Shown one piece after another: positions 1 to 64,000 of a stretch of DNA of 64,000 nucleotides. The stretch covers positions 13,275,001 through 13,339,000 of the forward strand of contig NC_092674.1 in assembly GCF_964355755.1 (NCBI RefSeq). The letters run 5' to 3'. The translations under genes were made by a program, and so were the position numbers. The stretch's first letter is position 1; each line of letters begins with the position of its first letter. The notes under the pieces are model-generated. The model did no database searches, had not been told where the DNA came from, and was given only the letters and a program-made list of their open reading frames with translations. The stretch is from Antedon mediterranea. Taxonomy: Eukaryota; Echinodermata; Crinoidea; Comatulida; Antedonidae.

Positions 1-1690
1 AAGATATAATTAAATTAAACAAGTTAAGGTGTGTAAATGACTACTCCAATATTCTTTACAGGTAATTTCAAGTATTTCTTAGAATGAACTTGACGATCGC
101 GCACGTGCGTAAAATCAGACTTAAAGATGTATTGTCCCTTTGACAAATTCCAAAAAAATAAAAAATAAAATATTTCGAAAAAAGGTGATGTTTTTTGAAG
201 TATTATATTAGTTAATAACTTTCACAAACAATTAATCGAAAAAAAAATCATTTAACTTAAATACAGACGTTTTTTTTTTCAAAAAATAACTTTGACTTCC
301 AGTCAAAGTTTTCAATCAAAACATATCCCATAATGCAACGCGCTTGTTTGGCTACTCTGTATGCATAATCATAAAACTTCCTCGCGATCTGTGTGAAAAC
401 ACCTTCTCAACCAGGACAAGTTGTAAACAATCCTAATTAGCATATGCATAATGCATACTCGCGGTTTGAAATTTGTGTTTACTTTCGCTCGTGACGATTT
501 TCCAGACGAAATTTAATCAAACTAATTTACCTGTTAATTATGTAAACGTGTTGTTTTTGGCTCAAATTTTCGGCTTAAAGTGAATAACTTTATTATTAAT
601 TTGATATGGCCAATTTAAATTTATAATGTTTTGACCTTCATTGTTTGTGTTTCAAGGGACAATACATTTTTAATCTTACAGGCAAAATGCCGACCCTTAA
701 TGAACATACACAGTAAATTCAATTACCGTGTTTAAAATGTAAATTTCGAATAATTCTTAAATGAACTTTGACCTTGCATCTACGAGAAAAACATCAACAG
801 TTATCTAACAACACGTATACCTTACTTTAGCGCAAAACCGAAAGAACGAATGATTATTTATACACACTAGAGGGTGAGATCTCTTCACGTGCTCCCCTCC
901 AGGAAGTGTAGATGATGTTTCTCGGAATGATAATGACTCGGGTAAAAAGATTTTAGAAGGACGTTATGGTTTGGACGGTTATCATTATTGAAATGCTTGA
1001 TATTCGTAAAACTCAATTACTAACAAAAGGTCTTATCATCAGTTCTCCCTATGTAATGTTATATCCTATTCCCCACAATATACTCCGATGCTTTGTGAAT
1101 ATATTTAATTTGATCTTTATTAATTTGCAATATAATTGTTACTTTGATAACTACTATACCTTCACACGCGCGGTCCGAAAATAAACAAAAAACTAACATT
1201 GCTATCGCCACCAACGGCCAACTTAGAAACTAGGAAGTTGCAAGGTGATGACTCACCGAAAGCGTAATTTGGGCGGCACGGGGTGGTGGTGATGGAACCG
1301 CAGTAAAACAGTTGACTGTATTTATACAGTATAAGAACCACACTAAATAAATACAGTAAGACATTCGGCGATCGGGAACGCTAGCTCTGATTTAGTAACG
1401 CCTAAGGATCTATCTAGAATGTACGTACCTATCAGATATACATGTCTTGTGTTGTATAACAAATACGTATTGTAATAGTTACTGAAGTTAATATTACAAC
1501 CTCGTCAATAAAAACACAAATATGTATATGTTCATTCACTTAGTTATGAAAACGCATACTATAAAGTTTCCTTTGTCTGTACAATGATGTAATCAAGCTG
1601 TTTACAAGAGTAATTAAAAACCAAATTGTAGTTGGAGAAAAGAAACTACGAAGCATGTTTATGTAATATAATGTTGTGTGCCGTTATGTT
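1..1690. other. AT-rich non-coding DNA
   Basis: I see no gene here. The short open frames lack splice context or recognisable protein. Positions about 740-860 resemble 44,255-44,345 in the same orientation, and 860-960 resembles 14,553-14,612, so part of this stretch belongs to dispersed repeat families. Confidence 0.5.
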
Positions 1691-1835
1691 TTCACCATTG
1701 ACAGCCATTGGAGTGGAGCTATATCATGGAGGTGGGTGTTTGCCCTCTAATCCCAAGGTCCGGGGTTCAATCTTGACTTTGTGCCATATATGGTTATTAC
1801 TCTTCCAACTGCACCCCCTACGCTTCAAATGAGGT
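1690..1835 (+). repeat. tRNA-derived SINE relic
   Basis: A pol III B-box-like word (ggggttcaatc) near 1,766 follows a stretch resembling the 3' half of a tRNA (cctctaatcccaaggtccgg). A pyrimidine-rich tail with accccctacgc comes after it. No clear A box or intact cloverleaf is visible, so this is called a decayed SINE, not a tRNA gene. Confidence 0.4.
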
Positions 1836-2099
1836 TTAGTTTAACTGCATGATGCATATTATATACTCTTCGATAATCATTTGATTTCATAACTTTTTAT
1901 TATTATGATATTGTATGAGTAGGCCTAACAAAGTTAATTGTGTATTCTTGTTTATGTACCCATCAGTAGGACTAATTCACTGGTTGACCTAGTTTAGTTC
2001 TTACAAGCCTAATTACACTCCTGGATCTAAAATTATCCGAAAGCCACTCTTAGTGTTGATTAGAGTTTAATGTTCTGTATACAACACCCGGCAGCGTAA

Positions 2100-2230
2100 T
2101 TTTTTTTTCCAGGACGAACGTGGGCAGAAATCATGAATAATTCATGAATAATTATGACATAATAGGGAACATTATAGAGGGCGCTATAAAAGCGGCACTA
2201 TTTCTAGTCTAAGCATTTGCCGAAATAATG
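2100..2230 (+). repeat. Solo terminus related to the 18.3-kb TIR element
   Basis: The stretch from gcagaaatcatgaataattc through tatgacataat to agagggcgctata matches the subterminal sequence of the large TIR element at 18,341-18,412. No partner end is seen nearby, so it looks like a lone end or a remnant of the same family. Confidence 0.5.
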
Positions 2231-2261
2231 CGCCCTCTAGTTACCGAGGAATTTGAAGCTT

Positions 2262-2745
2262 CAAAATACAGATTGGAATGTTTCATTCATCGGAAATAAA
2301 TACATTTGTATAAACATATATTAAATCTATCAAAATAGTGTTTTGTTAAGAAAATTGGCCTGTCTTCAACTGTATGATACTGTACTAGAGCTGTTCAACC
2401 GGTTTTCAGTTAATAAAAACATTTATCGTAGGAGGAGATAGGAAAATGCGAAACATCCTCGTATTATTGTGTACGGGTATTTTTGAAGATAGACATACAT
2501 TAGACAGTGAATACCACGATCGGAAAACACCCCTATTTGGGGCAAATCATTGAACCTAAATTCGTTTTAATTGTCAATAACTAATTATCTAACTCAATTT
2601 AATTAGTAAACAGGGTTACATCAGGTGGTTTAAATCATTACCAAAAGTACGAACCAACTTTATATACCATCGAGTAAACATTCTAGAAGTAACACGCAAT
2701 TTACCTAATTTTTCGCTTATGTAAATTTATATATAGTTTACCAAC
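2262..2745 (+). repeat. Dispersed repeat, inverted partner at 12.5 kb
   Basis: About 480 bases match 12,455-12,935 in the opposite orientation with moderate divergence. Shared words include ggaggagataggaaaatgcg and ccccaaatagaggtgttttcc (with small changes). No coding potential was found. Confidence 0.7.
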
Positions 2746-3304
2746 TACTTAAAATTACCGGTCGTAAGAAAGTGAACTTTTCGTAGTCCGATTGTGATGA
2801 AATTAAAACAGAATTGTTCAACAATATATTGTTGTTGTCAATTAATCATCGACGAAAACATGTCAGTAGAACACCCAGACTGCACATACGATTTCTACAT
2901 GGCTACGTTTGGCTCTCAAACAAGACCATATAGATTGCTACAGTCGCGTGCTCAAGTTAGTGTTTACCGCCTGACCAACCGACCAACTGAGTGAGATGTA
3001 GAGTCGCGTTGCGCATGACTGAAAATGTAACAGTTGCAGCGTTCTATAGAGGGCCTCGGTTAGAGACAATGAGCGTGTTTGTTTGATTGGCAGCAGGGCA
3101 GTAGTATAGGCAAGCGCGTTGGAAAATCGTTTGATGTCACCGTCGATGAATATCCTTCTATGCTCAGACTGTTTAAAACTTTATGCGACAGGTATTACAA
3201 ATTACTACAAAGGGTGACGATTATTAAAAAATGCGGCAGTACAAACGGTGTTTACAGATAATAATTATATGCGATGTGTAGGCCTACTTATTTTATGTCC
3301 TTGC
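2746..3304. other. No feature recognised
   Basis: Short open frames only; no splice pattern, tRNA or repeat structure that I can support. Confidence 0.4.
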
Positions 3305-3595
3305 TTAAGTATCGGGATCATTAATTTTACAAATATTATTAAGTTCTTTAGTGAGATCTTGCATAAAGGTATTCAGGTCCAGGGCTTTAAATGATCGCGA
3401 CTTATAAACTATCTTTGCTTGATCTGACTTCCCGATGTCAAGATTAACCTTGATGAGGCAATGGTGTTCCAAACCATTTGAGGGATACAACCGTGCAGTT
3501 CTCTACAATAAAGTCATCCTCGCTACAAAGTAGGCTTTTGTGATCTATAATATGACCCGCAATGTGAGTTGGTTCATTTAGATTTGTTATTACCG
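3305..3595 (-). pseudogene. Probable non-LTR retrotransposon fragment (after endonuclease)
   Basis: On the minus strand a frame interrupted by stops reads through an endonuclease-end-like piece (PTHIAGHIIDH, about 3,545-3,580) into a lysine-rich linker containing KALDLNTFMQDLT (about 3,355-3,395). That order resembles the region between endonuclease and reverse transcriptase in Jockey/CR1-type elements. A diverged copy lies at 31,830-32,092, also just beside an ankyrin exon, so the fragment travels with the duplicated block. No catalytic residues are visible. The family is inferred from layout and residue style, not a clear motif. Confidence 0.35.
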
Positions 3596-3678
3596 GCATG
3601 CCCATTAAATTATAAAATTAAATACTTTTTTTTTGTAATCACACTGCACCCCTTATAATTAATTTTTGTTAAACTTAC

Positions 3679-3777
3679 ATTGTCTGGAAGATCCAATTTA
3701 TCACCTGCCTTGAGCAAAATAGTGCAAACATCTGTGTGGCCGTTTTGTGCAGCCAAATTTAAAGGTGTCGATCGATG
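3679..3777 (-). CDS. Single ankyrin-repeat exon (copy 1)
   Basis: A 99-nt exon (33 codons, phase 0 at both ends) is bounded on the minus strand by a cag acceptor and a gtaagt donor. It encodes one ankyrin repeat with the core TPLNLAAQNGHTDVCTILLK. Ankyrin repeats are protein-interaction modules, and exactly one repeat per symmetric exon can be duplicated without a frameshift. No flanking exon of the same gene is evident within several kilobases. It may be an internal exon of a long ankyrin gene or an orphaned duplicate. Related exons lie at 11.2, 16.1, 32.2 and 51.6 kb, all on this strand. Confidence 0.6.
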
Positions 3778-4019
3778 CTGAAAGATTAAAAACATTAATG
3801 TCATAATATTTTTCACTCTACAACATATTTATATCGTACTGAAATCAATTCGATGTGATCAATTAAAAATAACTTTATGGATTTAAATAATGCTACATTG
3901 CTACAATTAAATAACGATTTTTAAGATGATGTATTGTTACGTATACATTTATTTTGCTTCTATAATATTTTTTAATTTTTTTTTATTCATCACTTCATCC
4001 GGTACACAGCAAAATTTGA

Positions 4020-4850
4020 AATTCTAAGCAAGAAAAAAAAATCTTGTTTTAAGAAAAATTTCTTAAAATAAGCATTTTTTTTCTTGTCAAGATTTAAAAT
4101 TACTTAAAACAAGAAATAATTTTCTAGAAAAGACACATTTTTTAAAATTAAGTTTTGCAATATTCTTGAAAATGCTTATTACAGGAAATATTTTACTTAA
4201 ATAAAGAAGTCAATATCATTCTCTTCTTATTAAGAATAGTTTTGCAAGATTTGAAAATACTTAATTTGAAAAGTATTTTACTTAAAATAAGAAATCTATA
4301 TTATATTTATCCCTATCAAGAATAATTTTTCTTAAATCAAGATTGATGAATTCTAAAAAATACTTAAAACAATAAATATTTGTCTAGGTAAGACAAAGTT
4401 TCTTAAATTAGGTTTCACAATAGTCTTGAAAATACTTGTTTTGAGAAATATTTTACTTAAAATAAGAATTCAATTTCACACTACCCTTATAAAGATTATT
4501 TTTACTTGAATCAAGATTCGCAATATTCTTGAAAATGCTTATTACAAGAAATATTTTACTTAAAATAAGAAGTCAATATCATTCTCTTCTTATTAATAAT
4601 AGTTTTGCTTAAAACAAGATTTGAAAATACTTAATTTGAAAAGTATTTTACTTAAAATAAGAAATCAATATTATATTTATCCCTATCAAGAATAATTTTT
4701 CTTAAATCAAGATTGATGAATTTTAAAAATTACTTAAAACAATAAATATTTTTCTAGGTAAGACAAAGTTTCTTAAATTAGGTTTCGCAATATTCTTAAA
4801 AATACTTATTTTGAGAAATGTTTCACTTAAAATAAGAATTACGGCTGAAT
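4020..4850. repeat. Higher-order AT-rich tandem repeat
   Basis: Subunits of roughly 80-100 bp share ttttacttaaaataagaa and cttgaaaatactta. They are arranged in a larger unit of about 363 bp: the tattcttgaaaatgcttatt word recurs at 4,161 and 4,524. A little over two higher-order copies are present. Confidence 0.7.
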
Positions 4851-5282
4851 ACGTATCCATGGCTCCAAAATGTGTTCAGGTAACACATTTTGACTGCTAA
4901 ATTCTTACTATTGGTTTCATTTTCCCGTTAAATCAAATGGATATCTCGGTTCATATCCCTTTATTGTATATATAATTTACATAAAATACATAGTGTTGCT
5001 CTGTACGACACAAAACAATAACAAAAACCGACACACCCTAACATTCTGTTCTCTAAAGGCAGATGGTAAACACTATTACGGAATCTATTTGTAAATAAAT
5101 CTCAAGACTATTTGGTTACCAATACATTTATTGAGCAATAGTATAGGTCGATATTACATAGTTTTAATACGCAAATTTCGCTTAGTAATACAGTGTAACA
5201 CCGTGGTTTAAAAATATATTGTTTATTATAAAACATAGACATTTGCAAAAAAACACTATTATTTATGAAAAAGAACATAATT

Positions 5283-5467
5283 AAAATATATTGATATAAA
5301 GTTTGCAGTACATCACGTATATTTAGTTCTGAAAACAACTGTTGGGTTTCTCGACGTTTCGATTAAAGCATATTGATTGAAACGTTAAGAAACTCACAAG
5401 TTCTTTTCAGAATTAATATACGTAGTATGCACCGCAAACGTTACAATATTTATAATATCAATATTTA
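5283..5467. repeat. Imperfect hairpin (fold-back) repeat
   Basis: Two arms of about 65-75 bases, around 5,283-5,350 and 5,385-5,467, are imperfect reverse complements. They pair, for example, tagttctgaaaac with the complement of cttttcagaatta, and cgacgtttcgat with attgaaacgtt. It is probably a MITE-like fold-back sequence. Confidence 0.5.
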
Positions 5468-6234
5468 ATTTCGCCATGCAAGCCTTCAAAAATTTAAATA
5501 TACATTGGAATTAGGTGTACGTGCGTGCAAATAAAACATCTAAATGAATATGTATTTACAAAAAGCTCAAATTATGTTTTAGAGAATTTTTTTTTTCGGA
5601 CCACAGTAAGTGGTTGGTGTAACTTCACATTAACGATATTGAAACATTATAAAGTTAATAAGTACGTCACCTTAACATAGACCTTTGCCATATACGATGA
5701 TTTAAAATTCAGAGTTTTAATATTACAGTATTAGCCTACAGTTGAACTTCGTCAGCGGCCACCTGTAGAAAGCGGCCACCACTCGTATGCGGCTGCGGCC
5801 ACTTTTTATTTACTAAAAATTAGATTGTTTGTATATTAAATTAATCCCCTTAAGTGGCTACCCAATCAATTTATATTGACTTTTGACAACAAACATACAA
5901 TTTGGGTACTTATTATTGTGCTTTATATATTAGTATTAGCTTTATTTCGAAGCGATTTCAAAAATATTCCTGTGTTTTTTAGATGCGATGAAAACTATAC
6001 ACGACATCTGCCACTTGTTCAGGTCGCGAGGGAAGCGGCTTACGGAAGATTCAACTGTATGTCAATGCGGCTTAGAACTATGCCACATGCAATGTGCATT
6101 AAGAGAAAAAGTAAAATTATTGAAAATTATAATATTATTATTGTAATAATAATTATAATGTTCAATTTACTATAGCGCAAAATGCATGACGCCTCTAAGC
6201 GCTGAACAATCAACAGAAAAAAGAAGAGCAAAAA
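5468..6234. other. Tail of duplicated block; no gene
   Basis: 5,595-5,790 belongs to the duplicated segment also found at 17,315-17,520, 33,455-33,690 and, partly, 46,620-46,760. The remainder is AT-rich. Its longest open frame begins at a TTG codon and resembles nothing I recognise. Confidence 0.45.
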
Positions 6235-6555
6235 CTATAGAAAATGCAAATTAAAAAGGTGGGATTTCAGGAGTTGTTTGAATGTCGTGAGTGATTCAGA
6301 ATTCCTGATATAATTTGGAAGGGCTTTCAAGAGAACATCAGCTGACCACGAAAAGGCACGTTGTCCATAACATTTTGTTGAAGGCCTGAGTATAACCTCA
6401 GATGATGACCTCAGAGTTCGTTTTGGCTTGTATGGAGAAATGATATCAGATAGACAAGTTGGAGCCATGTTATGAAGTGATTTGAATGTAATGAGAAGAA
6501 TTTTAAACATTATTCTCTTCTCAACTGACAACCAAATTGTTTTATGCCAAAATGA
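6235..6555 (-). pseudogene. C-terminal piece of a non-LTR reverse transcriptase
   Basis: The minus frame runs open to a stop at 6,235. It has the end-of-ORF2 style of Jockey/CR1/Rex-type retrotransposons: WLSVEKRIMFKILL, then SLHNMAPTCLSDIISPYKP, CYGQRAF, ALPNYIRNSESLTTFKQLLK and SHLFNL. The polymerase motifs upstream are missing, so this is a 5'-truncated copy of about 100 residues. It abuts a Gypsy fragment on the opposite strand. Protein family confidence is good; the exact clade cannot be set from the tail. Confidence 0.7.
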
Positions 6556-6769
6556 TGTTTCACCTGTTTTGTCCGGATACCATAGTTCTTGTTTATTTGC
6601 TCATCCTCCGAAAAAGTATGTACAGTGTGACGTATTGACAAGAAGAAGCGATGACGTCATTAATATGCAGGGTGAGATGCAGTTTCCTCCCACACCCCCA
6701 CATAAATTTTTCATATGCAACGTACTAATCCAACTATTTTGCACCGTCATTGAATATCTTAATCGCGGA

Positions 6770-7960
6770 TCTCGTTCAACTCATATTGAAACACAAACTG
6801 TGCTTACTTTACTTCGCCAATGGGATCGTTTAGAATAGAAGGACAATGTACTTTATCGTAAAACTGTTGTTGACAATTTTCCGCATTTTGAACTTGTACT
6901 TCTGGCTGATCAGAAATCAACTATTTTGTCAAAATTACATGATGAACTGGTTTTGAAAGGACACTGGCTGATGATATTTAACAACATTGTATAACTTGTA
7001 AACGGCTCAAACTAAAGCTAAAGCTCATAAAGTCGACGTAAGCATTCGACGTGTGTTTAACAGACAAAATTTCAAATTTCGGGAGCAGCATAAATACAGA
7101 TGTTTCTCTGCGGCCCGACACGATCTTGACTAAGGTCAACGACGTCAATTTCTTGTCAATTTTCGTAAGAGACGTAAGAAACGTATGAAACGCAATAATC
7201 GTTGCAAAATTCGACTTCTTACGTCGACCGGAAAACAGCCTTTAGTAGGCCTACCAATTTTTACATCCAAACCAATGGAGTTGGTATGTATTGATTTCCT
7301 TAAACTTGAACGTTCAGGAGGTGGTTTTGAAAATGTTCTAGTTGTTACAGACCATTTTACTAAATATGCTTAGGCATACCCTACCAAGGATCAAACAGCT
7401 ACTACTGTAGCAAAAGTTTTAACTAATATTTTTTTTTTACATTATGGGTTTCCCAAACGCCTTAATTTCGACCAAGGCCATAATAAAAAAAAACATGAAA
7501 CCACTGGTTATGGCCCTTTTTATCTTATGTTTGGACGAAACGCTAGATTACTTGTTGATGTACTATTTAGTATAGTAAATAATAATGGTTCAACAGATGA
7601 TATGAGGAACAATAATGACGATTATGTAATTAAGTTACTTAAACAACTGAATGTCAACTTATGTCACATCCCAAAATTCAGCTAGTGAAGCCAAGGTTAG
7701 GCAAAACATAATTATGATAAACGAGCTACCAATTCAGTACTTAAAATAGGTGACTTGTTCAAAAGAAAGCTATTGTTGGTAAACATAAACTCGCTGACCA
7801 ATGGGAAGAGAAGCCATGTTTTTGTTATAAACACCCCACTCTACCTGTGTATACAGTTGAGAATGATACTCATAGCGTATCCTTCACAGAATGTATGTTT
7901 CTGCCTATTGAAGACCCTATCGATGTTAATGTAAATCAACACATTATTACGTAACGTAGT
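6770..7960 (+). pseudogene. Ty3/Gypsy pol remnant (integrase)
   Basis: Plus-strand frames, broken by several stops and shifts, read through the integrase part of a Ty3/Gypsy polyprotein. The order is: a WDRLE lead with a decayed zinc-binding stretch (about 6,815-6,970), the core start PMELVCIDFLKLE (about 7,276-7,314), NVLVVTDHFTKYA ending in a TAG at 7,371, PTKDQTATTVAKVL (about 7,382), then FDQGHN and TTGYGPFYLMFGRNARL (about 7,500-7,550). The aspartates of the core are partly visible but the domain is interrupted. Protease, reverse transcriptase and RNase H are absent. An LTR-like sequence follows at 8,684, so this is the 3' half of an element. Confidence 0.7.
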
Positions 7961-8683
7961 TGGAAAATAAAGAAGGGTCGTCAAATGTTTTAATCTTGGA
8001 AAAGTAAACTAGCCCATCGTATGATTCATAGCATTTTAATGTTGACGATAATTGTTGTTATTTGTGTATGATTATTTTTCATTTTTCTTTTACCACTTGA
8101 GGTTTCTGACAATATAGAACCTCCAACGTGTTTGTAGTAACTCTTTAATTTCAGTATTTAACTAGTATATTCATTATTTAAGTTAGATTTATTTTGCTTT
8201 GATTTCTTTTAATAATTTAAGATTGATTTGAGTATTTTACTTTATATTTGTTTGAAACATGATTGTTTTGATATTTATGTACGGGTAATACGTACGTGCC
8301 TTGAACACGCTCTATTGTCCGTGGTTTAGTGTGAAACTTGTTTCTGGAATGAGATATTCGTTCGTTTGTATGCCCATTTTTTTTTTCTTCCTTTTGATTT
8401 TGCCAATATGCCGCTGTTAGTGGGTTGTCCTGCGACATGAGTACGGCTCTACAAACATGAATTTTTCAAGTTTGTTTATCTTTTTTATTGGTGGTAAATT
8501 ACTATTCCGTTAATATTTATATGCTTGAACATACGGCAGTGGAAAGTTATGTTATTGTTCTTACTTTAGTTTGCTTGTAGATTTAATTTGATTTTTATCT
8601 TAATTTTGTAGTTTGTAAGTTATTTTGATATATTATACGGTTTAGCTTAGGATTTATGTTTTTTATTATAGCAGCGAGGGCGA
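7961..8683 (+). other. 3' internal region of the Gypsy remnant
   Basis: AT-rich sequence between the pol remnant and the LTR-like block. No open frame that I recognise. It ends in gcagcgagggcga, a purine-rich run that would serve as the polypurine tract next to the LTR. Confidence 0.4.
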
Positions 8684-9062
8684 TGTTATATCCTGTAATT
8701 CACGTGGTCGGCCGAACTTAACTAATGTAGACTTATAGACCTGGGCTGTAACCACTAAGGTTTCAACTCCTAATAACTAATTGCCTTATTTTATGGAATT
8801 GGTACCTACTAATTACTTGGGTGTGACATTAATGGATATACCAGCTCTTAGGAGGGGACAAGTAGGGTCGCTGAACTGAAATGTCACCTCACTGGACTAC
8901 TCCTTAAAGAGTCATGTATATTCTGTAATTATCACTTTTTGATTAACACACTTTGGAAATAACTTGAACTGATAGATACAACTTAATCACACTCTCTGTA
9001 CATATAGTGTAAATAAAGTGCCATTGAGAGAATTTAACAACTTTCTGTGTCATTGATATACA
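8684..9062 (+). mobile_element. Probable 3' LTR of the Gypsy remnant
   Basis: The block starts TGTTATATCC directly after a purine-rich run, contains an aataaa signal at about 9,012, and ends near ...GATATACA (or ten bases later at ...GCTACA). TG...CA ends, a polypurine tract and pol upstream fit an LTR of about 380 bp. I could not find the second LTR in the window, so the boundary is inferred. Confidence 0.45.
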
Positions 9063-11228
9063 GAGTGCTACATAAGTTAGATGTTAACATTAATTCCTAT
9101 TTTATTATGAACGCAAACATTATAACGAACAATGAATACTAATTATAGTTTTCCAATAAATTCTACTTTGAACTCATCAAGCCCGAACCAGAATTTGTTT
9201 TCATTTTTTCGCAACTGAAGAAAATACATATTTAAGCCTATAGCCTAGATTTCAAAAGTTAAGCCTTATTTATACCTTTCACTGCTGGTCTAAAAAGATG
9301 AACTATACGAACCCCATAGGCTAGAGGCTTACTGTCACCGTGACAATTATGGTTATTCGCGTTAATGAACACAGTGTACCAAACATGTTGACCTGAAAAC
9401 ATGTTTTGTTTTTGTTCTGAATTGTGTATTTTTTGTGTGTCATATTTAATGCGAATAACCAATAAAGTAATTTTGTTATGTTTTCTTCGTAAAAAATAGT
9501 GCTTGTATGTTAAATTTTTCTTCATAGTATAATATTCAATTTGTTGGTGAATTGTACTTTTAAGAGTCCAGCTAAGCATAATTGTGGCACTTATTGACCA
9601 ATTCCGAGCCTTTTATCGTCTGACTTGATTGGTGTCCTTTTTCGTGACATGATCTCCAGTTAGTACGGTAGATCTCATTGACCAACTACTGGCTTTCGGC
9701 CAATTGTTCTCTTCACCACAAAATCACATCCCTCTCCGCTTCAAAATCCTTTCTACATTCTTGTTGTATTTTGACACCGTGATACCTTTAAAACATTTAA
9801 GATGTCGGTGTCTCAACAACCTACGCCAACATCGGCAAATAGGGCATCACCTGTTTTGACTCTACTTCCATCCTCTGTTCTATTCTTATATAAGCGTTTA
9901 CTAAGTTTATCCAGTAAGTTTAACTTAGCTTTGTAGGCATTACTTCTATTACTATAAACGCAATTCAAATGAATATGATTTTTTTTTTTTTTTTTTAGTT
10001 GGCTGAAATATTAACTTAAATTGACGTAAACGCTCATATACTGTCAGTATTTCTTTTATTTAAACCATTTCCCATTTGTACAGAGAACTTGAAAGGAAAC
10101 ATTTTGACTTTTTTTCATTTTATCGCCAAACCCGAGTGTTGTCACACGAAAATTACACAGTCAATATCATCGTACTCTAGAATTTACTGGATTTTATATG
10201 TTTAATGATAGGGACTCGATAATGACGCAAAAATTACTCAGTCAATATCATCGTACTCGAGTAAATATATACGATTTACGATCCTCGCAAAAGTATAGTC
10301 ATGTGATGCAGTTTCAACCAATCACGTTCACGTATTTACATATATATAATATAATAAAAAATGATGTGTTCAATTTCAATTAGTTCCCCTCAATTTATAG
10401 TTCTTTAAATTTTTCTATTATTATTATTTTGTCCATCTTGTCTGAAAATTGATTACACCACATTCAATTGGGTTGATGTAGCCTACTTACTTGTCCATAA
10501 CATTGAACAGTTGCGTTCTATCACTTACACTATTAAGATTACACACCTGTTCATGTGCGCCATAATATTGCTCATAATAATATTCTATACCACAAATGAT
10601 TGTGCAAGCACGCGTATGTATTGATTCAACATTACTTTATTACCAATTTGGGGCTGGTGCAGTATATTCATGTGAAGTATATCAATATGGTCAACATTCG
10701 GGACACCAAAGAGTTCGGTAGTTTACCGTGCTTGCCGTGTTAGTCAGCCGATTGCAAATTCCTGCCAAACGCAACGAACACAATCAAATGAAAACGAGAT
10801 AAAATATACCAAAACACACTGTACATATCTATAATAAAAAGTATGGATGGAGTCATTTAAGTGATACATATTGCACTTAGATGTTAAACAGATCACCAAT
10901 TGAGTAACGATTCCTCACACAGTACCGTTTTACGGTCTTTATGAAATCAAGGCATTATCGATTCTACACCTTTGGTTATACTACAAATGTTAATGTATAG
11001 TAACCAGACCGTTCAATGGAGTCAGCTAATAGTGTAAAAATCAACGATCGGTGTGTTTCTAACAACAAAGGCTAAGTTTTTCATGGGATTTACAACGACG
11101 TCTTAAGTGCTAGGCATATTTTAGGTATGTTATTACCGGTTCGCCCTTTAAATTTGAAAATTAAATCATTTGTTTTAATCACACTGAATTATATAGCACC
11201 CCTTATTAACAATGTTTGTAAAACTTAC
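9063..11228. other. Non-coding; relic repeats
   Basis: About 9,790-9,970 resembles 48,190-48,360 and may be a decayed reverse-transcriptase piece. A 30-base word (cagtcaatatcatcgtactc plus flanks) is duplicated at about 10,158 and 10,229. 10,738-10,805 resembles about 13,898-13,950. No gene is supported. Confidence 0.4.
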
Positions 11229-11327
11229 ATTGGTTGTAAGATCCAAATTAGCACCTGCCTTGAGCAAAATAGTGCAAATATCTGTGTGGCCATTAATTGC
11301 AGCAGAATGCAAAGGTGTCCATCCGTC
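11229..11327 (-). CDS. Single ankyrin-repeat exon (copy 2)
   Basis: 99 nt, phase 0 to phase 0, with cag acceptor and gtaagt donor on the minus strand. It encodes one canonical ankyrin repeat: DGWTPLHSAAINGHTDICTI, then LLKAGANLDL. It is the copy closest to the general ankyrin consensus, with TPLH intact. Only short flanks (about 11,120-11,400) are shared with the other copies, so the duplication here is shorter or more eroded. The frame and both splice sites are intact, which fits a usable exon. No transcript evidence is available. Confidence 0.6.
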
Positions 11328-11580
11328 CTGAAATATTACAAACATTATGTTATAGTATTTTTCACTTCACATCAAACTATCTAATATTGCAATAAAATCA
11401 ATTAGATGTGATCATGTGTATATACAAATTCAATTAAATAATTGAATTTATATAATAATTTAAAGTATGTGTAATCAGTGCTACTAAGCACCTTTGATGA
11501 TTACATTGTTTACTTAATTATGGCAACACAAACACAATATAAGTATATGAAAGTTACTTGGTGAAACTTAAAATTCAGCA

Positions 11581-11814
11581 CCCGTCTATTTACAGGAACT
11601 AATTCAGAAGTATAACCCTGGTCGCCAGGGACTCGGATCTACACAAGATATTACTCGTTTTGCTGTTCCTAAAACTAATAGACTATTTAGTGATAAATCA
11701 TTTTCTGTCATTGGACCTAAGTTATGGAACACTTTACCTATTAATGTGCGTATTGCTCCAAGTTTACAATGTTTTACAACATTGTTAAAGAGTTTTCTTT
11801 TCCCTAAGAAATAA
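11581..11814 (+). pseudogene. C-terminal piece of a non-LTR reverse transcriptase
   Basis: An open plus-strand frame of 77 codons ends at a TAA. It contains VPKTNRLFSDKSFSVIGPKL followed by WNTLPINVR and FTTLLKSFLF, the usual last segment of a CR1/Jockey-type ORF2. The 5' side is cut within a few codons of 11,581. The following 250 bases are AT-rich and probably the element's 3' UTR. Confidence 0.65.
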
Positions 11815-12454
11815 TTTAGATATGTACTGCTCTAATTAATGTACAACTTTTGAGAAAAGAGCTTTATAAATCTCTATAGCATAGTATAGTATAAAATAAA
11901 TTGCCATAAATAGATTGTTAAATGATACTGGTATGTACTTCTTGTATCTAATTTGTAAACAAAAAATATTATTTTAATTATAAATTTGTAATATTAAACC
12001 ATTGGACAGTGTGTGTGTGAAATATGTAAGGTACTTCCTCTATCTAATTTATAAAAAAAATAAATGTTTAATTAGACTTGTCTTTATTCATTAGGCATAA
12101 TGTGTATGTACCAGTTGTTCCAGAAACGAATGAAACACGATTATTAATAAAAGTATGAAAGCACACATAAAACGAACAATGCTTAATAGTTTTCCTAAAT
12201 ATTTAACTCAATCATCACCGTGATGAATTCGGGAAATTTGCGTCATAACATGAAATACACATAATACTCTATGATCTGAAAAAAAATGTTTATAGTGTGC
12301 TGAGTGGTGTCTATCAATTGTGTACATATAGTAACAATGTGGTCCAAGCATGAGCTCTTTTCTTTTCCTTCTAATTAATTTCATTTATTATAAGAAATTC
12401 CTTAAATTCGTGTGATAATCCCGCGATAATAATAAGTAACATCAGCAAAACTAA
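11815..12454. other. Probable retroelement 3' UTR and AT-rich DNA
   Basis: No gene. The first part likely belongs to the non-LTR remnant upstream. The rest shows nothing I can name. Confidence 0.35.
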
Positions 12455-12935
12455 ATCTATATATAAATTTACGTAAGGGCAAAATTCGGTAAATCGCGCG
12501 TTATTTCTAGAATGTTTACTCGATGGTATATAAAGTTGGTTAGAATCTCAATACTGATTTTAACCACCTGATGTAACTCTGTTTACTAATTAAATTGAGT
12601 TAGACAATTAGTTATTGACGATTAAAACGAATTTAGGTTGAACGATTTGCCCCAAATAGAGGTGTTTTCCGACCGTAGTATACACTGTCTAATAGATGTC
12701 CTCTCAAAAAATACCTGCACACAATAATACGAGGATGCTTCGCATTTTCCTATCTCCTCCTACGATAATTGTTTTTAATAGCTGAAAACCGGTTGAACAG
12801 TTCGCGTACAGTATCATAATGTTGAAGACAGGCCGATTTTCTAAAAAAAATACTATTTTAATAGATTTAATATACGTTTATACAAATGCATTGATTTGCG
12901 ATGAATGGAACATTCCAATCTCTCAGACTCCCAGT
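12455..12935 (-). repeat. Dispersed repeat, inverted partner of 2.3 kb copy
   Basis: Reverse-complement counterpart of 2,262-2,745. No open frame is conserved between the two copies, so it is probably a non-coding mobile element or part of one. Confidence 0.7.
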
Positions 12936-14074
12936 TTGTAGGTAAATTTATGCGCCCTCCATGGTTTAACACAAGTAGGTAAATTTATGGGCCCTTTGAG
13001 AATAAACTTAAAACTGAGATTAATTATCGCAATACTTTGACAATATTTTAAATACTGTACGTAACAACCATTTTGGTCGCCATTTGAAATGAAATTTTCT
13101 TGCTGTGAATGTGGTTACTGTTTATTGTATTAATTAGTAATTATAAAAAAGATAAACGTCGTAGTGGTGTACTTTACTATTTCAATCGACTATGACAGTG
13201 ACAGTTTTAACAAAGTATTAAATCGGAAATGTTTTACGCTATTTAGTGGTATATTATTTATAGGCCTATAAAACATGAAAAAATGTTACTGAATGGATAA
13301 AGAATATATTAAAAAATTGCTCCTCTTTGTACCTATCCTCATCCCCAACCCTAATGTTAGATACAAAACACAAATTGGGTTTGTTTAAATGAGTCAAAAT
13401 AAAAAATTTGGGCTCATTTTGTGACAAGTTTCTTTTCCAGAAGTAATTCCCAGGGTGCTAATTTTGGTTGACTACATAAATCATTGTGTCTATTTATTCG
13501 TTTCTGTAAACGACGATATTGTAGTACTGCGGTACATACATTTGAAATCGCCAATTTTTTTACGCTGAAATTACTATATAGGGCCTATTCGAGAACCATC
13601 TGTGGGCACGACCTAGATGGTACGCGAGCGAAGCGAGCGTACCATCTAGTACGTACAATTTTCATAATGGAGAAATTATATCCAGGATATTAGTGTATTG
13701 GTAGTAGCACAAACATCATTTATTCTGGTGATTAACGTAACTAATCACAGTTTAACGTTGGGAAACATGTAGTGTTAATTTAATTATAGGCATAATATAA
13801 AAAGACAATTTGTATTAATCATTACCATTATTAATAACGATTACGGTATAAGTTTACCTTATCAATAAATGATTAGGAGAAGAAAAATAATAAACATGTC
13901 AGCCGATTGCAAAATTGAACCAAATCAAATGAAAACGGAATAAAAACAATGATCAATATTGCACTTGTTTAGTGAATTTTAGATGTTAAAACGGCCACAA
14001 TACGAGGTAGGCCTACTTTGTAGTGGCATTGAAGTAGAGTATGGCTTACGTGGTTTAACGTCTGAACTGTACTA
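12936..14074. other. No gene recognised
   Basis: AT-rich DNA with one short palindrome (13,613-13,649) listed separately. A gcgccctcc word near 12,952 resembles the agggcgc motif at the ends of other elements in the window. Confidence 0.4.
13613..13649. repeat. Short perfect palindrome
   Basis: CTAGATGGTACGC and its exact reverse complement flank an 11-base centre (gagcgaagcga). The centre and arms also share gcgag/gcgaa words, so it would extrude as a stable GC-rich hairpin in AT-rich DNA. Confidence 0.8.
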
Positions 14075-14370
14075 ACTTTAAATCAACTGGAGCTCATCAG
14101 TCATACATTTCGGATTTGACAAAGAATGTTTGGAAAATCAAAACTGATTACATTCCGATTTTCAGGATGTTTAAATATTGTCAAAAACGGTAGGAAGACC
14201 TAAACTTACTGTGATTTGTTTGTATTTAAATTATAATAGTATGAGGTTAATTTGGCCTAAAACAGTTTAGTGAATTGTGTTACTCACGCTCACGATCTCT
14301 TTTCGCGAATTCTAATCTCACATAAATAGGCAATGAAATCATTCATAAAAACATTCAAATGTCTTAAACT
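14075..14370 (+). repeat. Direct duplicate of 48.9 kb
   Basis: Matches 48,885-49,170 in the same orientation, sharing tggagctcatcagt, atttgacaaa, caaaactgattacatt and the catttaaattat/tgaggttaat words. No coding content was found. Confidence 0.65.
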
Positions 14371-14744
14371 GAATTCTACAATGTAATGAATTAGTGACAC
14401 CTCAAATAATTATAAGCCTATCGGCCCGGTTGTGTATTATTTGCAGTTTTTTTACCAACAAATAGCGTGTTACATTAGTCCAGTCTATAAAGGGACTAGT
14501 GACATTATCGCACGTCGCATTACCTATAAACGGTCTAATTCTGCCTCTCGCTCACCCTCTAGTAAGTGTGGACGATGGATCTCGGAATGTTAAATAATAA
14601 CTCGAGTAAAACATTGGTTACCCTATTTATTGCAATGCTTGCTATTCGTTAAAATAAACATAATCTGTTTATCAGTGTCTTTTTTAGACTAAATAAGATG
14701 AGGAATATAACAATTTAAAGTACCATGTTTATTATTCGGGGCGT
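14371..14744. other. No gene; short repeat similarity
   Basis: Only 14,553-14,612 stands out; it resembles about 866-950. Confidence 0.35.
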
Positions 14745-15545
14745 GGTGGGTGTTAGGGTGGCGGCGTTCATTCAAGGGAGGCGTTTGTTGGTAACATTTC
14801 ATAATTAATACATACCTCTAGATATGGACAAACCTGCCTTTAGATATAAAGAATATTAAGACTAAAAATAATTTTGTTAAAAATATAGCAGAACTTGTAT
14901 TATCAAGATACTGATTTATGGTGGCCCATCTTGTTTTTGTGTTGTTTTGTTTATGTCCTTTATTACTGTATGTTAATTTTCATTGATATGTATGCTTTTG
15001 CTATTTTAGTGTTAGTCTTTGAAGTAAATGTATTTGTTAGTATTGGGTAAGCCTTCAACTATCGAAAGCTATTTGGTTTGCTCCAATTTGCTTTTGCTAT
15101 TCGTGAATAAAGAGTAAAAACACAAAACCGTATTAAAAAATTATCAAGAAGTGATAAATAAACAAACAATTCTATCAAAATGCTTGGTAAATTGTAAATA
15201 TAGCAGTCAATGAATTCTTCTACAAATATAATTGTGTTTGTGTTAAAATACAATATTGCGTTGATAGTATTATGTGGCGGGGCGTTTATTAGAAGGTGGA
15301 GGTTGAATATTCCAAATATTTTTCATGTGGGAGAGGCGTTTATTCAAATAAATGCATTAGACCTAATTGGTATAATCAATACATTATTTAGTTTAAATCA
15401 AACACCAAATAATGACAATCATCAGTAGGCCATTTCGGCATAAGCAAGACGTTTTCAAACTGATTGCAACAACATGGGCCAAAGCATTCCGGGTCTCACG
15501 GCGATACACATGCAGGTAGGGGCACAATTGATTTGATGTGTTTTT
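14745..15545 (+). repeat. Direct duplicate of 36.2 kb
   Basis: Matches 36,225-36,885 in the same orientation, beginning with gtggcggcgttcattcaagg and including ggcggggcgtttattag and ggtggaggttg. Both copies end near a tttttttgcagtata word. Indels make the lengths differ. The small frames in the two copies are not conserved, so it is treated as non-coding. Confidence 0.7.
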
Positions 15546-15984
15546 TTGCAGTATATATTTTATTTTGCTTAAGTTCAATCTACACTATCAAACTTTATGT
15601 GAAAAAAAAGTGATGTACCTTTTTATGGACATGATGATGTCATATCACTACCATATTTGGGCACATTACATTTTTTTTTAAATTGATGTTATCTATATTT
15701 GTTATTCAACGTATAAAATGGAACTTCGAGTAATCGCTGACGGGATAGCGACATAACATGACACTTTGCTGGATTCAATGACAGTAGGTTGGATGTAGAC
15801 CACTTTGCAATACTACTACTACGACGTACTCTTGTAATGATAAAATATCACAATCTTAGCGAACACATCTTGAAAAGAACGTGTCATCCGCGTATTGTCA
15901 GGGTTAATTTAGTAAATGTAGTTGCAAAACATAAATATTTAATATTAATGACCCTTGTGGTATTAGTGAGTTGGTTTATTTTAG
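15546..15984. other. No gene recognised
   Basis: AT-rich sequence up to the left boundary of the segmental duplication; nothing I can support. Confidence 0.35.
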
Positions 15985-16092
15985 GTATGCTATGTACGCC
16001 GGTACGCTCTTTAAATTTTAAAATTAAATATTTATTTAATCACACTGAATTATATTATAGTAACACTTATTATTAATGTTTGTAACACTTAC

Positions 16093-16191
16093 ATTTCTTG
16101 GAAGATCGAATTTAGCACCAGCCTTGAGCAAAATAGTGCAAACATCTGTGTGGCCGTTTTGTGCAGCCAAATATAAAGGTGACGCTCCATC
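16093..16191 (-). CDS. Single ankyrin-repeat exon (copy 3)
   Basis: 99 nt, phase 0, intact cag acceptor and gtaagt donor on the minus strand. It encodes DGASPLYLAAQNGHTDVCTI followed by LLKAGAKFDLPRN. It lies in the well-preserved segmental duplication and differs from the 32.2-kb copy at a few codons (for example I/V at the CTI/CTV position), with the repeat frame kept. Both splice sites being intact in both copies fits recent origin or selection. The rest of the host gene is not visible. Confidence 0.65.
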
Positions 16192-16753
16192 CTGAAACAT
16201 TACAAACATGATGTTATAGTAGTTTTCACTCTAAACAAAGTATTAATATTGTACTGAAATAAATACGATGTTATCAATTAAAAATAACGTTATGGATTCA
16301 AATAATGCTACTTTGTTAAATTAAATAAAGATTATTAACCTCTGGTGTTTACTTTAAGATAATGTATTGTATACGTATACATTGGTCTTGTTTGTATAAT
16401 ATTGTTCATATAAGTACTGTACAATTGTAAACCAAATAAGTGTTTCTTTGCCTTTATCAGGTAGTGCTGACAAGTGTAAATTATGATAAGGTGGCGTTTG
16501 AACTGGCAGTTATGACAAAAAATATAATACTAGGATCCAAATTCTGTTCAACTAAATACTTACTATTGACTTTGTTTTAGTTACTGGGCTGCAATAGTTT
16601 TTTTTTTAGTTTTTTTTTTTTTAAAGATGTTTTACTAAATCAAATTGATATATCAATTCATATCCATTTAATGTATCATTTTCATAAATAAATAATGTAG
16701 CTCTGTATAGTACAATACAATACAGAAACAGAAAAGTCACCATTCAAAAAAAA

Positions 16754-16957
16754 TCAGTCTCTAACATTCAGTGTTCTAAATGCAGATGTTAAAACTATTA
16801 CGGAATCTATTTGCACAAGGGGTGATGGACCGCTTCCTTGAACTTCAAAAATAGTACATGCGATAGGTTGGGTCTTGTTGAATCGAATGTGTTTTCTTAG
16901 TAAAGTATCTAATGATTCAAATTGAGATCTGCTTGAGATCTGCTCTGCTCGTGCCAT
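16754..16957 (-). CDS. Conserved small ORF or exon beside ankyrin unit (copy 1)
   Basis: From an ATG at 16,957 an open minus frame of 67 codons ends in a stop at 16,754. Its counterpart at 32,861-33,088 keeps the same frame despite a 24-base in-frame length difference just after the ATG. Most differences are conservative (K/R, I/V, D/E). Shared core: SRSQFESLDTLL, then HIRF, TQPIACTIFE and SGPSPLVQIDSVIVLTSAF. I do not recognise the family; there is no signal peptide or membrane segment. It lies about 560 bases 5' of an ankyrin exon in minus-strand order, so it may be an upstream exon of the same gene or an independent short gene. Confidence 0.4.
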   Translation of the reverse strand: MARAEQISSRSQFESLDTLLRKHIRFNKTQPIACTIFEVQGSGPSPLVQIDSVIVLTSAFRTLNVRD

Positions 16958-17804
16958 GTTTATACCCTTACCCTTTATTGGTCGTGCCTTTTTTAAGATC
17001 ACTAGTGATTTATTTACAATCTTCAGAGTGGGTACCGTATTAATTTCATATTGTAGGTGAGTTTACGTTATAAAATGTCTTCATTGTTTTCAATTGTTTT
17101 CACCTGCTTTGATAGAGACAATACTGTTAATAATTGTTTATTAGTAAACACATAGTGTACACAAAACCAACCTAGTGTATTTTGTGCACATAATAGTGTG
17201 TAACATTTGTAATTTAGAGCGTTTATTTGACACGACAAAGCATGTGAACTCCTGAAAACGTACAGAATCATAATAATGTAGTACATATTGAATTTTGACG
17301 TAATGATTGTTGTTGTTTTTTTAGACCACACTAAGTGGTTGGTGTAACTTCACAATAATGATAATATAATGAAACATCATATGTTAGTCACCTTAATATG
17401 GTCATTTGCCATATACAGTTGAACATTCGTGAGTGGTCACCTCCCGTAGTTTCAAAAGCCCGTTTGTTCTTCATCAAATTAGTGGACCTCCTGTAAGCAG
17501 CCATCTCATGTGAGCGGCCGCGGAACTTTTTTTTTTCTCTTTTGTGAGGTTCACTCAACTTTATTTCATTTCAAAACATAAATAAAAAATTGTATTATGT
17601 TTGTATATTATTTTTTTTAATATATACTATTTTCATTCATAGACATAAAGTTTTCTCTTACATCTAAAAAAAACTCTGCAAGATATCATTTAATTTATAC
17701 ATTTACATTACATTTAAACTGAAAACAATATCAATAAATATGGAAAATCAAAATCAACTCAATAACCGGTTGCTTGTAGAGTATAGCATTTTCTATGCTC
17801 TTTT

Positions 17805-18060
17805 TTTTTTACTCTGTGAGTAAGGAATGTAATACATTTGTTCTGAACATTAGAAATACGCCGATATTGTGTACAAGAAATTGAATTAAAAATGACTGAA
17901 CAGTATTCCGGGCGGGGGCGCACGACTGATATTAATGCTCCATCGAAAAACAACAATTTAACTTACTATCAATCAAAACTCCCAAATCCCGTTGAAAATT
18001 AACACAATCTAATTCCTGATCATTTAACTTATATTTGGTTAAAATAGGCTTTCGCTGATT
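17805..18060 (-). pseudogene. Non-LTR reverse-transcriptase fragment
   Basis: The minus frame contains RDLGVLIDSKL (about 17,965-18,000), a typical block just after the polymerase core, then after an interruption EYCSVIFNSISCTQYRRISN and VQNKCITFLT. This order marks the thumb/C-terminal part of a CR1/Jockey-type reverse transcriptase. Stops and at least one frameshift break it. It is joined abruptly to the segmental duplication at about 17,813. Confidence 0.6.
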
Positions 18061-18231
18061 ATACTATGCCCAAGAAAAATCCGTCGTGTTATTAAACATT
18101 CTTACTACATCAAGACGTAACTGAGATTTCAAAACAACAGTCCTAAGTAGCATTTCTGTTACCAATCTCAACTTTTTGTTGCCTCCAAATAATAACCCTA
18201 GGTATATTACCCGGATCGTTATATGTTGGGT

Positions 18232-18304
18232 TTTGTACATTATGTTGGGGACACCTCATGAAACGTCACCAAAAACATGCATAATTCAGTAGTCATGCGT
18301 CTTG
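18232..18304 (+). repeat. Extra copy of the 909-bp element's terminus
   Basis: tttgtacattatgttgggga and ctcatgaaacgtcacc match the terminal sequence of the 19,121-20,029 element with changes. It directly precedes the outer TIR element, which therefore appears to have inserted into, or carries, an older relative of the inner element. Confidence 0.5.
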
Positions 18305-18775
18305 CCCGGGTCGCGAAATTTTCTTTACTCGTCAGATAAGGCAGGAATCATGAATAATTCATTAGAATAATTATGACATAATATGCCACATTAGAGAGGG
18401 CGCTATATAAGCATGCAGAGATATTAAAGTGCTAGTCCCACAGACTTTAAATTCAGATATTAATGATATTATGAGTAGATTTAATGTCTATAAATCTTGA
18501 CCGAAATTTGCATTGACCTACTTTTAACGGTATGGCCGTAATCACCTCTTAATTAGGAACGTTAATATGCCCTCGTACTTTATAAGCGTGACGTCACAGG
18601 CAGAAGACATTCTACTTCCGCCTTTTAAAACAACATACGTGCATGCATGAGACGCTGTTTTACTACTAATAATATTATTGTATACAGTACTGCTTTCTAC
18701 TGGTACTAATTGTTATTGTTCAACTATTATTATTGTCAGCTACTTTTTATTTATCTATTTAAATAATAAATCAAT

Positions 18776-20794
18776 ATGCCTTCTCGCTGTGTTGCTGCGA
18801 ATTGTGGTCATGAAAATAACTTATTGTTTCGGTGGCCAAAGGACAGTTTCATCACCAGGCAATGGACAAGATTTGTACGTACAAAACGCGATATAAACCC
18901 ACAGCTCGATGATCAGTCCTTTGTTTTAAGCATTTTTCAGACGATTCATTTACAAACATGGGTCAATTCAAAGTTGGTCTAGCTACAAAGTAAGTATTTG
19001 TTAATTAGATGAATTTCCTTTTAATATTTTACCTTTAAAAAAAGCTGAATAAAATACGTTCGCCGTCGCTATTTTTAGGCCTGCTGGGCCAAGCCTAGCT
19101 TCTATCTAGGCGCGCGGGCAGCGATTTTTTTTTTCGTACATAAGTTGGGGACCCCCTCATGAAACGTCACAAAATAAACATGAATAATTCATCAGTTAAA
19201 TGTGTTGTTCCGTGTGCACCCAAGCGTATAGCAACAAGAAGCGATTACACAACTGCGATACGATACTTTCTACAGTAGGCCTAGGATTCTAAGTCAATTC
19301 ACGCGATTGCCTTCGCGCACTCTTCTTCAAAATGTGTCGAGTCGAGGCTAATCGACAGGTAGGCAAGACATTAAACTAAGTAGTAATTCATTGGACATAG
19401 CCCAAAGAAAGCTTAGACCCACAAGAATAAAGAATGTGTATAATTTGTGTAGGCCTACTGTATTTTTTTTAAGTCTGCTATTTATTATCAAACAATGCAC
19501 GTACTCAAAGGAACTTTAAAAATGCGCGTATATGAACACATGAGATGGGAAGATTAGACCCACGAGAATAAAAAATGTATTTTTGTGTAATGTTTATTGT
19601 TTAATTTTGCTGACTTATTACTCGGATTGTGTCATACCTATAACACACACACACACACAGCTCTACTACTAGAATAGACATATGTTTAGAGACTAATAAT
19701 TAGGCCTAGGCCTAATAGTATTAATAGAAACTATAATTTTAACACGTAATTCTTTATTAATACATTATATTATTAAAAACACTATCATAAACTAAAGGCT
19801 GATTATTTCGACAATCCACACAAAACGCCGCTATTCTTCTATGAAATCGCACGCCGCAACAACAGCGCGGAGATAGGCCTAGAATCGTACCGCACTTGTG
19901 TGTAATCACTTCTTGTTGCTATACGCTTGGGTGCACACGGAACAAGAACATTTAACTGATGAATTATTCATGTTTATTTTGTGACGTTTCATGAGGGGGT
20001 CCCCAACTTATGTACGAAAAAAAAAATCGCGCGCGGGCACAATATGGCGTAACATTAAAACTACATACATACAGTACAGTTGCTTCGCCTGATATGTGTA
20101 TAGTATTTACTTTATGTTGGTTTATCTTTAAATAAACATAAAATAATAAGTAATAGTAACTAGTTTTGCATGCACACACAAATATCTCAACTAGGCCTAG
20201 TTGTTATGTATTTGGCTTATTTATTATTAATAATAATGGGATAGGGCTAGGCTAGCCAGGCCTAATTAGTACTACTGAATGCTGTACAATCATGATGGAG
20301 GGTAGTCAATGCCTACACTGTTATGCTCAGTAGGAGAATGTCCTGTCGGTGTAAGTGGGAATAACAACTATATTATAATTATATTGCTTACGTTATTTTG
20401 CCCTATAATATTAACTGGACAACGGTTTCCTCACTACTTTTAGGCTTTTACTGAATGCCAAAACAGCGGTACCAACAATACATGTTGTGAGGGAGACATC
20501 CGACGATGGTGGTCAGCACAGAGGTTAGTGTAATAGATTCAATAAATAAAAGAAAAAATGTTTAGGTTTGTCTGATATTTATTTATTAATAGTATTAATA
20601 TTCAATCCAACAGGTCAGCATTTGTTAAAAGAGAAAAGGCGAGAGTGATCAAGGAGTTTATTACTGGAACAGAGGATGAGGAAGAGGATGAACAGGAGCT
20701 GGCCAGTGTATGCGATAAGCCTCTTATGGTGTCCAGAGGCACACAGACACAAAAGCAAAGAAATAATAAAATTGTTGAAATATTCACAATGTAA
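18776..20794 (+). pseudogene. THAP-domain gene, three exons, broken
   Basis: THAP domains are C2CH zinc-binding DNA-binding modules found in transposases and host regulators. Exon 1 (18,776-18,989, donor gtaagt) opens with MPSRCVAANCG and FRWPKD, the standard N-terminus. The later half of the domain (around MGQFKVGLATK) is in another frame, and the expected third cysteine and histidine region near 18,925 is shortened. Exon 2 (20,444-20,524) gives NAKTAVPTIHVV, the usual end of the domain. Exon 3 (20,619-20,794, phase-consistent) is acidic and Gln-rich and ends in a TAA. The gene is small; no RNase H-like transposase domain follows. Intron 1 holds a 909-bp mobile element. The exon-1 damage makes it a probable pseudogene. 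Confidence 0.65.
19121..20029. mobile_element. Non-autonomous TIR element with 10-bp target duplication
   Basis: The ends are inverted copies (CGATTTTTTTTTTCGTACAT, then aagttggggacccc and tcatgaaacgtcac) extending inward about 165 bases. The element is flanked by an exact 10-bp direct repeat, CGCGCGGGCA, at 19,111-19,120 and 20,030-20,039. Long TIRs and a 9-10-bp duplication resemble Mutator-like (MULE) elements. The interior has a short CA run near 19,645 and no coding frame. It sits in intron 1 of the THAP gene. Confidence 0.75.
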
Positions 20795-20979
20795 TGTATT
20801 TTCAGACTATTTCATTTTTTCCCCAATAACAATGTATTGGAGATGTATATGATGAGAGAAGCAATAAAATCAAAATGAGTTGCAAATTGTATAAATTATA
20901 CTGTACTTTATTTAATTTCAAAAAATTATTAAACCAATACAAAATAGTATAAGACAATTAAAATGCTGCTATGGCTGTT

Positions 20980-22013
20980 TTAATTTAGGTCTGGTAATTT
21001 AAATCCTGTAAACACTGGGTCATCTCCAGGTGGTGGGAAATGTGCTCTTATGCAAGAGACAACACAAGACGGAAGCACTATACGGATATTTTTTTCGACA
21101 TATCCATGTATCCATCGGGCATACTGTTCTGTTTTTTTGGTCCGTTATAGATAACTTTCTTATCATAGTGTTGCTTATACAAAAGCCATGCTACTTCCAG
21201 CACCCAAGGGTCAAGAGCAACAGACTTGAAACCTGGATGATTTGTGATGCAGGAGAATGGAGCATCATTGTTGAACAGATTGACATTGTCTTCAAGTTTA
21301 GCACTTGTGTTTTCGCACTCCTTGCAGCAGATGCACTCTTCCCCTGAGCCCATGATTTGGAAATGTTAACAGGAACACCTGAACAAGATGAAAAAATTTA
21401 TTTAGTCATTATAAAACTAATTATTATGATAATTAGTTGGTCATATCAGTAGTCACTCAAGCAAGTGAAATTCAAATGTTTGCTTAATGAAAATATAATT
21501 AGCACTTGCCCATTTGAACTATGACCAGAATATTAATATTAATACTTTAGGCCTAGTCTATCTATTATTATAACCCAAGTCAAGGAGTAGCCTATTATTA
21601 AACCACCGTCCCAAATCCGACCCATCTAATAATCATCAAACAAATTACGATGGGGACTTTATATTAACGTATGGCATCTCACAAAATTAGAAAAAAAACC
21701 CTATTGTATATTTAGAATTTAGAAACACTGAGGTAGCTCTAGCTTCGATTGATTAATTAGGCCTAGCCCAATCAAGCAGACGCTTCACTACACAAACCAC
21801 CTACCATTCTAAATTATCCAGGCGTGCAGCCATCATGTGAGTCAACATCTTCGCCTTGGGCTTCTTCATCAATGTCTTGTAATGTTCCTCAAAACGTGGT
21901 TTGAAATTATATGGTATCATAAGGCCAGTACCATTTTCCTCATCACTTGATGATGAACTACTACTACTAGGTCTATCTGATGAAACACTTTCTAAATCGC
22001 TTTCGGAATCCAT
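20980..22013 (-). pseudogene. P2X7 intracellular-domain-like gene, broken
   Basis: Exon 1 (22,013-21,805) starts with ATG, has a Ser/Asp-rich segment, then IPYNFKPRFEE, and ends at a gtaggt donor within the Trp codon of LDNLEW. Exon 2 (21,378-20,980, cag acceptor) continues in frame with Cys-rich ECICCKEC, then CITNHPGFKSVALDPWVLEV and, in a shifted frame, IRIVLPSCVVSCIRAHFPPP. This Cys cluster with HPGF...LDPWVL and ...LPSC...IR..FP is the P2X7 intracellular-domain family, known as stand-alone proteins in many aquatic animals. A TAA at 21,366-21,368 interrupts the first Cys cluster and a frameshift lies near 21,110, so it is not intact. It is convergent with the THAP gene. Confidence 0.65.
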
Positions 22014-22571
22014 AACAAATATTCAGTAAGCTTGTTGTGATCGCCGCGGGGTGTGTTATAAGGCGCAAGATGCAGGTTAGTTCCTCCTCGCGATCGTCGG
22101 TGTTCTGGCTGTGACGTCACATACAAATGTCGAAAGGTAACATTTCGTGACCAAATAACGACACACATAATGAATTGCTTTTTTTTTCATATATATAACA
22201 ATTTATTATTGAAACTCAATTTAACATAGTATCTACATATATTATTCTTGATACTGATAATAGTAAATGTCGTATTTGTCGAAAGTGTAGCACTAGCACT
22301 TTAAATAATTTGTGTAAACAGCGTTTGCCAACTGAAAAGTTTGGACTAGTGGCGAAGGCTTTAACCTATTACGATGGAGCCCTCGGTTCGAGGTCTTTCA
22401 AGAACATGTTTTTTTTAAATAGTTGAGAGAGATTATTTAGAGGGTTAGGTTTAGTATATTTAGGAAGTAGATCAGCTATCTTGCAATTCTTTATAATAGA
22501 AAATAATTAAGGTAATGAATTATTCATGATTTCTGCCTTATCTGACGAGTAAAGAAAATTTCGCGCCCGGG

Positions 22572-23275
22572 TCTCTGGTTTCCAGGGGCGTTGTCATATT
22601 ATCGAGAACCATTCATATACACTCACTAGAAGGTGAGAGAGCAAAGCAAACGAATCTAGTTATTATAAATACGCTAACATTTACCTCATGGAAGACATTT
22701 AGCTCGTAGTATTATGAACGTGCGCTTATAGCGCATCGTGGTGTTAAGCCGAATATAAAAAAATATTAGTGAAACGCGTAATAACATTGCAGTAATAATA
22801 TTTAATTCATAAATTTAATGAAAATATAATCAAACAAAACAATTGTTCTGGAAGTTGTTTAAGGGTTATTTTAAAAAAAAACACATCGACTACGATTTAT
22901 TTTTAAACAATGTTAATATGTTTTGGTATCGGAATATGTCATATTTTCGATGAATTAAATACACTTATTTTGATAGCTAAAAAATTTATATTCAACTGTA
23001 ACATTAAAGATGACCCACTGTATTTTAACAAATTTAAAGTCATTGTTAAAAGAAATATTGAAATAGAAACAAATGTTGATTTGAAAATGATAATATGCAT
23101 ACAACCTAAATGAACAAATTAGGAATATAATCTACCTTTTAACTACCATGATATGTATAAATGTTCGTTTGATTGTGTTTTGTTTTGTATGTTGTTGTTG
23201 AGAAGCATTTTGTTTGTCTTGTTGCTACAGCTGGTGGCGCATTGTTTCTTTTTTTGGAATTGAAATAATAAAAAA
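22572..23275. other. No gene; dispersed repeat
   Basis: 22,690-22,840 (catttagctcgtagta, tatagcgcatcg, tattagtgaaa) resembles 44,105-44,260 in the same orientation. The remainder is AT-rich without recognised content. Confidence 0.5.
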
Positions 23276-23400
23276 AAATATTACAAAGTGCGACAGGAGT
23301 TATTACAAAGTGCGACAGGAGTTATTACAAAGTGTGTGAGCTCGATTACTACAAAGTGCAAAGGTTATCACAAAGTGTGACAGTTGTGTAACCATGTGCG
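23276..23400 (+). repeat. Short tandem repeat, 22-24 bp unit
   Basis: Units of ttattacaaagtgcgacagg occur two to three times exactly, followed by decaying units (tactacaaagtgcaaagg, tatcacaaagtgtgacag). The array ends about 80 bases before the palindromic Maverick-like element. Confidence 0.8.
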
Positions 23401-24421
23401 CACGACAGTTATTACACAGTATTATGTGACGATTAAAGTGCGACAATACAAAGCGGGTTTAAAGATAGTTATTATAAGTAGAGAACATGATGGTATAGTC
23501 AGTCGTGGTTATAACAATGGTTAACAATGGGGATAGTATAAGACAATAGAGTATATCATTTCACTAGAATTGTTATATAGATTTGTTATATATTAATATA
23601 CATTATAATATAAAATTAATAAATATTAAATAAAAATGATATGGTGATTTAGTTGCTTGTGAACAAATGGTTTACAATGGTTGAAGTCAATAGGTGTTAT
23701 GTTTCGGATTATAATACAATGGTTAACATAGGGTAAGGAAGTGAGACAATAATAGTTTTTGTAAGATTTGAATTAGTCATGGATTCAATAAAGATGCACC
23801 TGGTTAATTAAAACTAGTTAATTGAGGTTTTTGCTTGATGTATGCCGACATAATACAAAGACATAAGTTATTTGATCCGGATATTATAACAATGACTAAA
23901 ACAAAAAGATAAGAATGAATAGTTAAATAGCGTTTACAGGCAAAATATAGGCAAAATTGTAAGTATTAGTCAGATGTACAAATTACTGAAAAACAAAATA
24001 TTACTAGGAAGTATGAAACAATAGGTATTGTGTTTCGGGGTATATAACAATATATGTTAAAGGTGTCTTCCGACATATAATTAATACGGGGTATTTTATA
24101 ACAAAGATAAAAATAAAAAGAAGACTATAATGAAGTGATATAATAAGTATGTCTTGCTTGATCTTTGGCGACATAATCCAAAGACATAAGGCATTTTCTT
24201 CCGGATATTTAAGATTTGAAAATAAACGTTATTTAAGTATGTACAATTAAGTAAATAAAAGGTAATCTTCTGATGTCATGCATAAATTAATTTATGTTTA
24301 AATATCGGGGGGGGGGGGAGGGGGTATTATTTGAAATTCTATGTCAGTGTTTTCAATTACATCGAAGTCACTCAAACTCTAGTACTAGTTCCAAAGTATT
24401 ACCGTTACACGAGGTTAAAAG

Positions 24422-24922
24422 ATGAATTCTAACGTGTATACCGGTAATGAACAAAAATTTGAAAACAGCAGTCTTAGCGGTAACGAGGAATTTTTGTTAG
24501 AAATTCTTGATGACAACGATGAAATGGTAAGTTGAATCAATTTGTACAAGAAAAAAAAAGAAATTTACGTATATTATTTTCAAAATGTTATTAAGATTTA
24601 ATTTGTTCTGTCTGTTACATGGGGTCTTGTTATTTAATTTTCAGATTCGATGTATAGAAGAGTTAATTGATGATCAGAACGAATTATGTAATGAAATGGT
24701 AAGTTACTATTTCTATAAATTTATTTTTAAAATGGTAATAATATATGATATTTAGTCTAATATAAACAACATTTTGTATTACAGTACGGTATTTTGATTG
24801 AAAGTAGTAATAACGAAAGGGAAGAAACACTTCAATTAGAGAATGACATGGCAGTTGCAGAAATTTGCCGCATTGCAAGAAACAAAAGAGGTAATTTAGA
24901 CGAAGAAGAAAATGATTTATGA
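24422..24922 (+). CDS. Three-exon acidic small protein (left arm, intact)
   Basis: Exon 1 24,422-24,526, exon 2 24,645-24,698 and exon 3 24,785-24,922. All junctions are phase 0 with gtaagt donors after exons 1 and 2 and tcag/acag acceptors before exons 2 and 3. The product is 98 residues, strongly acidic, with no signal peptide or membrane helix. Exon 1 ends in an acidic stretch (EILDDNDEM). Exon 2 begins IRCIEELIDD, which contains an IxCxE core with acidic neighbours, like the LxCxE pocket-binding motif of Rb-family ligands. Such motifs are short and can arise by chance. No family is recognised. The stop overlaps the next ATG (ATGA). The right-arm copy is frameshifted. Confidence 0.6.
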
Positions 24923-25104
24923 GTATGATTGCACTTCGACCAATGTTCCGACAGGAAATACAACAATGACAATTGGCTGAAACAAATTTAGTAAATGCCG
25001 AATGTAATCATTTGACTGTATATAACTCTCGATTATTTTGTAATCTTTACCTCATTCTACAACGCTACAGAGCTCGACAAGACAGACCAAAAACCAACAA
25101 CTAG
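24919..25104 (+). pseudogene. Small ORF overlapping the acidic gene (left)
   Basis: It begins at the ATG of an ATGA overlap with the acidic gene's stop. After 16 codons it meets a TGA (24,967-24,969), and then the same frame stays open to a TAG at 25,102-25,104, six bases before the next gene's ATG. The second part has a basic tail (QRYRARQDRPK). The right arm has the same TGA, so the interruption predates or was copied with the arm duplication. It may be a decayed gene or chance frame; function unknown. Confidence 0.3.
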
Positions 25105-25109
25105 TTACT

Positions 25110-25913
25110 ATGGTTTCCGTGATTGAAATCATTGATCTTACTATGGACTCTCATGTCGAAGAAGATGTTACATATATATAAGCAGTGATTCAGAATTTGA
25201 AGACGAAGACATACTAGCTATGACTGGTGCCTATTTTACAGCAGAGGAGGAGGAAGAGATGAGGGAAGAGATGGGGGATATGACGTGTTTAATGGTGATT
25301 CAACCCCCACCTCCAATGAACGTTGATTTCAATAATGTATCTAATACTGAAGAAGACGAACATTATAGATCGAGAATAATTTCTGAAGAGGAGAGGATTG
25401 TATACGACGACACGTCATCGGTAGTTGACTACCACCTATTTCTGGCAAGAAAAGCCGATATAGAAGATGAGGTAGAAGATGGGGTGTTTGCGGAAGAGTA
25501 CCTGAACCCTGTGCTGGGGATGGAAATTTAGAAAGAAACTACCGAACAATGATGAGGTGTTTACGGAAGAGTACTTGAACCCTGTGCTGGAGGCGGAAAT
25601 TAAGAAAGAAACTACCGAACTTAAGTACAAAGAAATAATGAGAACAATTGAGAAGGTTTTCAAAGAAGAATTTATATTCATTCTGAATGACATGGTTGAA
25701 CGTTATAACTTTCACGGCTCAAGATATGAGCAACTTCTAACAATTTTTCGACCAATTCTGGCATTGAAACTTGTGGACAATAGCGCTATCCATTTTGAAT
25801 GGGCGCTAAACTACTTTCATTTACGTTGTATCAATGTTGATGCGTTCGATAAAGCCATAAAGTTGATTACAAATGATTCAGAACTGTTTAATAAGATTCT
25901 TAACCAGTTGTAA
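25110..25913 (+). pseudogene. SUMO-motif gene, left copy (broken)
   Basis: Copy of the gene at 29,324-30,126. After the ATG at 25,110 the frame has the first motif (IEIIDLT). A two-base expansion in the (TA) run near 25,172-25,181 then gives an early TAA. The rest of the gene is open from about 25,181 to 25,531, where a further nonsense codon lies (TAG, near 25,530). A duplicated segment and a shift follow at about 25,550. The C-terminal part, 25,557-25,913, is open to a natural-looking TAA and is better preserved here than in the right arm. I do not recognise this C-terminal region. It is helical-looking, with FIFILNDMVERY and FHLRCINVDAFDKAIKLI. Confidence 0.55.
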
Positions 25914-25939
25914 TTTATATAAATTTAAATATTATCATA

Positions 25940-27430
25940 ACACTTTTAATTAATGTTATATATTTTTATAATTCTTATTTCTTTTCGGTAAATTTATTAT
26001 TATTATGGTTGTAAAATATATTGAAATAGAATGTGTGTTAAAATAAAGGTTGTGTGTTTTTTTTAAGGCAACAACGAAAATGAAATTTGATCTTTGCGTG
26101 GTATTTAAGTATTTGATTTATTTTTTTAATTTTAATTTGGTTGAATGAGGGTAATGAGTATGGATGAGTACATAAGAAAAGTATATTACGATCTTAAGCA
26201 TCCTGATAGTTTAGGTGGTGTGGACCGACTTTATCAAAATGTAAAAGACGATTTAAATATTACCAAGAGACAAGTTCAAGACTGACTGTGCAAGCAAGAT
26301 ACATTATACATTACACAAATCCATTCAACGTAAATTCAAACGAAACTGGGTACTTGTAAGTGCTATTGATGAACAATGGGAACTGGATTGGGAAAAATAA
26401 CGTGTTTGCAAAATCAAAGGTTTGACTTTAAAGGAAGTCAATTTTGAAATAGTTGGTAGCATGGTACGGGTACTAATCCTAACAAAATAACCCGTAAACC
26501 AAAATCTAGCTTAATATTTATTTTATATTATAAATTTGTAAAAGTAGTTACCATATTTTAATTTATGGTAAATTTATTTTTCGAATTAATTTAATTTGTT
26601 TTCTTTTCTGTTGAATTTTTATTATTATTATGTTTGTAAAGTGTATTGCAATAGATTTGTTTAATGAAATAAATTAATTATGTTTTGACTTAATTTATGT
26701 CAGTGTAAATTTGTAAAAGTAGTTTCCCTATTTTAATTCATGATAAATTTATTTCTTTTCTGTTAAAGTTTTATTATTATTATTATGTTTTGTAAAGTGT
26801 ATTACAATAGAATGTGTATTTCAATAAATTTTGTTTTTAACATCAACAACAAAAATGAAATTTTATCTTTGCGTGTTGTTTAATTCGTGTATGATGTTTT
26901 TCTAATTTATTTATAAAAAAAACAAAAATTGACTTTAAATTTCAAAAAGTCAAAGGAATTCAATTTTGAAATAGTTAGTAGCATGGTACAAGGAATCGAC
27001 AAGGAAAAAATAACAACAATTAATTTAATTTAATTCTTCTTTTCTGTGGAATTATTATTATTATTATTATTATTATTATGTTTGTGAAGTGTATTGCAAT
27101 AGATTTGTTTAATGAAATAAGTTAATTATGTTTTGACTTAATTTATGTCAGTGTAAATTTTGTAAAAGTAGTTTTCCTATTTTAATTCATGGTAAATTTA
27201 TTTCTTGACTTAATTTAATTAGTTATCTTTTCTGCTGTTATATATATGTTTTTTAAGGTGTAGTGCAATAGAATGTGTATTGAAATAAATTTTGTTTTTA
27301 ACAGCAACAATAAAAATGAAATTTGATCTTTGCGTGTTATTTAATTCCTGTATGATGTTTTTCTAATTTATTTCTACAAAAAGAAAACACATTTTTGAAT
27401 TTGTTAAATGTAATTGCAAACACGCATAAT
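25940..27430 (+). repeat. Tandem degenerate 3'-UTR-like modules
   Basis: About five modules recur from 25,940 to 27,430. Each contains tggtaaatttatttctt-like, tattattatgtttgtaaagt, attgcaatag and, in the longer copies, aaataaattttgtttttaac and aatgaaatttgatctttgcg. Each has an AATAAA-type polyadenylation word. They span the arm/spacer junction, so module duplication extends into the unique spacer. Confidence 0.65.
26145..26470 (+). pseudogene. Maverick-type integrase N-terminal fragment (left arm)
   Basis: From an ATG at 26,145 the frame gives MDEYIRKVYYDLKHPDSLGG, then VDRLYQNVKDD, and stops at a TGA at 26,283-26,285. Shifted frames continue with KFKRNWVLVSAIDEQWELDW. This N-terminal helix-turn-helix-like segment leading into the start of the rve core (the AIDEQW aspartate) is the integrase family of Maverick/Polinton elements and related chromosomal genes. 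The catalytic core beyond the first aspartate is missing. Both arms carry the same stop. Confidence 0.65.
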
Positions 27431-28479
27431 AAATGATTGTGATTAAAAATATTCTGTTTACTTCTTTTATTTTAAACAGTAGGTCTATAATGTAAAGTTA
27501 TATTTTATAATATAATAAGTAATATTACAAAAATAAACATACACAATGTATAATGCATATATTTATTACATTTAAATACAATTTTTTTATTTCAAAATGA
27601 ATTTCATATTCTACGTGTTTTTCAATTTTAAATCTTTTAAGAAAGACACAATACGTACTGCTAAAAAAAAAACACGATATGTAACGACGGTTTCAATAAA
27701 AAGTCATATTATAAATGTATTTTTACCAAATTTATAAAGTAAAGGGTTATTATTGAGAAATATACATTTTAGATAAATGATAACACATCTAAAATTAATT
27801 AGAGAGATCAATACAATATGGTGTTCATAATAATTTGTTTTGATGACTAGAGGAAACATCTGAAGACATTCAACAAAAAACAAGCGTTAACACCATACCA
27901 GTCACTAAGAATGCTACTACTCTGAAAAAAACATCTCCCTTCCTGCACACAAAAATTAAAATAATTAGTAAACGAAACACGCGCATTTTAAATAAAATGA
28001 ATAATTTAAGAATATTTGTTAAAATACCCACGAACAAAAAAAAAAGAAACATACTAACCGATTCATCGTCATTACGAAGTTCAAATAACGAAAACTTTTC
28101 CTTGAAAAATCCACAAGAGACACGTTTTACATTTTCTAACTGCATTTCAGTGTCACATTGTTTCGCAACACATGTACATACAACGAGTCCTGTCACAAGT
28201 CTGCCGAAATTTATTTTTTTATCGCTCATCATTTGTTCTAATACATAATACAGCGCTTCCGAAGAAATATCTTTACACAATTCTAACACATTAAAATTGT
28301 TTTCCAACTCTTTACAAGCACGAATAGTACTCTGGAGGATGGGTGAATCCAAAACAATTAACCCCGTCAATTTATATTAAATGTATGCTAAAACTACTTC
28401 CTCTAAATCAACCATAACGCTCGACAAAACAAATGATAATGGATGTAATTACCATGAAAGTTACAACTTAAAACATTTT
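26759..28479. other. Unique spacer of the palindrome
   Basis: 1,721 bases not duplicated in inverse. The left part (to about 27,430) is made of the tandem 3'-UTR-like modules. 27,430-27,869 is AT-rich and would be the 3' side of the Bcl-2-like gene, which fills most of the remainder on the minus strand. Confidence 0.7.
27870..28331 (-). CDS. Bcl-2-like protein, partial gene model
   Basis: A 91-codon exon (28,331-28,059) lies between a tccag acceptor and a gttagt donor. It contains MMSDKKINFGRLVTGLVVCT then CVAKQC, which matches the BH1 pattern of Bcl-2/Mcl-1-type apoptosis regulators (acidic-x-x-x-x-N-[FW]-G-R-[IV]-V). IRACKELENNF upstream sits where BH3 would be but lacks its usual Gly-Asp. 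After the intron a last exon reads GDVFFRVVAFLVTGMVLTLV to a TGA at 27,870, a hydrophobic tail like the family's membrane anchor. Keeping that frame needs the second AG (27,939), not the first. Unspliced read-through is also open. No BH2 is clear. No in-frame ATG lies upstream of this exon before a stop, so the first exon is not found. Confidence 0.5.
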   Translation of the reverse strand, partial: STIRACKELENNFNVLELCKDISSEALYYVLEQMMSDKKINFGRLVTGLVVCTCVAKQCDTEMQLENVKRVSCGFFKEKFSLFELRNDDESVSMFLFFLFVGILTNILKLFILFKMRVFRLLIILIFVCRKGDVFFRVVAFLVTGMVLTLVFC

Positions 28480-28767
28480 AAAGAAATAAATTTATCATGA
28501 ATTAAAATAGGGAAACTACTTTTACAAATTTACACTGACATAAATTAAGTCAAAACATAATTAATTTATTTCATTAAACAAATCTATTGCAATACACTTT
28601 ACAAACATAATAATAATAAAAATTCAACAGAAAAGAAAACAAATTAAATTAATTCGAAAAATAAATTTACCATAAATTAAAATAGGGTAACTACTTTTAC
28701 AAATTTATAATATAAAATAAATATTAAGCGAGATTTTGGTTTACGGGTTATTTTGTTAGGATTAGTA

Positions 28768-29093
28768 CCCGTACCATGCTACCAACTATTTCAAAATTGA
28801 CTTCCTTTAAAGTCAAACCTTTGATTTTGCAAACACGTTATTTTTCCCAATCCAGTTCCCATTGTTCATCAATAGCACTTACAAGTACCCAGTTTCGTTT
28901 GAATTTACGTTGAATGGATTTGTGTAATGTATAATGTATCTTACTTGCACAGTCAGTCTTGAACTTGTCTCTTGGTAATATTTAAATCGTCTTTTACATT
29001 TTGATAAAGTCGGTCCACACCACCTAAACTATCAGGATGCTTAAGATCGTAATATACTTTTCTTATGTACTCATCCATACTCATTACCCTCAT
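28768..29093 (-). pseudogene. Maverick-type integrase N-terminal fragment (right arm)
   Basis: Mirror of 26,145-26,470. The ATG is at 29,093 and the TGA at 28,955-28,953, followed by the same shifted remnant. Because stop and shift are shared, the integrase was already dead when the arms were duplicated, or gene conversion has kept them alike. Confidence 0.65.
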
Positions 29094-29323
29094 TCAACCA
29101 AATTAAAATTAAAAAAATAAATCAAATACTTAAATACCACGCAAAGATCAAATTTCATTTTCGTTGTTGCCTTAAAAAAACACACAACCTTTATTTTAAC
29201 ACACATTCTATTTCAATATATTTTACAACCATAATAATAATAAATTTACCGAAAAGAAATAAGAATTATAAAAATATATAACATTAATTAAAAGTGTTAT
29301 GATAATATTTAAATTTATATAAA

Positions 29324-30126
29324 TTACAACTGGTTAAGAATCTTATTAAACAGTTCTGAATCATTTGTAATCAACTTTATGGCTTTATCGAACGCATCAA
29401 CATTGATACAACGTAAATGAAAGTAGTTTAGCGCCCATTCAAAATGGATAGCGCTATTGTCCACAAGTTTCAATGCCAGAATTGGTCGAAAAAAATGTTA
29501 GAAGTTGCTCATATCTTGAGCCGTGAAAGTTATAACGTTCAACCATGTCATTCAGAATGAATATAAATTCTTCTATGAAAACCTTCTCAATTGTTCTCAT
29601 TATTTCTTTGTACTTAAGTTCGGTAGTTTCTTTCTTAATTTCAGCCTCCAGCACAGGGTTCAGGTACTCTTCCGTAAACACCTCATCATTGTTCGGTAGT
29701 TTCTTTCTTAATTTCCGCCTCCAGCACAGGGTTCAGGTACTCTTCCGCAAACACCCCATCTTCTACCTCATCTTCTACATCGGCTTTTCTTGCCAGAAAT
29801 AGGTGGTAGTCAACTACCGATGACGTGTCGTCGTATACAATCCTCTCCTCTTCAGAAATTATTCTCGATCTATAATGTTCGTCTTCTTCAGTATTAGATA
29901 CATTATTGAAATCAACGTTCATTGGAGGTGGGGGTTGAATCGCCATTAAACACGTCATATCCCCCATCTCTTCCCTCATCTCTTCCTCCTCCTCTGCTGT
30001 AAAATAGGCACCAGTCATAGCTAGTATGTCTTCGTCTTCAAATTCTGAATCACTGCTTATATATATAACATCTTCTTCGACATCAGAGTCCATAGTAAGA
30101 TCAATGATTTCAATCACGGAAACCAT
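29324..30126 (-). pseudogene. SUMO-motif gene, right copy (front intact)
   Basis: From the ATG at 30,126, 146 codons are open to a TGA at about 29,686. Residues 5-11 (IEIIDLT) and about 20-28 (VIYISSDSE) are two closely spaced hydrophobic cores followed by acidic/Ser residues. This is the pattern of tandem SUMO-interacting motifs in proteins such as SUMO-targeted ubiquitin ligases. The rest is very acidic, with a Pro run (IQPPPPMNVDF). A direct duplication of about 70 bases (the EEYLNPVLEAEIKKETTE unit) causes the stop at the unit junction. The second unit is in another frame, with a further one-base shift in a T run near 29,493. No RING domain is visible. Function in the element is unknown; a nuclear SUMO-pathway partner is inference. 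Confidence 0.55.
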
Positions 30127-30131
30127 AGTAA

Positions 30132-30317
30132 CTAGTTGTGGGTTTTTGGTCTGTCTTGTCGAGCTCTGTAGCGTTGTAGAATGAGGTAAAGATTACAAAA
30201 TAATCGAGAGTTATATACAGTCAAAGGATTACATTCTGCATTTACTAAATTTGTTTCAGCCAATTGTCATTGTTGTATTTCCTGTCGGAACATTGGTCGA
30301 AGTGCAATCATACTCAT
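30132..30317 (-). pseudogene. Small ORF overlapping the acidic gene (right)
   Basis: Mirror of 24,919-25,104. ATG at 30,317 overlaps the acidic gene's stop, with the same TGA at codon 17 and the same final TAG at 30,134-30,132. A few substitutions differ between copies. Function unknown. Confidence 0.3.
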
Positions 30318-30816
30318 AAATCATTTTCTTCTTCGTCTAAATTACCTCTTTTGTTTCTTGCAATGCGACAAATTTCTGCAACTGCCATGTCATTCTCTAA
30401 TTGAAGTGTTTCTTCCCTTTCGTTATTACTACTTTCAATCAAAATACCGTACTGTAACACAAAATGTTGTTTATATTAGACTAAATATCATATATTATTA
30501 CCATTTTAAAAATAAATTTATAGAAATAGTAACTTACCATTTCATTACATAATTCGTTCTGATCATCAATTAACTCTTCTATACATCGAATCTGAAAATT
30601 AAGTAACAAGACCCCATGTAACAGACAGAACAAATTAAATCTTAATAACATTTTGAAAATAATATACGTACATTTCTTTTTTTTTCTTGTACAAATTGAT
30701 TCAACTTACCATTTCATCGTTGTCATCAAGAATTTCTAACAAAAATTCCTCGTTACCGCTAAGACTGCTCTGTTTTCAAATTCTTGTTCATTACCGGTAT
30801 GCACGTTAGAATTCAT
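30314..30816 (-). pseudogene. Three-exon acidic gene, right copy (frameshifted)
   Basis: Exons 30,816-30,710, 30,591-30,538 and 30,451-30,314, with the same splice sites as the left copy. Exon 1 carries two extra bases near 30,769-30,772, which bring a stop before the donor. Exons 2 and 3 are otherwise like the left copy (one codon difference seen in exon 3). It appears to be a recent loss. Confidence 0.65.
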
Positions 30817-31829
30817 CTTTTAACCTCGTGTAACGGTAATACTTTGGAACTAGTACTAGAGTTTGAGTGACTTCGATGTAATTGAAAACACTGACATAGA
30901 ATTTCAAATAATACCCCCTCCCCCCCCCCCACCCCGATATTTAAACATAAATTAATTTATGCAGGACATCAGAAGATTACCTTTTATTTACTTAATTGTA
31001 CATACTTAAATAACCTTTATTTTCAAATCCTAAATATCCGGAAGAAAATGCCTTATGTCTTTGGATTATGTCGCCAAAGATCAAGCAAGACATACTTATT
31101 ATATCACTTCATTATAGTCTTCTTTTTATTTTTATCTTTGTTATAAAATACCCCGTATTAATTATATGTCGGAAGACACCTTTAACATATATTGTTATAT
31201 ACCCCGAAACACAATACCTATTGTTTCATACTTCCTAGTAATTTGTTTTTCAGTAATTTGTACATCTGACTAATACTTACAATTTTGCCTATATTTTGCC
31301 TGTAAACGCTATTTAACTATTCATTCTTATCTTTTTGTTTTAGTCATTGTTATAATATCCGGATCAAATAACTTATGTCTTTGTATTATGTCGGCATACA
31401 TCAAGCAAAAACCTCAATTAACTAGTTTTAATTAACCAGGTGCATCTTTATTGAATCCATGACTAATTCAAATCTTACAAAAACTATTATTGTCTCACTT
31501 CCTTACCCTATGTTAACCATTGTATTATAATCCGAAACATAACACCTATTGACTTCAACCATTGTAAACAATTTGTTCACAAGCAACTAAATCACCATAT
31601 CATTTTTATTTAATATTTATTAATTTTATATTATAATGTATATTAATATATAACAAATCTATATAACAATTCTAGTGAAATGATATACTCTATTGTCTTA
31701 TACTATCCCCATTGTTAACCATTGTTATAACCACGACTGACTATACCATCATGTTCTCTACTATTATATATGAGATTTTTTTTTTTTTCAAGACAGTTTA
31801 TCAGGAACCGATCCATATTTTGTTCTTTC

Positions 31830-32092
31830 TTGAGTAAAGTTTCGGGATCATTAATTTGACAAATAATAGTTCTTTGGTGAGATCTTGCTTGGAAGTTTCC
31901 AGGTCTCGGGGTTTAAATGACCGCGACTTTTAAACTATCATTGGTTGATCTAACTGCCCAATGTCAAGATTAACCTTGACGAAGTAGCGGTGTTCCGAAC
32001 CATGTTAGGGGTACAACCGTGCAGTTCTCGACAATACAGTAATCCTCGATACAAAATATGAAATGATATATGACCCGCAATGTGAGTTGGTT
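31830..32092 (-). pseudogene. Non-LTR fragment beside ankyrin copy 4
   Basis: Diverged counterpart of 3,305-3,595, including the taatttgacaaataa and cgcgactt...aaactatc words and the gcaatgtgagttggttcattt edge that joins the ankyrin block. It is not open in any long frame. The non-LTR assignment comes from the other copy and is tentative. It begins about 70 bases right of the palindromic element. Confidence 0.35.
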
Positions 32093-32193
32093 CATTTAGG
32101 TATGCTATGTACGCCGGTATGCTCTTTAAATTTTAAAATTAAATCACATTGAATTATATAGTAACACTTATTATTAATGTTTGTAACACTTAC

Positions 32194-32292
32194 ATTGCTT
32201 CGAAGATTCAATTTAGCACCAGCCTTGAGCAAAACAGTGCAAACATCTGTGTGGCCGTTTTGTGCAGCCAGATATAAAGGTGACGCTCCATC
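32194..32292 (-). CDS. Single ankyrin-repeat exon (copy 4)
   Basis: 99 nt, phase 0, intact cag acceptor and gtaagt donor on the minus strand. Encodes DGASPLYLAAQNGHTDVCTV then LLKAGAKLNLRSN. Very similar to copy 3, with changes concentrated at the variable end of the repeat (KLNLRSN against KFDLPRN), which in ankyrin proteins is the loop side. This could reflect drift or selection. The neighbouring exons needed for a full protein are not seen. Confidence 0.65.
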
Positions 32293-32696
32293 CTGAAACA
32301 TTACAAACATGATGTTATAGTAGTTTTCACTCTAAACAAATTATTAATATTGTACTGAAATCAATACGATGTTATCAATTAAAAATAACGTTATGGATTC
32401 AAATAATGCTACTTTGTTAAATTAAATAAAGATTATTAACCTCTGGTGTTTACTTTAAGATAATAGATTGTATACGTATACATTTGTTTTGCTTGTATAA
32501 TATTGTTCATATAAGTACTGTACAAATGTAAACCATATAAGTGTTTCTTTGCCTTTATCAAGTAGTGCTGACGAGTGTAAATTATGATAAGGTGGCGTTA
32601 GAACTGGCAGTTATGACAAAAAATATTATACTAGGATTCAAATTCTGTTCAACTAAATACTTACTATTGACTTTGTTTTACTTACTGGGCTGGAAT

Positions 32697-32734
<38 letters not shown>

Positions 32735-32860
32735 TGTTTTACTAAATCAAATTGATATATCGATTCATATCCATTTAATGTATCATTTTCATAAAATAAA
32801 TAATGTAGCTCTGTACAGCACAATACAATACAGAAACAGAAAAGTCACCATTGAAAAAAA

Positions 32861-33088
32861 TCATTCTCTAACATTCAGTTTTCTAAATGCAGATGTTAAA
32901 ACTATTACGGAATCTATTTGCACAAGGGGTGATGGACCGCTTCCTTGAATTTCAAAAATAGTACATGCGATAGGTTGGGTCTTGTAAAATCGAATGTGTT
33001 TTTTTAGTAAAGTATCTAATGATTCAAATTGAGATCTGCTTGAGGTCTGCTCTGCTCGTTTGAGTTCAAACGTGTCATTTTGTGCCAT
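32861..33088 (-). CDS. Conserved small ORF or exon beside ankyrin unit (copy 2)
   Basis: From an ATG at 33,088 the frame is open for 75 codons to a stop at 32,861. It keeps the reading frame and most residues of 16,754-16,957 and has eight extra codons after Met-Ala (QNDTFELK). Conserved core: SRSQFESLDTLL, then HIRF, TQPIACTIFE and SGPSPLVQIDSVIVLTSAF. Basic in the first half, hydrophobic in the second; no family recognised. Related but decayed sequence occurs at 60,220-60,440, and a fragment at about 5,060-5,100. Confidence 0.4.
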   Translation of the reverse strand: MAQNDTFELKRAEQTSSRSQFESLDTLLKKHIRFYKTQPIACTIFEIQGSGPSPLVQIDSVIVLTSAFRKLNVRE

Positions 33089-34029
33089 GTTTTTCCCTTA
33101 CCATTTATTGGTCGTGCCATTTTTAAGATCACTAGTGATTTATTTACAATCTTCAGAGTGGGTACCGTATTAATTTCATATTGTAGGTGAGTTTACGTTA
33201 TAAAATGTCTTAATTGTTTTCAATTGTTTTCACCTGCTTTGATAGAGACAATACTGTTAATAATTGTTTATTAGTAAACACATAGTGTACACAAAACCCA
33301 CCTAGTGTATTTGTGCACATAATAGTGTGTAACATTTGTAATTTAGAGCGTTTAATTGACACGATAACGCATGTGAACTCCTGAAAACGTACAGAATCAT
33401 AATAATGTAGTACATATTGAATTTTGACGTAATGATTGTTGTTGTTTTTTTAGACCACACTAAGTGGTTGGTGTAACTTCACAATAATGATATAATGAAA
33501 CATCATATGTTAGTCACCTTAATAATGGTCATTTGCCATATACGATGATTTAAAAATTCAGAGTTTTAATATTATAGTATTACAGTTGAACATTCGTGAG
33601 TGGTCACCTCCCGTAGTTTCAAAAGCCCGTTTGTTCTTCATCCAATTAGTGGACCTCCTGTAAGCAGCCATCTCATGTGAGCGGCCGCGGAAATTTTTTT
33701 TTTCTCTTTTTTGAGGTTCACTCAACTTTATTTCATTTCAAAACATAAATAAACAATTTTCCTATGTTTGTATATTATTTTTTTTAATATATACTATTTT
33801 CATTCATAGACATAAAGTTTTCTCTTACATCTAAAAAAAACTCTGCAAGATATCAGTTATACATTTACATTACATTTAAACTGAAAACAATATCAATAAA
33901 TATGGAAAATCAAAAGCAACTCAATAACCGGTTGCTTGTAGAGTATAGCATTTTCTATGCTCTTTTTTTTTTACTCTTCTTTTTATTGTTTTTCCCTTTT
34001 TTTTCTTCTTTTTTCTGTTTTATTTGCAC

Positions 34030-34700
34030 TATTTACATTTTTGTACAAATTACTTTATTTACAGTAGGCTTAACCTTCAAAATAAAAATTAATAAATACA
34101 TTCATGTATGGTATACTCTTGTGTAAGTATATGTTTAAACATTATCCATGAGTTTTTACAGACTGACTTATTTAATTCTGACAATATTTTTATTTTGTAT
34201 ATAGAATATAGAGCAATTGAGTATAACTTATTTTTTATGTTGCATTCAGACCCAAAAACAAGTTCTTCAAAAGTACAGTTACTATTATCTAACCTTTTTA
34301 ATATCTCATTGATTTTTTTCCATTATAAGACATTGCTTTTACATTTGAAAAACATGTGCTTTTCATCTTCAGTTACATCACATAACTCACATTTTTTTGT
34401 GTTCTTAATATTCCATTTATATAATTGTACATTTGTTGGTAAAACTCTAAGAAGCAATTTGTAATTTAGTTGTGCATATTTTTGGTTTTTCTAATTTTTT
34501 ACTTTTCTTGACCAAATATTAAACCAGTTCGTACTTTTAATATCAATTTCTTTTTCCCATTTGGGAATAGTAATAGGAGCAACAAACCTACCTTCTATAA
34601 AACTTGAATATATCTGTGTTGTTTTCATCTGAAATATTTTATTTATTTTATAATCATCTGAATTTAATTTAACACTATCTCCATTATAATTTTTTACGGA
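34030..34700 (-). pseudogene. L1/Tx1-type retrotransposon C-terminus (zinc-binding)
   Basis: Minus-strand frames with a few stops read FIEGRFVAPITIPKWEKEID, NWFNIWSRKVKN, then LNYKLLLRVLPTNVQLYKW, KKCELCDVTEDEKHMFFKC and a long helical tail (NSNCTFEELVFGSE). The C-x2-C...H-x4-C spacing with the RVLPT...KW lead is the reverse-transcriptase zinc-binding region found at the end of L1/Tx1-like ORF2 proteins. Polymerase motifs are absent, so it is a 5'-truncated relic. It replaces the sequence that follows copy C at the equivalent junction. Confidence 0.7.
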
Positions 34701-34869
34701 AAATTTGTTTACAACACATTAGATTGTTTGTATGGTAAATTACCTCCCTTAAGCGGCCACCCAAAAAATTGGTTGCAGTCGCGTGCGCAAATTGTTCATA
34801 TTTCTGTAAGGAACATTTCTGTGTGATTTTAGATGATATGAGAAAACTACACAGATTTTGATTGACTGA

Positions 34870-35100
34870 AGAAATGATTTGCACATTTGTAGAATACCTT
34901 TTGCACATTTAACCTCAAAACTGATCGTTTTTACATTTAACGGCGAGATGTTTGCACATTTGCGGGTAATGAATGTTTACAGATTTGCACATTTGAAGGT
35001 AAAATGTTTGCACAAATGTTGTTGTTTGCACATTTGAAGGTAAAATGTTAGCACAAATGTGGTTGTTTGCACAAATGTGACTTTTTGCACAATTAACGGC
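34870..35100 (+). repeat. TTTGCACATTT minisatellite
   Basis: tttgcacatttgaaggtaaa followed by atgtttgcacaaatg recurs with a unit of about 38-40 bases. Simpler half-units (tttgcacaaatgtg) lie at the right end and more diverged units on the left. Confidence 0.75.
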
Positions 35101-36224
35101 TCCACACGGGCACTACACGAGAGAAGCCCTTGATCAATGTTAGGACCAATCAAGGAACTTTAAACAGTCATGGCTTAGTCATCACTCAGATAAATGTAAG
35201 AATAAAATGACACTGCTGCCACTACAGACGTCGTATGCATAGTCTATTAAGACTGATGCAGGCCAAAACAATAATAAAAAATGCTGTATAAATTTAGTTA
35301 CACAAATAAAAATATTAAATCATGAGAAGAAACACTCGGGAATTTACCATCTTAGAATTATATTCATGGCGGCTAATGCCTCTATGTTAATATTTGAAGT
35401 AATCATCGGCTTTCGCAGACGTAAACACCTACATCGGATGTAGGCATAGGTGTTTACACATGTGTTGGAAAATCAAATATTCTTTAATAGATTGTATAGA
35501 TAGATAGATCGTTGTTTTCTTTGTTTTACTAAATAATGAAAATAAGGATTTAGTCGAGTCGTCTTTAGATTTGCAAGTAACAGAGAAGCATTTCTTTTGT
35601 CCGTTGTCAGATGGTTATTGAATCTTTGTTATTGATTTATCTAATACTTATGTAATTAACCGCTTTACGTCACCCTGCATAGTAGGTATTAACAATATGT
35701 ATTAGAACTATAGTAACTGCCATTTTCCGATATCTATTTTCGACTCAATGTGTTTAATTTCTTTTATGAATATGAACAGTTTGTCTTAAATGAAAGTTTA
35801 ATTGAATTTGAATTGCGTGTTTATTGTATTAACAATTGTCTGTAATTTTAGTATTAATTTGTTTAACATTTTCTGATTAGGGTTAGTTTTACAGGAACAA
35901 ATTGGTACTTTTTTTATATTTGTTTGGGAAATTAGTGTAATTAAAGCGTAATTGTAATTTAATTAATTAATTTTGAATTAAAATTCAGCAATCGTCATTT
36001 GGAATACTACGTCCTGTAAAATGACTAGAATTTACTCATGGTTGTATCGTGGCGTCTTTCCACGTAACATTTTATCGCATCTCATCCTATTACTATTGAA
36101 AGCGAATTGAAACATTTTCAAAAAGCTTTTTATGATGGTCACAACATGCCAAGATACATTTAAGGAACGCTCATCGTTAGATCTAAGTATAGTAATGAGA
36201 AATATACAAACAATGATGTTGTTG
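35101..36224. other. No gene recognised
   Basis: AT-rich sequence; minus- and plus-strand short frames show no known protein style or splice context. Confidence 0.4.
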
Positions 36225-36885
36225 TGATGTCGTTGGTGGGTGTTAGGTGTGGCGGCGTTCATTCAAGGGAGGCATTTGTTGTAAACATTTTATAAAAAAA
36301 TAAATTCCCCTAAATATGAACAACACTGTATTTGATATTATCAAGAAATGATAACAGTAAACAATTGTACGAAAATGCTTGGTTAAAAAATAGACATAGC
36401 AGTAAATGAATTATTCAACAAGTATAATTATGTTTGTTTTATAATACAATGTTGTGTGTATAAATGTACGTGGCGGGGCGTTTATTAGAGGGTGGAGGTT
36501 GTATATTCCAAAGATGTTTTATTGGAGAGGTAGCGTTTATTCAAATAAATGCGGTAGGCTTAATTGGTATAGCCAATACATTATTTAATTCAAATCAAAC
36601 ACCAAATAATCATCAGTGGGCCGTTAATAAGAAACACGTTTTAAACGGCTTACAACATGGGCCAAAGCCTCCTGGGTCTCAATGTCGATGCAGTGCATGC
36701 ATATAGCGCGCAATCTGTTCAAACCTAACAGCAACTCAACAACTCGAGTACCATTCGGCTATATCGATTTCTGATATAATTTTATATATTGATTTTACAA
36801 TTTTCCCTGCAAAATACATAGATGATTTTTAATATAATGCATTTGTTTTTTTTTTGCAGTATAATTTCATTTTGTTTAGACTACA
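36225..36885 (+). repeat. Direct duplicate of 14.7 kb
   Basis: Partner of 14,745-15,545, starting near ggcggcgttcattcaaggga and including ggcggggcgtttattagagg. Length differs by indels. Confidence 0.7.
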
Positions 36886-37129
36886 GGCGTGGCCCGTGAA
36901 AAAAAAATATATGTGTCGCCGTCAACGGCAAATATTGGAGGAGAGCAAAAACTAAATCAACCCGGAAATCACTTTTATACTGCGAACGGTTGAAAATCTG
37001 CCGATGAAATCAGAAATGTTGTTTTAAAACCTTTTATAATATCTGCCTAAGAGAGAAACATTATTTAAATCTACGTTTCATCTGAGATAGATAAGGTAGG
37101 TATGCAAGGCGGAAATCTTTTTCCATTGT
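36886..37129. other. No feature recognised
   Basis: Unremarkable sequence up to the outer edge of the second palindrome. Confidence 0.35.
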
Positions 37130-37499
37130 GCCTAGAAGTAATTATACTTCAAATATACACCCGATTCTGCTACTGTCCACAGGTGCTATCTTTAAAACTA
37201 TAGCAAGTTATACACGTTGTTGTCTGCTATAAATGCTGTACTTTTAACACACGGTACACTGTCTGTAGCACAGTGTGTGTTGACAATTTACAATGATGTA
37301 CAACCATAGGCAGGTTTTCGTACTGCCATGCAAGAATGGATAGGTGTTTTCCGCCGCTTTTAGGCCTTCTAGTCAGTTATTGTTATTATTATACGAATTA
37401 CGTAATTGGTCTAGTAGCTCATCTACCTTTTTAGCAGGGCATAATGAATATTGTAGCTAGGCTAGGGCTACTAGTCTAGCGGAAAATCAACCAATTATT

Positions 37500-38080
37500 T
37501 GGTTGGATACGAGTTTAGGGTAGGAAGTTAAGTACGAGTTGGCATGGGTACGAGACGACCAGGGGTGAATCGACCAGAGTACACCCGGCTGCCCTACTAG
37601 AGCATAGGCTACAGGCCTGCAGGAATGGGAAATCTGTCTTAGCTATAGGCATAGGCCTACATTGGGACGCCCAAAAAAGCCATCATATGAGCATAAAAAG
37701 GCCTCGTAGAGCCAGACATGTTAACATACACTACACAGTACTAGTACGTCTACCATTTATTATAGTTCCATGGTACTACGGATCACTACTATCTAGGTCT
37801 AGTAGTAGTAGTAGGCTAGCTAGGGTAGGGTTCCAGTAATTTTGGTCGCGTTTTTTCAGGAGGGCATGCGAGAGGTGAGGTAGGTTAGCCCAGCTAGGCT
37901 AAACTAACATGTAAGTAGTATTCTACCATGGGATGGGAACGAGTCGGCATGGGGGTACGGGTTGATCTTTATCCGTATTCTATGATGCTGGTCAACCCGT
38001 AAAGTACCCATGTCAACTCGTACCAAACTTGGCTAACTCGTACCCAAATAATTGGTCAACTCGTACCAATAGCTTTATAG
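37500..38080 (+). repeat. Degenerate GTACGAGTTGRC array, left arm
   Basis: Many copies of a 12-14 base motif on both strands (gtacgagttggc, caactcgtacc, caacccgtacc) are spaced irregularly by about 20-30 bases. The mirrored array is at 43,030-43,310, where it has more copies. Confidence 0.65.
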
Positions 38081-38619
38081 CTTTATTGATAGCTGGGTTC
38101 AAATCTAGTTTGGGACGTTTTTTTCTCATTCTAAAACAGATTTCCTTATAATAATAAAATAATATCGACCTATGAATTTAACTGTAATATTGTATTGTAT
38201 GCATAATATTAGTAGTAAAAGTAATTCCCATTGAATTTATTATTATAATATATTTTACGGTAACCCCTTAATTATACTATAGTATAACTTCCTTGTTATA
38301 TTTTACAATATTTTCTTCATAATTCAACAATTTTTTTTCACAGCTAATTATCAAACTGAATCATCACACACCAAATCTCATGAAATCTCTAGTGTATTTC
38401 TCCAAGCTAATCCAGCTACATGGTATTGCCTTGAGGCTAAACTACACTGTATACTGGGCACTACCATCATTCCTGGCCCGTCAACCTGGACCACATTATG
38501 GTCCAACACAGTCGTGTAGTACTGATTCCAAATAGTGAATTACATCCTGTGGTCAAGGATTTATTTGCACTTATGCTTATTTCCTCCAACATACCGTAGA
38601 GTACGTAGGGCTTTTAATT

Positions 38620-39490
38620 TGCTTTTATACCTGTTAATTAAAAAATCGTTTATGCCTATTGTTGCATAAAGATCAAATTTAGACTGTAAATACTGGGATG
38701 ATCACCCTACATTTTCTTTTTCATTTAACAATTTTATATTTCACAGCCAGAAAAAAGCATACAGAGTTTTTTTATTCATAACTGTTGAATTGCATCCCAA
38801 TACATGGTACCTATTGGTATTATATCTATAATAATAAAGTACTCTCTTATAAATAGATCTTTCCAAACCACTCCAACTACATAATCTAATAATAGTACTA
38901 TTAGCATACTACTGTACACTTTGTAGACAAGAAATAAGTTGTATCCACCTAGATGACTTATGTTAGTATTGTACAGTCGATCGTCCTCTCACTAGTCTGG
39001 TCAACATAATCTACGCCTAGATTATTACAGTAATTAAAGTACATTATTACAGAGATTTTTTTTTTCAGAAATCAAAGTTATGTGTATAGAAAGCAGTACT
39101 CGTATTAAAAACTAAGCAGGTTGTACTCTTGAACGCCAGCTGGCAGGAATATTTTGAATATTTGTTGTTGTTGAAATGATGGAATCCTAACTTCAATTTC
39201 CACGAACTGGAGACGAAGACATATTACGACCCTTTTATTTAAATTTATTTGGATAGACATCCATGTAAATTCATTAAAGGCTATATGATTGTTTTATATT
39301 TTAATATGTGATAGTAGAAAATCATTGTGTATAATGAGGACTATGAATCTGATATTTACTTGCATTCTCATCTTTTTAAAATTTTATTTATAATGCTGGT
39401 AATGAATTTACTATTGAAAAAGTCATGTGTCCACTTATCTCAAATTGTGGCACACCTCTAACCTTGGTAGAACTGACTGTGTTCTATATG
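38620..39490 (+). repeat. Arm-specific segment of the second palindrome
   Basis: About 870 bases present only in the left arm. The right arm joins the flanking sequences directly near 42,475-42,490. It is either an insertion here or a deletion there. No terminal repeats or coding frame were seen. Confidence 0.5.
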
Positions 39491-42400
39491 AGTACATTTA
39501 ATTTGCCATTATAGTAGTGTTTCCACCATACTTGAACCTGGTAATTGAATACATTTCATCGGGGTAAAATTATCACCTTTAACATAAAGTATCCTCCTGA
39601 AACATGTATTTGTACTGTACTTCATCTACTATTCATTTAATTACTTAATACTAATTTGGGTGATTTATGTCTAACTTCAGGAATGATCTGAGGCTAGAAG
39701 AACGAATTTCTGCACATATAGTTTATATAAAAAATAAACCAATGTTTTCCTAAAAAGTTAACCCCTAGGTTGATAACTAACAAAGAAATTATTAAAATTG
39801 TGTTCTCACAATATATGTGTACTGTATCTACATATGCATACTGCTGTACTTGTTTTTAACCGCATAATGGCATTTAAAAAAAAGAATGTTTTATAATTAT
39901 TATGTTATTTCCAAATATTAAAGGTCTGAAACAGAAACTAAATGTTACCAAACTATGTTTTTGAAAATCTCTATGATATAATATAATAATATGAACATAA
40001 TATTAAATTATATTGACTATTTTTGATAATCGTCATGTCCTTATAAATTCATTTATATTTCTTTTGTGTAATATAGTTCATATATTATGTATTAAATAAA
40101 TTGGTAAGGCCCTATACTGTTTATATTTAAGGAAAGTTTATTATACACTATTATTTTATGCCTACCAATATTAGTATTAATTGTTTATGTAACTATTTTG
40201 TCTAATTGCATTGATTTTTTGTATAGGCCAATGGAATTAATGTTTTCTCAAATCAAATTAGCCTATTATAATGCCATATTTAGACACATAGATCATTGAT
40301 TTCTGATATTCTGTACTTGTGTATGCATTACTAAAATAGTAGATATTTTATTTCATTTATAATGTATGTATAAACTTTTATTCAGTTTTTTTTTACATTT
40401 TTAAGTTTAAAAATTATTAGAATACCTATCTACGTTTCTGTTATTGTTACTATTATAATATTTTTTGAGGCAGATTGATTTCATTAAAAACATTTTAAAC
40501 AATTAATTTGATTTATACTGTACTATGTTAGTTCAGGAGATGAAGTGTGTGTTGGTAGAATCTGGTGTGTTGGAGGTTGGTGATGTGAGGTGTACTTTTG
40601 TCACTTTAAGACCTAAATTAGATGTTTTCTGAAGAAAAGTGGATAGGATTTCAAACAACTCCAAGAAGATTCACACAAAAATAATTACTTCCCAATAAAA
40701 TAGTATGTAACAGTGTATATTACACTACATTGAATAAACTCGAGCGGAAAAATAACACACATAAAAATCATTAATTTCCTTGTCGAAAAGCGCCCTCTCT
40801 AGTTTTCTATTAATTTATTAATAATTATTATTAATTAATAAGTAATATAAACTTATTTTTAACATTAATGCTGGAAGCTGATTCTACTCCTAACAAGGTG
40901 TCATACCTCCAAATTTCGTCAACGTATTCAAAGCACTTCAATAAATATCACATTGAACATTAAAAATTAGGGTTATGGATAGAATTTTGCTTAAAAACAT
41001 ATACAAAAAACATCGATAAAAAATACTTTTCGAATTTAAAAACATTTGAAACTTCTTTTATATGTTCAATATAGGTTGCTCTATTCACAGAAACAAAATT
41101 TCATTCATGAACGTTTTTTGTTGGTTGTTTTTTTCAAAATCGTTATTAGGTTTAAAAAATGCATTGGAATTGTATGGTCTTTCATAAGTGTACATTTTGT
41201 AAAAACTTAAATTTAAAAAAACAGTAATATGGCTCGATAGTTTTTTTTTGCAATATGGATGGAGCAACCTATATTGAACATTTATACCAAGTATCAAATG
41301 TTTTTGAATACGAAAACTATTTTTTATCGATGTTTTTTGTATATGTTTTAAGCAAAATTCTATCCAAAACCCTAATTTGTAATGTTCAATGTGATATTTA
41401 TTGAAGTGCTTTGAATACGTTGATGAAATTTGGAGGTATGAAACTTTGTTTGGAGTCGAATCAGCTTCAAGCATCAAATGTTAAAAATATGTTTATATTA
41501 CTCATTAATTAATAATAATTATTAATAAATTAATAGAAAACTAGAGAGGGCGCTTTTCGACAAGGAAATGAATGTTTTTTTATGTGTGTTATTTTTCTGC
41601 TCGAATTCATTCAATGTACTTTAATATACACTATTACATACTATTTTATTGGGAAGCCTATTCGCTTCAGAAATCAATGAATTATGTGTCTAAATATGGC
41701 ATTATTAGGCTAATTTGCTTTGAGAAAAACATTAATGCCATTGGCCTATACAAAAAATCAATGCAATTAGACAAAATAGTTACATAAACAATTAATACTA
41801 ATATTGGTAGGCATAAAATAATAGTGTATATAAACTTTCCTTAAATATAAACAGTATAGGGCCTTACCGATTTATTTAATACATAATATATGAACTATAT
41901 TACACAAAAGAAATATAAATGAATTTATATTATAAGGACATGATGATTATCAATATAATTTAATATTATGTTCATATTATTATATTATATCATAGATATT
42001 TTCAAAAACATAGTTTAGTAACATTTAGTTTCTGTTTCAGACCTTTAATATTTGGAAATAACCTACAGTATAATAATTATAAAACATTCTTGTTTTCAAT
42101 GTCATTATGCGGTTAAAAACAAGTACAGCAGGATGCATATGTAGATACAGTACACCTATATATTGTGAGAACATAATTTCTATAATTTCTTTGTTAGTTA
42201 TCAACCTAGGGGTTAAATTATTAGGAAAACATTAGTTTATTTTTTATATGTGTACAGAAATTCGTTCTTCTAGCCTCAGATCATTCCTGAAGTTAGACAT
42301 AAATCACATAAAATAGTATTAAGTAATGGATATTAGATGAAGTACAGTACAAATACATGTTTCAGGAGGATACTTTATGTTAAAGGTGATAATTATTTTA

Positions 42401-43029
42401 AATGTTACCCCAATGAAATGTATTCAATTACCAGGTTGAAGTAGTATGATGGAAACACTACTATATGTACTCATGTACGTACTCTGTATGTTAGAGGAAA
42501 TAAGCATAAGAGAAAATAAAGCCTTGACCACAGGATGGAATCAGTAGTACACGACTGTACTTATGTGTGGGCTAGGAATGATGGTAGTGCCAGTATACAG
42601 TTTAATTTAGCAATACCATGTAGCTGCATTAGCTTGCAGAAATACAGTAGAATGATTTCATGAGACTTGGTGTGTGATGATTCAGTATGATAATTTGTGC
42701 TGTGAAAAAAAAAATTGCTGAATTATGAAGAAAATATTGTAAAATATAACAAGGAAGTTATACTATAGTTACTATAATTAAGGGGTAACCGTAAAATATA
42801 TAATAATAATAATAAATGCTATGGGAATTACTAATATTATGTAAACAATACAATATTAAGTTAAATTCATAGGCCGATATTATTTTATTATTATAAGGAA
42901 ATCTGTTTTTGAATGAGAAAAAGCCGTCCCAACCCAGATTTGAACCCAGTATCAATAAAGCTATAAACAGAATAGACCGGAATTTAGCGTAGACCTACTC
43001 GAGGCCTAGTAAGATTAGCTAGAAGAATA

Positions 43030-43310
43030 CAGGTCAACCCGTACCAATTCCAACTCGTAACCAAATTTTGGTTTATTCGTACCCAAAATGTTGGCTCACT
43101 CTCGCAATCATCAAGGGCTGGCTCGTACTCTTCATGGGCTGACCAGTATCCATGTTTAATGCTATTAAAAGTTTGGGTACAGGTTAGCCAAAGTTGGTAC
43201 GATTTGACCAATTATTTGAGTACGGGTTAGCCAAATTGGGTACGAGTTGGCATGGGGGTTGACCAGCACCCTAGAAAATGATAAGGGTCAACCCGTACCA
43301 CTGTGCCAAC
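43030..43310 (-). repeat. Degenerate GTACGAGTTGRC array, right arm
   Basis: Mirror of the left-arm array with extra copies (for example at 43,075, 43,197, 43,221 and 43,240). Its expansion is one cause of arm-length asymmetry. Confidence 0.65.
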
Positions 43311-44104
43311 TCGTTCCCATGCTGGAATACTACTTACAGGTTAGTTTAGCCTAGCTGGGCTAACCTACCTCACCTCTCACATGCCCTCCTGATAAGTAGG
43401 CCGAAAACGCGACCGAAATTACTAGGCCTAGCCTAGATAGTAGTGATCCGCAGTATAGTACCATGGAACTATAGTATAATAAATGGTAGACGTACTAGTA
43501 CTGTGTAGTATAGGCTAACACGTCTGACCTGTTTATGCTCATGGGATTGCTTTTTTGGGCGTCCCAATGTAGGCCTATGCCTATAGCTAGGACAGATTTC
43601 CCATTCCTGCAGGCCTGTAGCCTATGCTCTAGTAGGGCGGCCGGGTGTACCCTGGTCGATTCACCACTGGACGACTCGTACCCATGCCAACTCGTACTTA
43701 ACTTCCTACCCTAAACTCGTATCCAACCAAATAATTGGTTGATTTCCCGCTAGACTAGTAGGCCTAGCCTAGCTACAATATTCATTATGCCCTGCTAAAA
43801 AGGAAGATGAGCTACTAAACTAATTACGTAATTCGTATAATAATAACAATAATTGACAAGAAGGCCTAAAAGCGGCGGAAAAGACCTATCCATTCTTGCA
43901 TGGCAGTACGAAAACCTGCCCATGGTTGTACATCGTTGTAAATTGTCAACAGGCACTGTGCTACAGACAGTGTACCGTGTATTAAAAGTACAGCATTTAT
44001 AGCAGACAACAACGTGTATAACTTGCTATAGTTTTACAGATAGTACCTGTGGACAGTAGCAGAATCGGGTGCAATATAGGCCTAGACACGCAAACATTGA
44101 ACTA

Positions 44105-44345
44105 ATGGAGCACATTTAGCTCGTAGTATCATGCATGTACACATATAGCGCATCGCGTTGGTAAGTCACAAACATATTAGTGAAATGCACAACATTGCAG
44201 TAATAGTTATTAATTTATAAAGGTTATGCAATAATCAAATTAAACAAGATAAGGTCTATCCTTACACGTACAAAAAAAAACACCAACAGTTATCTAACAC
44301 GTCTTTACTTTAGAGCAAACACTGAAAGAACGAATGATTATATTA
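44105..44345 (+). repeat. Dispersed repeat shared with 22.7 kb and 0.8 kb
   Basis: 44,105-44,260 resembles 22,690-22,840; 44,255-44,345 resembles about 740-860 (caacagttatctaacac, actgaaagaacgaatgatta with changes). It lies directly outside the second palindrome. Confidence 0.6.
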
Positions 44346-44549
44346 TGCTTAATTGTTGAATAGGTATACATAATGTAAAACGCATAACACTAACTCCGTG
44401 TAGGTTCTTACCCTAGCTGTTCCATGTGTCTAATGTCTTAGAAAAGATAGTATTAGGGTTTTTAATGTCTGATGTCATCGGTAGACTGTTAACAGTCGGC
44501 GGTAAAGTTACTTCCGAGTTCGTTATCACTTTGCGATTTCCGGGTGGCA

Positions 44550-44946
44550 ACCAGTGTGGCCAGCGGTTGTAATGAAAATATGCTAGGTGGCAGCACAAAA
44601 TTATGCCAGAATATGCCAGACACGTCAAATACGGCCAAAATAGCACAAAAACAACGTATCTGAGGGCGGTGTATATTTATGTTTTATGTACCACAAACGT
44701 CAGATGCCAAAAAATTATTCAGGTTTTCGGATAAATTATGCTAGATTTAGTACAAATTATGCTATTTTTTAATTATGCCAGATAATATGCTAAACGGTAG
44801 TAAATATGCTGTAAAATTGGGTTTTTCAAATTATACCAGATTATGCTAGATTTTCTAAAATTATGCCTAGCATAAATGCCAGAGGCCAGATGGGTCAAAA
44901 TTATGCCAAATAGCATCATAATTATGCCAGATTTGGCCACTATGGT
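44550..44946. repeat. ATTATGCCAGA-rich element with short inverted ends
   Basis: At least eight copies of attatgccaga or close variants are scattered through about 400 bases. The outer words caaccagtgtggcca and tggccactatggttg form imperfect inverted ends. It may be a small TIR element built from internal repeats; no coding. Confidence 0.45.
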
Positions 44947-46619
44947 TGCAACTAAAACTTCTCTGTAGTCACAATAAAACCTCTGTATAAAACGCGTGCC
45001 GCTGTCCCACATGTGAACGTGACATGTACATTTGATTTACATATGAGTCAAGATATTCCATGGTGTTCCAATTTATTTTATGTACCCAAAAATCCGGGCG
45101 GTTTCCTCTAAACTGCACGAAATCACCGAAAAACAGCTATTTTTTGAGAATTTCTTATAAATTGACCGATTTTTATGGCTGTTTCGACATTGTAATGCCT
45201 AATTAAGTACCTACAATGTCATGTTATTTTTAATTTAAAAAAACTTTAAACGTCGTCGGCATTGATTTTTAAATTAGACAATTTGAAAATTGCCCTGTGT
45301 TAAAGAATAGGCTTGTGTTGCCAATTTGTTAAGATTTCTACATAAACGTTCATAACGTTTGACCTAGTTATCCGATGATATTGGCTGTTCCATCATGCAA
45401 AAGAAGCTAATCAATCAAGCTTTCTAATGACCTAAAGTAAAATAGTTAAGATACTTTGTCGACACAGCTCCTTTTTTGAAGCAGTGTTTTGGTTGATCAG
45501 TGACCGACTAGTGTTAAAGGAGAGGCGAAAATGTTCGAAGTCGCCAAACCTTTCCTTAGCGGTCAGAACGTAACGTTAAAACTAAAATGACAGTTGCTGA
45601 AAAACTACTTATCTAAAACGCTTTATTTTTTTACGAAATGTAAGAGTTATTATCCCTTATTTTTAATATGTTAAATGTATTTAAGATTAAGGTACAGGAT
45701 TCTTTATATAAGTAGTTTTAAAACACTTGGTTTATTTGAAAACCATCGGCGTGGCTTTGCCGTATTGGTGGACTCGTCCATTGTACTAATATGAATAGGA
45801 TTGTAGCACCTTTATATAAAACGTTGAATTTGACCTATACGGTTTCCATTTCTGTTTTCTAATGTAAAATTAAAATTATATTATTAGTATCTCTATGTAA
45901 TATATTCATATTGTACTGTACTAGTTAGCATCTACATACCGTTATACTGCACTTTGTTTTGGTGATTTTTTAATGAAATTGTATACACAGGGAGTTGGTA
46001 TACCATTGGTTCTACTAAAATTATTATTACTTTTATTTGTTTGTGCAATATTTGAAGATTGCTACAAAAATAGAAATAATTTAAATATAATATATTTAAC
46101 AGATTAAGTGTACGCACTATGCCTATGGAACAGATTACCTATCGGACGTAGTTTAGTATGACACATCTGATATTCTATTATTATAATTATTTTGTTTCAG
46201 TTATTGTAACGCACCGTGTTCTTTATATCTTTGATTGTATATTGTTTTTCAATAAGCGTGCGGAGGATTCAGGTAATTTCTCTTAGTAATAGTATTAAAG
46301 GGTGACACCACGGCTTTAAAATGTATATTGCTTATTATAAAATATAAACCTTTTAATCAACATTGGTAATAACCGTGCCTAATTTTAGACAGCACTCAGG
46401 CAAAAGTTAAGTAGCTTCTTAAAAAAAAGTTGTTCTATAAGACAATACTACAGTCTGTACGCGTGTGAAGTGGAACTAATTCGCCTTAAAATACTAGTTT
46501 TAAAATATCATAATTAATTAACCTTTTAAATACCTGATAATCAAAGATGTGCGCGCGTGCAAATTAACAAAATTGACTATTTATTTACTAAAGCTATAAT
46601 GATGTTTTCTATTCCAGAA
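44947..46619. other. No gene recognised
   Basis: AT-rich DNA; I find no exon with consistent splice signals, no tRNA and no long repeat. Confidence 0.4.
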
Positions 46620-46760
46620 ACTTTGTTGTTATGGGAACACAGTAAGTGATTGGTGTAGCTTCACACTAACGATATATTGAAACATTATATTAATTAGTCT
46701 CCTTTACATAAACTTTGGTCATATGCGACGATTTGAAATTCATATAGTTTTAGTATTGAT
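46620..46760 (+). repeat. Short copy of the duplicated gtggttggtgtaacttcac segment
   Basis: cacagtaagtgattggtgta, then gcttcacactaacgatat and attgaaacattata, match 5,600-5,720, 17,315-17,400 and 33,455-33,540. Here it occurs without the ankyrin exon or small ORF. Confidence 0.6.
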
Positions 46761-46814
46761 ATTATTACTGAGGTGTAGTAGTATGCCACATGTAATGTGG
46801 ATTGTTGAATATTG

Positions 46815-47310
46815 TAATGTATTGATGATAAAAAGTATATTATTATTGTCACCGAATTAGTCATGATATACGATGAATTTAAATCAGTTATAAGGTATAG
46901 TAGTATTATATCATTATTGTAACCGAATTAACATTGTTAAAGATTTATAGAATACAAATACTGGTACGTAATGTCCCACACTCTACACTAAACATGGCCA
47001 TGCTTTTAATACTGAACATTTTATTACATTGACAAGTCAGATTGTAATAATGTACTTTGTATCGAAACTATACTAAATGACCAAAAGGTGACATACACTT
47101 TTATCAAATCATATCCTGTTTTGTATCGTTGGATAGATATAAACTATGCAATTATTTTAACAATAATATTGTTTGTACATTATAAGTATGATGTAGTCAT
47201 TATTTGTTTATCATTGAAAGTGTAAAATGTTAGAATTGATCATGATCTTTGAAATTATAATCATGAATATTGTCTCAATGTTAATAGTTAAAGTAATCTT
47301 TTCTTTATTT
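46815..47310 (+). repeat. Segments repeated at 52.2-52.4 kb
   Basis: 46,820-46,890 (ttgatgataaaaagt, cgaattagtcatgatatacg) and 47,230-47,305 (tgatctttgaaattataatc) recur side by side at 52,220-52,370, so the later copy is a version with an internal deletion. Confidence 0.6.
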
Positions 47311-47647
47311 TATATTATTTATTTTATATGTCATTTGACCTAAGCCTAAATAATATGAAAGCAATATTTAGAAAATAATTAATATTATATATCTATAATC
47401 CGAATGTGGATATTGGTATAATATGAATAATTAAACGATTTTCTCTCTGGGCTTCCGCTTTAAGTGAAGACATTATTTTATTATGACCTACATTAGTAAC
47501 GTTCTACCGCTATTTTTATTGAAGATAATCATGTAACTACTAATCACCAGATGTAAACAACAAACGCAGCGCATTAGAGGTCATTTTTATCCGACGAAGA
47601 AGAACCCAAACCATCAACAGAGACGAAGGCGCCCATCAGACACGTGA
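47311..47647. other. No clear feature; possible 5' region of next exon
   Basis: The last 120 bases are slightly richer in GC than the surroundings and could be the 5' UTR of the exon at 47,648. No TATA-like element at a convincing distance. Confidence 0.25.
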
Positions 47648-47707
47648 ATGAACCTGTCATTTCTTCTGAAGGATCTGTCTGAGCAGGAAAGCGAAACTCC
47701 CAAGCAG
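47648..47707 (+). CDS. Possible first coding exon of an unknown gene
   Basis: An ATG begins a 20-codon frame (MNLSFLLKDLSEQESETPKQ) that runs straight into a gttagt donor after cag. The stretch is less AT-rich than its surroundings and mixes hydrophobic and polar residues like a genuine N-terminus. I cannot find the next exon within the window. It could equally be a chance ORF with a chance donor. Confidence 0.25.
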
Positions 47708-48189
47708 GTTAGTCTCACTAATTTTTTTTTCGAAAATAATTAATAAATTTCACATGCCTTACCGTTACATAAAATGCAGAGTGTAAATAATCTCCGCGAA
47801 GCCATAGTAATTATGTCATTAACATGCATACTAGTCTAGAACAAAAATCTGAAAAGAGGCCTAGAAATCAAGATAGGGGAAGTGGAATGCTACAGGCAGT
47901 CAACATAGCCAGATATCAATCCCTTCTGATCACTCTAAGCTTTGTTGACACAATGTTTTGCCTAGACTATACATCACTTCAAGTAGTCTTCTAATACTAA
48001 TATCGGTACGTGTAATTTTCACATGATATCACGATTTTCCGCTAGACAACATCGACCAAATTTGCTTCACTCGTAACATCTCATCCCCTCCCCTAAAAAC
48101 TCATGTCTACTATTCTGTTGTACCATATCATGATACATTTCAAACATTCTTGTTTTGAAGATGTCGATATCTTGTCGTCTCTGCTTATC
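47708..48189. other. No feature recognised
   Basis: Would be intron if the preceding exon is real; nothing else supported. Confidence 0.3.
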
Positions 48190-48365
48190 ATTACTGTCTC
48201 AAAATCCACGTCAACATTGGCAAATGGTGGGGTACCGCAGGTTTTGACTTATTTTTCTCTTTTCCATTTATATTTAATAAGAGTTTGCTCCGTTTATCCA
48301 GTAGGATTCACTCAGCTTTGTTGGCATGGTACTTCTATCACTGTGACCATACTTGAAATGAGTAT
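48190..48365 (+). pseudogene. Possible decayed reverse-transcriptase fragment
   Basis: The frame reads GGVPQVLTYFSLFHLYLI, like the VPQGS...GPLLF...YIN block of non-LTR polymerases with a gap. A diverged copy is at about 9,800-9,970. The match is short and imperfect, so this is tentative. Confidence 0.3.
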
Positions 48366-48884
48366 CTTGAATAACGAAATCAGCAACAGTTGGTCCCATA
48401 GAAATGAAAATTGGTTGCTTTTTAGTCGGCTGGAATTATATTGCTTTTATAGCCACAAAAATTGTAAGTACTCTGGTTTTCAGTGTCAACCACAAAAACA
48501 TCTACCCTTGCGCGTGTACTTTTCGCAGAAAATATTTGGACGTTTAGCTTAGCACAAAAATTCTGATTAAAAGTATAAATTCGCACTACATTGTGCTGCA
48601 TCGACGGTCGAAAATAACCGTTGAACAAAAGGTCATGTAGCTAGATCATTACGTAATCTTCAACACGCCCGTTAATTAATAGAACCATGGAGAAATAAGG
48701 TAGCTAACTTATTTCTCCATGATAGAACAAAAGAGTCTTAACACTATTATCGGGTCCTGAGTTGTATGTCCAACTTGTAAAGGAAATATAAAGTTGGTTG
48801 AGTATGTTTCAATGTTTCGGAAGCTTTTCTGTACTTGTTTATTTATAAACTGCGTCATCAGTTATTTTTCTCATATTGTACTTA
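48366..48884. other. No feature recognised
   Basis: Contains a short inverted pair around 48,683-48,722 (catggagaaataag and its complement ttatttctccatg), otherwise unremarkable. Confidence 0.4.
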
Positions 48885-49170
48885 ATTGATTTTAAATCAA
48901 TTGGAGCTCATCAGTTATATACATTATAATGATTCCAGATTTGACAAAATAATCAAAACTGATTACATTAAATGTTTTAATATTTACATAAACAATGGTA
49001 CGAAGACGTAAACTTATTGTGAGCTTCTGCATTTAAATTATATTATTAAGAGGTTAATTAGGTCTATTTCAAATAACAGTTCCGAATATTTGGATGTGTT
49101 GCTTATTCTCGAAATTGTCTTTTATTTCAAACTCACATAAACGGGCAATGAAATCTCCGTTATTAAACAC
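48885..49170 (+). repeat. Direct duplicate of 14.1 kb
   Basis: Partner of 14,075-14,370, same orientation, non-coding. Confidence 0.65.
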
Positions 49171-49214
49171 ATTATTTTAAGCTTATTCAGTATTATTTAA
49201 TAGTATTATTCAAT

Positions 49215-49287
<73 letters not shown>
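49215..49287. repeat. (TA)n microsatellite
   Basis: About 70 bases of uninterrupted alternating TA, followed by a pyrimidine-rich ttcttcttc run. Confidence 0.95.
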
Positions 49288-49292
<5 letters not shown>

Positions 49293-49852
49293 CCTTTTTC
49301 TTCTTCTTCTTTTTACTTGATTAGATAAAACATGTTAGTGAGAAAATGCCAATATTTTAGTTAACATTTATCATCTAATGATATTATTTTAAGTATACCC
49401 ACAAATTGCACTTTTTATGTATACTTAAATAGGTTGTTATTTTCGCATATTTGTTGCTGTTAAAATAATAAATATTACACTTCAAAAAACTTTCCAAAAA
49501 CAGTGGTACACACCAATGACAACAAAAAAGATGTGAAAACAAACTCTATTTTACGTTCTTGTCACTATTAATATTTTGAACGATTGAGTTGGAAGAAAAG
49601 GTGCGTTATGTGCAAAGGTAAAATAAAAAAAAGATATTTTAAAACCAATGTTACACTGTAAAAATGATTTCGGAAAAGACACAAATAAAGCATTAATCAG
49701 CAATTATCACTGTCTACTCATCAACCAAACTACTGCACCAAACGTGCCGCAAAGCAAATATTCAATTCACAGTCATTCATTTTTAATTTTGTTAAAAATA
49801 ATGTATGTATTATGAAAACATTTCTTCTGGTTTCGATTCGTATAATGATATA
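49288..49852. other. No feature recognised
   Basis: AT-rich sequence between the microsatellite and the left flank of the Penelope-like element. Confidence 0.35.
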
Positions 49853-51322
49853 AGACTAGTAGTTCTTTGATAGTAAACCAATAAAACTTACGTTGGCAAG
49901 ACAGTTTCGTCTAGCTGTCATCTTGACTTCTTCAGTTGCTATGATGCGTTATGTCTACGACTGGTCTACTTTCCATCCACTAGATGTTTTTGTTGTGTAG
50001 CCAGGGGACCAGTCGTCGTCAGAAGCTGATCGTAAATGTGAGATAGTTGGTGCGCGCCTTCGTCTCTATTCATCTTTGTATTTTTATTTTGCTTTCTTAT
50101 GCTGATGCTTTCTTTAATTTTACGTTTAAGCCAAACTTGTTCTTTGTGTAGTACCTCTATCTTATCCCAGTTAGGTATGTGGTTGTGTGTGGTCATATGG
50201 TCCGTGATCGCTGATTTATGTAAAATGGAGGACGAAACTTTCCGTGATGCACGCGTCTGTATGTTCTGTGTGTTTTCCTCAACATCTTTCTTGTGTTCTT
50301 TAATTTGGTTTTGAGTGCCCTACCCGTTTCCCCAATGTACACCATCTCACAGTTGGTGCAACCCACTTTGCAGACAACACCACAGGAATCCTCTTTGCAT
50401 GCTTTATCTTTCGGTCGGACGATTAAGTTTTTTATTTTGTTAGATGGTTTAAAGTATGTTCGTATGTTATATTTTTTAAATGTTCTCTTGATTTTCTCTG
50501 ACAGGCCTTGAATATAAATGGGATGGATATCGACCCTCTTATGTCTTCTGTTTCGGGGTGTGTGTCCGTTTTTTGTTTATCTTAGTTACGTTGTACCTTT
50601 CTAATCGTCCATGTAGGGTAGTTACATTGTTTAAGTGAAGTATGTATATTCTTAGTTTCGTTCTGTTTGTCTGTATTATTTGTGATTATCGTGTTACATC
50701 TGTGTAGAGTGTGCGGATAACGGATAACTTGTGTTGTAGAGGATGATGTGAGTTAAAGTCCAAGTATTGATTTGTGTGGGTGGCTTTCCTAAAAACTTTA
50801 GTGTTGATGTTGCCTTCCCCATCAACTAAAACTAGTGTATCCAAGAATGGGATAGAGTTGTCTGTTAAGGACATTTCTTCGCAAGTGAAATTAATGGCAT
50901 CATCGAAGTGTTGTAATAATGGTTGTGTCGCATCCTTGGGAATTATTGTTATAATGTCATCTACATACCTTTTCCATATCCTCGGTTTTATGTCGGTATG
51001 AGCTGTAGTTATTGCCTCATTTTCCAGCCATTCCATAAATAAATTCGCAACAATCAGAGAACATGGACTACCCATGGCCATACCTGAATTTTTCTGGTAG
51101 ATATCCCCTCTGAAATATGTGGTGTTGAGTACCAATTGAAGCAATTCCATAATGTCGTTGATATGTAACCACGTTCTCTCTGATAGTTGTTTATCACAGT
51201 GTAAGCGTTCTTCAGTTATTTTGAGAGACTTGTTGTCTGGTGTTTTGGTAAATAATGACACTACATCATAAGAGACCAATGTTTCATTTGGCTGTAACTA
51301 TCAAAGAACTACTTATATCATT
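49853..51322 (-). mobile_element. Penelope-like element with short inverted flanks
   Basis: The coding remnant (49,930-51,290) is bracketed by inverted copies of actatcaaagaactact plus tatatcatta: the left copy at about 49,850-49,880 in complement and the right copy at 51,297-51,325. Inverted terminal repeats around a truncated body are typical of Penelope-like elements. The 5' half (N-terminal region before the first RT motifs) is missing. Confidence 0.65.
49966..51290 (-). pseudogene. Penelope-like reverse transcriptase / GIY-YIG remnant
   Basis: Minus strand. RT part 51,290-50,686 is open: ETLVSYDVVSLFTKTP, MAMGSPCSLIVANLFMEWLE, then WKRYVDDI with the catalytic YVDD at 50,956-50,967, and FLDTLV further on. 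Stops and shifts follow; a Cys-containing GIY-YIG piece (VYIGETGRAL, about 50,310-50,345) is then visible, and a final open piece (50,196-49,966) with HNHIPNWDKIEVLH and WLKRKIKESISIR, the usual end of the nuclease domain. RT plus C-terminal GIY-YIG endonuclease defines this superfamily. The first catalytic aspartate (YDVVSLF) is also present, but breaks make the whole protein non-functional. Confidence 0.8.
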
Positions 51323-51536
51323 AATGTATGTATTTTTGTATATTATTGTAATATTCGATGTTTTTTTTTACTATTATAATGTCAATTATTATCCTATTGG
51401 AAATAAGGATTTAGGCGAAACCAGCCTAGTAATTTGAATTTCTACAGACGCCCATTAAATTGTAAAATTGTTATTATTTTTTTTAATCAAACTGAATTAT
51501 ATAGCACCTGTTATTAATAATATTTGTAACAATTAC

Positions 51537-51635
51537 ATTGTTTGGAAGATCAACTTTAGCACCTGCCTTGAGCAATATAGTGCAAACGGCTGTGTGGCCC
51601 TTTTCTGCAGCCGTATTTAAAGGTGACCATTCATT
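51537..51635 (-). pseudogene. Ankyrin-repeat exon (copy 5), splice site damaged
   Basis: A 99-base frame encodes SPLNTAAEKGHTAVCTILLK within one ankyrin repeat and stays open. The acceptor reads caa instead of cag and the donor is gtaatt instead of gtaagt. Residues at usually conserved positions have changed (TAAEKGHTA). It is likely no longer spliced. It lies just outside the Penelope-like element's inverted flank. Confidence 0.6.
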
Positions 51636-51889
51636 TTGAAATAATTACAAACATCATGTTATTGTAGTCTTCTACAAAAAGCTAATTAATATTGTATTTA
51701 AGTCAATTCTATGTGATCAAGAAAAATTATCTTAAAGGCCAGATGAGGGGAAAGAATTCCTATTAATCTTACATTCCAATATCTATATTTTCCCCTATGT
51801 TTCATAGTTGATGGGATTTTATTTGTAATTGGTCAGATGTTTTGCTCTACTCTGACGTAATTTATTCTTCATATTAAGTACATTATTGA
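51636..51889. other. No gene recognised
   Basis: The first 80 bases continue the intron similarity of other ankyrin copies; the rest is unremarkable. Confidence 0.4.
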
Positions 51890-52010
51890 GAACACTTTCG
51901 CATTCCAATTAGTTCTCGGGTGGGACTTGAACCCACGACCTCCAGATCGCTGATCTTTCGCTGATGACTAGTGGTTAGATTCAAGCCCAAAGTAAGCAGC
52001 GGGTACTGTA
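51890..52010 (-). repeat. tRNA-derived SINE relic
   Basis: Read on the minus strand, ggaggtcgtgggttcaagtc then ccacccgag forms a tRNA-like T arm with a good pol III B box (ggttcaagtcc). The preceding ccactagtcatcagcg part is like the anticodon side of the same SINE type. No complete cloverleaf. Confidence 0.55.
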
Positions 52011-52219
52011 CCAACAGGGTTGTAATTTTATTAAACAACTGTGGAGAGTAGGGCAAAACTCCATGACGCAAAGCTACTCCAAAGTAGTTTAATACAATTA
52101 CAACCCCCGATTTAATTTGTGTTACACAAGATTGTTGAAAATAAGCACTTTATTATCAGTCAAATTACACAATGTAATATCTATTCTTTTGTACACAAAT
52201 GTTGAAAATAGAGAGGCAT

Positions 52220-52370
52220 TTTAATTTATTGATGATAAAAAGTTTATTATTACTGTAACCGAATTAGTCATGATATACGATGAATTTAAATCAGGTATAT
52301 TAAATTAGAAGTAGTCGTGATCTTTGAAATTATAATCATGAATATTGTCCATGTTAATAATCTAAAGTAA
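52220..52370 (+). repeat. Partial copy of 46.8-47.3 kb repeat
   Basis: Joins the two similar segments listed at 46,815-47,310 with the middle missing. Confidence 0.55.
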
Positions 52371-52495
52371 TATTTTTTTTAATGACGTCACCTTTATACA
52401 ATAGGACACCGGTTTTTGTAGAGAGTTCGAAATAGAAATGGTTAGGTTAGTCAGTGTGTGCTCTAAATTGAGCTGTTTTTACTTCACAATATCAA

Positions 52496-52987
52496 TTTAA
52501 TTGGATCTACCAATTAGGTCAGCTGCTGTTGATTCCTTGTTTTAATGTACGCAGCTCTCACAACATACAGAAATTAAAAGAGTAAAATTAATGTTTAAAG
52601 TACTTCCTTTAATATGCACCATCCACAATAATGTCAACATTTGCAAAGTAATTCCAAAACAAAGTAAAATCCCAGAGATATCCAATAGTAATAAAGTGTA
52701 AATAATAAACTGTAGAGCTAGAGCTGGTAAAAGAAAAATAATGGCTGCGGTGCACTTGCACAGACCTGTACCCTTGCACAGGCAAACAACAACTGAACAG
52801 ATCAAAAGAAAATTAGGACAAAGGAAAACAAAGGAGAAACAGCACACTGTGCACACTTGGAAAATAATATGTAAATGAGAATGCAAATAAGAAAGTAACA
52901 GAATAAATGAATATTCATAGGGCAGAAACTTCTATAATAATAGGAAATAAAGCAATATAAAATAAATACATGCACTCTGCAGTAACA
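52496..52987 (-). repeat. BEL/Pao 3' LTR
   Basis: 492 bp. Read on the minus strand it starts TGTTACTGCAGAG. I count five substitutions and no indel against the other LTR, about 99 per cent identity, implying a fairly recent insertion. The far end (...ccaattaaa) lacks an obvious CA, so that boundary rests on the flanking atcaa repeat. Confidence 0.85.
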
Positions 52988-53198
52988 TGGCTCCCTCAAG
53001 GACGTAAACTAATTACATTAACATTGAAGTCCTTGTAAATTAAATATAAAAGTTCTTGTTGAAACATAACATATAAGTACACTCAAAAGTTCTAATGCAT
53101 ATCCAAGCAAAAAGTTCATATTAAAATAAACAAATTTCTTGATTCCATTTTCTCAATACGCATCAAACGGTTGGCTCCCTGACTGGGATTGGACCACT
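52988..53198 (-). other. BEL/Pao internal region between pol and 3' LTR
   Basis: About 210 bases of AT-rich sequence ending at the LTR in gagggagccatg (minus strand), a weak purine-rich tract. Confidence 0.5.
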
Positions 53199-53968
53199 TC
53201 AAGAATCACTAGCCACTAACAATATCAACTTGTGAATAGGTCGTTCGTAATGACCACTCTGATGACGAAGTTTGACCTTCCATACGAGATCATCCTTGCT
53301 CTTCATCACTTCCACAATTCGACCAAGCTTCCAATCATTGCGTGGTGCATTTTCATCCTTGATGATAACTATGTCACCTACACAAAAATTCCTTCTAGTG
53401 ACGTTCCACGTTTGTCTGGTTTGAAGAGTGGTGAGATACTCGTTACGCCACCGATGCCAAAACTGATTGGCCATAAACTGGACCCGCCGCCATCTCCTTC
53501 GGCAATATATATCACTTGCCTGGAATTCGCCTGGTGGTGGTAACAGAATATTTGACTTCATTGTCAACAAGTGATTCGGTGTGAGTGCTTCTGGAGCTGT
53601 AGGATCTGAAAGATTGTTTACAGTTAACGGACGTAAATTTACAATACTCTGTACCTCACAAAAAAATGTGCGAAAAGTTTCGTCACACAGATGATCTCCA
53701 CAGCTATTCAATAATTGTGTCAACGCACTGCGCACAGTCCTTATTTGACGCTCCCATACGCCTCCCATGTGACTTGCTGTGGGAAAATTAAGTATCCATC
53801 TACATTGCTGGTCACGTAGAAAGTTTTGCACTTTACAGAACTCGTTGATCGCCCCAACAAAATGTGTTCCCTGGTCCGATCGCATCTGGTATACTGGACC
53901 TCTTATGCTTAAGAAACGTCGTAAGGCGTTTATGAATGAATTTGTTTCTAGTGAGTTGACTGATTCAA
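53199..53968 (-). pseudogene. BEL/Pao integrase C-terminal half
   Basis: The open minus frame starts inside the integrase core (NSFINALRRF), has RSDQGTHFVGAI (second catalytic Asp) and HMGGVWERQIRTVR (catalytic Glu), then NHLLTMKSNILLPPPGEFQA and the C-terminal domain with WKLGRIVEV and RPIHKLILL, ending at a stop at 53,199. This is the conserved end of BEL/Pao polyproteins (integrase followed by the DUF5641-type region). The first catalytic Asp and the zinc-binding domain are missing because a non-LTR element occupies the upstream side. Confidence 0.85.
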
Positions 53969-55930
53969 GATTTATTTATTTATTTCGTTTTCTTTTAGTA
54001 GGGTAGCCCTCTCTGTAATAAAATAAAACTGCTCTTCCGAGGGGCCCTACGGCACATTTAAACAAAATTTGAAAACAACTTAAACTAAACTTAAACTAAA
54101 ACTTAAACTAAAACTAAACTTCAATGCATGTTCTCATTATTATTATACTTTTATACCATATTTAAATATATTTCACTGGAACCATCCTAGACCACCGGCA
54201 ACAATAAATGAATCTTAACAAGTGATTTAAAACGGTTATAATTGTTTTGTTTTCTTAATTCATAAGGTAGGCCATTCCAGAGTGAACTTCCATAATAAAC
54301 AAAACTACGTTTGTATATTTTGAGGTTACATCTGGGCAAATACAACAGATTATTTTCATAGTTTCTGGTTTGAATATTGTGTACACTACTAATATATTGC
54401 AAAACATCACATAAGTATGAAGGTACAGATTCTTGTAAACATATAAATATTGTACAAATTGTATGATATTCAATTCTTGTCTTAATTGTTAGCCAACCTA
54501 AATCATAATGCATTTGTCTAACAGGAGTTCGAATATCAGCACCTAGTGTTAATCGTGCAGCTCTATTTTGTACCCTTTGCAATTTTAAAATATGGGCGTT
54601 TGAACCAGTACCCCAGACTGTTGAACAATAGTCAATATGTGATAAAAATAGAGCATTGTATAATCTTTTAATAATTTTAAGAGATGTAAAACTTTTCAAT
54701 CTATAAAATAGATGTAGAATTGTTGATAGTTTTGCACATATAGAATCAATATGTACTTTCCATGAGAGTTGTTCATCAAATGTAAGTCCCAAATATTTAA
54801 ACGTTTCAACTTTCTCATCTCAATCGGAATGTTATCAAAAATTACTGTTTCATCTGTTGTTTTATTAACACGTGCATGAGTACCAAAAAGCATGTATTTG
54901 GTTTTATCAATGTTTAGAGTTAATTTATGTTTATCTAACCATTGTTTTACATTTTCCAACTGTTCAGTTAAAACTGTTGTAAGCTCTTCATTTGATTTAC
55001 ATGCATAAAAAAGCGCAGTGTCGTCTGCATAGAGGACTGTTTTACAAATCCCATCAACACTATCATGTAAATCATTTATGTATAAAATAAACAACAAAGG
55101 GCCAAGAATTGAGCCTTGTGGTACCCCATAGTTGACATTTAAAATTTCAGATTTTTTTCCATTAAAATTAACAAATTGTTTGCGATTTTTTAAATAATTA
55201 CTGAACCATGCAAGCTCAGTGTTTATCATTCCAAAGGTGCATAATTTACGTAATAAAATATCGTGGTCTACCGTATCAAACGCCTTTTTTAGGTCAAGAA
55301 AAATTGCTCCAGTTACCAAGCCATTATCAATATTTTTATATATATAATTGCATACATCTATCAGTGTAGTAGAAGTTGAATGTAACGACCTAAAACCAGA
55401 TTGATTTTTACATAATAAATTAAACTCATTTATATGATTCATAACTTGATTATGGATGCATCTTTCAAAAACTTTCATAACAATAGGTATAACAGATATT
55501 GGACGGTAGTTGTTAAGTTTATGTTTACATCCTCCTTTATAAAGCGGAGTAACCTTAGCACATTTCCATTCACTTGGAATAACACCAGATCTTAATGACC
55601 AGTTAAACAAAAAGGCAAGACTTTGAGAAATTTGTGAAGATGCAATTTTAAGTAACCTAGCGGAAATCCCATCAATTCCAGTAGCTTTTCCAATTTCTAA
55701 CTTTTCCAACAAAGCTTCAATTTCATTTTCATTAATATCTTTAAAGTTGAAACGTTGTTGAAATTGTGATAACGATTCAACGGTAATATCGTTTTGGTTG
55801 TCATTAAAATGGGATGCAAGTTCATTAGAAATTGAACAAAAATATTTATTAAAATGATTAGCAATATCAGTTGGATTGTTTATTTCATTACCGTTTACAT
55901 TGAGAGTTGTTTTAGTTTGTTTCTTTTTAC
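53969..55930 (-). mobile_element. Truncated CR1/Jockey-type element inside the BEL/Pao element
   Basis: Reads on the same strand as its host element. The 3' end is a short (AAAT)n tail (complement at about 53,969-53,984). The 5' end is truncated at about 55,905-55,935, directly against gag. Because 3 kb or more of pol is missing, insertion was either accompanied by target deletion or happened in an already deleted copy. Confidence 0.75.
54187..55930 (-). pseudogene. Non-LTR reverse transcriptase (CR1/Jockey type), frameshifted
   Basis: From about 55,930 the minus frame is open through the finger and palm: KATGIDGISARLLK, NNYRPISVIPIVMKVFERCI, FLDLKKAFDTVDHDILLRKL (first catalytic Asp), YGVPQGSILGPLLFILYIND, and VLYADDTALFY (catalytic YADD, about 55,027). 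Near 54,815 a frameshift moves the rest (GLTFDEQLSWKVHIDSIC to WNGLPYELR) into a second frame ending at 54,187. Endonuclease and N-terminal parts are missing through 5' truncation, which is usual for this class. Confidence 0.85.
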
Positions 55931-58115
55931 TGCCTTATTTGTCAAAAAGACAGCAAATTGCGCAAAGGATGGACTTATTTGATTCTTTTGACACGAAGCC
56001 ACTATCCCTCTCCATTTGGTCTCAATGTAAACTGGCAACTTATTAAGAATCTTGCAATTCTCCGCAGAGTAGTTAAGTATGCCTAAATCTGGGATTGTGG
56101 CCTGAGCAGCTACAATTTCATTGATGTAGTCAGAAAAGTCGCGTAACCCTACGTGATATCTTCCATTAATCTTGGGCCAGGAATCCAACTTCTTCAGGAA
56201 TGCCTGTGCTAAAACGGAGCTGTGACCATAACTATTGCGCAACTCTTGCCTAGCCTTCAAGTACGCATTTTCCGTTCCAAGTAACAAGTAGTTCTCCACC
56301 AAGCTTTTTGGTTTACCATCCAGATGTTGTCTTAGCAGATACAATTTTTCATTAACTGAGACCGCCTTACATTCTATCAAGGAAGAGAATGCTGCTTCCC
56401 ACGTAGGAAACTTCAGTGGGTTTCCATCAAATTTCTCCACTACAACAGGCGGTAGCTTAAATGAATCGGTAAGTTGACGTAAAATGTTAGTGTCATAAAT
56501 GGATACTTGATCTGGTCGCACATCAGCTGCAGGCACACCTACAGTAGACGACTGAATAGATACTACAGGTACACTCTTAGATGATGATATAGAAGTTGTG
56601 TTAATTGATGAAGTATATAGATACGTCGAAGGTGTAGGCCTACTGCCAGATGACACACACACCGGAACAGGAAGGTAAGTCATTGGTACATTCACTGGTG
56701 CTGCACTAAATGGCACCTAAGTACTAGGTACTTCTGACGACGCACGAATTGGAACGTAATTTGACGTGGGATGTATACTCACTGATGCTGTACAAACTGG
56801 TAAGTAATTCACAGGTACACCAACTGACGACGCACTAGTAACGTAAGTTGACGTCGCACACACAGGCACGTAGGTAGAGGTGTAAATTGGAACGTACAGT
56901 GATGGTACATTAGCATAAATTGAACTTGCAGGAACTGTGTACGCCTGAGAAGCTGTTGAATTAATATTAAAGTTAGTTGCAGGCATTGTACTAGAAGCAA
57001 TAATATTTGGGACCTTGGTAACAGTAGTGTTGCGTACCTCTGCAAATGATAATGGTTGGTTAATGTTAGTGGAAATAATATGGGTGGAAGTGTCTATTGC
57101 CGACTTTGCAATATAAGTAGAAGTAGAAGTGGCAGAGGTACGTACAGTCACACTCGTGGTTGTAGATACATTTGAGGAAGGAATAGTAAATTGAGCTGAT
57201 TCTGCAACAGATTTAGATCTTGCCACAACTGCTGTTGGTTCACCAACCGCCTTTGGTAGATCATCAAGGAATTTCTGCAACCCAAGAGGAATGTAATCAT
57301 CGTCATCGCCACTGCGATGCCTGTGAGTCATCACTCACTACATCCTCCTCACGCAAGACATCTATTCTAGCTTCCATCTTTGCTAACTCCTTCTGTTGCT
57401 CAATCAAAGAATTCTCAAACTCAATTTCTAACATCTTCTCCTCCATCTTAAATTTATGTTCTGCCGCTTCACGTTCAACCTTAAATTTATGTTCTGCCGC
57501 TTCACGTTCAACCTTAAGTTTATGTTCTTTAAGTTTGTGTTCCATTCCACTAAATTCTAATTCAGCTTTCAATTCTGTCCTTTTGGCTTCTTCGAGAACT
57601 CTTAAGTGTTCCCTTTTTGCACTTGACGAAGATCTCCGGGAAGTAGAAGAAGCATTAGATGAAGGTTTCGACTTCCGAAACGAATGTCTTGATGAATGAG
57701 AGTGATGTGAAGAATGTTGTGTTGAGTGCCTAGAGGAATTACTTTTCACTGAACGACATGGTTTCCCACTAGCTTGTACATTACCAGATGTATCTACACC
57801 TAGATTCTCAGCTTCGGCAACTTGACCTCGTCGATGCAGATCTTTTGTCACTTCATTATGCGACAACTGCAACATATTAGTGTATTCTTCTCTTTCAACA
57901 ACATTCAAAAGTGGACATAGCTCTGAGTATACTTCACGTAGTATTATCTCCTGGTCTACCATGTCACTTATGATACCCTCATTTGGTTCTACGGCATCAC
58001 TCACAGCGTCTATAAGTCTGTGCAACCGCCTCCTTTCACTAGTAAAGGCCCTAATCTTCACATCACGATTATATTCGAGACCCTTCTCAGTTAACGTTCT
58101 CTCTCTTTTCTCCAT
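55931..58115 (-). pseudogene. BEL/Pao gag, interrupted
   Basis: ATG at 58,115. Residues 1-270 include an N-terminal basic region and, late, a charged coiled coil with a tandem repeat (EREAAEHKFK units). A shift near 57,320, within a Asp-codon run, moves into a Ser/Thr/Pro-rich segment that ends at a TAG at 56,717-56,719. The same frame then continues through FDGNPLKFPTWEAAFSSLIE, the conserved DUF1759-type gag core, and VGLRDFSDYINEIV. The coding is cut at about 55,931 by the non-LTR insertion before the zinc knuckle. The shift might be programmed, but the TAG marks decay. Confidence 0.8.
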
Positions 58116-58146
58116 AATTATTACTATATAATTATTTTTCTTTTAC

Positions 58147-58638
58147 TTTAATTGGATCTACCAATTAGGTCAGCTGCTGTTGATTCCTTGTTTTAATGTA
58201 CGCAGCTCTCACAACATACAGAAATTAAAAGAGTAAAATTAATGTTTAAAGTACTTCTTTTAATATGCACCATCCACAATAATGTCAACATTTGCAAAGT
58301 AATTCCAAAACAAAGTAAAATCCCAGAGATATCCAATATTAATAAAGTGTAAATAATAAACTGTAGAGCTAGAGCTGGTAAAAGAAAAATAATGGCTGCT
58401 GTGCACTTGCACAGACCTGTACCCTTGCACAGGCAAACAACAACTGAACAGAACAAAAGAAAATTAGGACAAAGGAAAACAAAGGAGAAACAGCACACTG
58501 TGCACACTTGGAAAATAATATGTAAATGAGAATGCAAATAAGAAAGTAACAGAATAAATGAATATTCATAGGGCAGAAACTTCTATAATAATAGGAAATA
58601 AAGTAATATAAAATAAATACATGCACTCTGCAGTAACA
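58147..58638 (-). repeat. BEL/Pao 5' LTR
   Basis: 492 bp, same orientation as the 3' LTR, followed on the minus strand after 31 bases by the gag ATG. No standard primer-binding site is evident in that short gap. Confidence 0.85.
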
Positions 58639-58643
58639 ATCAA

Positions 58644-60219
58644 ATACCTCAATTTGTTTGAAATCTATTTTTTGCGATCATTGATTGTCTTCAATTTTTA
58701 ATATTGGTTCTGATTTTTAAACCATCTTGAGAACAATGTGAGCAGAGTTTGGATTTGATTTACGCATTATCTTTATGAGCTTAATTGTTGAAGAATCACG
58801 TACAGCTATTACTGCATCGGAAAATTTTGCATATTAAAGTTTAACTAAAATACACCATAGTACCCTGTGTTATCGGAGAAATATTCGGGAAAATATTACA
58901 CACCTGTAAGTTTAAGTGCGCAATCATATTGCTTATAATAACTTTGGAAGCACGCTTCGGTATTGCCAATCGCAATGGTTTAGAGCAGGACGCCAAACTG
59001 TAGGATATAGCTTTAGGATTGGGTGCAGGTAGTGGTGGTAACTGCTGTAACATCAACAGGGCTTAATGTTAACGAGAACACGGGGTAACGACACATTTAT
59101 CAAGAAAGATGCTCTTGATCATCATTTTTTAAATACGATGTATTTATAATTATATGGACCTCAACAAAATCCATCTAAAGTACCAGCAGCATTGGTTGAC
59201 AAACCCTTAATCTTTGGTCACATACTGACCGTCATAAAGCTTTATAACCAGTCACATCAATGAGGAACTTAATTACACACTCCATTGTTTGCAAACTGGT
59301 AAGTAATACAACCCAACAACACTGTCATGATGTAATTAGGAAAAGAATGTTTCAATAAAAATACATACAGGAGCTATTTTGGCTTGGTATTATGTACAAA
59401 AGCCCTAGAAAACATCTTATTTTATTGTTTTAGTTTTCTTCAGAAATATAACTTTTGATTTCATATTTTAAACACGATATTTGTATTCGAGTATTATAAT
59501 ACAGTATGTATAATTTTTCAATACAGGTAGTTTTTTTTTTGTGTCTACTTGCTTAATTTCTGTTGCAAAACGCTGTGATGGAAATGTTGCTTTCCACGTA
59601 AACGTACAATAAGTGCAGATAATATTAGAGAGGTTTCGCAATCTTAGGAATACGATAACGAAAACCTGCTGGAGTTTTGGAAAACCAAGAATGCGTACAA
59701 AAAAATGATGCTTCAACATGCTTATACGTGGGCTGAAGACAAACTTTTAGTCCTAAATTGAATTGGCTTATTTTTATTATAATTTATAGTTTACTTAAAG
59801 TTATTATTTACACAATAAGTGAAAATATTTTGCTAACAAATTATGATTACGTTATTGTGAACCTTTTGTTATCGTTAAATTTATAAACACAGTTCAACAA
59901 TTGTTAACACGTATTTTATTCCTATTCATGTCAATCGAATTTCATTAAACTAAAATGTTTCGATTTACCCTTTTTCTACCAAATCGGAATTGGAAAACCT
60001 TATTCTTGATGGTAATAATTATTATGTATGTATTATTACACTGTATAATCGATGAAGGAAACATTCATGTGTAAATATACAACAAAAATATATATATATA
60101 TATATATATTCTCATCCGTTAAGTTTATCATTTATTCAGTGTATGGCTTCACTGGTAATTGTCTTAAAATAAGTGCAAAGTACAACAATTTAGACAAAAC
60201 AGTACGGTATTCAGTACAT
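58644..60219. other. No gene recognised
   Basis: AT-rich DNA with a short AT microsatellite at about 60,087-60,110. No protein family or splice pattern supported. Confidence 0.4.
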
Positions 60220-60440
60220 TCAGTTCCTCAATAACTGTTACGGAGCCTATTTGTACAAAAGATGGTGGACCGCTAACGTACACCTTAAACACAGAATGGA
60301 TCTTTTTTTCATTTTTGGAGGAGATGGTAATAACAGTCCGTCGTCGTTTCAGCAAAGATATCTCCGAGTTGGAATAAGAAACAACAAAACATATCCATCT
60401 AGTGCACTGTTTTACGATGAAGTTATGTGGAGAAACCACT
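60220..60440 (-). pseudogene. Decayed relative of the ankyrin-linked small ORF
   Basis: The minus frame contains SVFKVYVSGPPSFVQIGSVT, aligned with TIFEIQGSGPSPLVQIDSVI of the 32.9-kb ORF. The nucleotide words ttacggagcctatttgtaca and gatggtggaccgct mark the same region. Upstream residues are unrelated or scrambled. No ankyrin exon is found beside it in this window part; the nearest is at 51.6 kb. Confidence 0.4.
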
Positions 60441-61104
60441 GTGATCTACTGTAGCTAAAGTAACCGATATTAGCTTCGATGATTCACTATGGCAAGAAGC
60501 ATTACTGTTTTTGATGATCAACTTTAGATAGCATGGTAACCAACGTGGTGATGTTGCAACATGTTAAGATGCATAGCCCTTAATGATTTATATGAAGTAG
60601 GATTTTTTAAAAAGAAATACTTCAATAAATAGTCATAATACTGTAGGTTGAAGCCTTGCAAGTACCAACACAAAGCGTTACTGGAATTCATCAAATCCAC
60701 AAGATATAATAACAGAAATTTAATGTATGAAAATGAAATGTGAACGAAATTTGTATGAAAGAATGAATAAAGGTGGTGGTTAACCACAAAAGAGAAAAAA
60801 AAAAGATATAATAATGTTTGGAGTATCAATCTTGACTTCAACTGATGGATGTGCTGTCTATAACGCAAAAGCTAAATAGACCTATCATCCAACGTCATCT
60901 CTAAAGTGAAACTATTTGCCAATTATTGCATTCATAACACAATTCCAAGTACTGAAGACGTTGGAAATTGCAAACAGACTTTGTAAGTGAACGAGAAAAA
61001 GGTGTTAAAATGCTACTAAATGCTTCTCCGTGAGAGTTAAACACAGGAAGACACCAATCATATACGAACACCATCCTTTCTAGTATTTGAACTCAGTCAA
61101 GTTA
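60441..61104. other. No feature recognised
   Basis: AT-rich sequence up to the 3' tail of the right-hand retrotransposon. Confidence 0.35.
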
Positions 61105-64000
61105 GATTCAATTCAATTCAATTCATCGACATTTTTATTCCATAATCAAAATAAAAACATATACAAATACAATACAAATAATAAGATAATGGAATGGGAT
61201 ACAAAATAAGCACAAGTGCTTTAAGCATGTAACCCTAACAAAAAGATCAAACAATTAGTACAAACAAAAAGAACAAACCAAAATAACATAATGTGATTTA
61301 CTTAACTTAAATATTTCTATTGTTATAATATTGTTTTAATCTCTGTTTAAACAAACTTAAAGTGGGGGATTGTTTTATATAGTCTGTTAAATTGTTCCAA
61401 ATATGTGTTCCTTGGTAGGAAATACATTGCTGTCCGACTTTGGTGCGTTTTAGTTGTGGACAGTAGTTTGACCTGTTTCTAGTTGAGTAATTATGGAATG
61501 AGGCAGATGTACTAAATAAGTTATTAAATGATTCAGGTAATAGATTATGTTTATATTGATACATAAATATAGCAGTGTGTTTCGTATAAAGGTCAAAAAT
61601 ATTTAATGTTTGGGTTGAAATAAAAAGTGGATGAGAAGGATGCATAAAATGAACATGACAAATATTTCTAAGTGCTTTTTTCTGGAGAATATGTATACGG
61701 TTTAAGTTTGTAGCAGAAGTAGCACCCCATACTGTGATAGCATACGTTATTCTAGGTAATATAAGTGCATTGTATACCGTTAACAATATTTTACTTGATA
61801 ACATAGACTTCACTTTGTTTAAGACACCAATTATTCTAGAAATACTGTTTGCTACCTCATTTACATGAAAATTAAACGATAAAGTTTCATCCAGAAATAA
61901 GCCTAGAAATTTAACTTCAGTAGCTTTTACTATACATTCATTTCCCATCTTTAATTCTAGTGAGGTAGTGTCAGCTGACTTATTTCTAGCCTTAAATATA
62001 ACATATTTTGATTTGTTTACATTTAGCGTTAATTTGTTAGCAATAAACCAGTCCGAAAGTATAGATAACTCCTGGTTCATTGTATCAAAAGCTTGAGTAA
62101 TATCATTGTGACTATAAAACACATTTGTGTCATCTGCATACATAATCATGTCTACATGGTTACATGCTAGACTAATATCATTAATGAATATAAGAAATAA
62201 TAATGGACCCAATATGGATCCCTGAGGAACTCCAGTGTTTACTGTCATTTTACTAGATGCAGTATTAACAATAAATGTGTATTGTAGTCTTTTTTTAAGA
62301 TAGTTTGAGAACCAGTTTAGCGGAACTCCTCTTATACCATAAAATCTTAACTTATCTAATAATATATCATGATCGATTGTATCAAACGCTTTTGATAAAT
62401 CAAGGAAAACTCCTAGTGTGAACTCTTTATTCTCAATAGCGTTTGTGATTTTTTCAATCGATTGTATTAAAGCATGACTAGTTGAATGGTGTTGTCTAAA
62501 TCCATACTGTGTTTTACTCAGTACGTTATATTTTGAGAGGTAACAAATCGTTTGATAATACACAATCCTCTCAAATATTTTGGAAAAAAAGGGTAAAATG
62601 GAAATAGGCCGATAATTATTTATATCGGAGATGTCACCATTCTTAAATACCGGGATAACTTTAGCAATTTTTATATCAGCCGGGACACAGCCCGATGATA
62701 ATGACGTATTAATAATATGCAATAAAGGTTTTAAAATAAACGGGGAAGCAGATTTTATGAGTTGGGCACTTATACCATCATGGCCAGGAGAAGTATTCTT
62801 TGTGTTTTTAATATAGTGGTTAAGTTCATGTTCAGTAACAGGTTTAAAAAACATTGAAGAGGTAAAATTTCCCTTTAAGAAAGTTCTGTGGGTGATTTCT
62901 TCATTTTGAGATTCATGCCTAAATTTATTATTTAGTTTTTCTCCAATATTAATAAAAAAAGAGTTGAATGCATCAGCTTTCTCATCATTATCAGAGAAAG
63001 TCTCAGTACCCAATTTTATTTTTGTAGGCAAATTGGTAGTCTTTTTCCTACCCATTATATCATTTAGGATTGTCCACGTTTTTTTAATATCTTGTTTATT
63101 TCGTTCAAACTGGACCATATAATATTCTTTTTTCCGATTTCTAATAGTAGTGGTTAACTTGTTTCTAAAATGTATGTACGTACTTTTATTAGTAGTGGTG
63201 TTATTTTGTTTGTACTTTTTATATAATTTATGTTTTTGAGAGATAGCTCTGGCAATTTCAGCAGTGATCCAAGGAGATTTTAACTTGTTCGCCTTATTTC
63301 TAATTCGTTTTAAAGGGAAACAATTATCAATTGTTTTATTTAAAGTGTTTGTAAAATTTTGATAAGCAACATTCGCATTATTTGAGAATAGCACATCATT
63401 CCACTGATTACTTTGTAATTCTTGCAAAAAATACTCCGTTTGTTGAGGAGAGTATTGTCGTTTATATACAAATCGAGGATATTGCTTATTATGTTTTTCC
63501 AAAGTATCTACACAGAATATTGGGAAGTGATCAGAAATATCAGTAATAAGTATTCCACTTTTAAGGGACGTAGTAAAAGAATCGATGTTGCAATAAATGT
63601 TATCAATTATTGAAGCACAATTATCGGATATTCTAGTAGGACTTTTTATGATTGGCTGAAATGACTGAGAAAATATTGTGTCTAAGTGTGATTGGATAGT
63701 GTTGTCGGTAGATTGTTGGAGTAAGTTTATGTTATAGTCTCCCACAAGGTAAGCTTTCTTTTTTTCTAGATTAATCATTTGCATTACACATGTTAATTCA
63801 TCATCAAACTTTTGCAAGGAACGTGAGGGTGGTCTATAAACTATACCACAAATAACATTATTTCCTGATTCTAACTCAATCTCAATAAAAATAGTCTCTG
63901 CTTCAGTCATACAAGATGACAGATCATTTCTAATAATATATGTTAGTTTGTTGGTAACATAGAACGCTACCCCACCACCTCTCTTATCTTTCCTATCATT
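61105..64000 (-). mobile_element. Non-LTR retrotransposon (CR1/Jockey superfamily), runs off right edge
   Basis: The 3' end is a short pentanucleotide tail, (TGAAT)n on the minus strand, at 61,105-61,125, preceded by a gaataaaaa signal. About 180 bases of 3' UTR precede the ORF stop. The 5' end is beyond the window. Confidence 0.85.
61307..64000 (-). CDS. ORF2 of a non-LTR retrotransposon, 5' partial
   Basis: The minus frame is open from the window edge to a stop at 61,307: 897 residues with no interruption. The part seen starts in the endonuclease (KRGGGVAFYV), continues to ICGIVYRPP and the catalytic-His motif SDHFPIF (about residue 156), a basic linker, then reverse transcriptase: NNYRPISILPFFSKIFERIV, FLDLSKAFDTIDHDILLDKL (first Asp), TGVPQGSILGPLLFLIFIND, MYADDTNVFY (YADD, about residue 621), and a C-terminal thumb-like region with WGATSATNL and TRNRSNY. 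Endonuclease plus RT without RNase H fits the CR1/Jockey superfamily. The intact frame suggests a young, possibly active copy. An ATG at 63,910 is internal and not the start. Confidence 0.9.
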   Translation of the reverse strand, partial: NDRKDKRGGGVAFYVTNKLTYIIRNDLSSCMTEAETIFIEIELESGNNVICGIVYRPPSRSLQKFDDELTCVMQMINLEKKKAYLVGDYNINLLQQSTDNTIQSHLDTIFSQSFQPIIKSPTRISDNCASIIDNIYCNIDSFTTSLKSGILITDISDHFPIFCVDTLEKHNKQYPRFVYKRQYSPQQTEYFLQELQSNQWNDVLFSNNANVAYQNFTNTLNKTIDNCFPLKRIRNKANKLKSPWITAEIARAISQKHKLYKKYKQNNTTTNKSTYIHFRNKLTTTIRNRKKEYYMVQFERNKQDIKKTWTILNDIMGRKKTTNLPTKIKLGTETFSDNDEKADAFNSFFINIGEKLNNKFRHESQNEEITHRTFLKGNFTSSMFFKPVTEHELNHYIKNTKNTSPGHDGISAQLIKSASPFILKPLLHIINTSLSSGCVPADIKIAKVIPVFKNGDISDINNYRPISILPFFSKIFERIVYYQTICYLSKYNVLSKTQYGFRQHHSTSHALIQSIEKITNAIENKEFTLGVFLDLSKAFDTIDHDILLDKLRFYGIRGVPLNWFSNYLKKRLQYTFIVNTASSKMTVNTGVPQGSILGPLLFLIFINDISLACNHVDMIMYADDTNVFYSHNDITQAFDTMNQELSILSDWFIANKLTLNVNKSKYVIFKARNKSADTTSLELKMGNECIVKATEVKFLGLFLDETLSFNFHVNEVANSISRIIGVLNKVKSMLSSKILLTVYNALILPRITYAITVWGATSATNLNRIHILQKKALRNICHVHFMHPSHPLFISTQTLNIFDLYTKHTAIFMYQYKHNLLPESFNNLFSTSASFHNYSTRNRSNYCPQLKRTKVGQQCISYQGTHIWNNLTDYIKQSPTLSLFKQRLKQYYNNRNI

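Follow-up and report, generated by a model that had tools for sequence, protein, structure and literature searches.

A palindromic Maverick derivative in Antedon mediterranea: one member of a multicopy family of probable fold-back descent

A 64,000-nucleotide stretch of the Antedon mediterranea genome (the window) contains an 8,286-bp Maverick element (23477–31762) lying between two copies of the hexamer ATTATA, at 23471–23476 on the left and 31763–31768 on the right. Two inverted arms of 3.28 kb each make up 79% of its length. The locus raises the question of how a Maverick comes to be mostly palindrome. Cultures of linear DNA viruses are known to yield snap-back and inverted-end genomes, and the first-pass annotation proposed that the element is a single genome of this kind, integrated with just one end kept. 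Our analysis points to a longer history: the element probably derives from a Maverick (Polinton), is non-autonomous and belongs to a lineage with a palindromic genome, which spread as palindromes and whose centre decays one-sidedly.

The element begins with AGTAGAGAAC and ends with GTTCTCTACT, giving AGTAG...CTACT termini of the Maverick AGT type (AG...CT). The left arm (23477–26758, plus strand) and the right arm (28480–31762, minus strand) are 98.8% identical over 3,289 columns; up to 26758, the MAFFT alignment contains 27 substitutions and 17 gap columns, 4 of them at the arm edge. An inverted match of 3.3 kb at this identity is far beyond chance. The AG...CT ends, the 6-bp duplication on both flanks and the predominance of the inverted repeat, all described in the first-pass annotation, are borne out. 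An AGT-type end motif is reported in a study of vertebrate Mavericks, in which the terminal repeats of intact elements span 46–1,447 bp with a mean of 402 bp (PMC8097293). The window arms lie outside this usual range.

Two ordinary Mavericks in the same genome, C4b and C4c, link the palindrome to its parent class. The outermost part of each window arm (23477–23929, plus strand; mirror at about 31310–31762) corresponds to an ordinary short terminal inverted repeat. These first 453 bp are 95.2% identical to both ends of C4c, and from 23492 onward the match to C4b is 96.0% at its left end and 93.5% at its right. C4c has Pfam matches above cut-offs to polymerase B, an A32-type ATPase, an adenovirus-type protease and an integrase with a chromodomain. 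Both full elements have broken frames: the capsid gene is affected in C4b, and a stop interrupts the polymerase reading of C4c. Their terminal repeats measure 0.54–0.57 kb, which argues against long gene-bearing repeats as the normal ends of the family. By these shared ends, the window element reads as a non-autonomous derivative of a full Maverick resident in the same genome. Full-length relatives are thus present, with polymerase B and ATPase in C4c; the capsid-like ORF of C4c is assigned from position and size only. The ten-base end AGTAGAGAAC, proposed as a family marker, is uninformative on its own because it is no commoner in the genome (298 + 330 occurrences) than its reversed control (376 + 400); the end common to the copies is the shorter AGTAG. 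All 38 candidate matches to the capsid-like protein of C4c were scored, and none falls within a palindrome or inverted pair; a scan of viral contigs with this protein confirmed no relative.

Within the arms, Maverick core genes survive as fragments. Reading of three frames followed by tblastn with the C4c integrase identified an integrase remnant in two frames at 26160–26388 (plus strand), of which 26226–26388 was placed by tblastn and 26160–26225 by eye. The tblastn segment matches residues 1–54 of the C4c integrase reading at 73–82% identity. Its mirror copy occupies 28850–29078 (minus strand), with 29012–28850 placed by tblastn and the remainder from the mirror position. Directly 3′ of the left integrase remnant is a polymerase B C-terminal remnant (26390–26530, plus strand), read by eye in the window and detected by tblastn at the matching place in copies L058, L059, L060, L061 and L069. 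The palindrome arms retain integrase to residue 56, the polymerase tail and the start of the ATPase, together with a Bcl-2-like gene. In the window, tblastn found just the integrase and polymerase remnants, and no full set of polymerase B, integrase, ATPase, protease and capsid; an Rfam search at gathering thresholds gave zero matches. The proposed loss of core genes is supported, as is the Maverick relationship, given these remnants, the end type, the 6-bp duplications and the ordinary relatives.

Two further genes lie in each arm. Gene 1 is small, with three putative exons and GT-AG introns assigned by eye (24422–24922, plus strand; mirror at about 30316–30818, minus strand), and the overlapping segment 24253–24817 is 90% identical to sequence at the left end of both C4b and C4c. 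Gene 2 is predicted from ORFs, with its start placed by eye, to encode an acidic protein (25110–25913, plus strand; mirror at about 29328–30126, minus strand). The left copy is disrupted by a frame change and a stop, the mirror copy by a stop inside a 73-bp repeat. The C-terminal part of gene 2 was compared across relatives. The window arms combine sequence that an ordinary element has at opposite ends, with gene 1 matching the left end and the integrase start the right. Gene 1 sits between the terminal repeat and gene 2, a position that a simple fold-back model leaves unexplained.

The window element is not a one-off but a member of a palindrome family at many genome sites. Among 16 related elements compared on both sides, 14 carry inverted arms 1.7 kb or longer, which is not an unbiased rate because the elements were chosen for likeness to the window's ends and arms; C4b and C4c are the other two. 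Palindrome arms in the family range from 3.3 to about 6.3 kb. An exact 6-bp duplication of its own flanks each of ten palindromic elements, namely the window element and nine relatives (C10, C8a, C8b, C1b, C4a, C3c, C3d, C9 and C3b), with those of C9 and C3b and the six-base reading of C8b made by eye. The module of gene 2 and integrase is present in at least 41 copies, comprising 14 inverted pairs and 13 unpaired copies by hand count, with 40 of 84 candidates scored and the weakest matches excluded. Multiplicity of the palindromic form, which the first-pass annotation had proposed to count, is established.

Faulty long reads are known to generate palindromes, and hairpin reads collapsed during assembly could mimic such elements. 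This is highly improbable here: the symmetry stops at the element ends, ten elements sit between 6-bp duplications with different host sequence on the two sides, the arms carry private differences, and the centres are asymmetric in differing ways (window element, C10, C8a, C7 and C3a). Still less credible is that two Mavericks simply inserted nested or head to head. Family copies do neighbour each other in places, as at C3:23.74–23.77 Mb, but no inner terminal repeats are seen at the centres of the window element, C3b or C6.

Near-complete symmetry is found in C3b and C6, which lie at different sites and have one 30-nt central loop in common. C3b, 12.6 kb between its ends, is identical to its reverse complement throughout the 12,298 bp (12.3 kb) that were compared, save for three positions per arm and the loop. 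C6 has the same fold, and neither has a unique middle beyond the 30-nt loop. One end present twice and a hairpin-like centre, the hallmarks of a fold-back, are thus both seen in C3b and C6; the window element has an asymmetric spacer of 1.72 kb (26759–28479).

The spacer bears on how the window centre arose. It is not a block copy of the arms and contains some partly repeated sequence and one Bcl-2-like ORF; its sequence lies inside both arms of C6, C7, C3a and C3b. In these terms the left arm of the window extends to 28479, and the right arm is retained solely from the point matching 26758. At the central junction (28479–28480), where left-arm sequence abuts the right arm, no clear microhomology is visible by eye. 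The reading that fits best is that the window element is an old fold-back palindrome from which part of the centre has been lost on one side.

A second polymerase B C-terminal piece lies in the spacer at 26917–27018 (plus strand; tblastn, 68% over 34 aa, E 2e-7). The Bcl-2-like ORF (27870–28376, minus strand) matches Pfam PF00452 at E 2.4e-5 and 25 bits, under the curated cut-off of 31, and its best PDB match, at E 0.06, is a Bcl-2-like protein of fowlpox. Just upstream of the open stretch lie a probable intron and a stop in frame; at the position of this stop the frame is open in C6, C7, C3a and the right arm of C8a. A protein search with the ORF gave 0 of 99 candidates at E 0.001, and a viral-contig scan confirmed no relative of the Bcl-2-like piece.

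Alternatively, one end could have been overwritten by the other through recombination, with long repeats growing round a unique middle. Inverted duplication of an end occurs in some large DNA viruses, as at poxvirus ends. A replaced end is described for cytomegalovirus (PMC2885757), and the window element, C10 and C8a each have a mid-stretch without a mirror copy. The absence of any unique middle from C3b and C6, and their identical loop at different sites, make end replacement a poor prospect compared with one-sided loss from a palindrome.

Arm affinities bear on whether the window element folded independently. In both arms, the outer part is 98.7–99.1% identical to C10 and C8b, and the inner part is 98.2–98.3% identical to a C5 copy at 7.44 Mb, compared with about 95% to most others. 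The switch falls at the same place in both arms, and the window copy is by these identities a mosaic of its relatives' sequences. In trees of three regions, the two arms of an element group as sisters in just 3 of 6, 6 of 10 and 3 of 7 elements that allow the test. The arms of the window element, and likewise those of C1c, are non-sister in the outer region, where the C1c arms differ by 3.8%. Several of the non-sister cases involve near-identical copies.

The element might have folded from a single-armed parent shortly before integration, since its arms are only about 1% apart and both element ends are present. The 13 unpaired module copies among the 41 listed are possible parents, and inverted polymerase pairs at C3:21.75 (inside C3d), C9:16.69 and C3:21.95 Mb suggest repeated fold-back in the wider family. 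We nevertheless consider this unlikely. The window spacer is arm sequence in C6, C7, C3a and C3b; the affinity switch coincides in both arms, although a chimaeric single-armed parent would also fit; and C10, also palindromic, has the same composite arm of gene 1 and gene 2 with another duplication (CATTCA). The integrase fragment ends at residue 56 in 24 of 28 cases, paired and unpaired, and since unpaired copies have this end it may predate the palindrome. Its fusion to polymerase, common to the window element and its relatives, tells against the window locus being itself a single snap-back genome. The first-pass reading therefore survives in part: C3b, C6 and their loop support snap-back copying as the origin of the lineage, with the window copy as a descendant. 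A fresh event at this locus that kept one end is not supported, given the many copies, the common fusion, the mosaic arms, the appearance of a central deletion and the material from both ends.

We propose the following origin for this palindromic lineage. In an ordinary Maverick undergoing protein-primed strand-displacement copying, one strand would be copied inward, starting at the right end and reaching integrase codon 56, and would then change template to the opposite strand at the tail of the polymerase gene. Copying could continue past the Bcl-2-like gene into the packaging-ATPase gene, where the strand would fold back at the roughly 30-nt loop and copy itself out to the end, yielding a full palindrome with the same end twice. 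Having both ends, the palindrome could rely in trans on the enzymes of resident full Mavericks for its replication, integration and perhaps packaging, and so reach many sites. Its displaced single strands would fold into long hairpins that allow mismatches between the arms to be corrected, which may be why the arms stay alike. One-sided deletions at the centre would then give derivatives such as the window copy. This two-switch route is rebuilt from end products, and other orders of events could yield the same arms; the unpaired module copies, the non-sister arms in the trees and the broken frames of C4b and C4c also tell against this history.

The occurrence of the family at many sites suggests that an inherited mobile element grew out of an accident of viral DNA copying in which a strand folded back. 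More tentatively, at odds we place slightly short of even, a protein-primed DNA virus may have given rise, through its fold-back genome, to a satellite lineage of the germ line that is stable and perpetuates itself, its palindromes multiplying as palindromes with arms kept alike through hairpins, and retained for gene 2 under purifying selection after replication and capsid genes had gone. Whether snap-back genomes persist and evolve in nature has hitherto been hard to ask. Antedon mediterranea offers many integrated copies with varied arm divergence beside full Mavericks, so that sequence can reveal how palindromic viral DNA forms and spreads, how its arms are corrected and how its centre decays. 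The family also gives indirect support to Mavericks copying as linear DNA with displaced single strands, and C3b exemplifies a near-perfect multi-kilobase palindrome in a chromosome-scale assembly. Among the matches listed in a literature search of titles and abstract openings, with subscription journals outside its scope, none describes a palindromic Maverick.

The family resembles Mavericks/Polintons and adintoviruses in its AGT-type ends and 6-bp duplications and, through C4c, in the chromodomain integrase, polymerase B, ATPase and protease. It differs in its arms of 3.3 to about 6.3 kb and its lost core genes, and the window element, at 8.3 kb, is smaller than the 12.7–24.6 kb given in one account of Mavericks. 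Adenovirus SYREC and inverted-end defective genomes are linear and protein-primed, carry one end twice in inverse and are known as particles from culture. The window palindrome likewise has one end twice in inverse, but it is integrated and present in many copies. Little or no unique middle is also typical of Foldback elements and of other long-inverted-repeat, non-autonomous DNA transposons; here, in contrast, the parent is a Maverick, and the arms bear genes and Maverick ends. Foldback inversions in yeast, in which single-strand hairpins lead to inverted duplication (PMC7467729), are chromosomal rearrangements, whereas the window palindrome is a mobile element.

The Maverick/Polinton derivative in the window spans positions 23477–31762 (8,286 bp), has the termini AGTAGAGAAC and GTTCTCTACT, and is flanked on the left and right by ATTATA. 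Its arms (23477–26758 and 28480–31762) surround a spacer at 26759–28479 and are 98.8% identical over 3,289 columns; the long inverted repeat with an ATTATA duplication described in the first-pass annotation is thus present. The MAFFT alignment of the two arms contains 27 substitutions and 17 gap columns, four of which lie at the arm edge. The arms have GC skews of +0.245 (left) and −0.247 (right), and in 55 host windows of 1 kb the absolute value is below 0.21. C4c, the one ordinary (non-palindromic) relative included in this comparison, has skews of +0.274 and −0.246 in its two terminal 1.96-kb segments, similar in sign and size to those of the window arms. One-way strand-displacement copying from each end may be the source of the opposite arm skews.

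The window also contains a second, older large inverted repeat (37158–44071) with gapped blocks of 82–90% identity and ends (CACCCGATTCTGCTACTG) unlike those of the Maverick derivative. An inverted pair at 2270–2739 and 12454–12921 (89% identity) is spaced by 9.7 kb, and a direct repeat of ~1.9 kb (15966–17815 and 32082–33977, 92%) has its second copy ~300 bp to the right of the element. Putative retroelement ORFs on the minus strand (50686–51297 and 53199–58142), named by eye, comprise a Penelope-like reverse transcriptase, integrase- and gag-like ORFs, and a LINE-type reverse transcriptase.

The related element C3b (C3:21243348–21255993; 12,646 bp end to end) departs from exact self-complementarity, over the 12,298 bp compared, only at three positions per arm and in a 30-nt central loop (C3:21249656–21249685). 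C6, of which 11.77 kb were fetched, is a palindrome around the same loop with slightly more arm differences, and in both elements residues 17–76, from the beginning of the packaging-ATPase gene, flank the loop on either side. C7, C3a, C8a, C10 and the window element have related arms that end unequally far from the centre. Measured from C6:14682780, the left and right arms extend for 1,402 and 1,052 positions in C7 and for 850 (with a gap) and 631 in C3a; C8a reaches 1,266 on the right, its left arm stopping at the equivalent of window position 28313. In window coordinates, the left and right limits are 28312 and 27576 in C10 and 28479 and 26758 in the window element. The unequal reach indicates that the spacers are arm sequence retained on one side, as would be expected after one-sided central deletion. 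The centre of C3c (within C3:23763344–23768381) is unlike that of C3b and C6 and has its own further inverted stretch; by eye, it is inverted for ~100 bp on either side of a ~70-nt loop.

Exact 6-bp duplications, together with AGTAG at both ends, are found in the window element (ATTATA), C10 (CATTCA), C8a (CTTGTG), C8b (CGTGTC, the six-base reading made by eye), C1b (AATGTT), C4a (ACCATG), C3c (GATGAA), C3d (TAAAAG), C9 (ATTATT, by eye) and C3b (AAACAT, by eye), in a comparison that left out C6 and C3a. The ordinary element C4b has the duplication TATACT, and the flanks of C4c agree in five of six positions. A duplication was looked for and not found in C7 and C1c, where the arm edge lies away from any AGTAG end. 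Because each of these elements has its own duplication, the palindromes occupy different sites as whole units. The separate duplications also argue against the symmetry being an assembly artefact, since it ends at each element's own termini. A ~3.77-kb insertion (C10:17606627–17610393) lies within the right terminal region of C10.

Searches of the genome (354 Mb, 18 contigs) returned at least 67 matches to the terminal kilobase of the window element (40 of 71 candidates scored), at least 156 to the remainder of the arm (40 of 84) and at least 136 to the spacer (40 of 100). The module comprising gene 2 and the integrase remnant (from 25551 onwards) was counted by hand in 41 copies among the matches listed; 28 of these form 14 inverted pairs, those at C5:16.96 and C1:5.66 Mb being read from match places only, and 13 are unpaired. 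Comparison of left and right sides in 16 elements revealed inverted arms of at least 1.7 kb in 14 and inverted repeats of 0.54–0.57 kb in two (C4b and C4c); as a rate, 14 of 16 is biased because the elements, all with two sides fetched, were picked by likeness to the window. The 14 module pairs and the 14 long-armed elements are overlapping but unequal sets, and C1b and C3d are without the module. Arms within one palindromic element are 97.1–99.9% identical in their longest blocks, and different elements average 96–97% over three stretches (range 92–100%).

Gene 1 (24422–24922) was read by eye as three putative exons, and an overlapping region (24253–24817) aligns at 90% with the left ends of C4b and C4c. 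Gene 2 (25110–25913), which codes for an acidic protein, is intact in neither arm. The integrase remnant (26226–26388, again in the right arm) aligns in tblastn with residues 1–54 of the C4c integrase in two frames, and pieces of the polymerase B tail were located at 26917–27018 by tblastn and at 26390–26530 by comparison with relatives. The spacer ORF matches PF00452 (Bcl-2; E 2.4e-5) under the cut-off and is directly preceded by an in-frame stop; C6, C7, C3a and the right arm of C8a are stop-free at that point. The final 118 codons of gene 2 are free of in-frame stops in the 27 arm copies that were aligned with the window sequence. Their pooled pairwise dN/dS of ~0.27 (17 sequences, 136 pairs), like the values of 0.60 for the N-terminal part (16 sequences) and 0.70 for the Bcl-2 piece (11 sequences; stop in both arms of C7), can only hint at selection, because the pairs are non-independent, extra bases of relatives were left out of the alignment and the sequences have recombined.

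The window element is a mosaic of its relatives' sequences. The outer arm (24931–25470) is nearest to C10 and C8b (98.7–99.1%), the inner arm (25625–26507) to the 7.44-Mb C5 copy (98.2–98.3%), with C1c next and most others at ~95%, and a spacer stretch (27577–28312) to C8a (98.5%). The switch in affinity is the same in both arms, reflecting either recombination that was then copied to the other arm or recombination that preceded a renewed doubling. Trees give mixed support to the pairing of arms by element: among the elements testable in each of three regions, 3 of 6, 6 of 10 and 3 of 7 have their two arms as sisters. Several failures involve near-identical copies; in the outer region neither the window arms nor those of C1c, which are 3.8% apart there, are sisters.

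The ordinary Maverick C4c (C4:32733800–32747714) encodes a polymerase B over the Pfam cut-off, in two frames split by a stop. Its A32-type ATPase, adenovirus-type protease and integrase with chromodomain, read as separate pieces, all exceed their cut-offs; a 438-aa ORF without a Pfam match is called capsid-like from its position and size. A gene for a PC4-type transcription coactivator (C4:32746327–32746881; PF02229, E 8e-15) lies beside the right end. Genome searches scored 46 of 46 candidates for the polymerase, 38 of 38 for the capsid-like protein and 121 of 573 for the integrase. Open frames for polymerase (at least 1,318 aa), capsid-like protein (at least 441 aa) and integrase (at least 366 aa) occur together, by our count, at 11 or more loci, which are possible helpers. 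None of these 11 is among the terminal-kilobase matches listed (40 of 71 candidates scored), so window-type ends were found in 0 of 11. No capsid-like match (38 of 38 scored) falls in a palindrome or inverted pair.

The integrase search, with 121 of 573 candidates scored, gave 15 full-length matches, along with a small number of further Maverick integrases that are incomplete and some distant matches resembling retroelements. The matches listed also include 28 short N-terminal fragments, ending at residue 56 in 24 cases, at 57 and 62 in one each, and at 45–46 in two; they occur in paired and unpaired module copies. The integrase remnant of several relatives runs directly into the polymerase tail (C4c second frame, residue 176) on the same strand, whereas in C4c the two genes lie on opposite strands. 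This makes the fusion a join of inversion type, and it marks common descent. PC4 residues 3–38 are found inside the arms of C8a, C4a and the 14.7-Mb C9 copy, and the position of PC4 at the C4c right end identifies the outer arm as right-end material. From the outside to the centre, the arm order is right-end material, polymerase tail, Bcl-2-like gene, ATPase start and fold. Gene 1, a left-end gene of C4b and C4c, lies between the repeat and gene 2 in the window element and C10. Polymerase matches form inverted pairs at C3:21.75 (inside C3d), C9:16.69 and C3:21.95 Mb, and at C5:3.33 Mb as fragments with stops, which suggests further palindromes with polymerase; ends and outer arms were checked in C3d only.

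The loop common to C3b and C6, the inversion-type join of integrase and polymerase, and the one-sided centres are consistent with strand-displacement copying in which templates were switched and hairpins primed synthesis. The resulting palindromes may then have spread as such and later decayed at their centres. The chemistry proposed for such copying is that of protein-primed linear genomes in general. The odds of three of the readings were set slightly lower because unpaired copies also have the integrase end at residue 56, and because a chimaeric single-armed parent could likewise give the matching switch in both arms.

Comparable inverted-end genomes occur in adenovirus (SYREC), although a literature search listed no paper using that name. 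No published description of palindromic Mavericks was found among the literature matches listed. Intact vertebrate Mavericks are 12.7–24.6 kb long and have 6-bp duplications and terminal repeats of 46–1,447 bp, with a mean of 402 (PMC8097293). Foldback inversions that arise via hairpins are described for yeast in PMC7467729.
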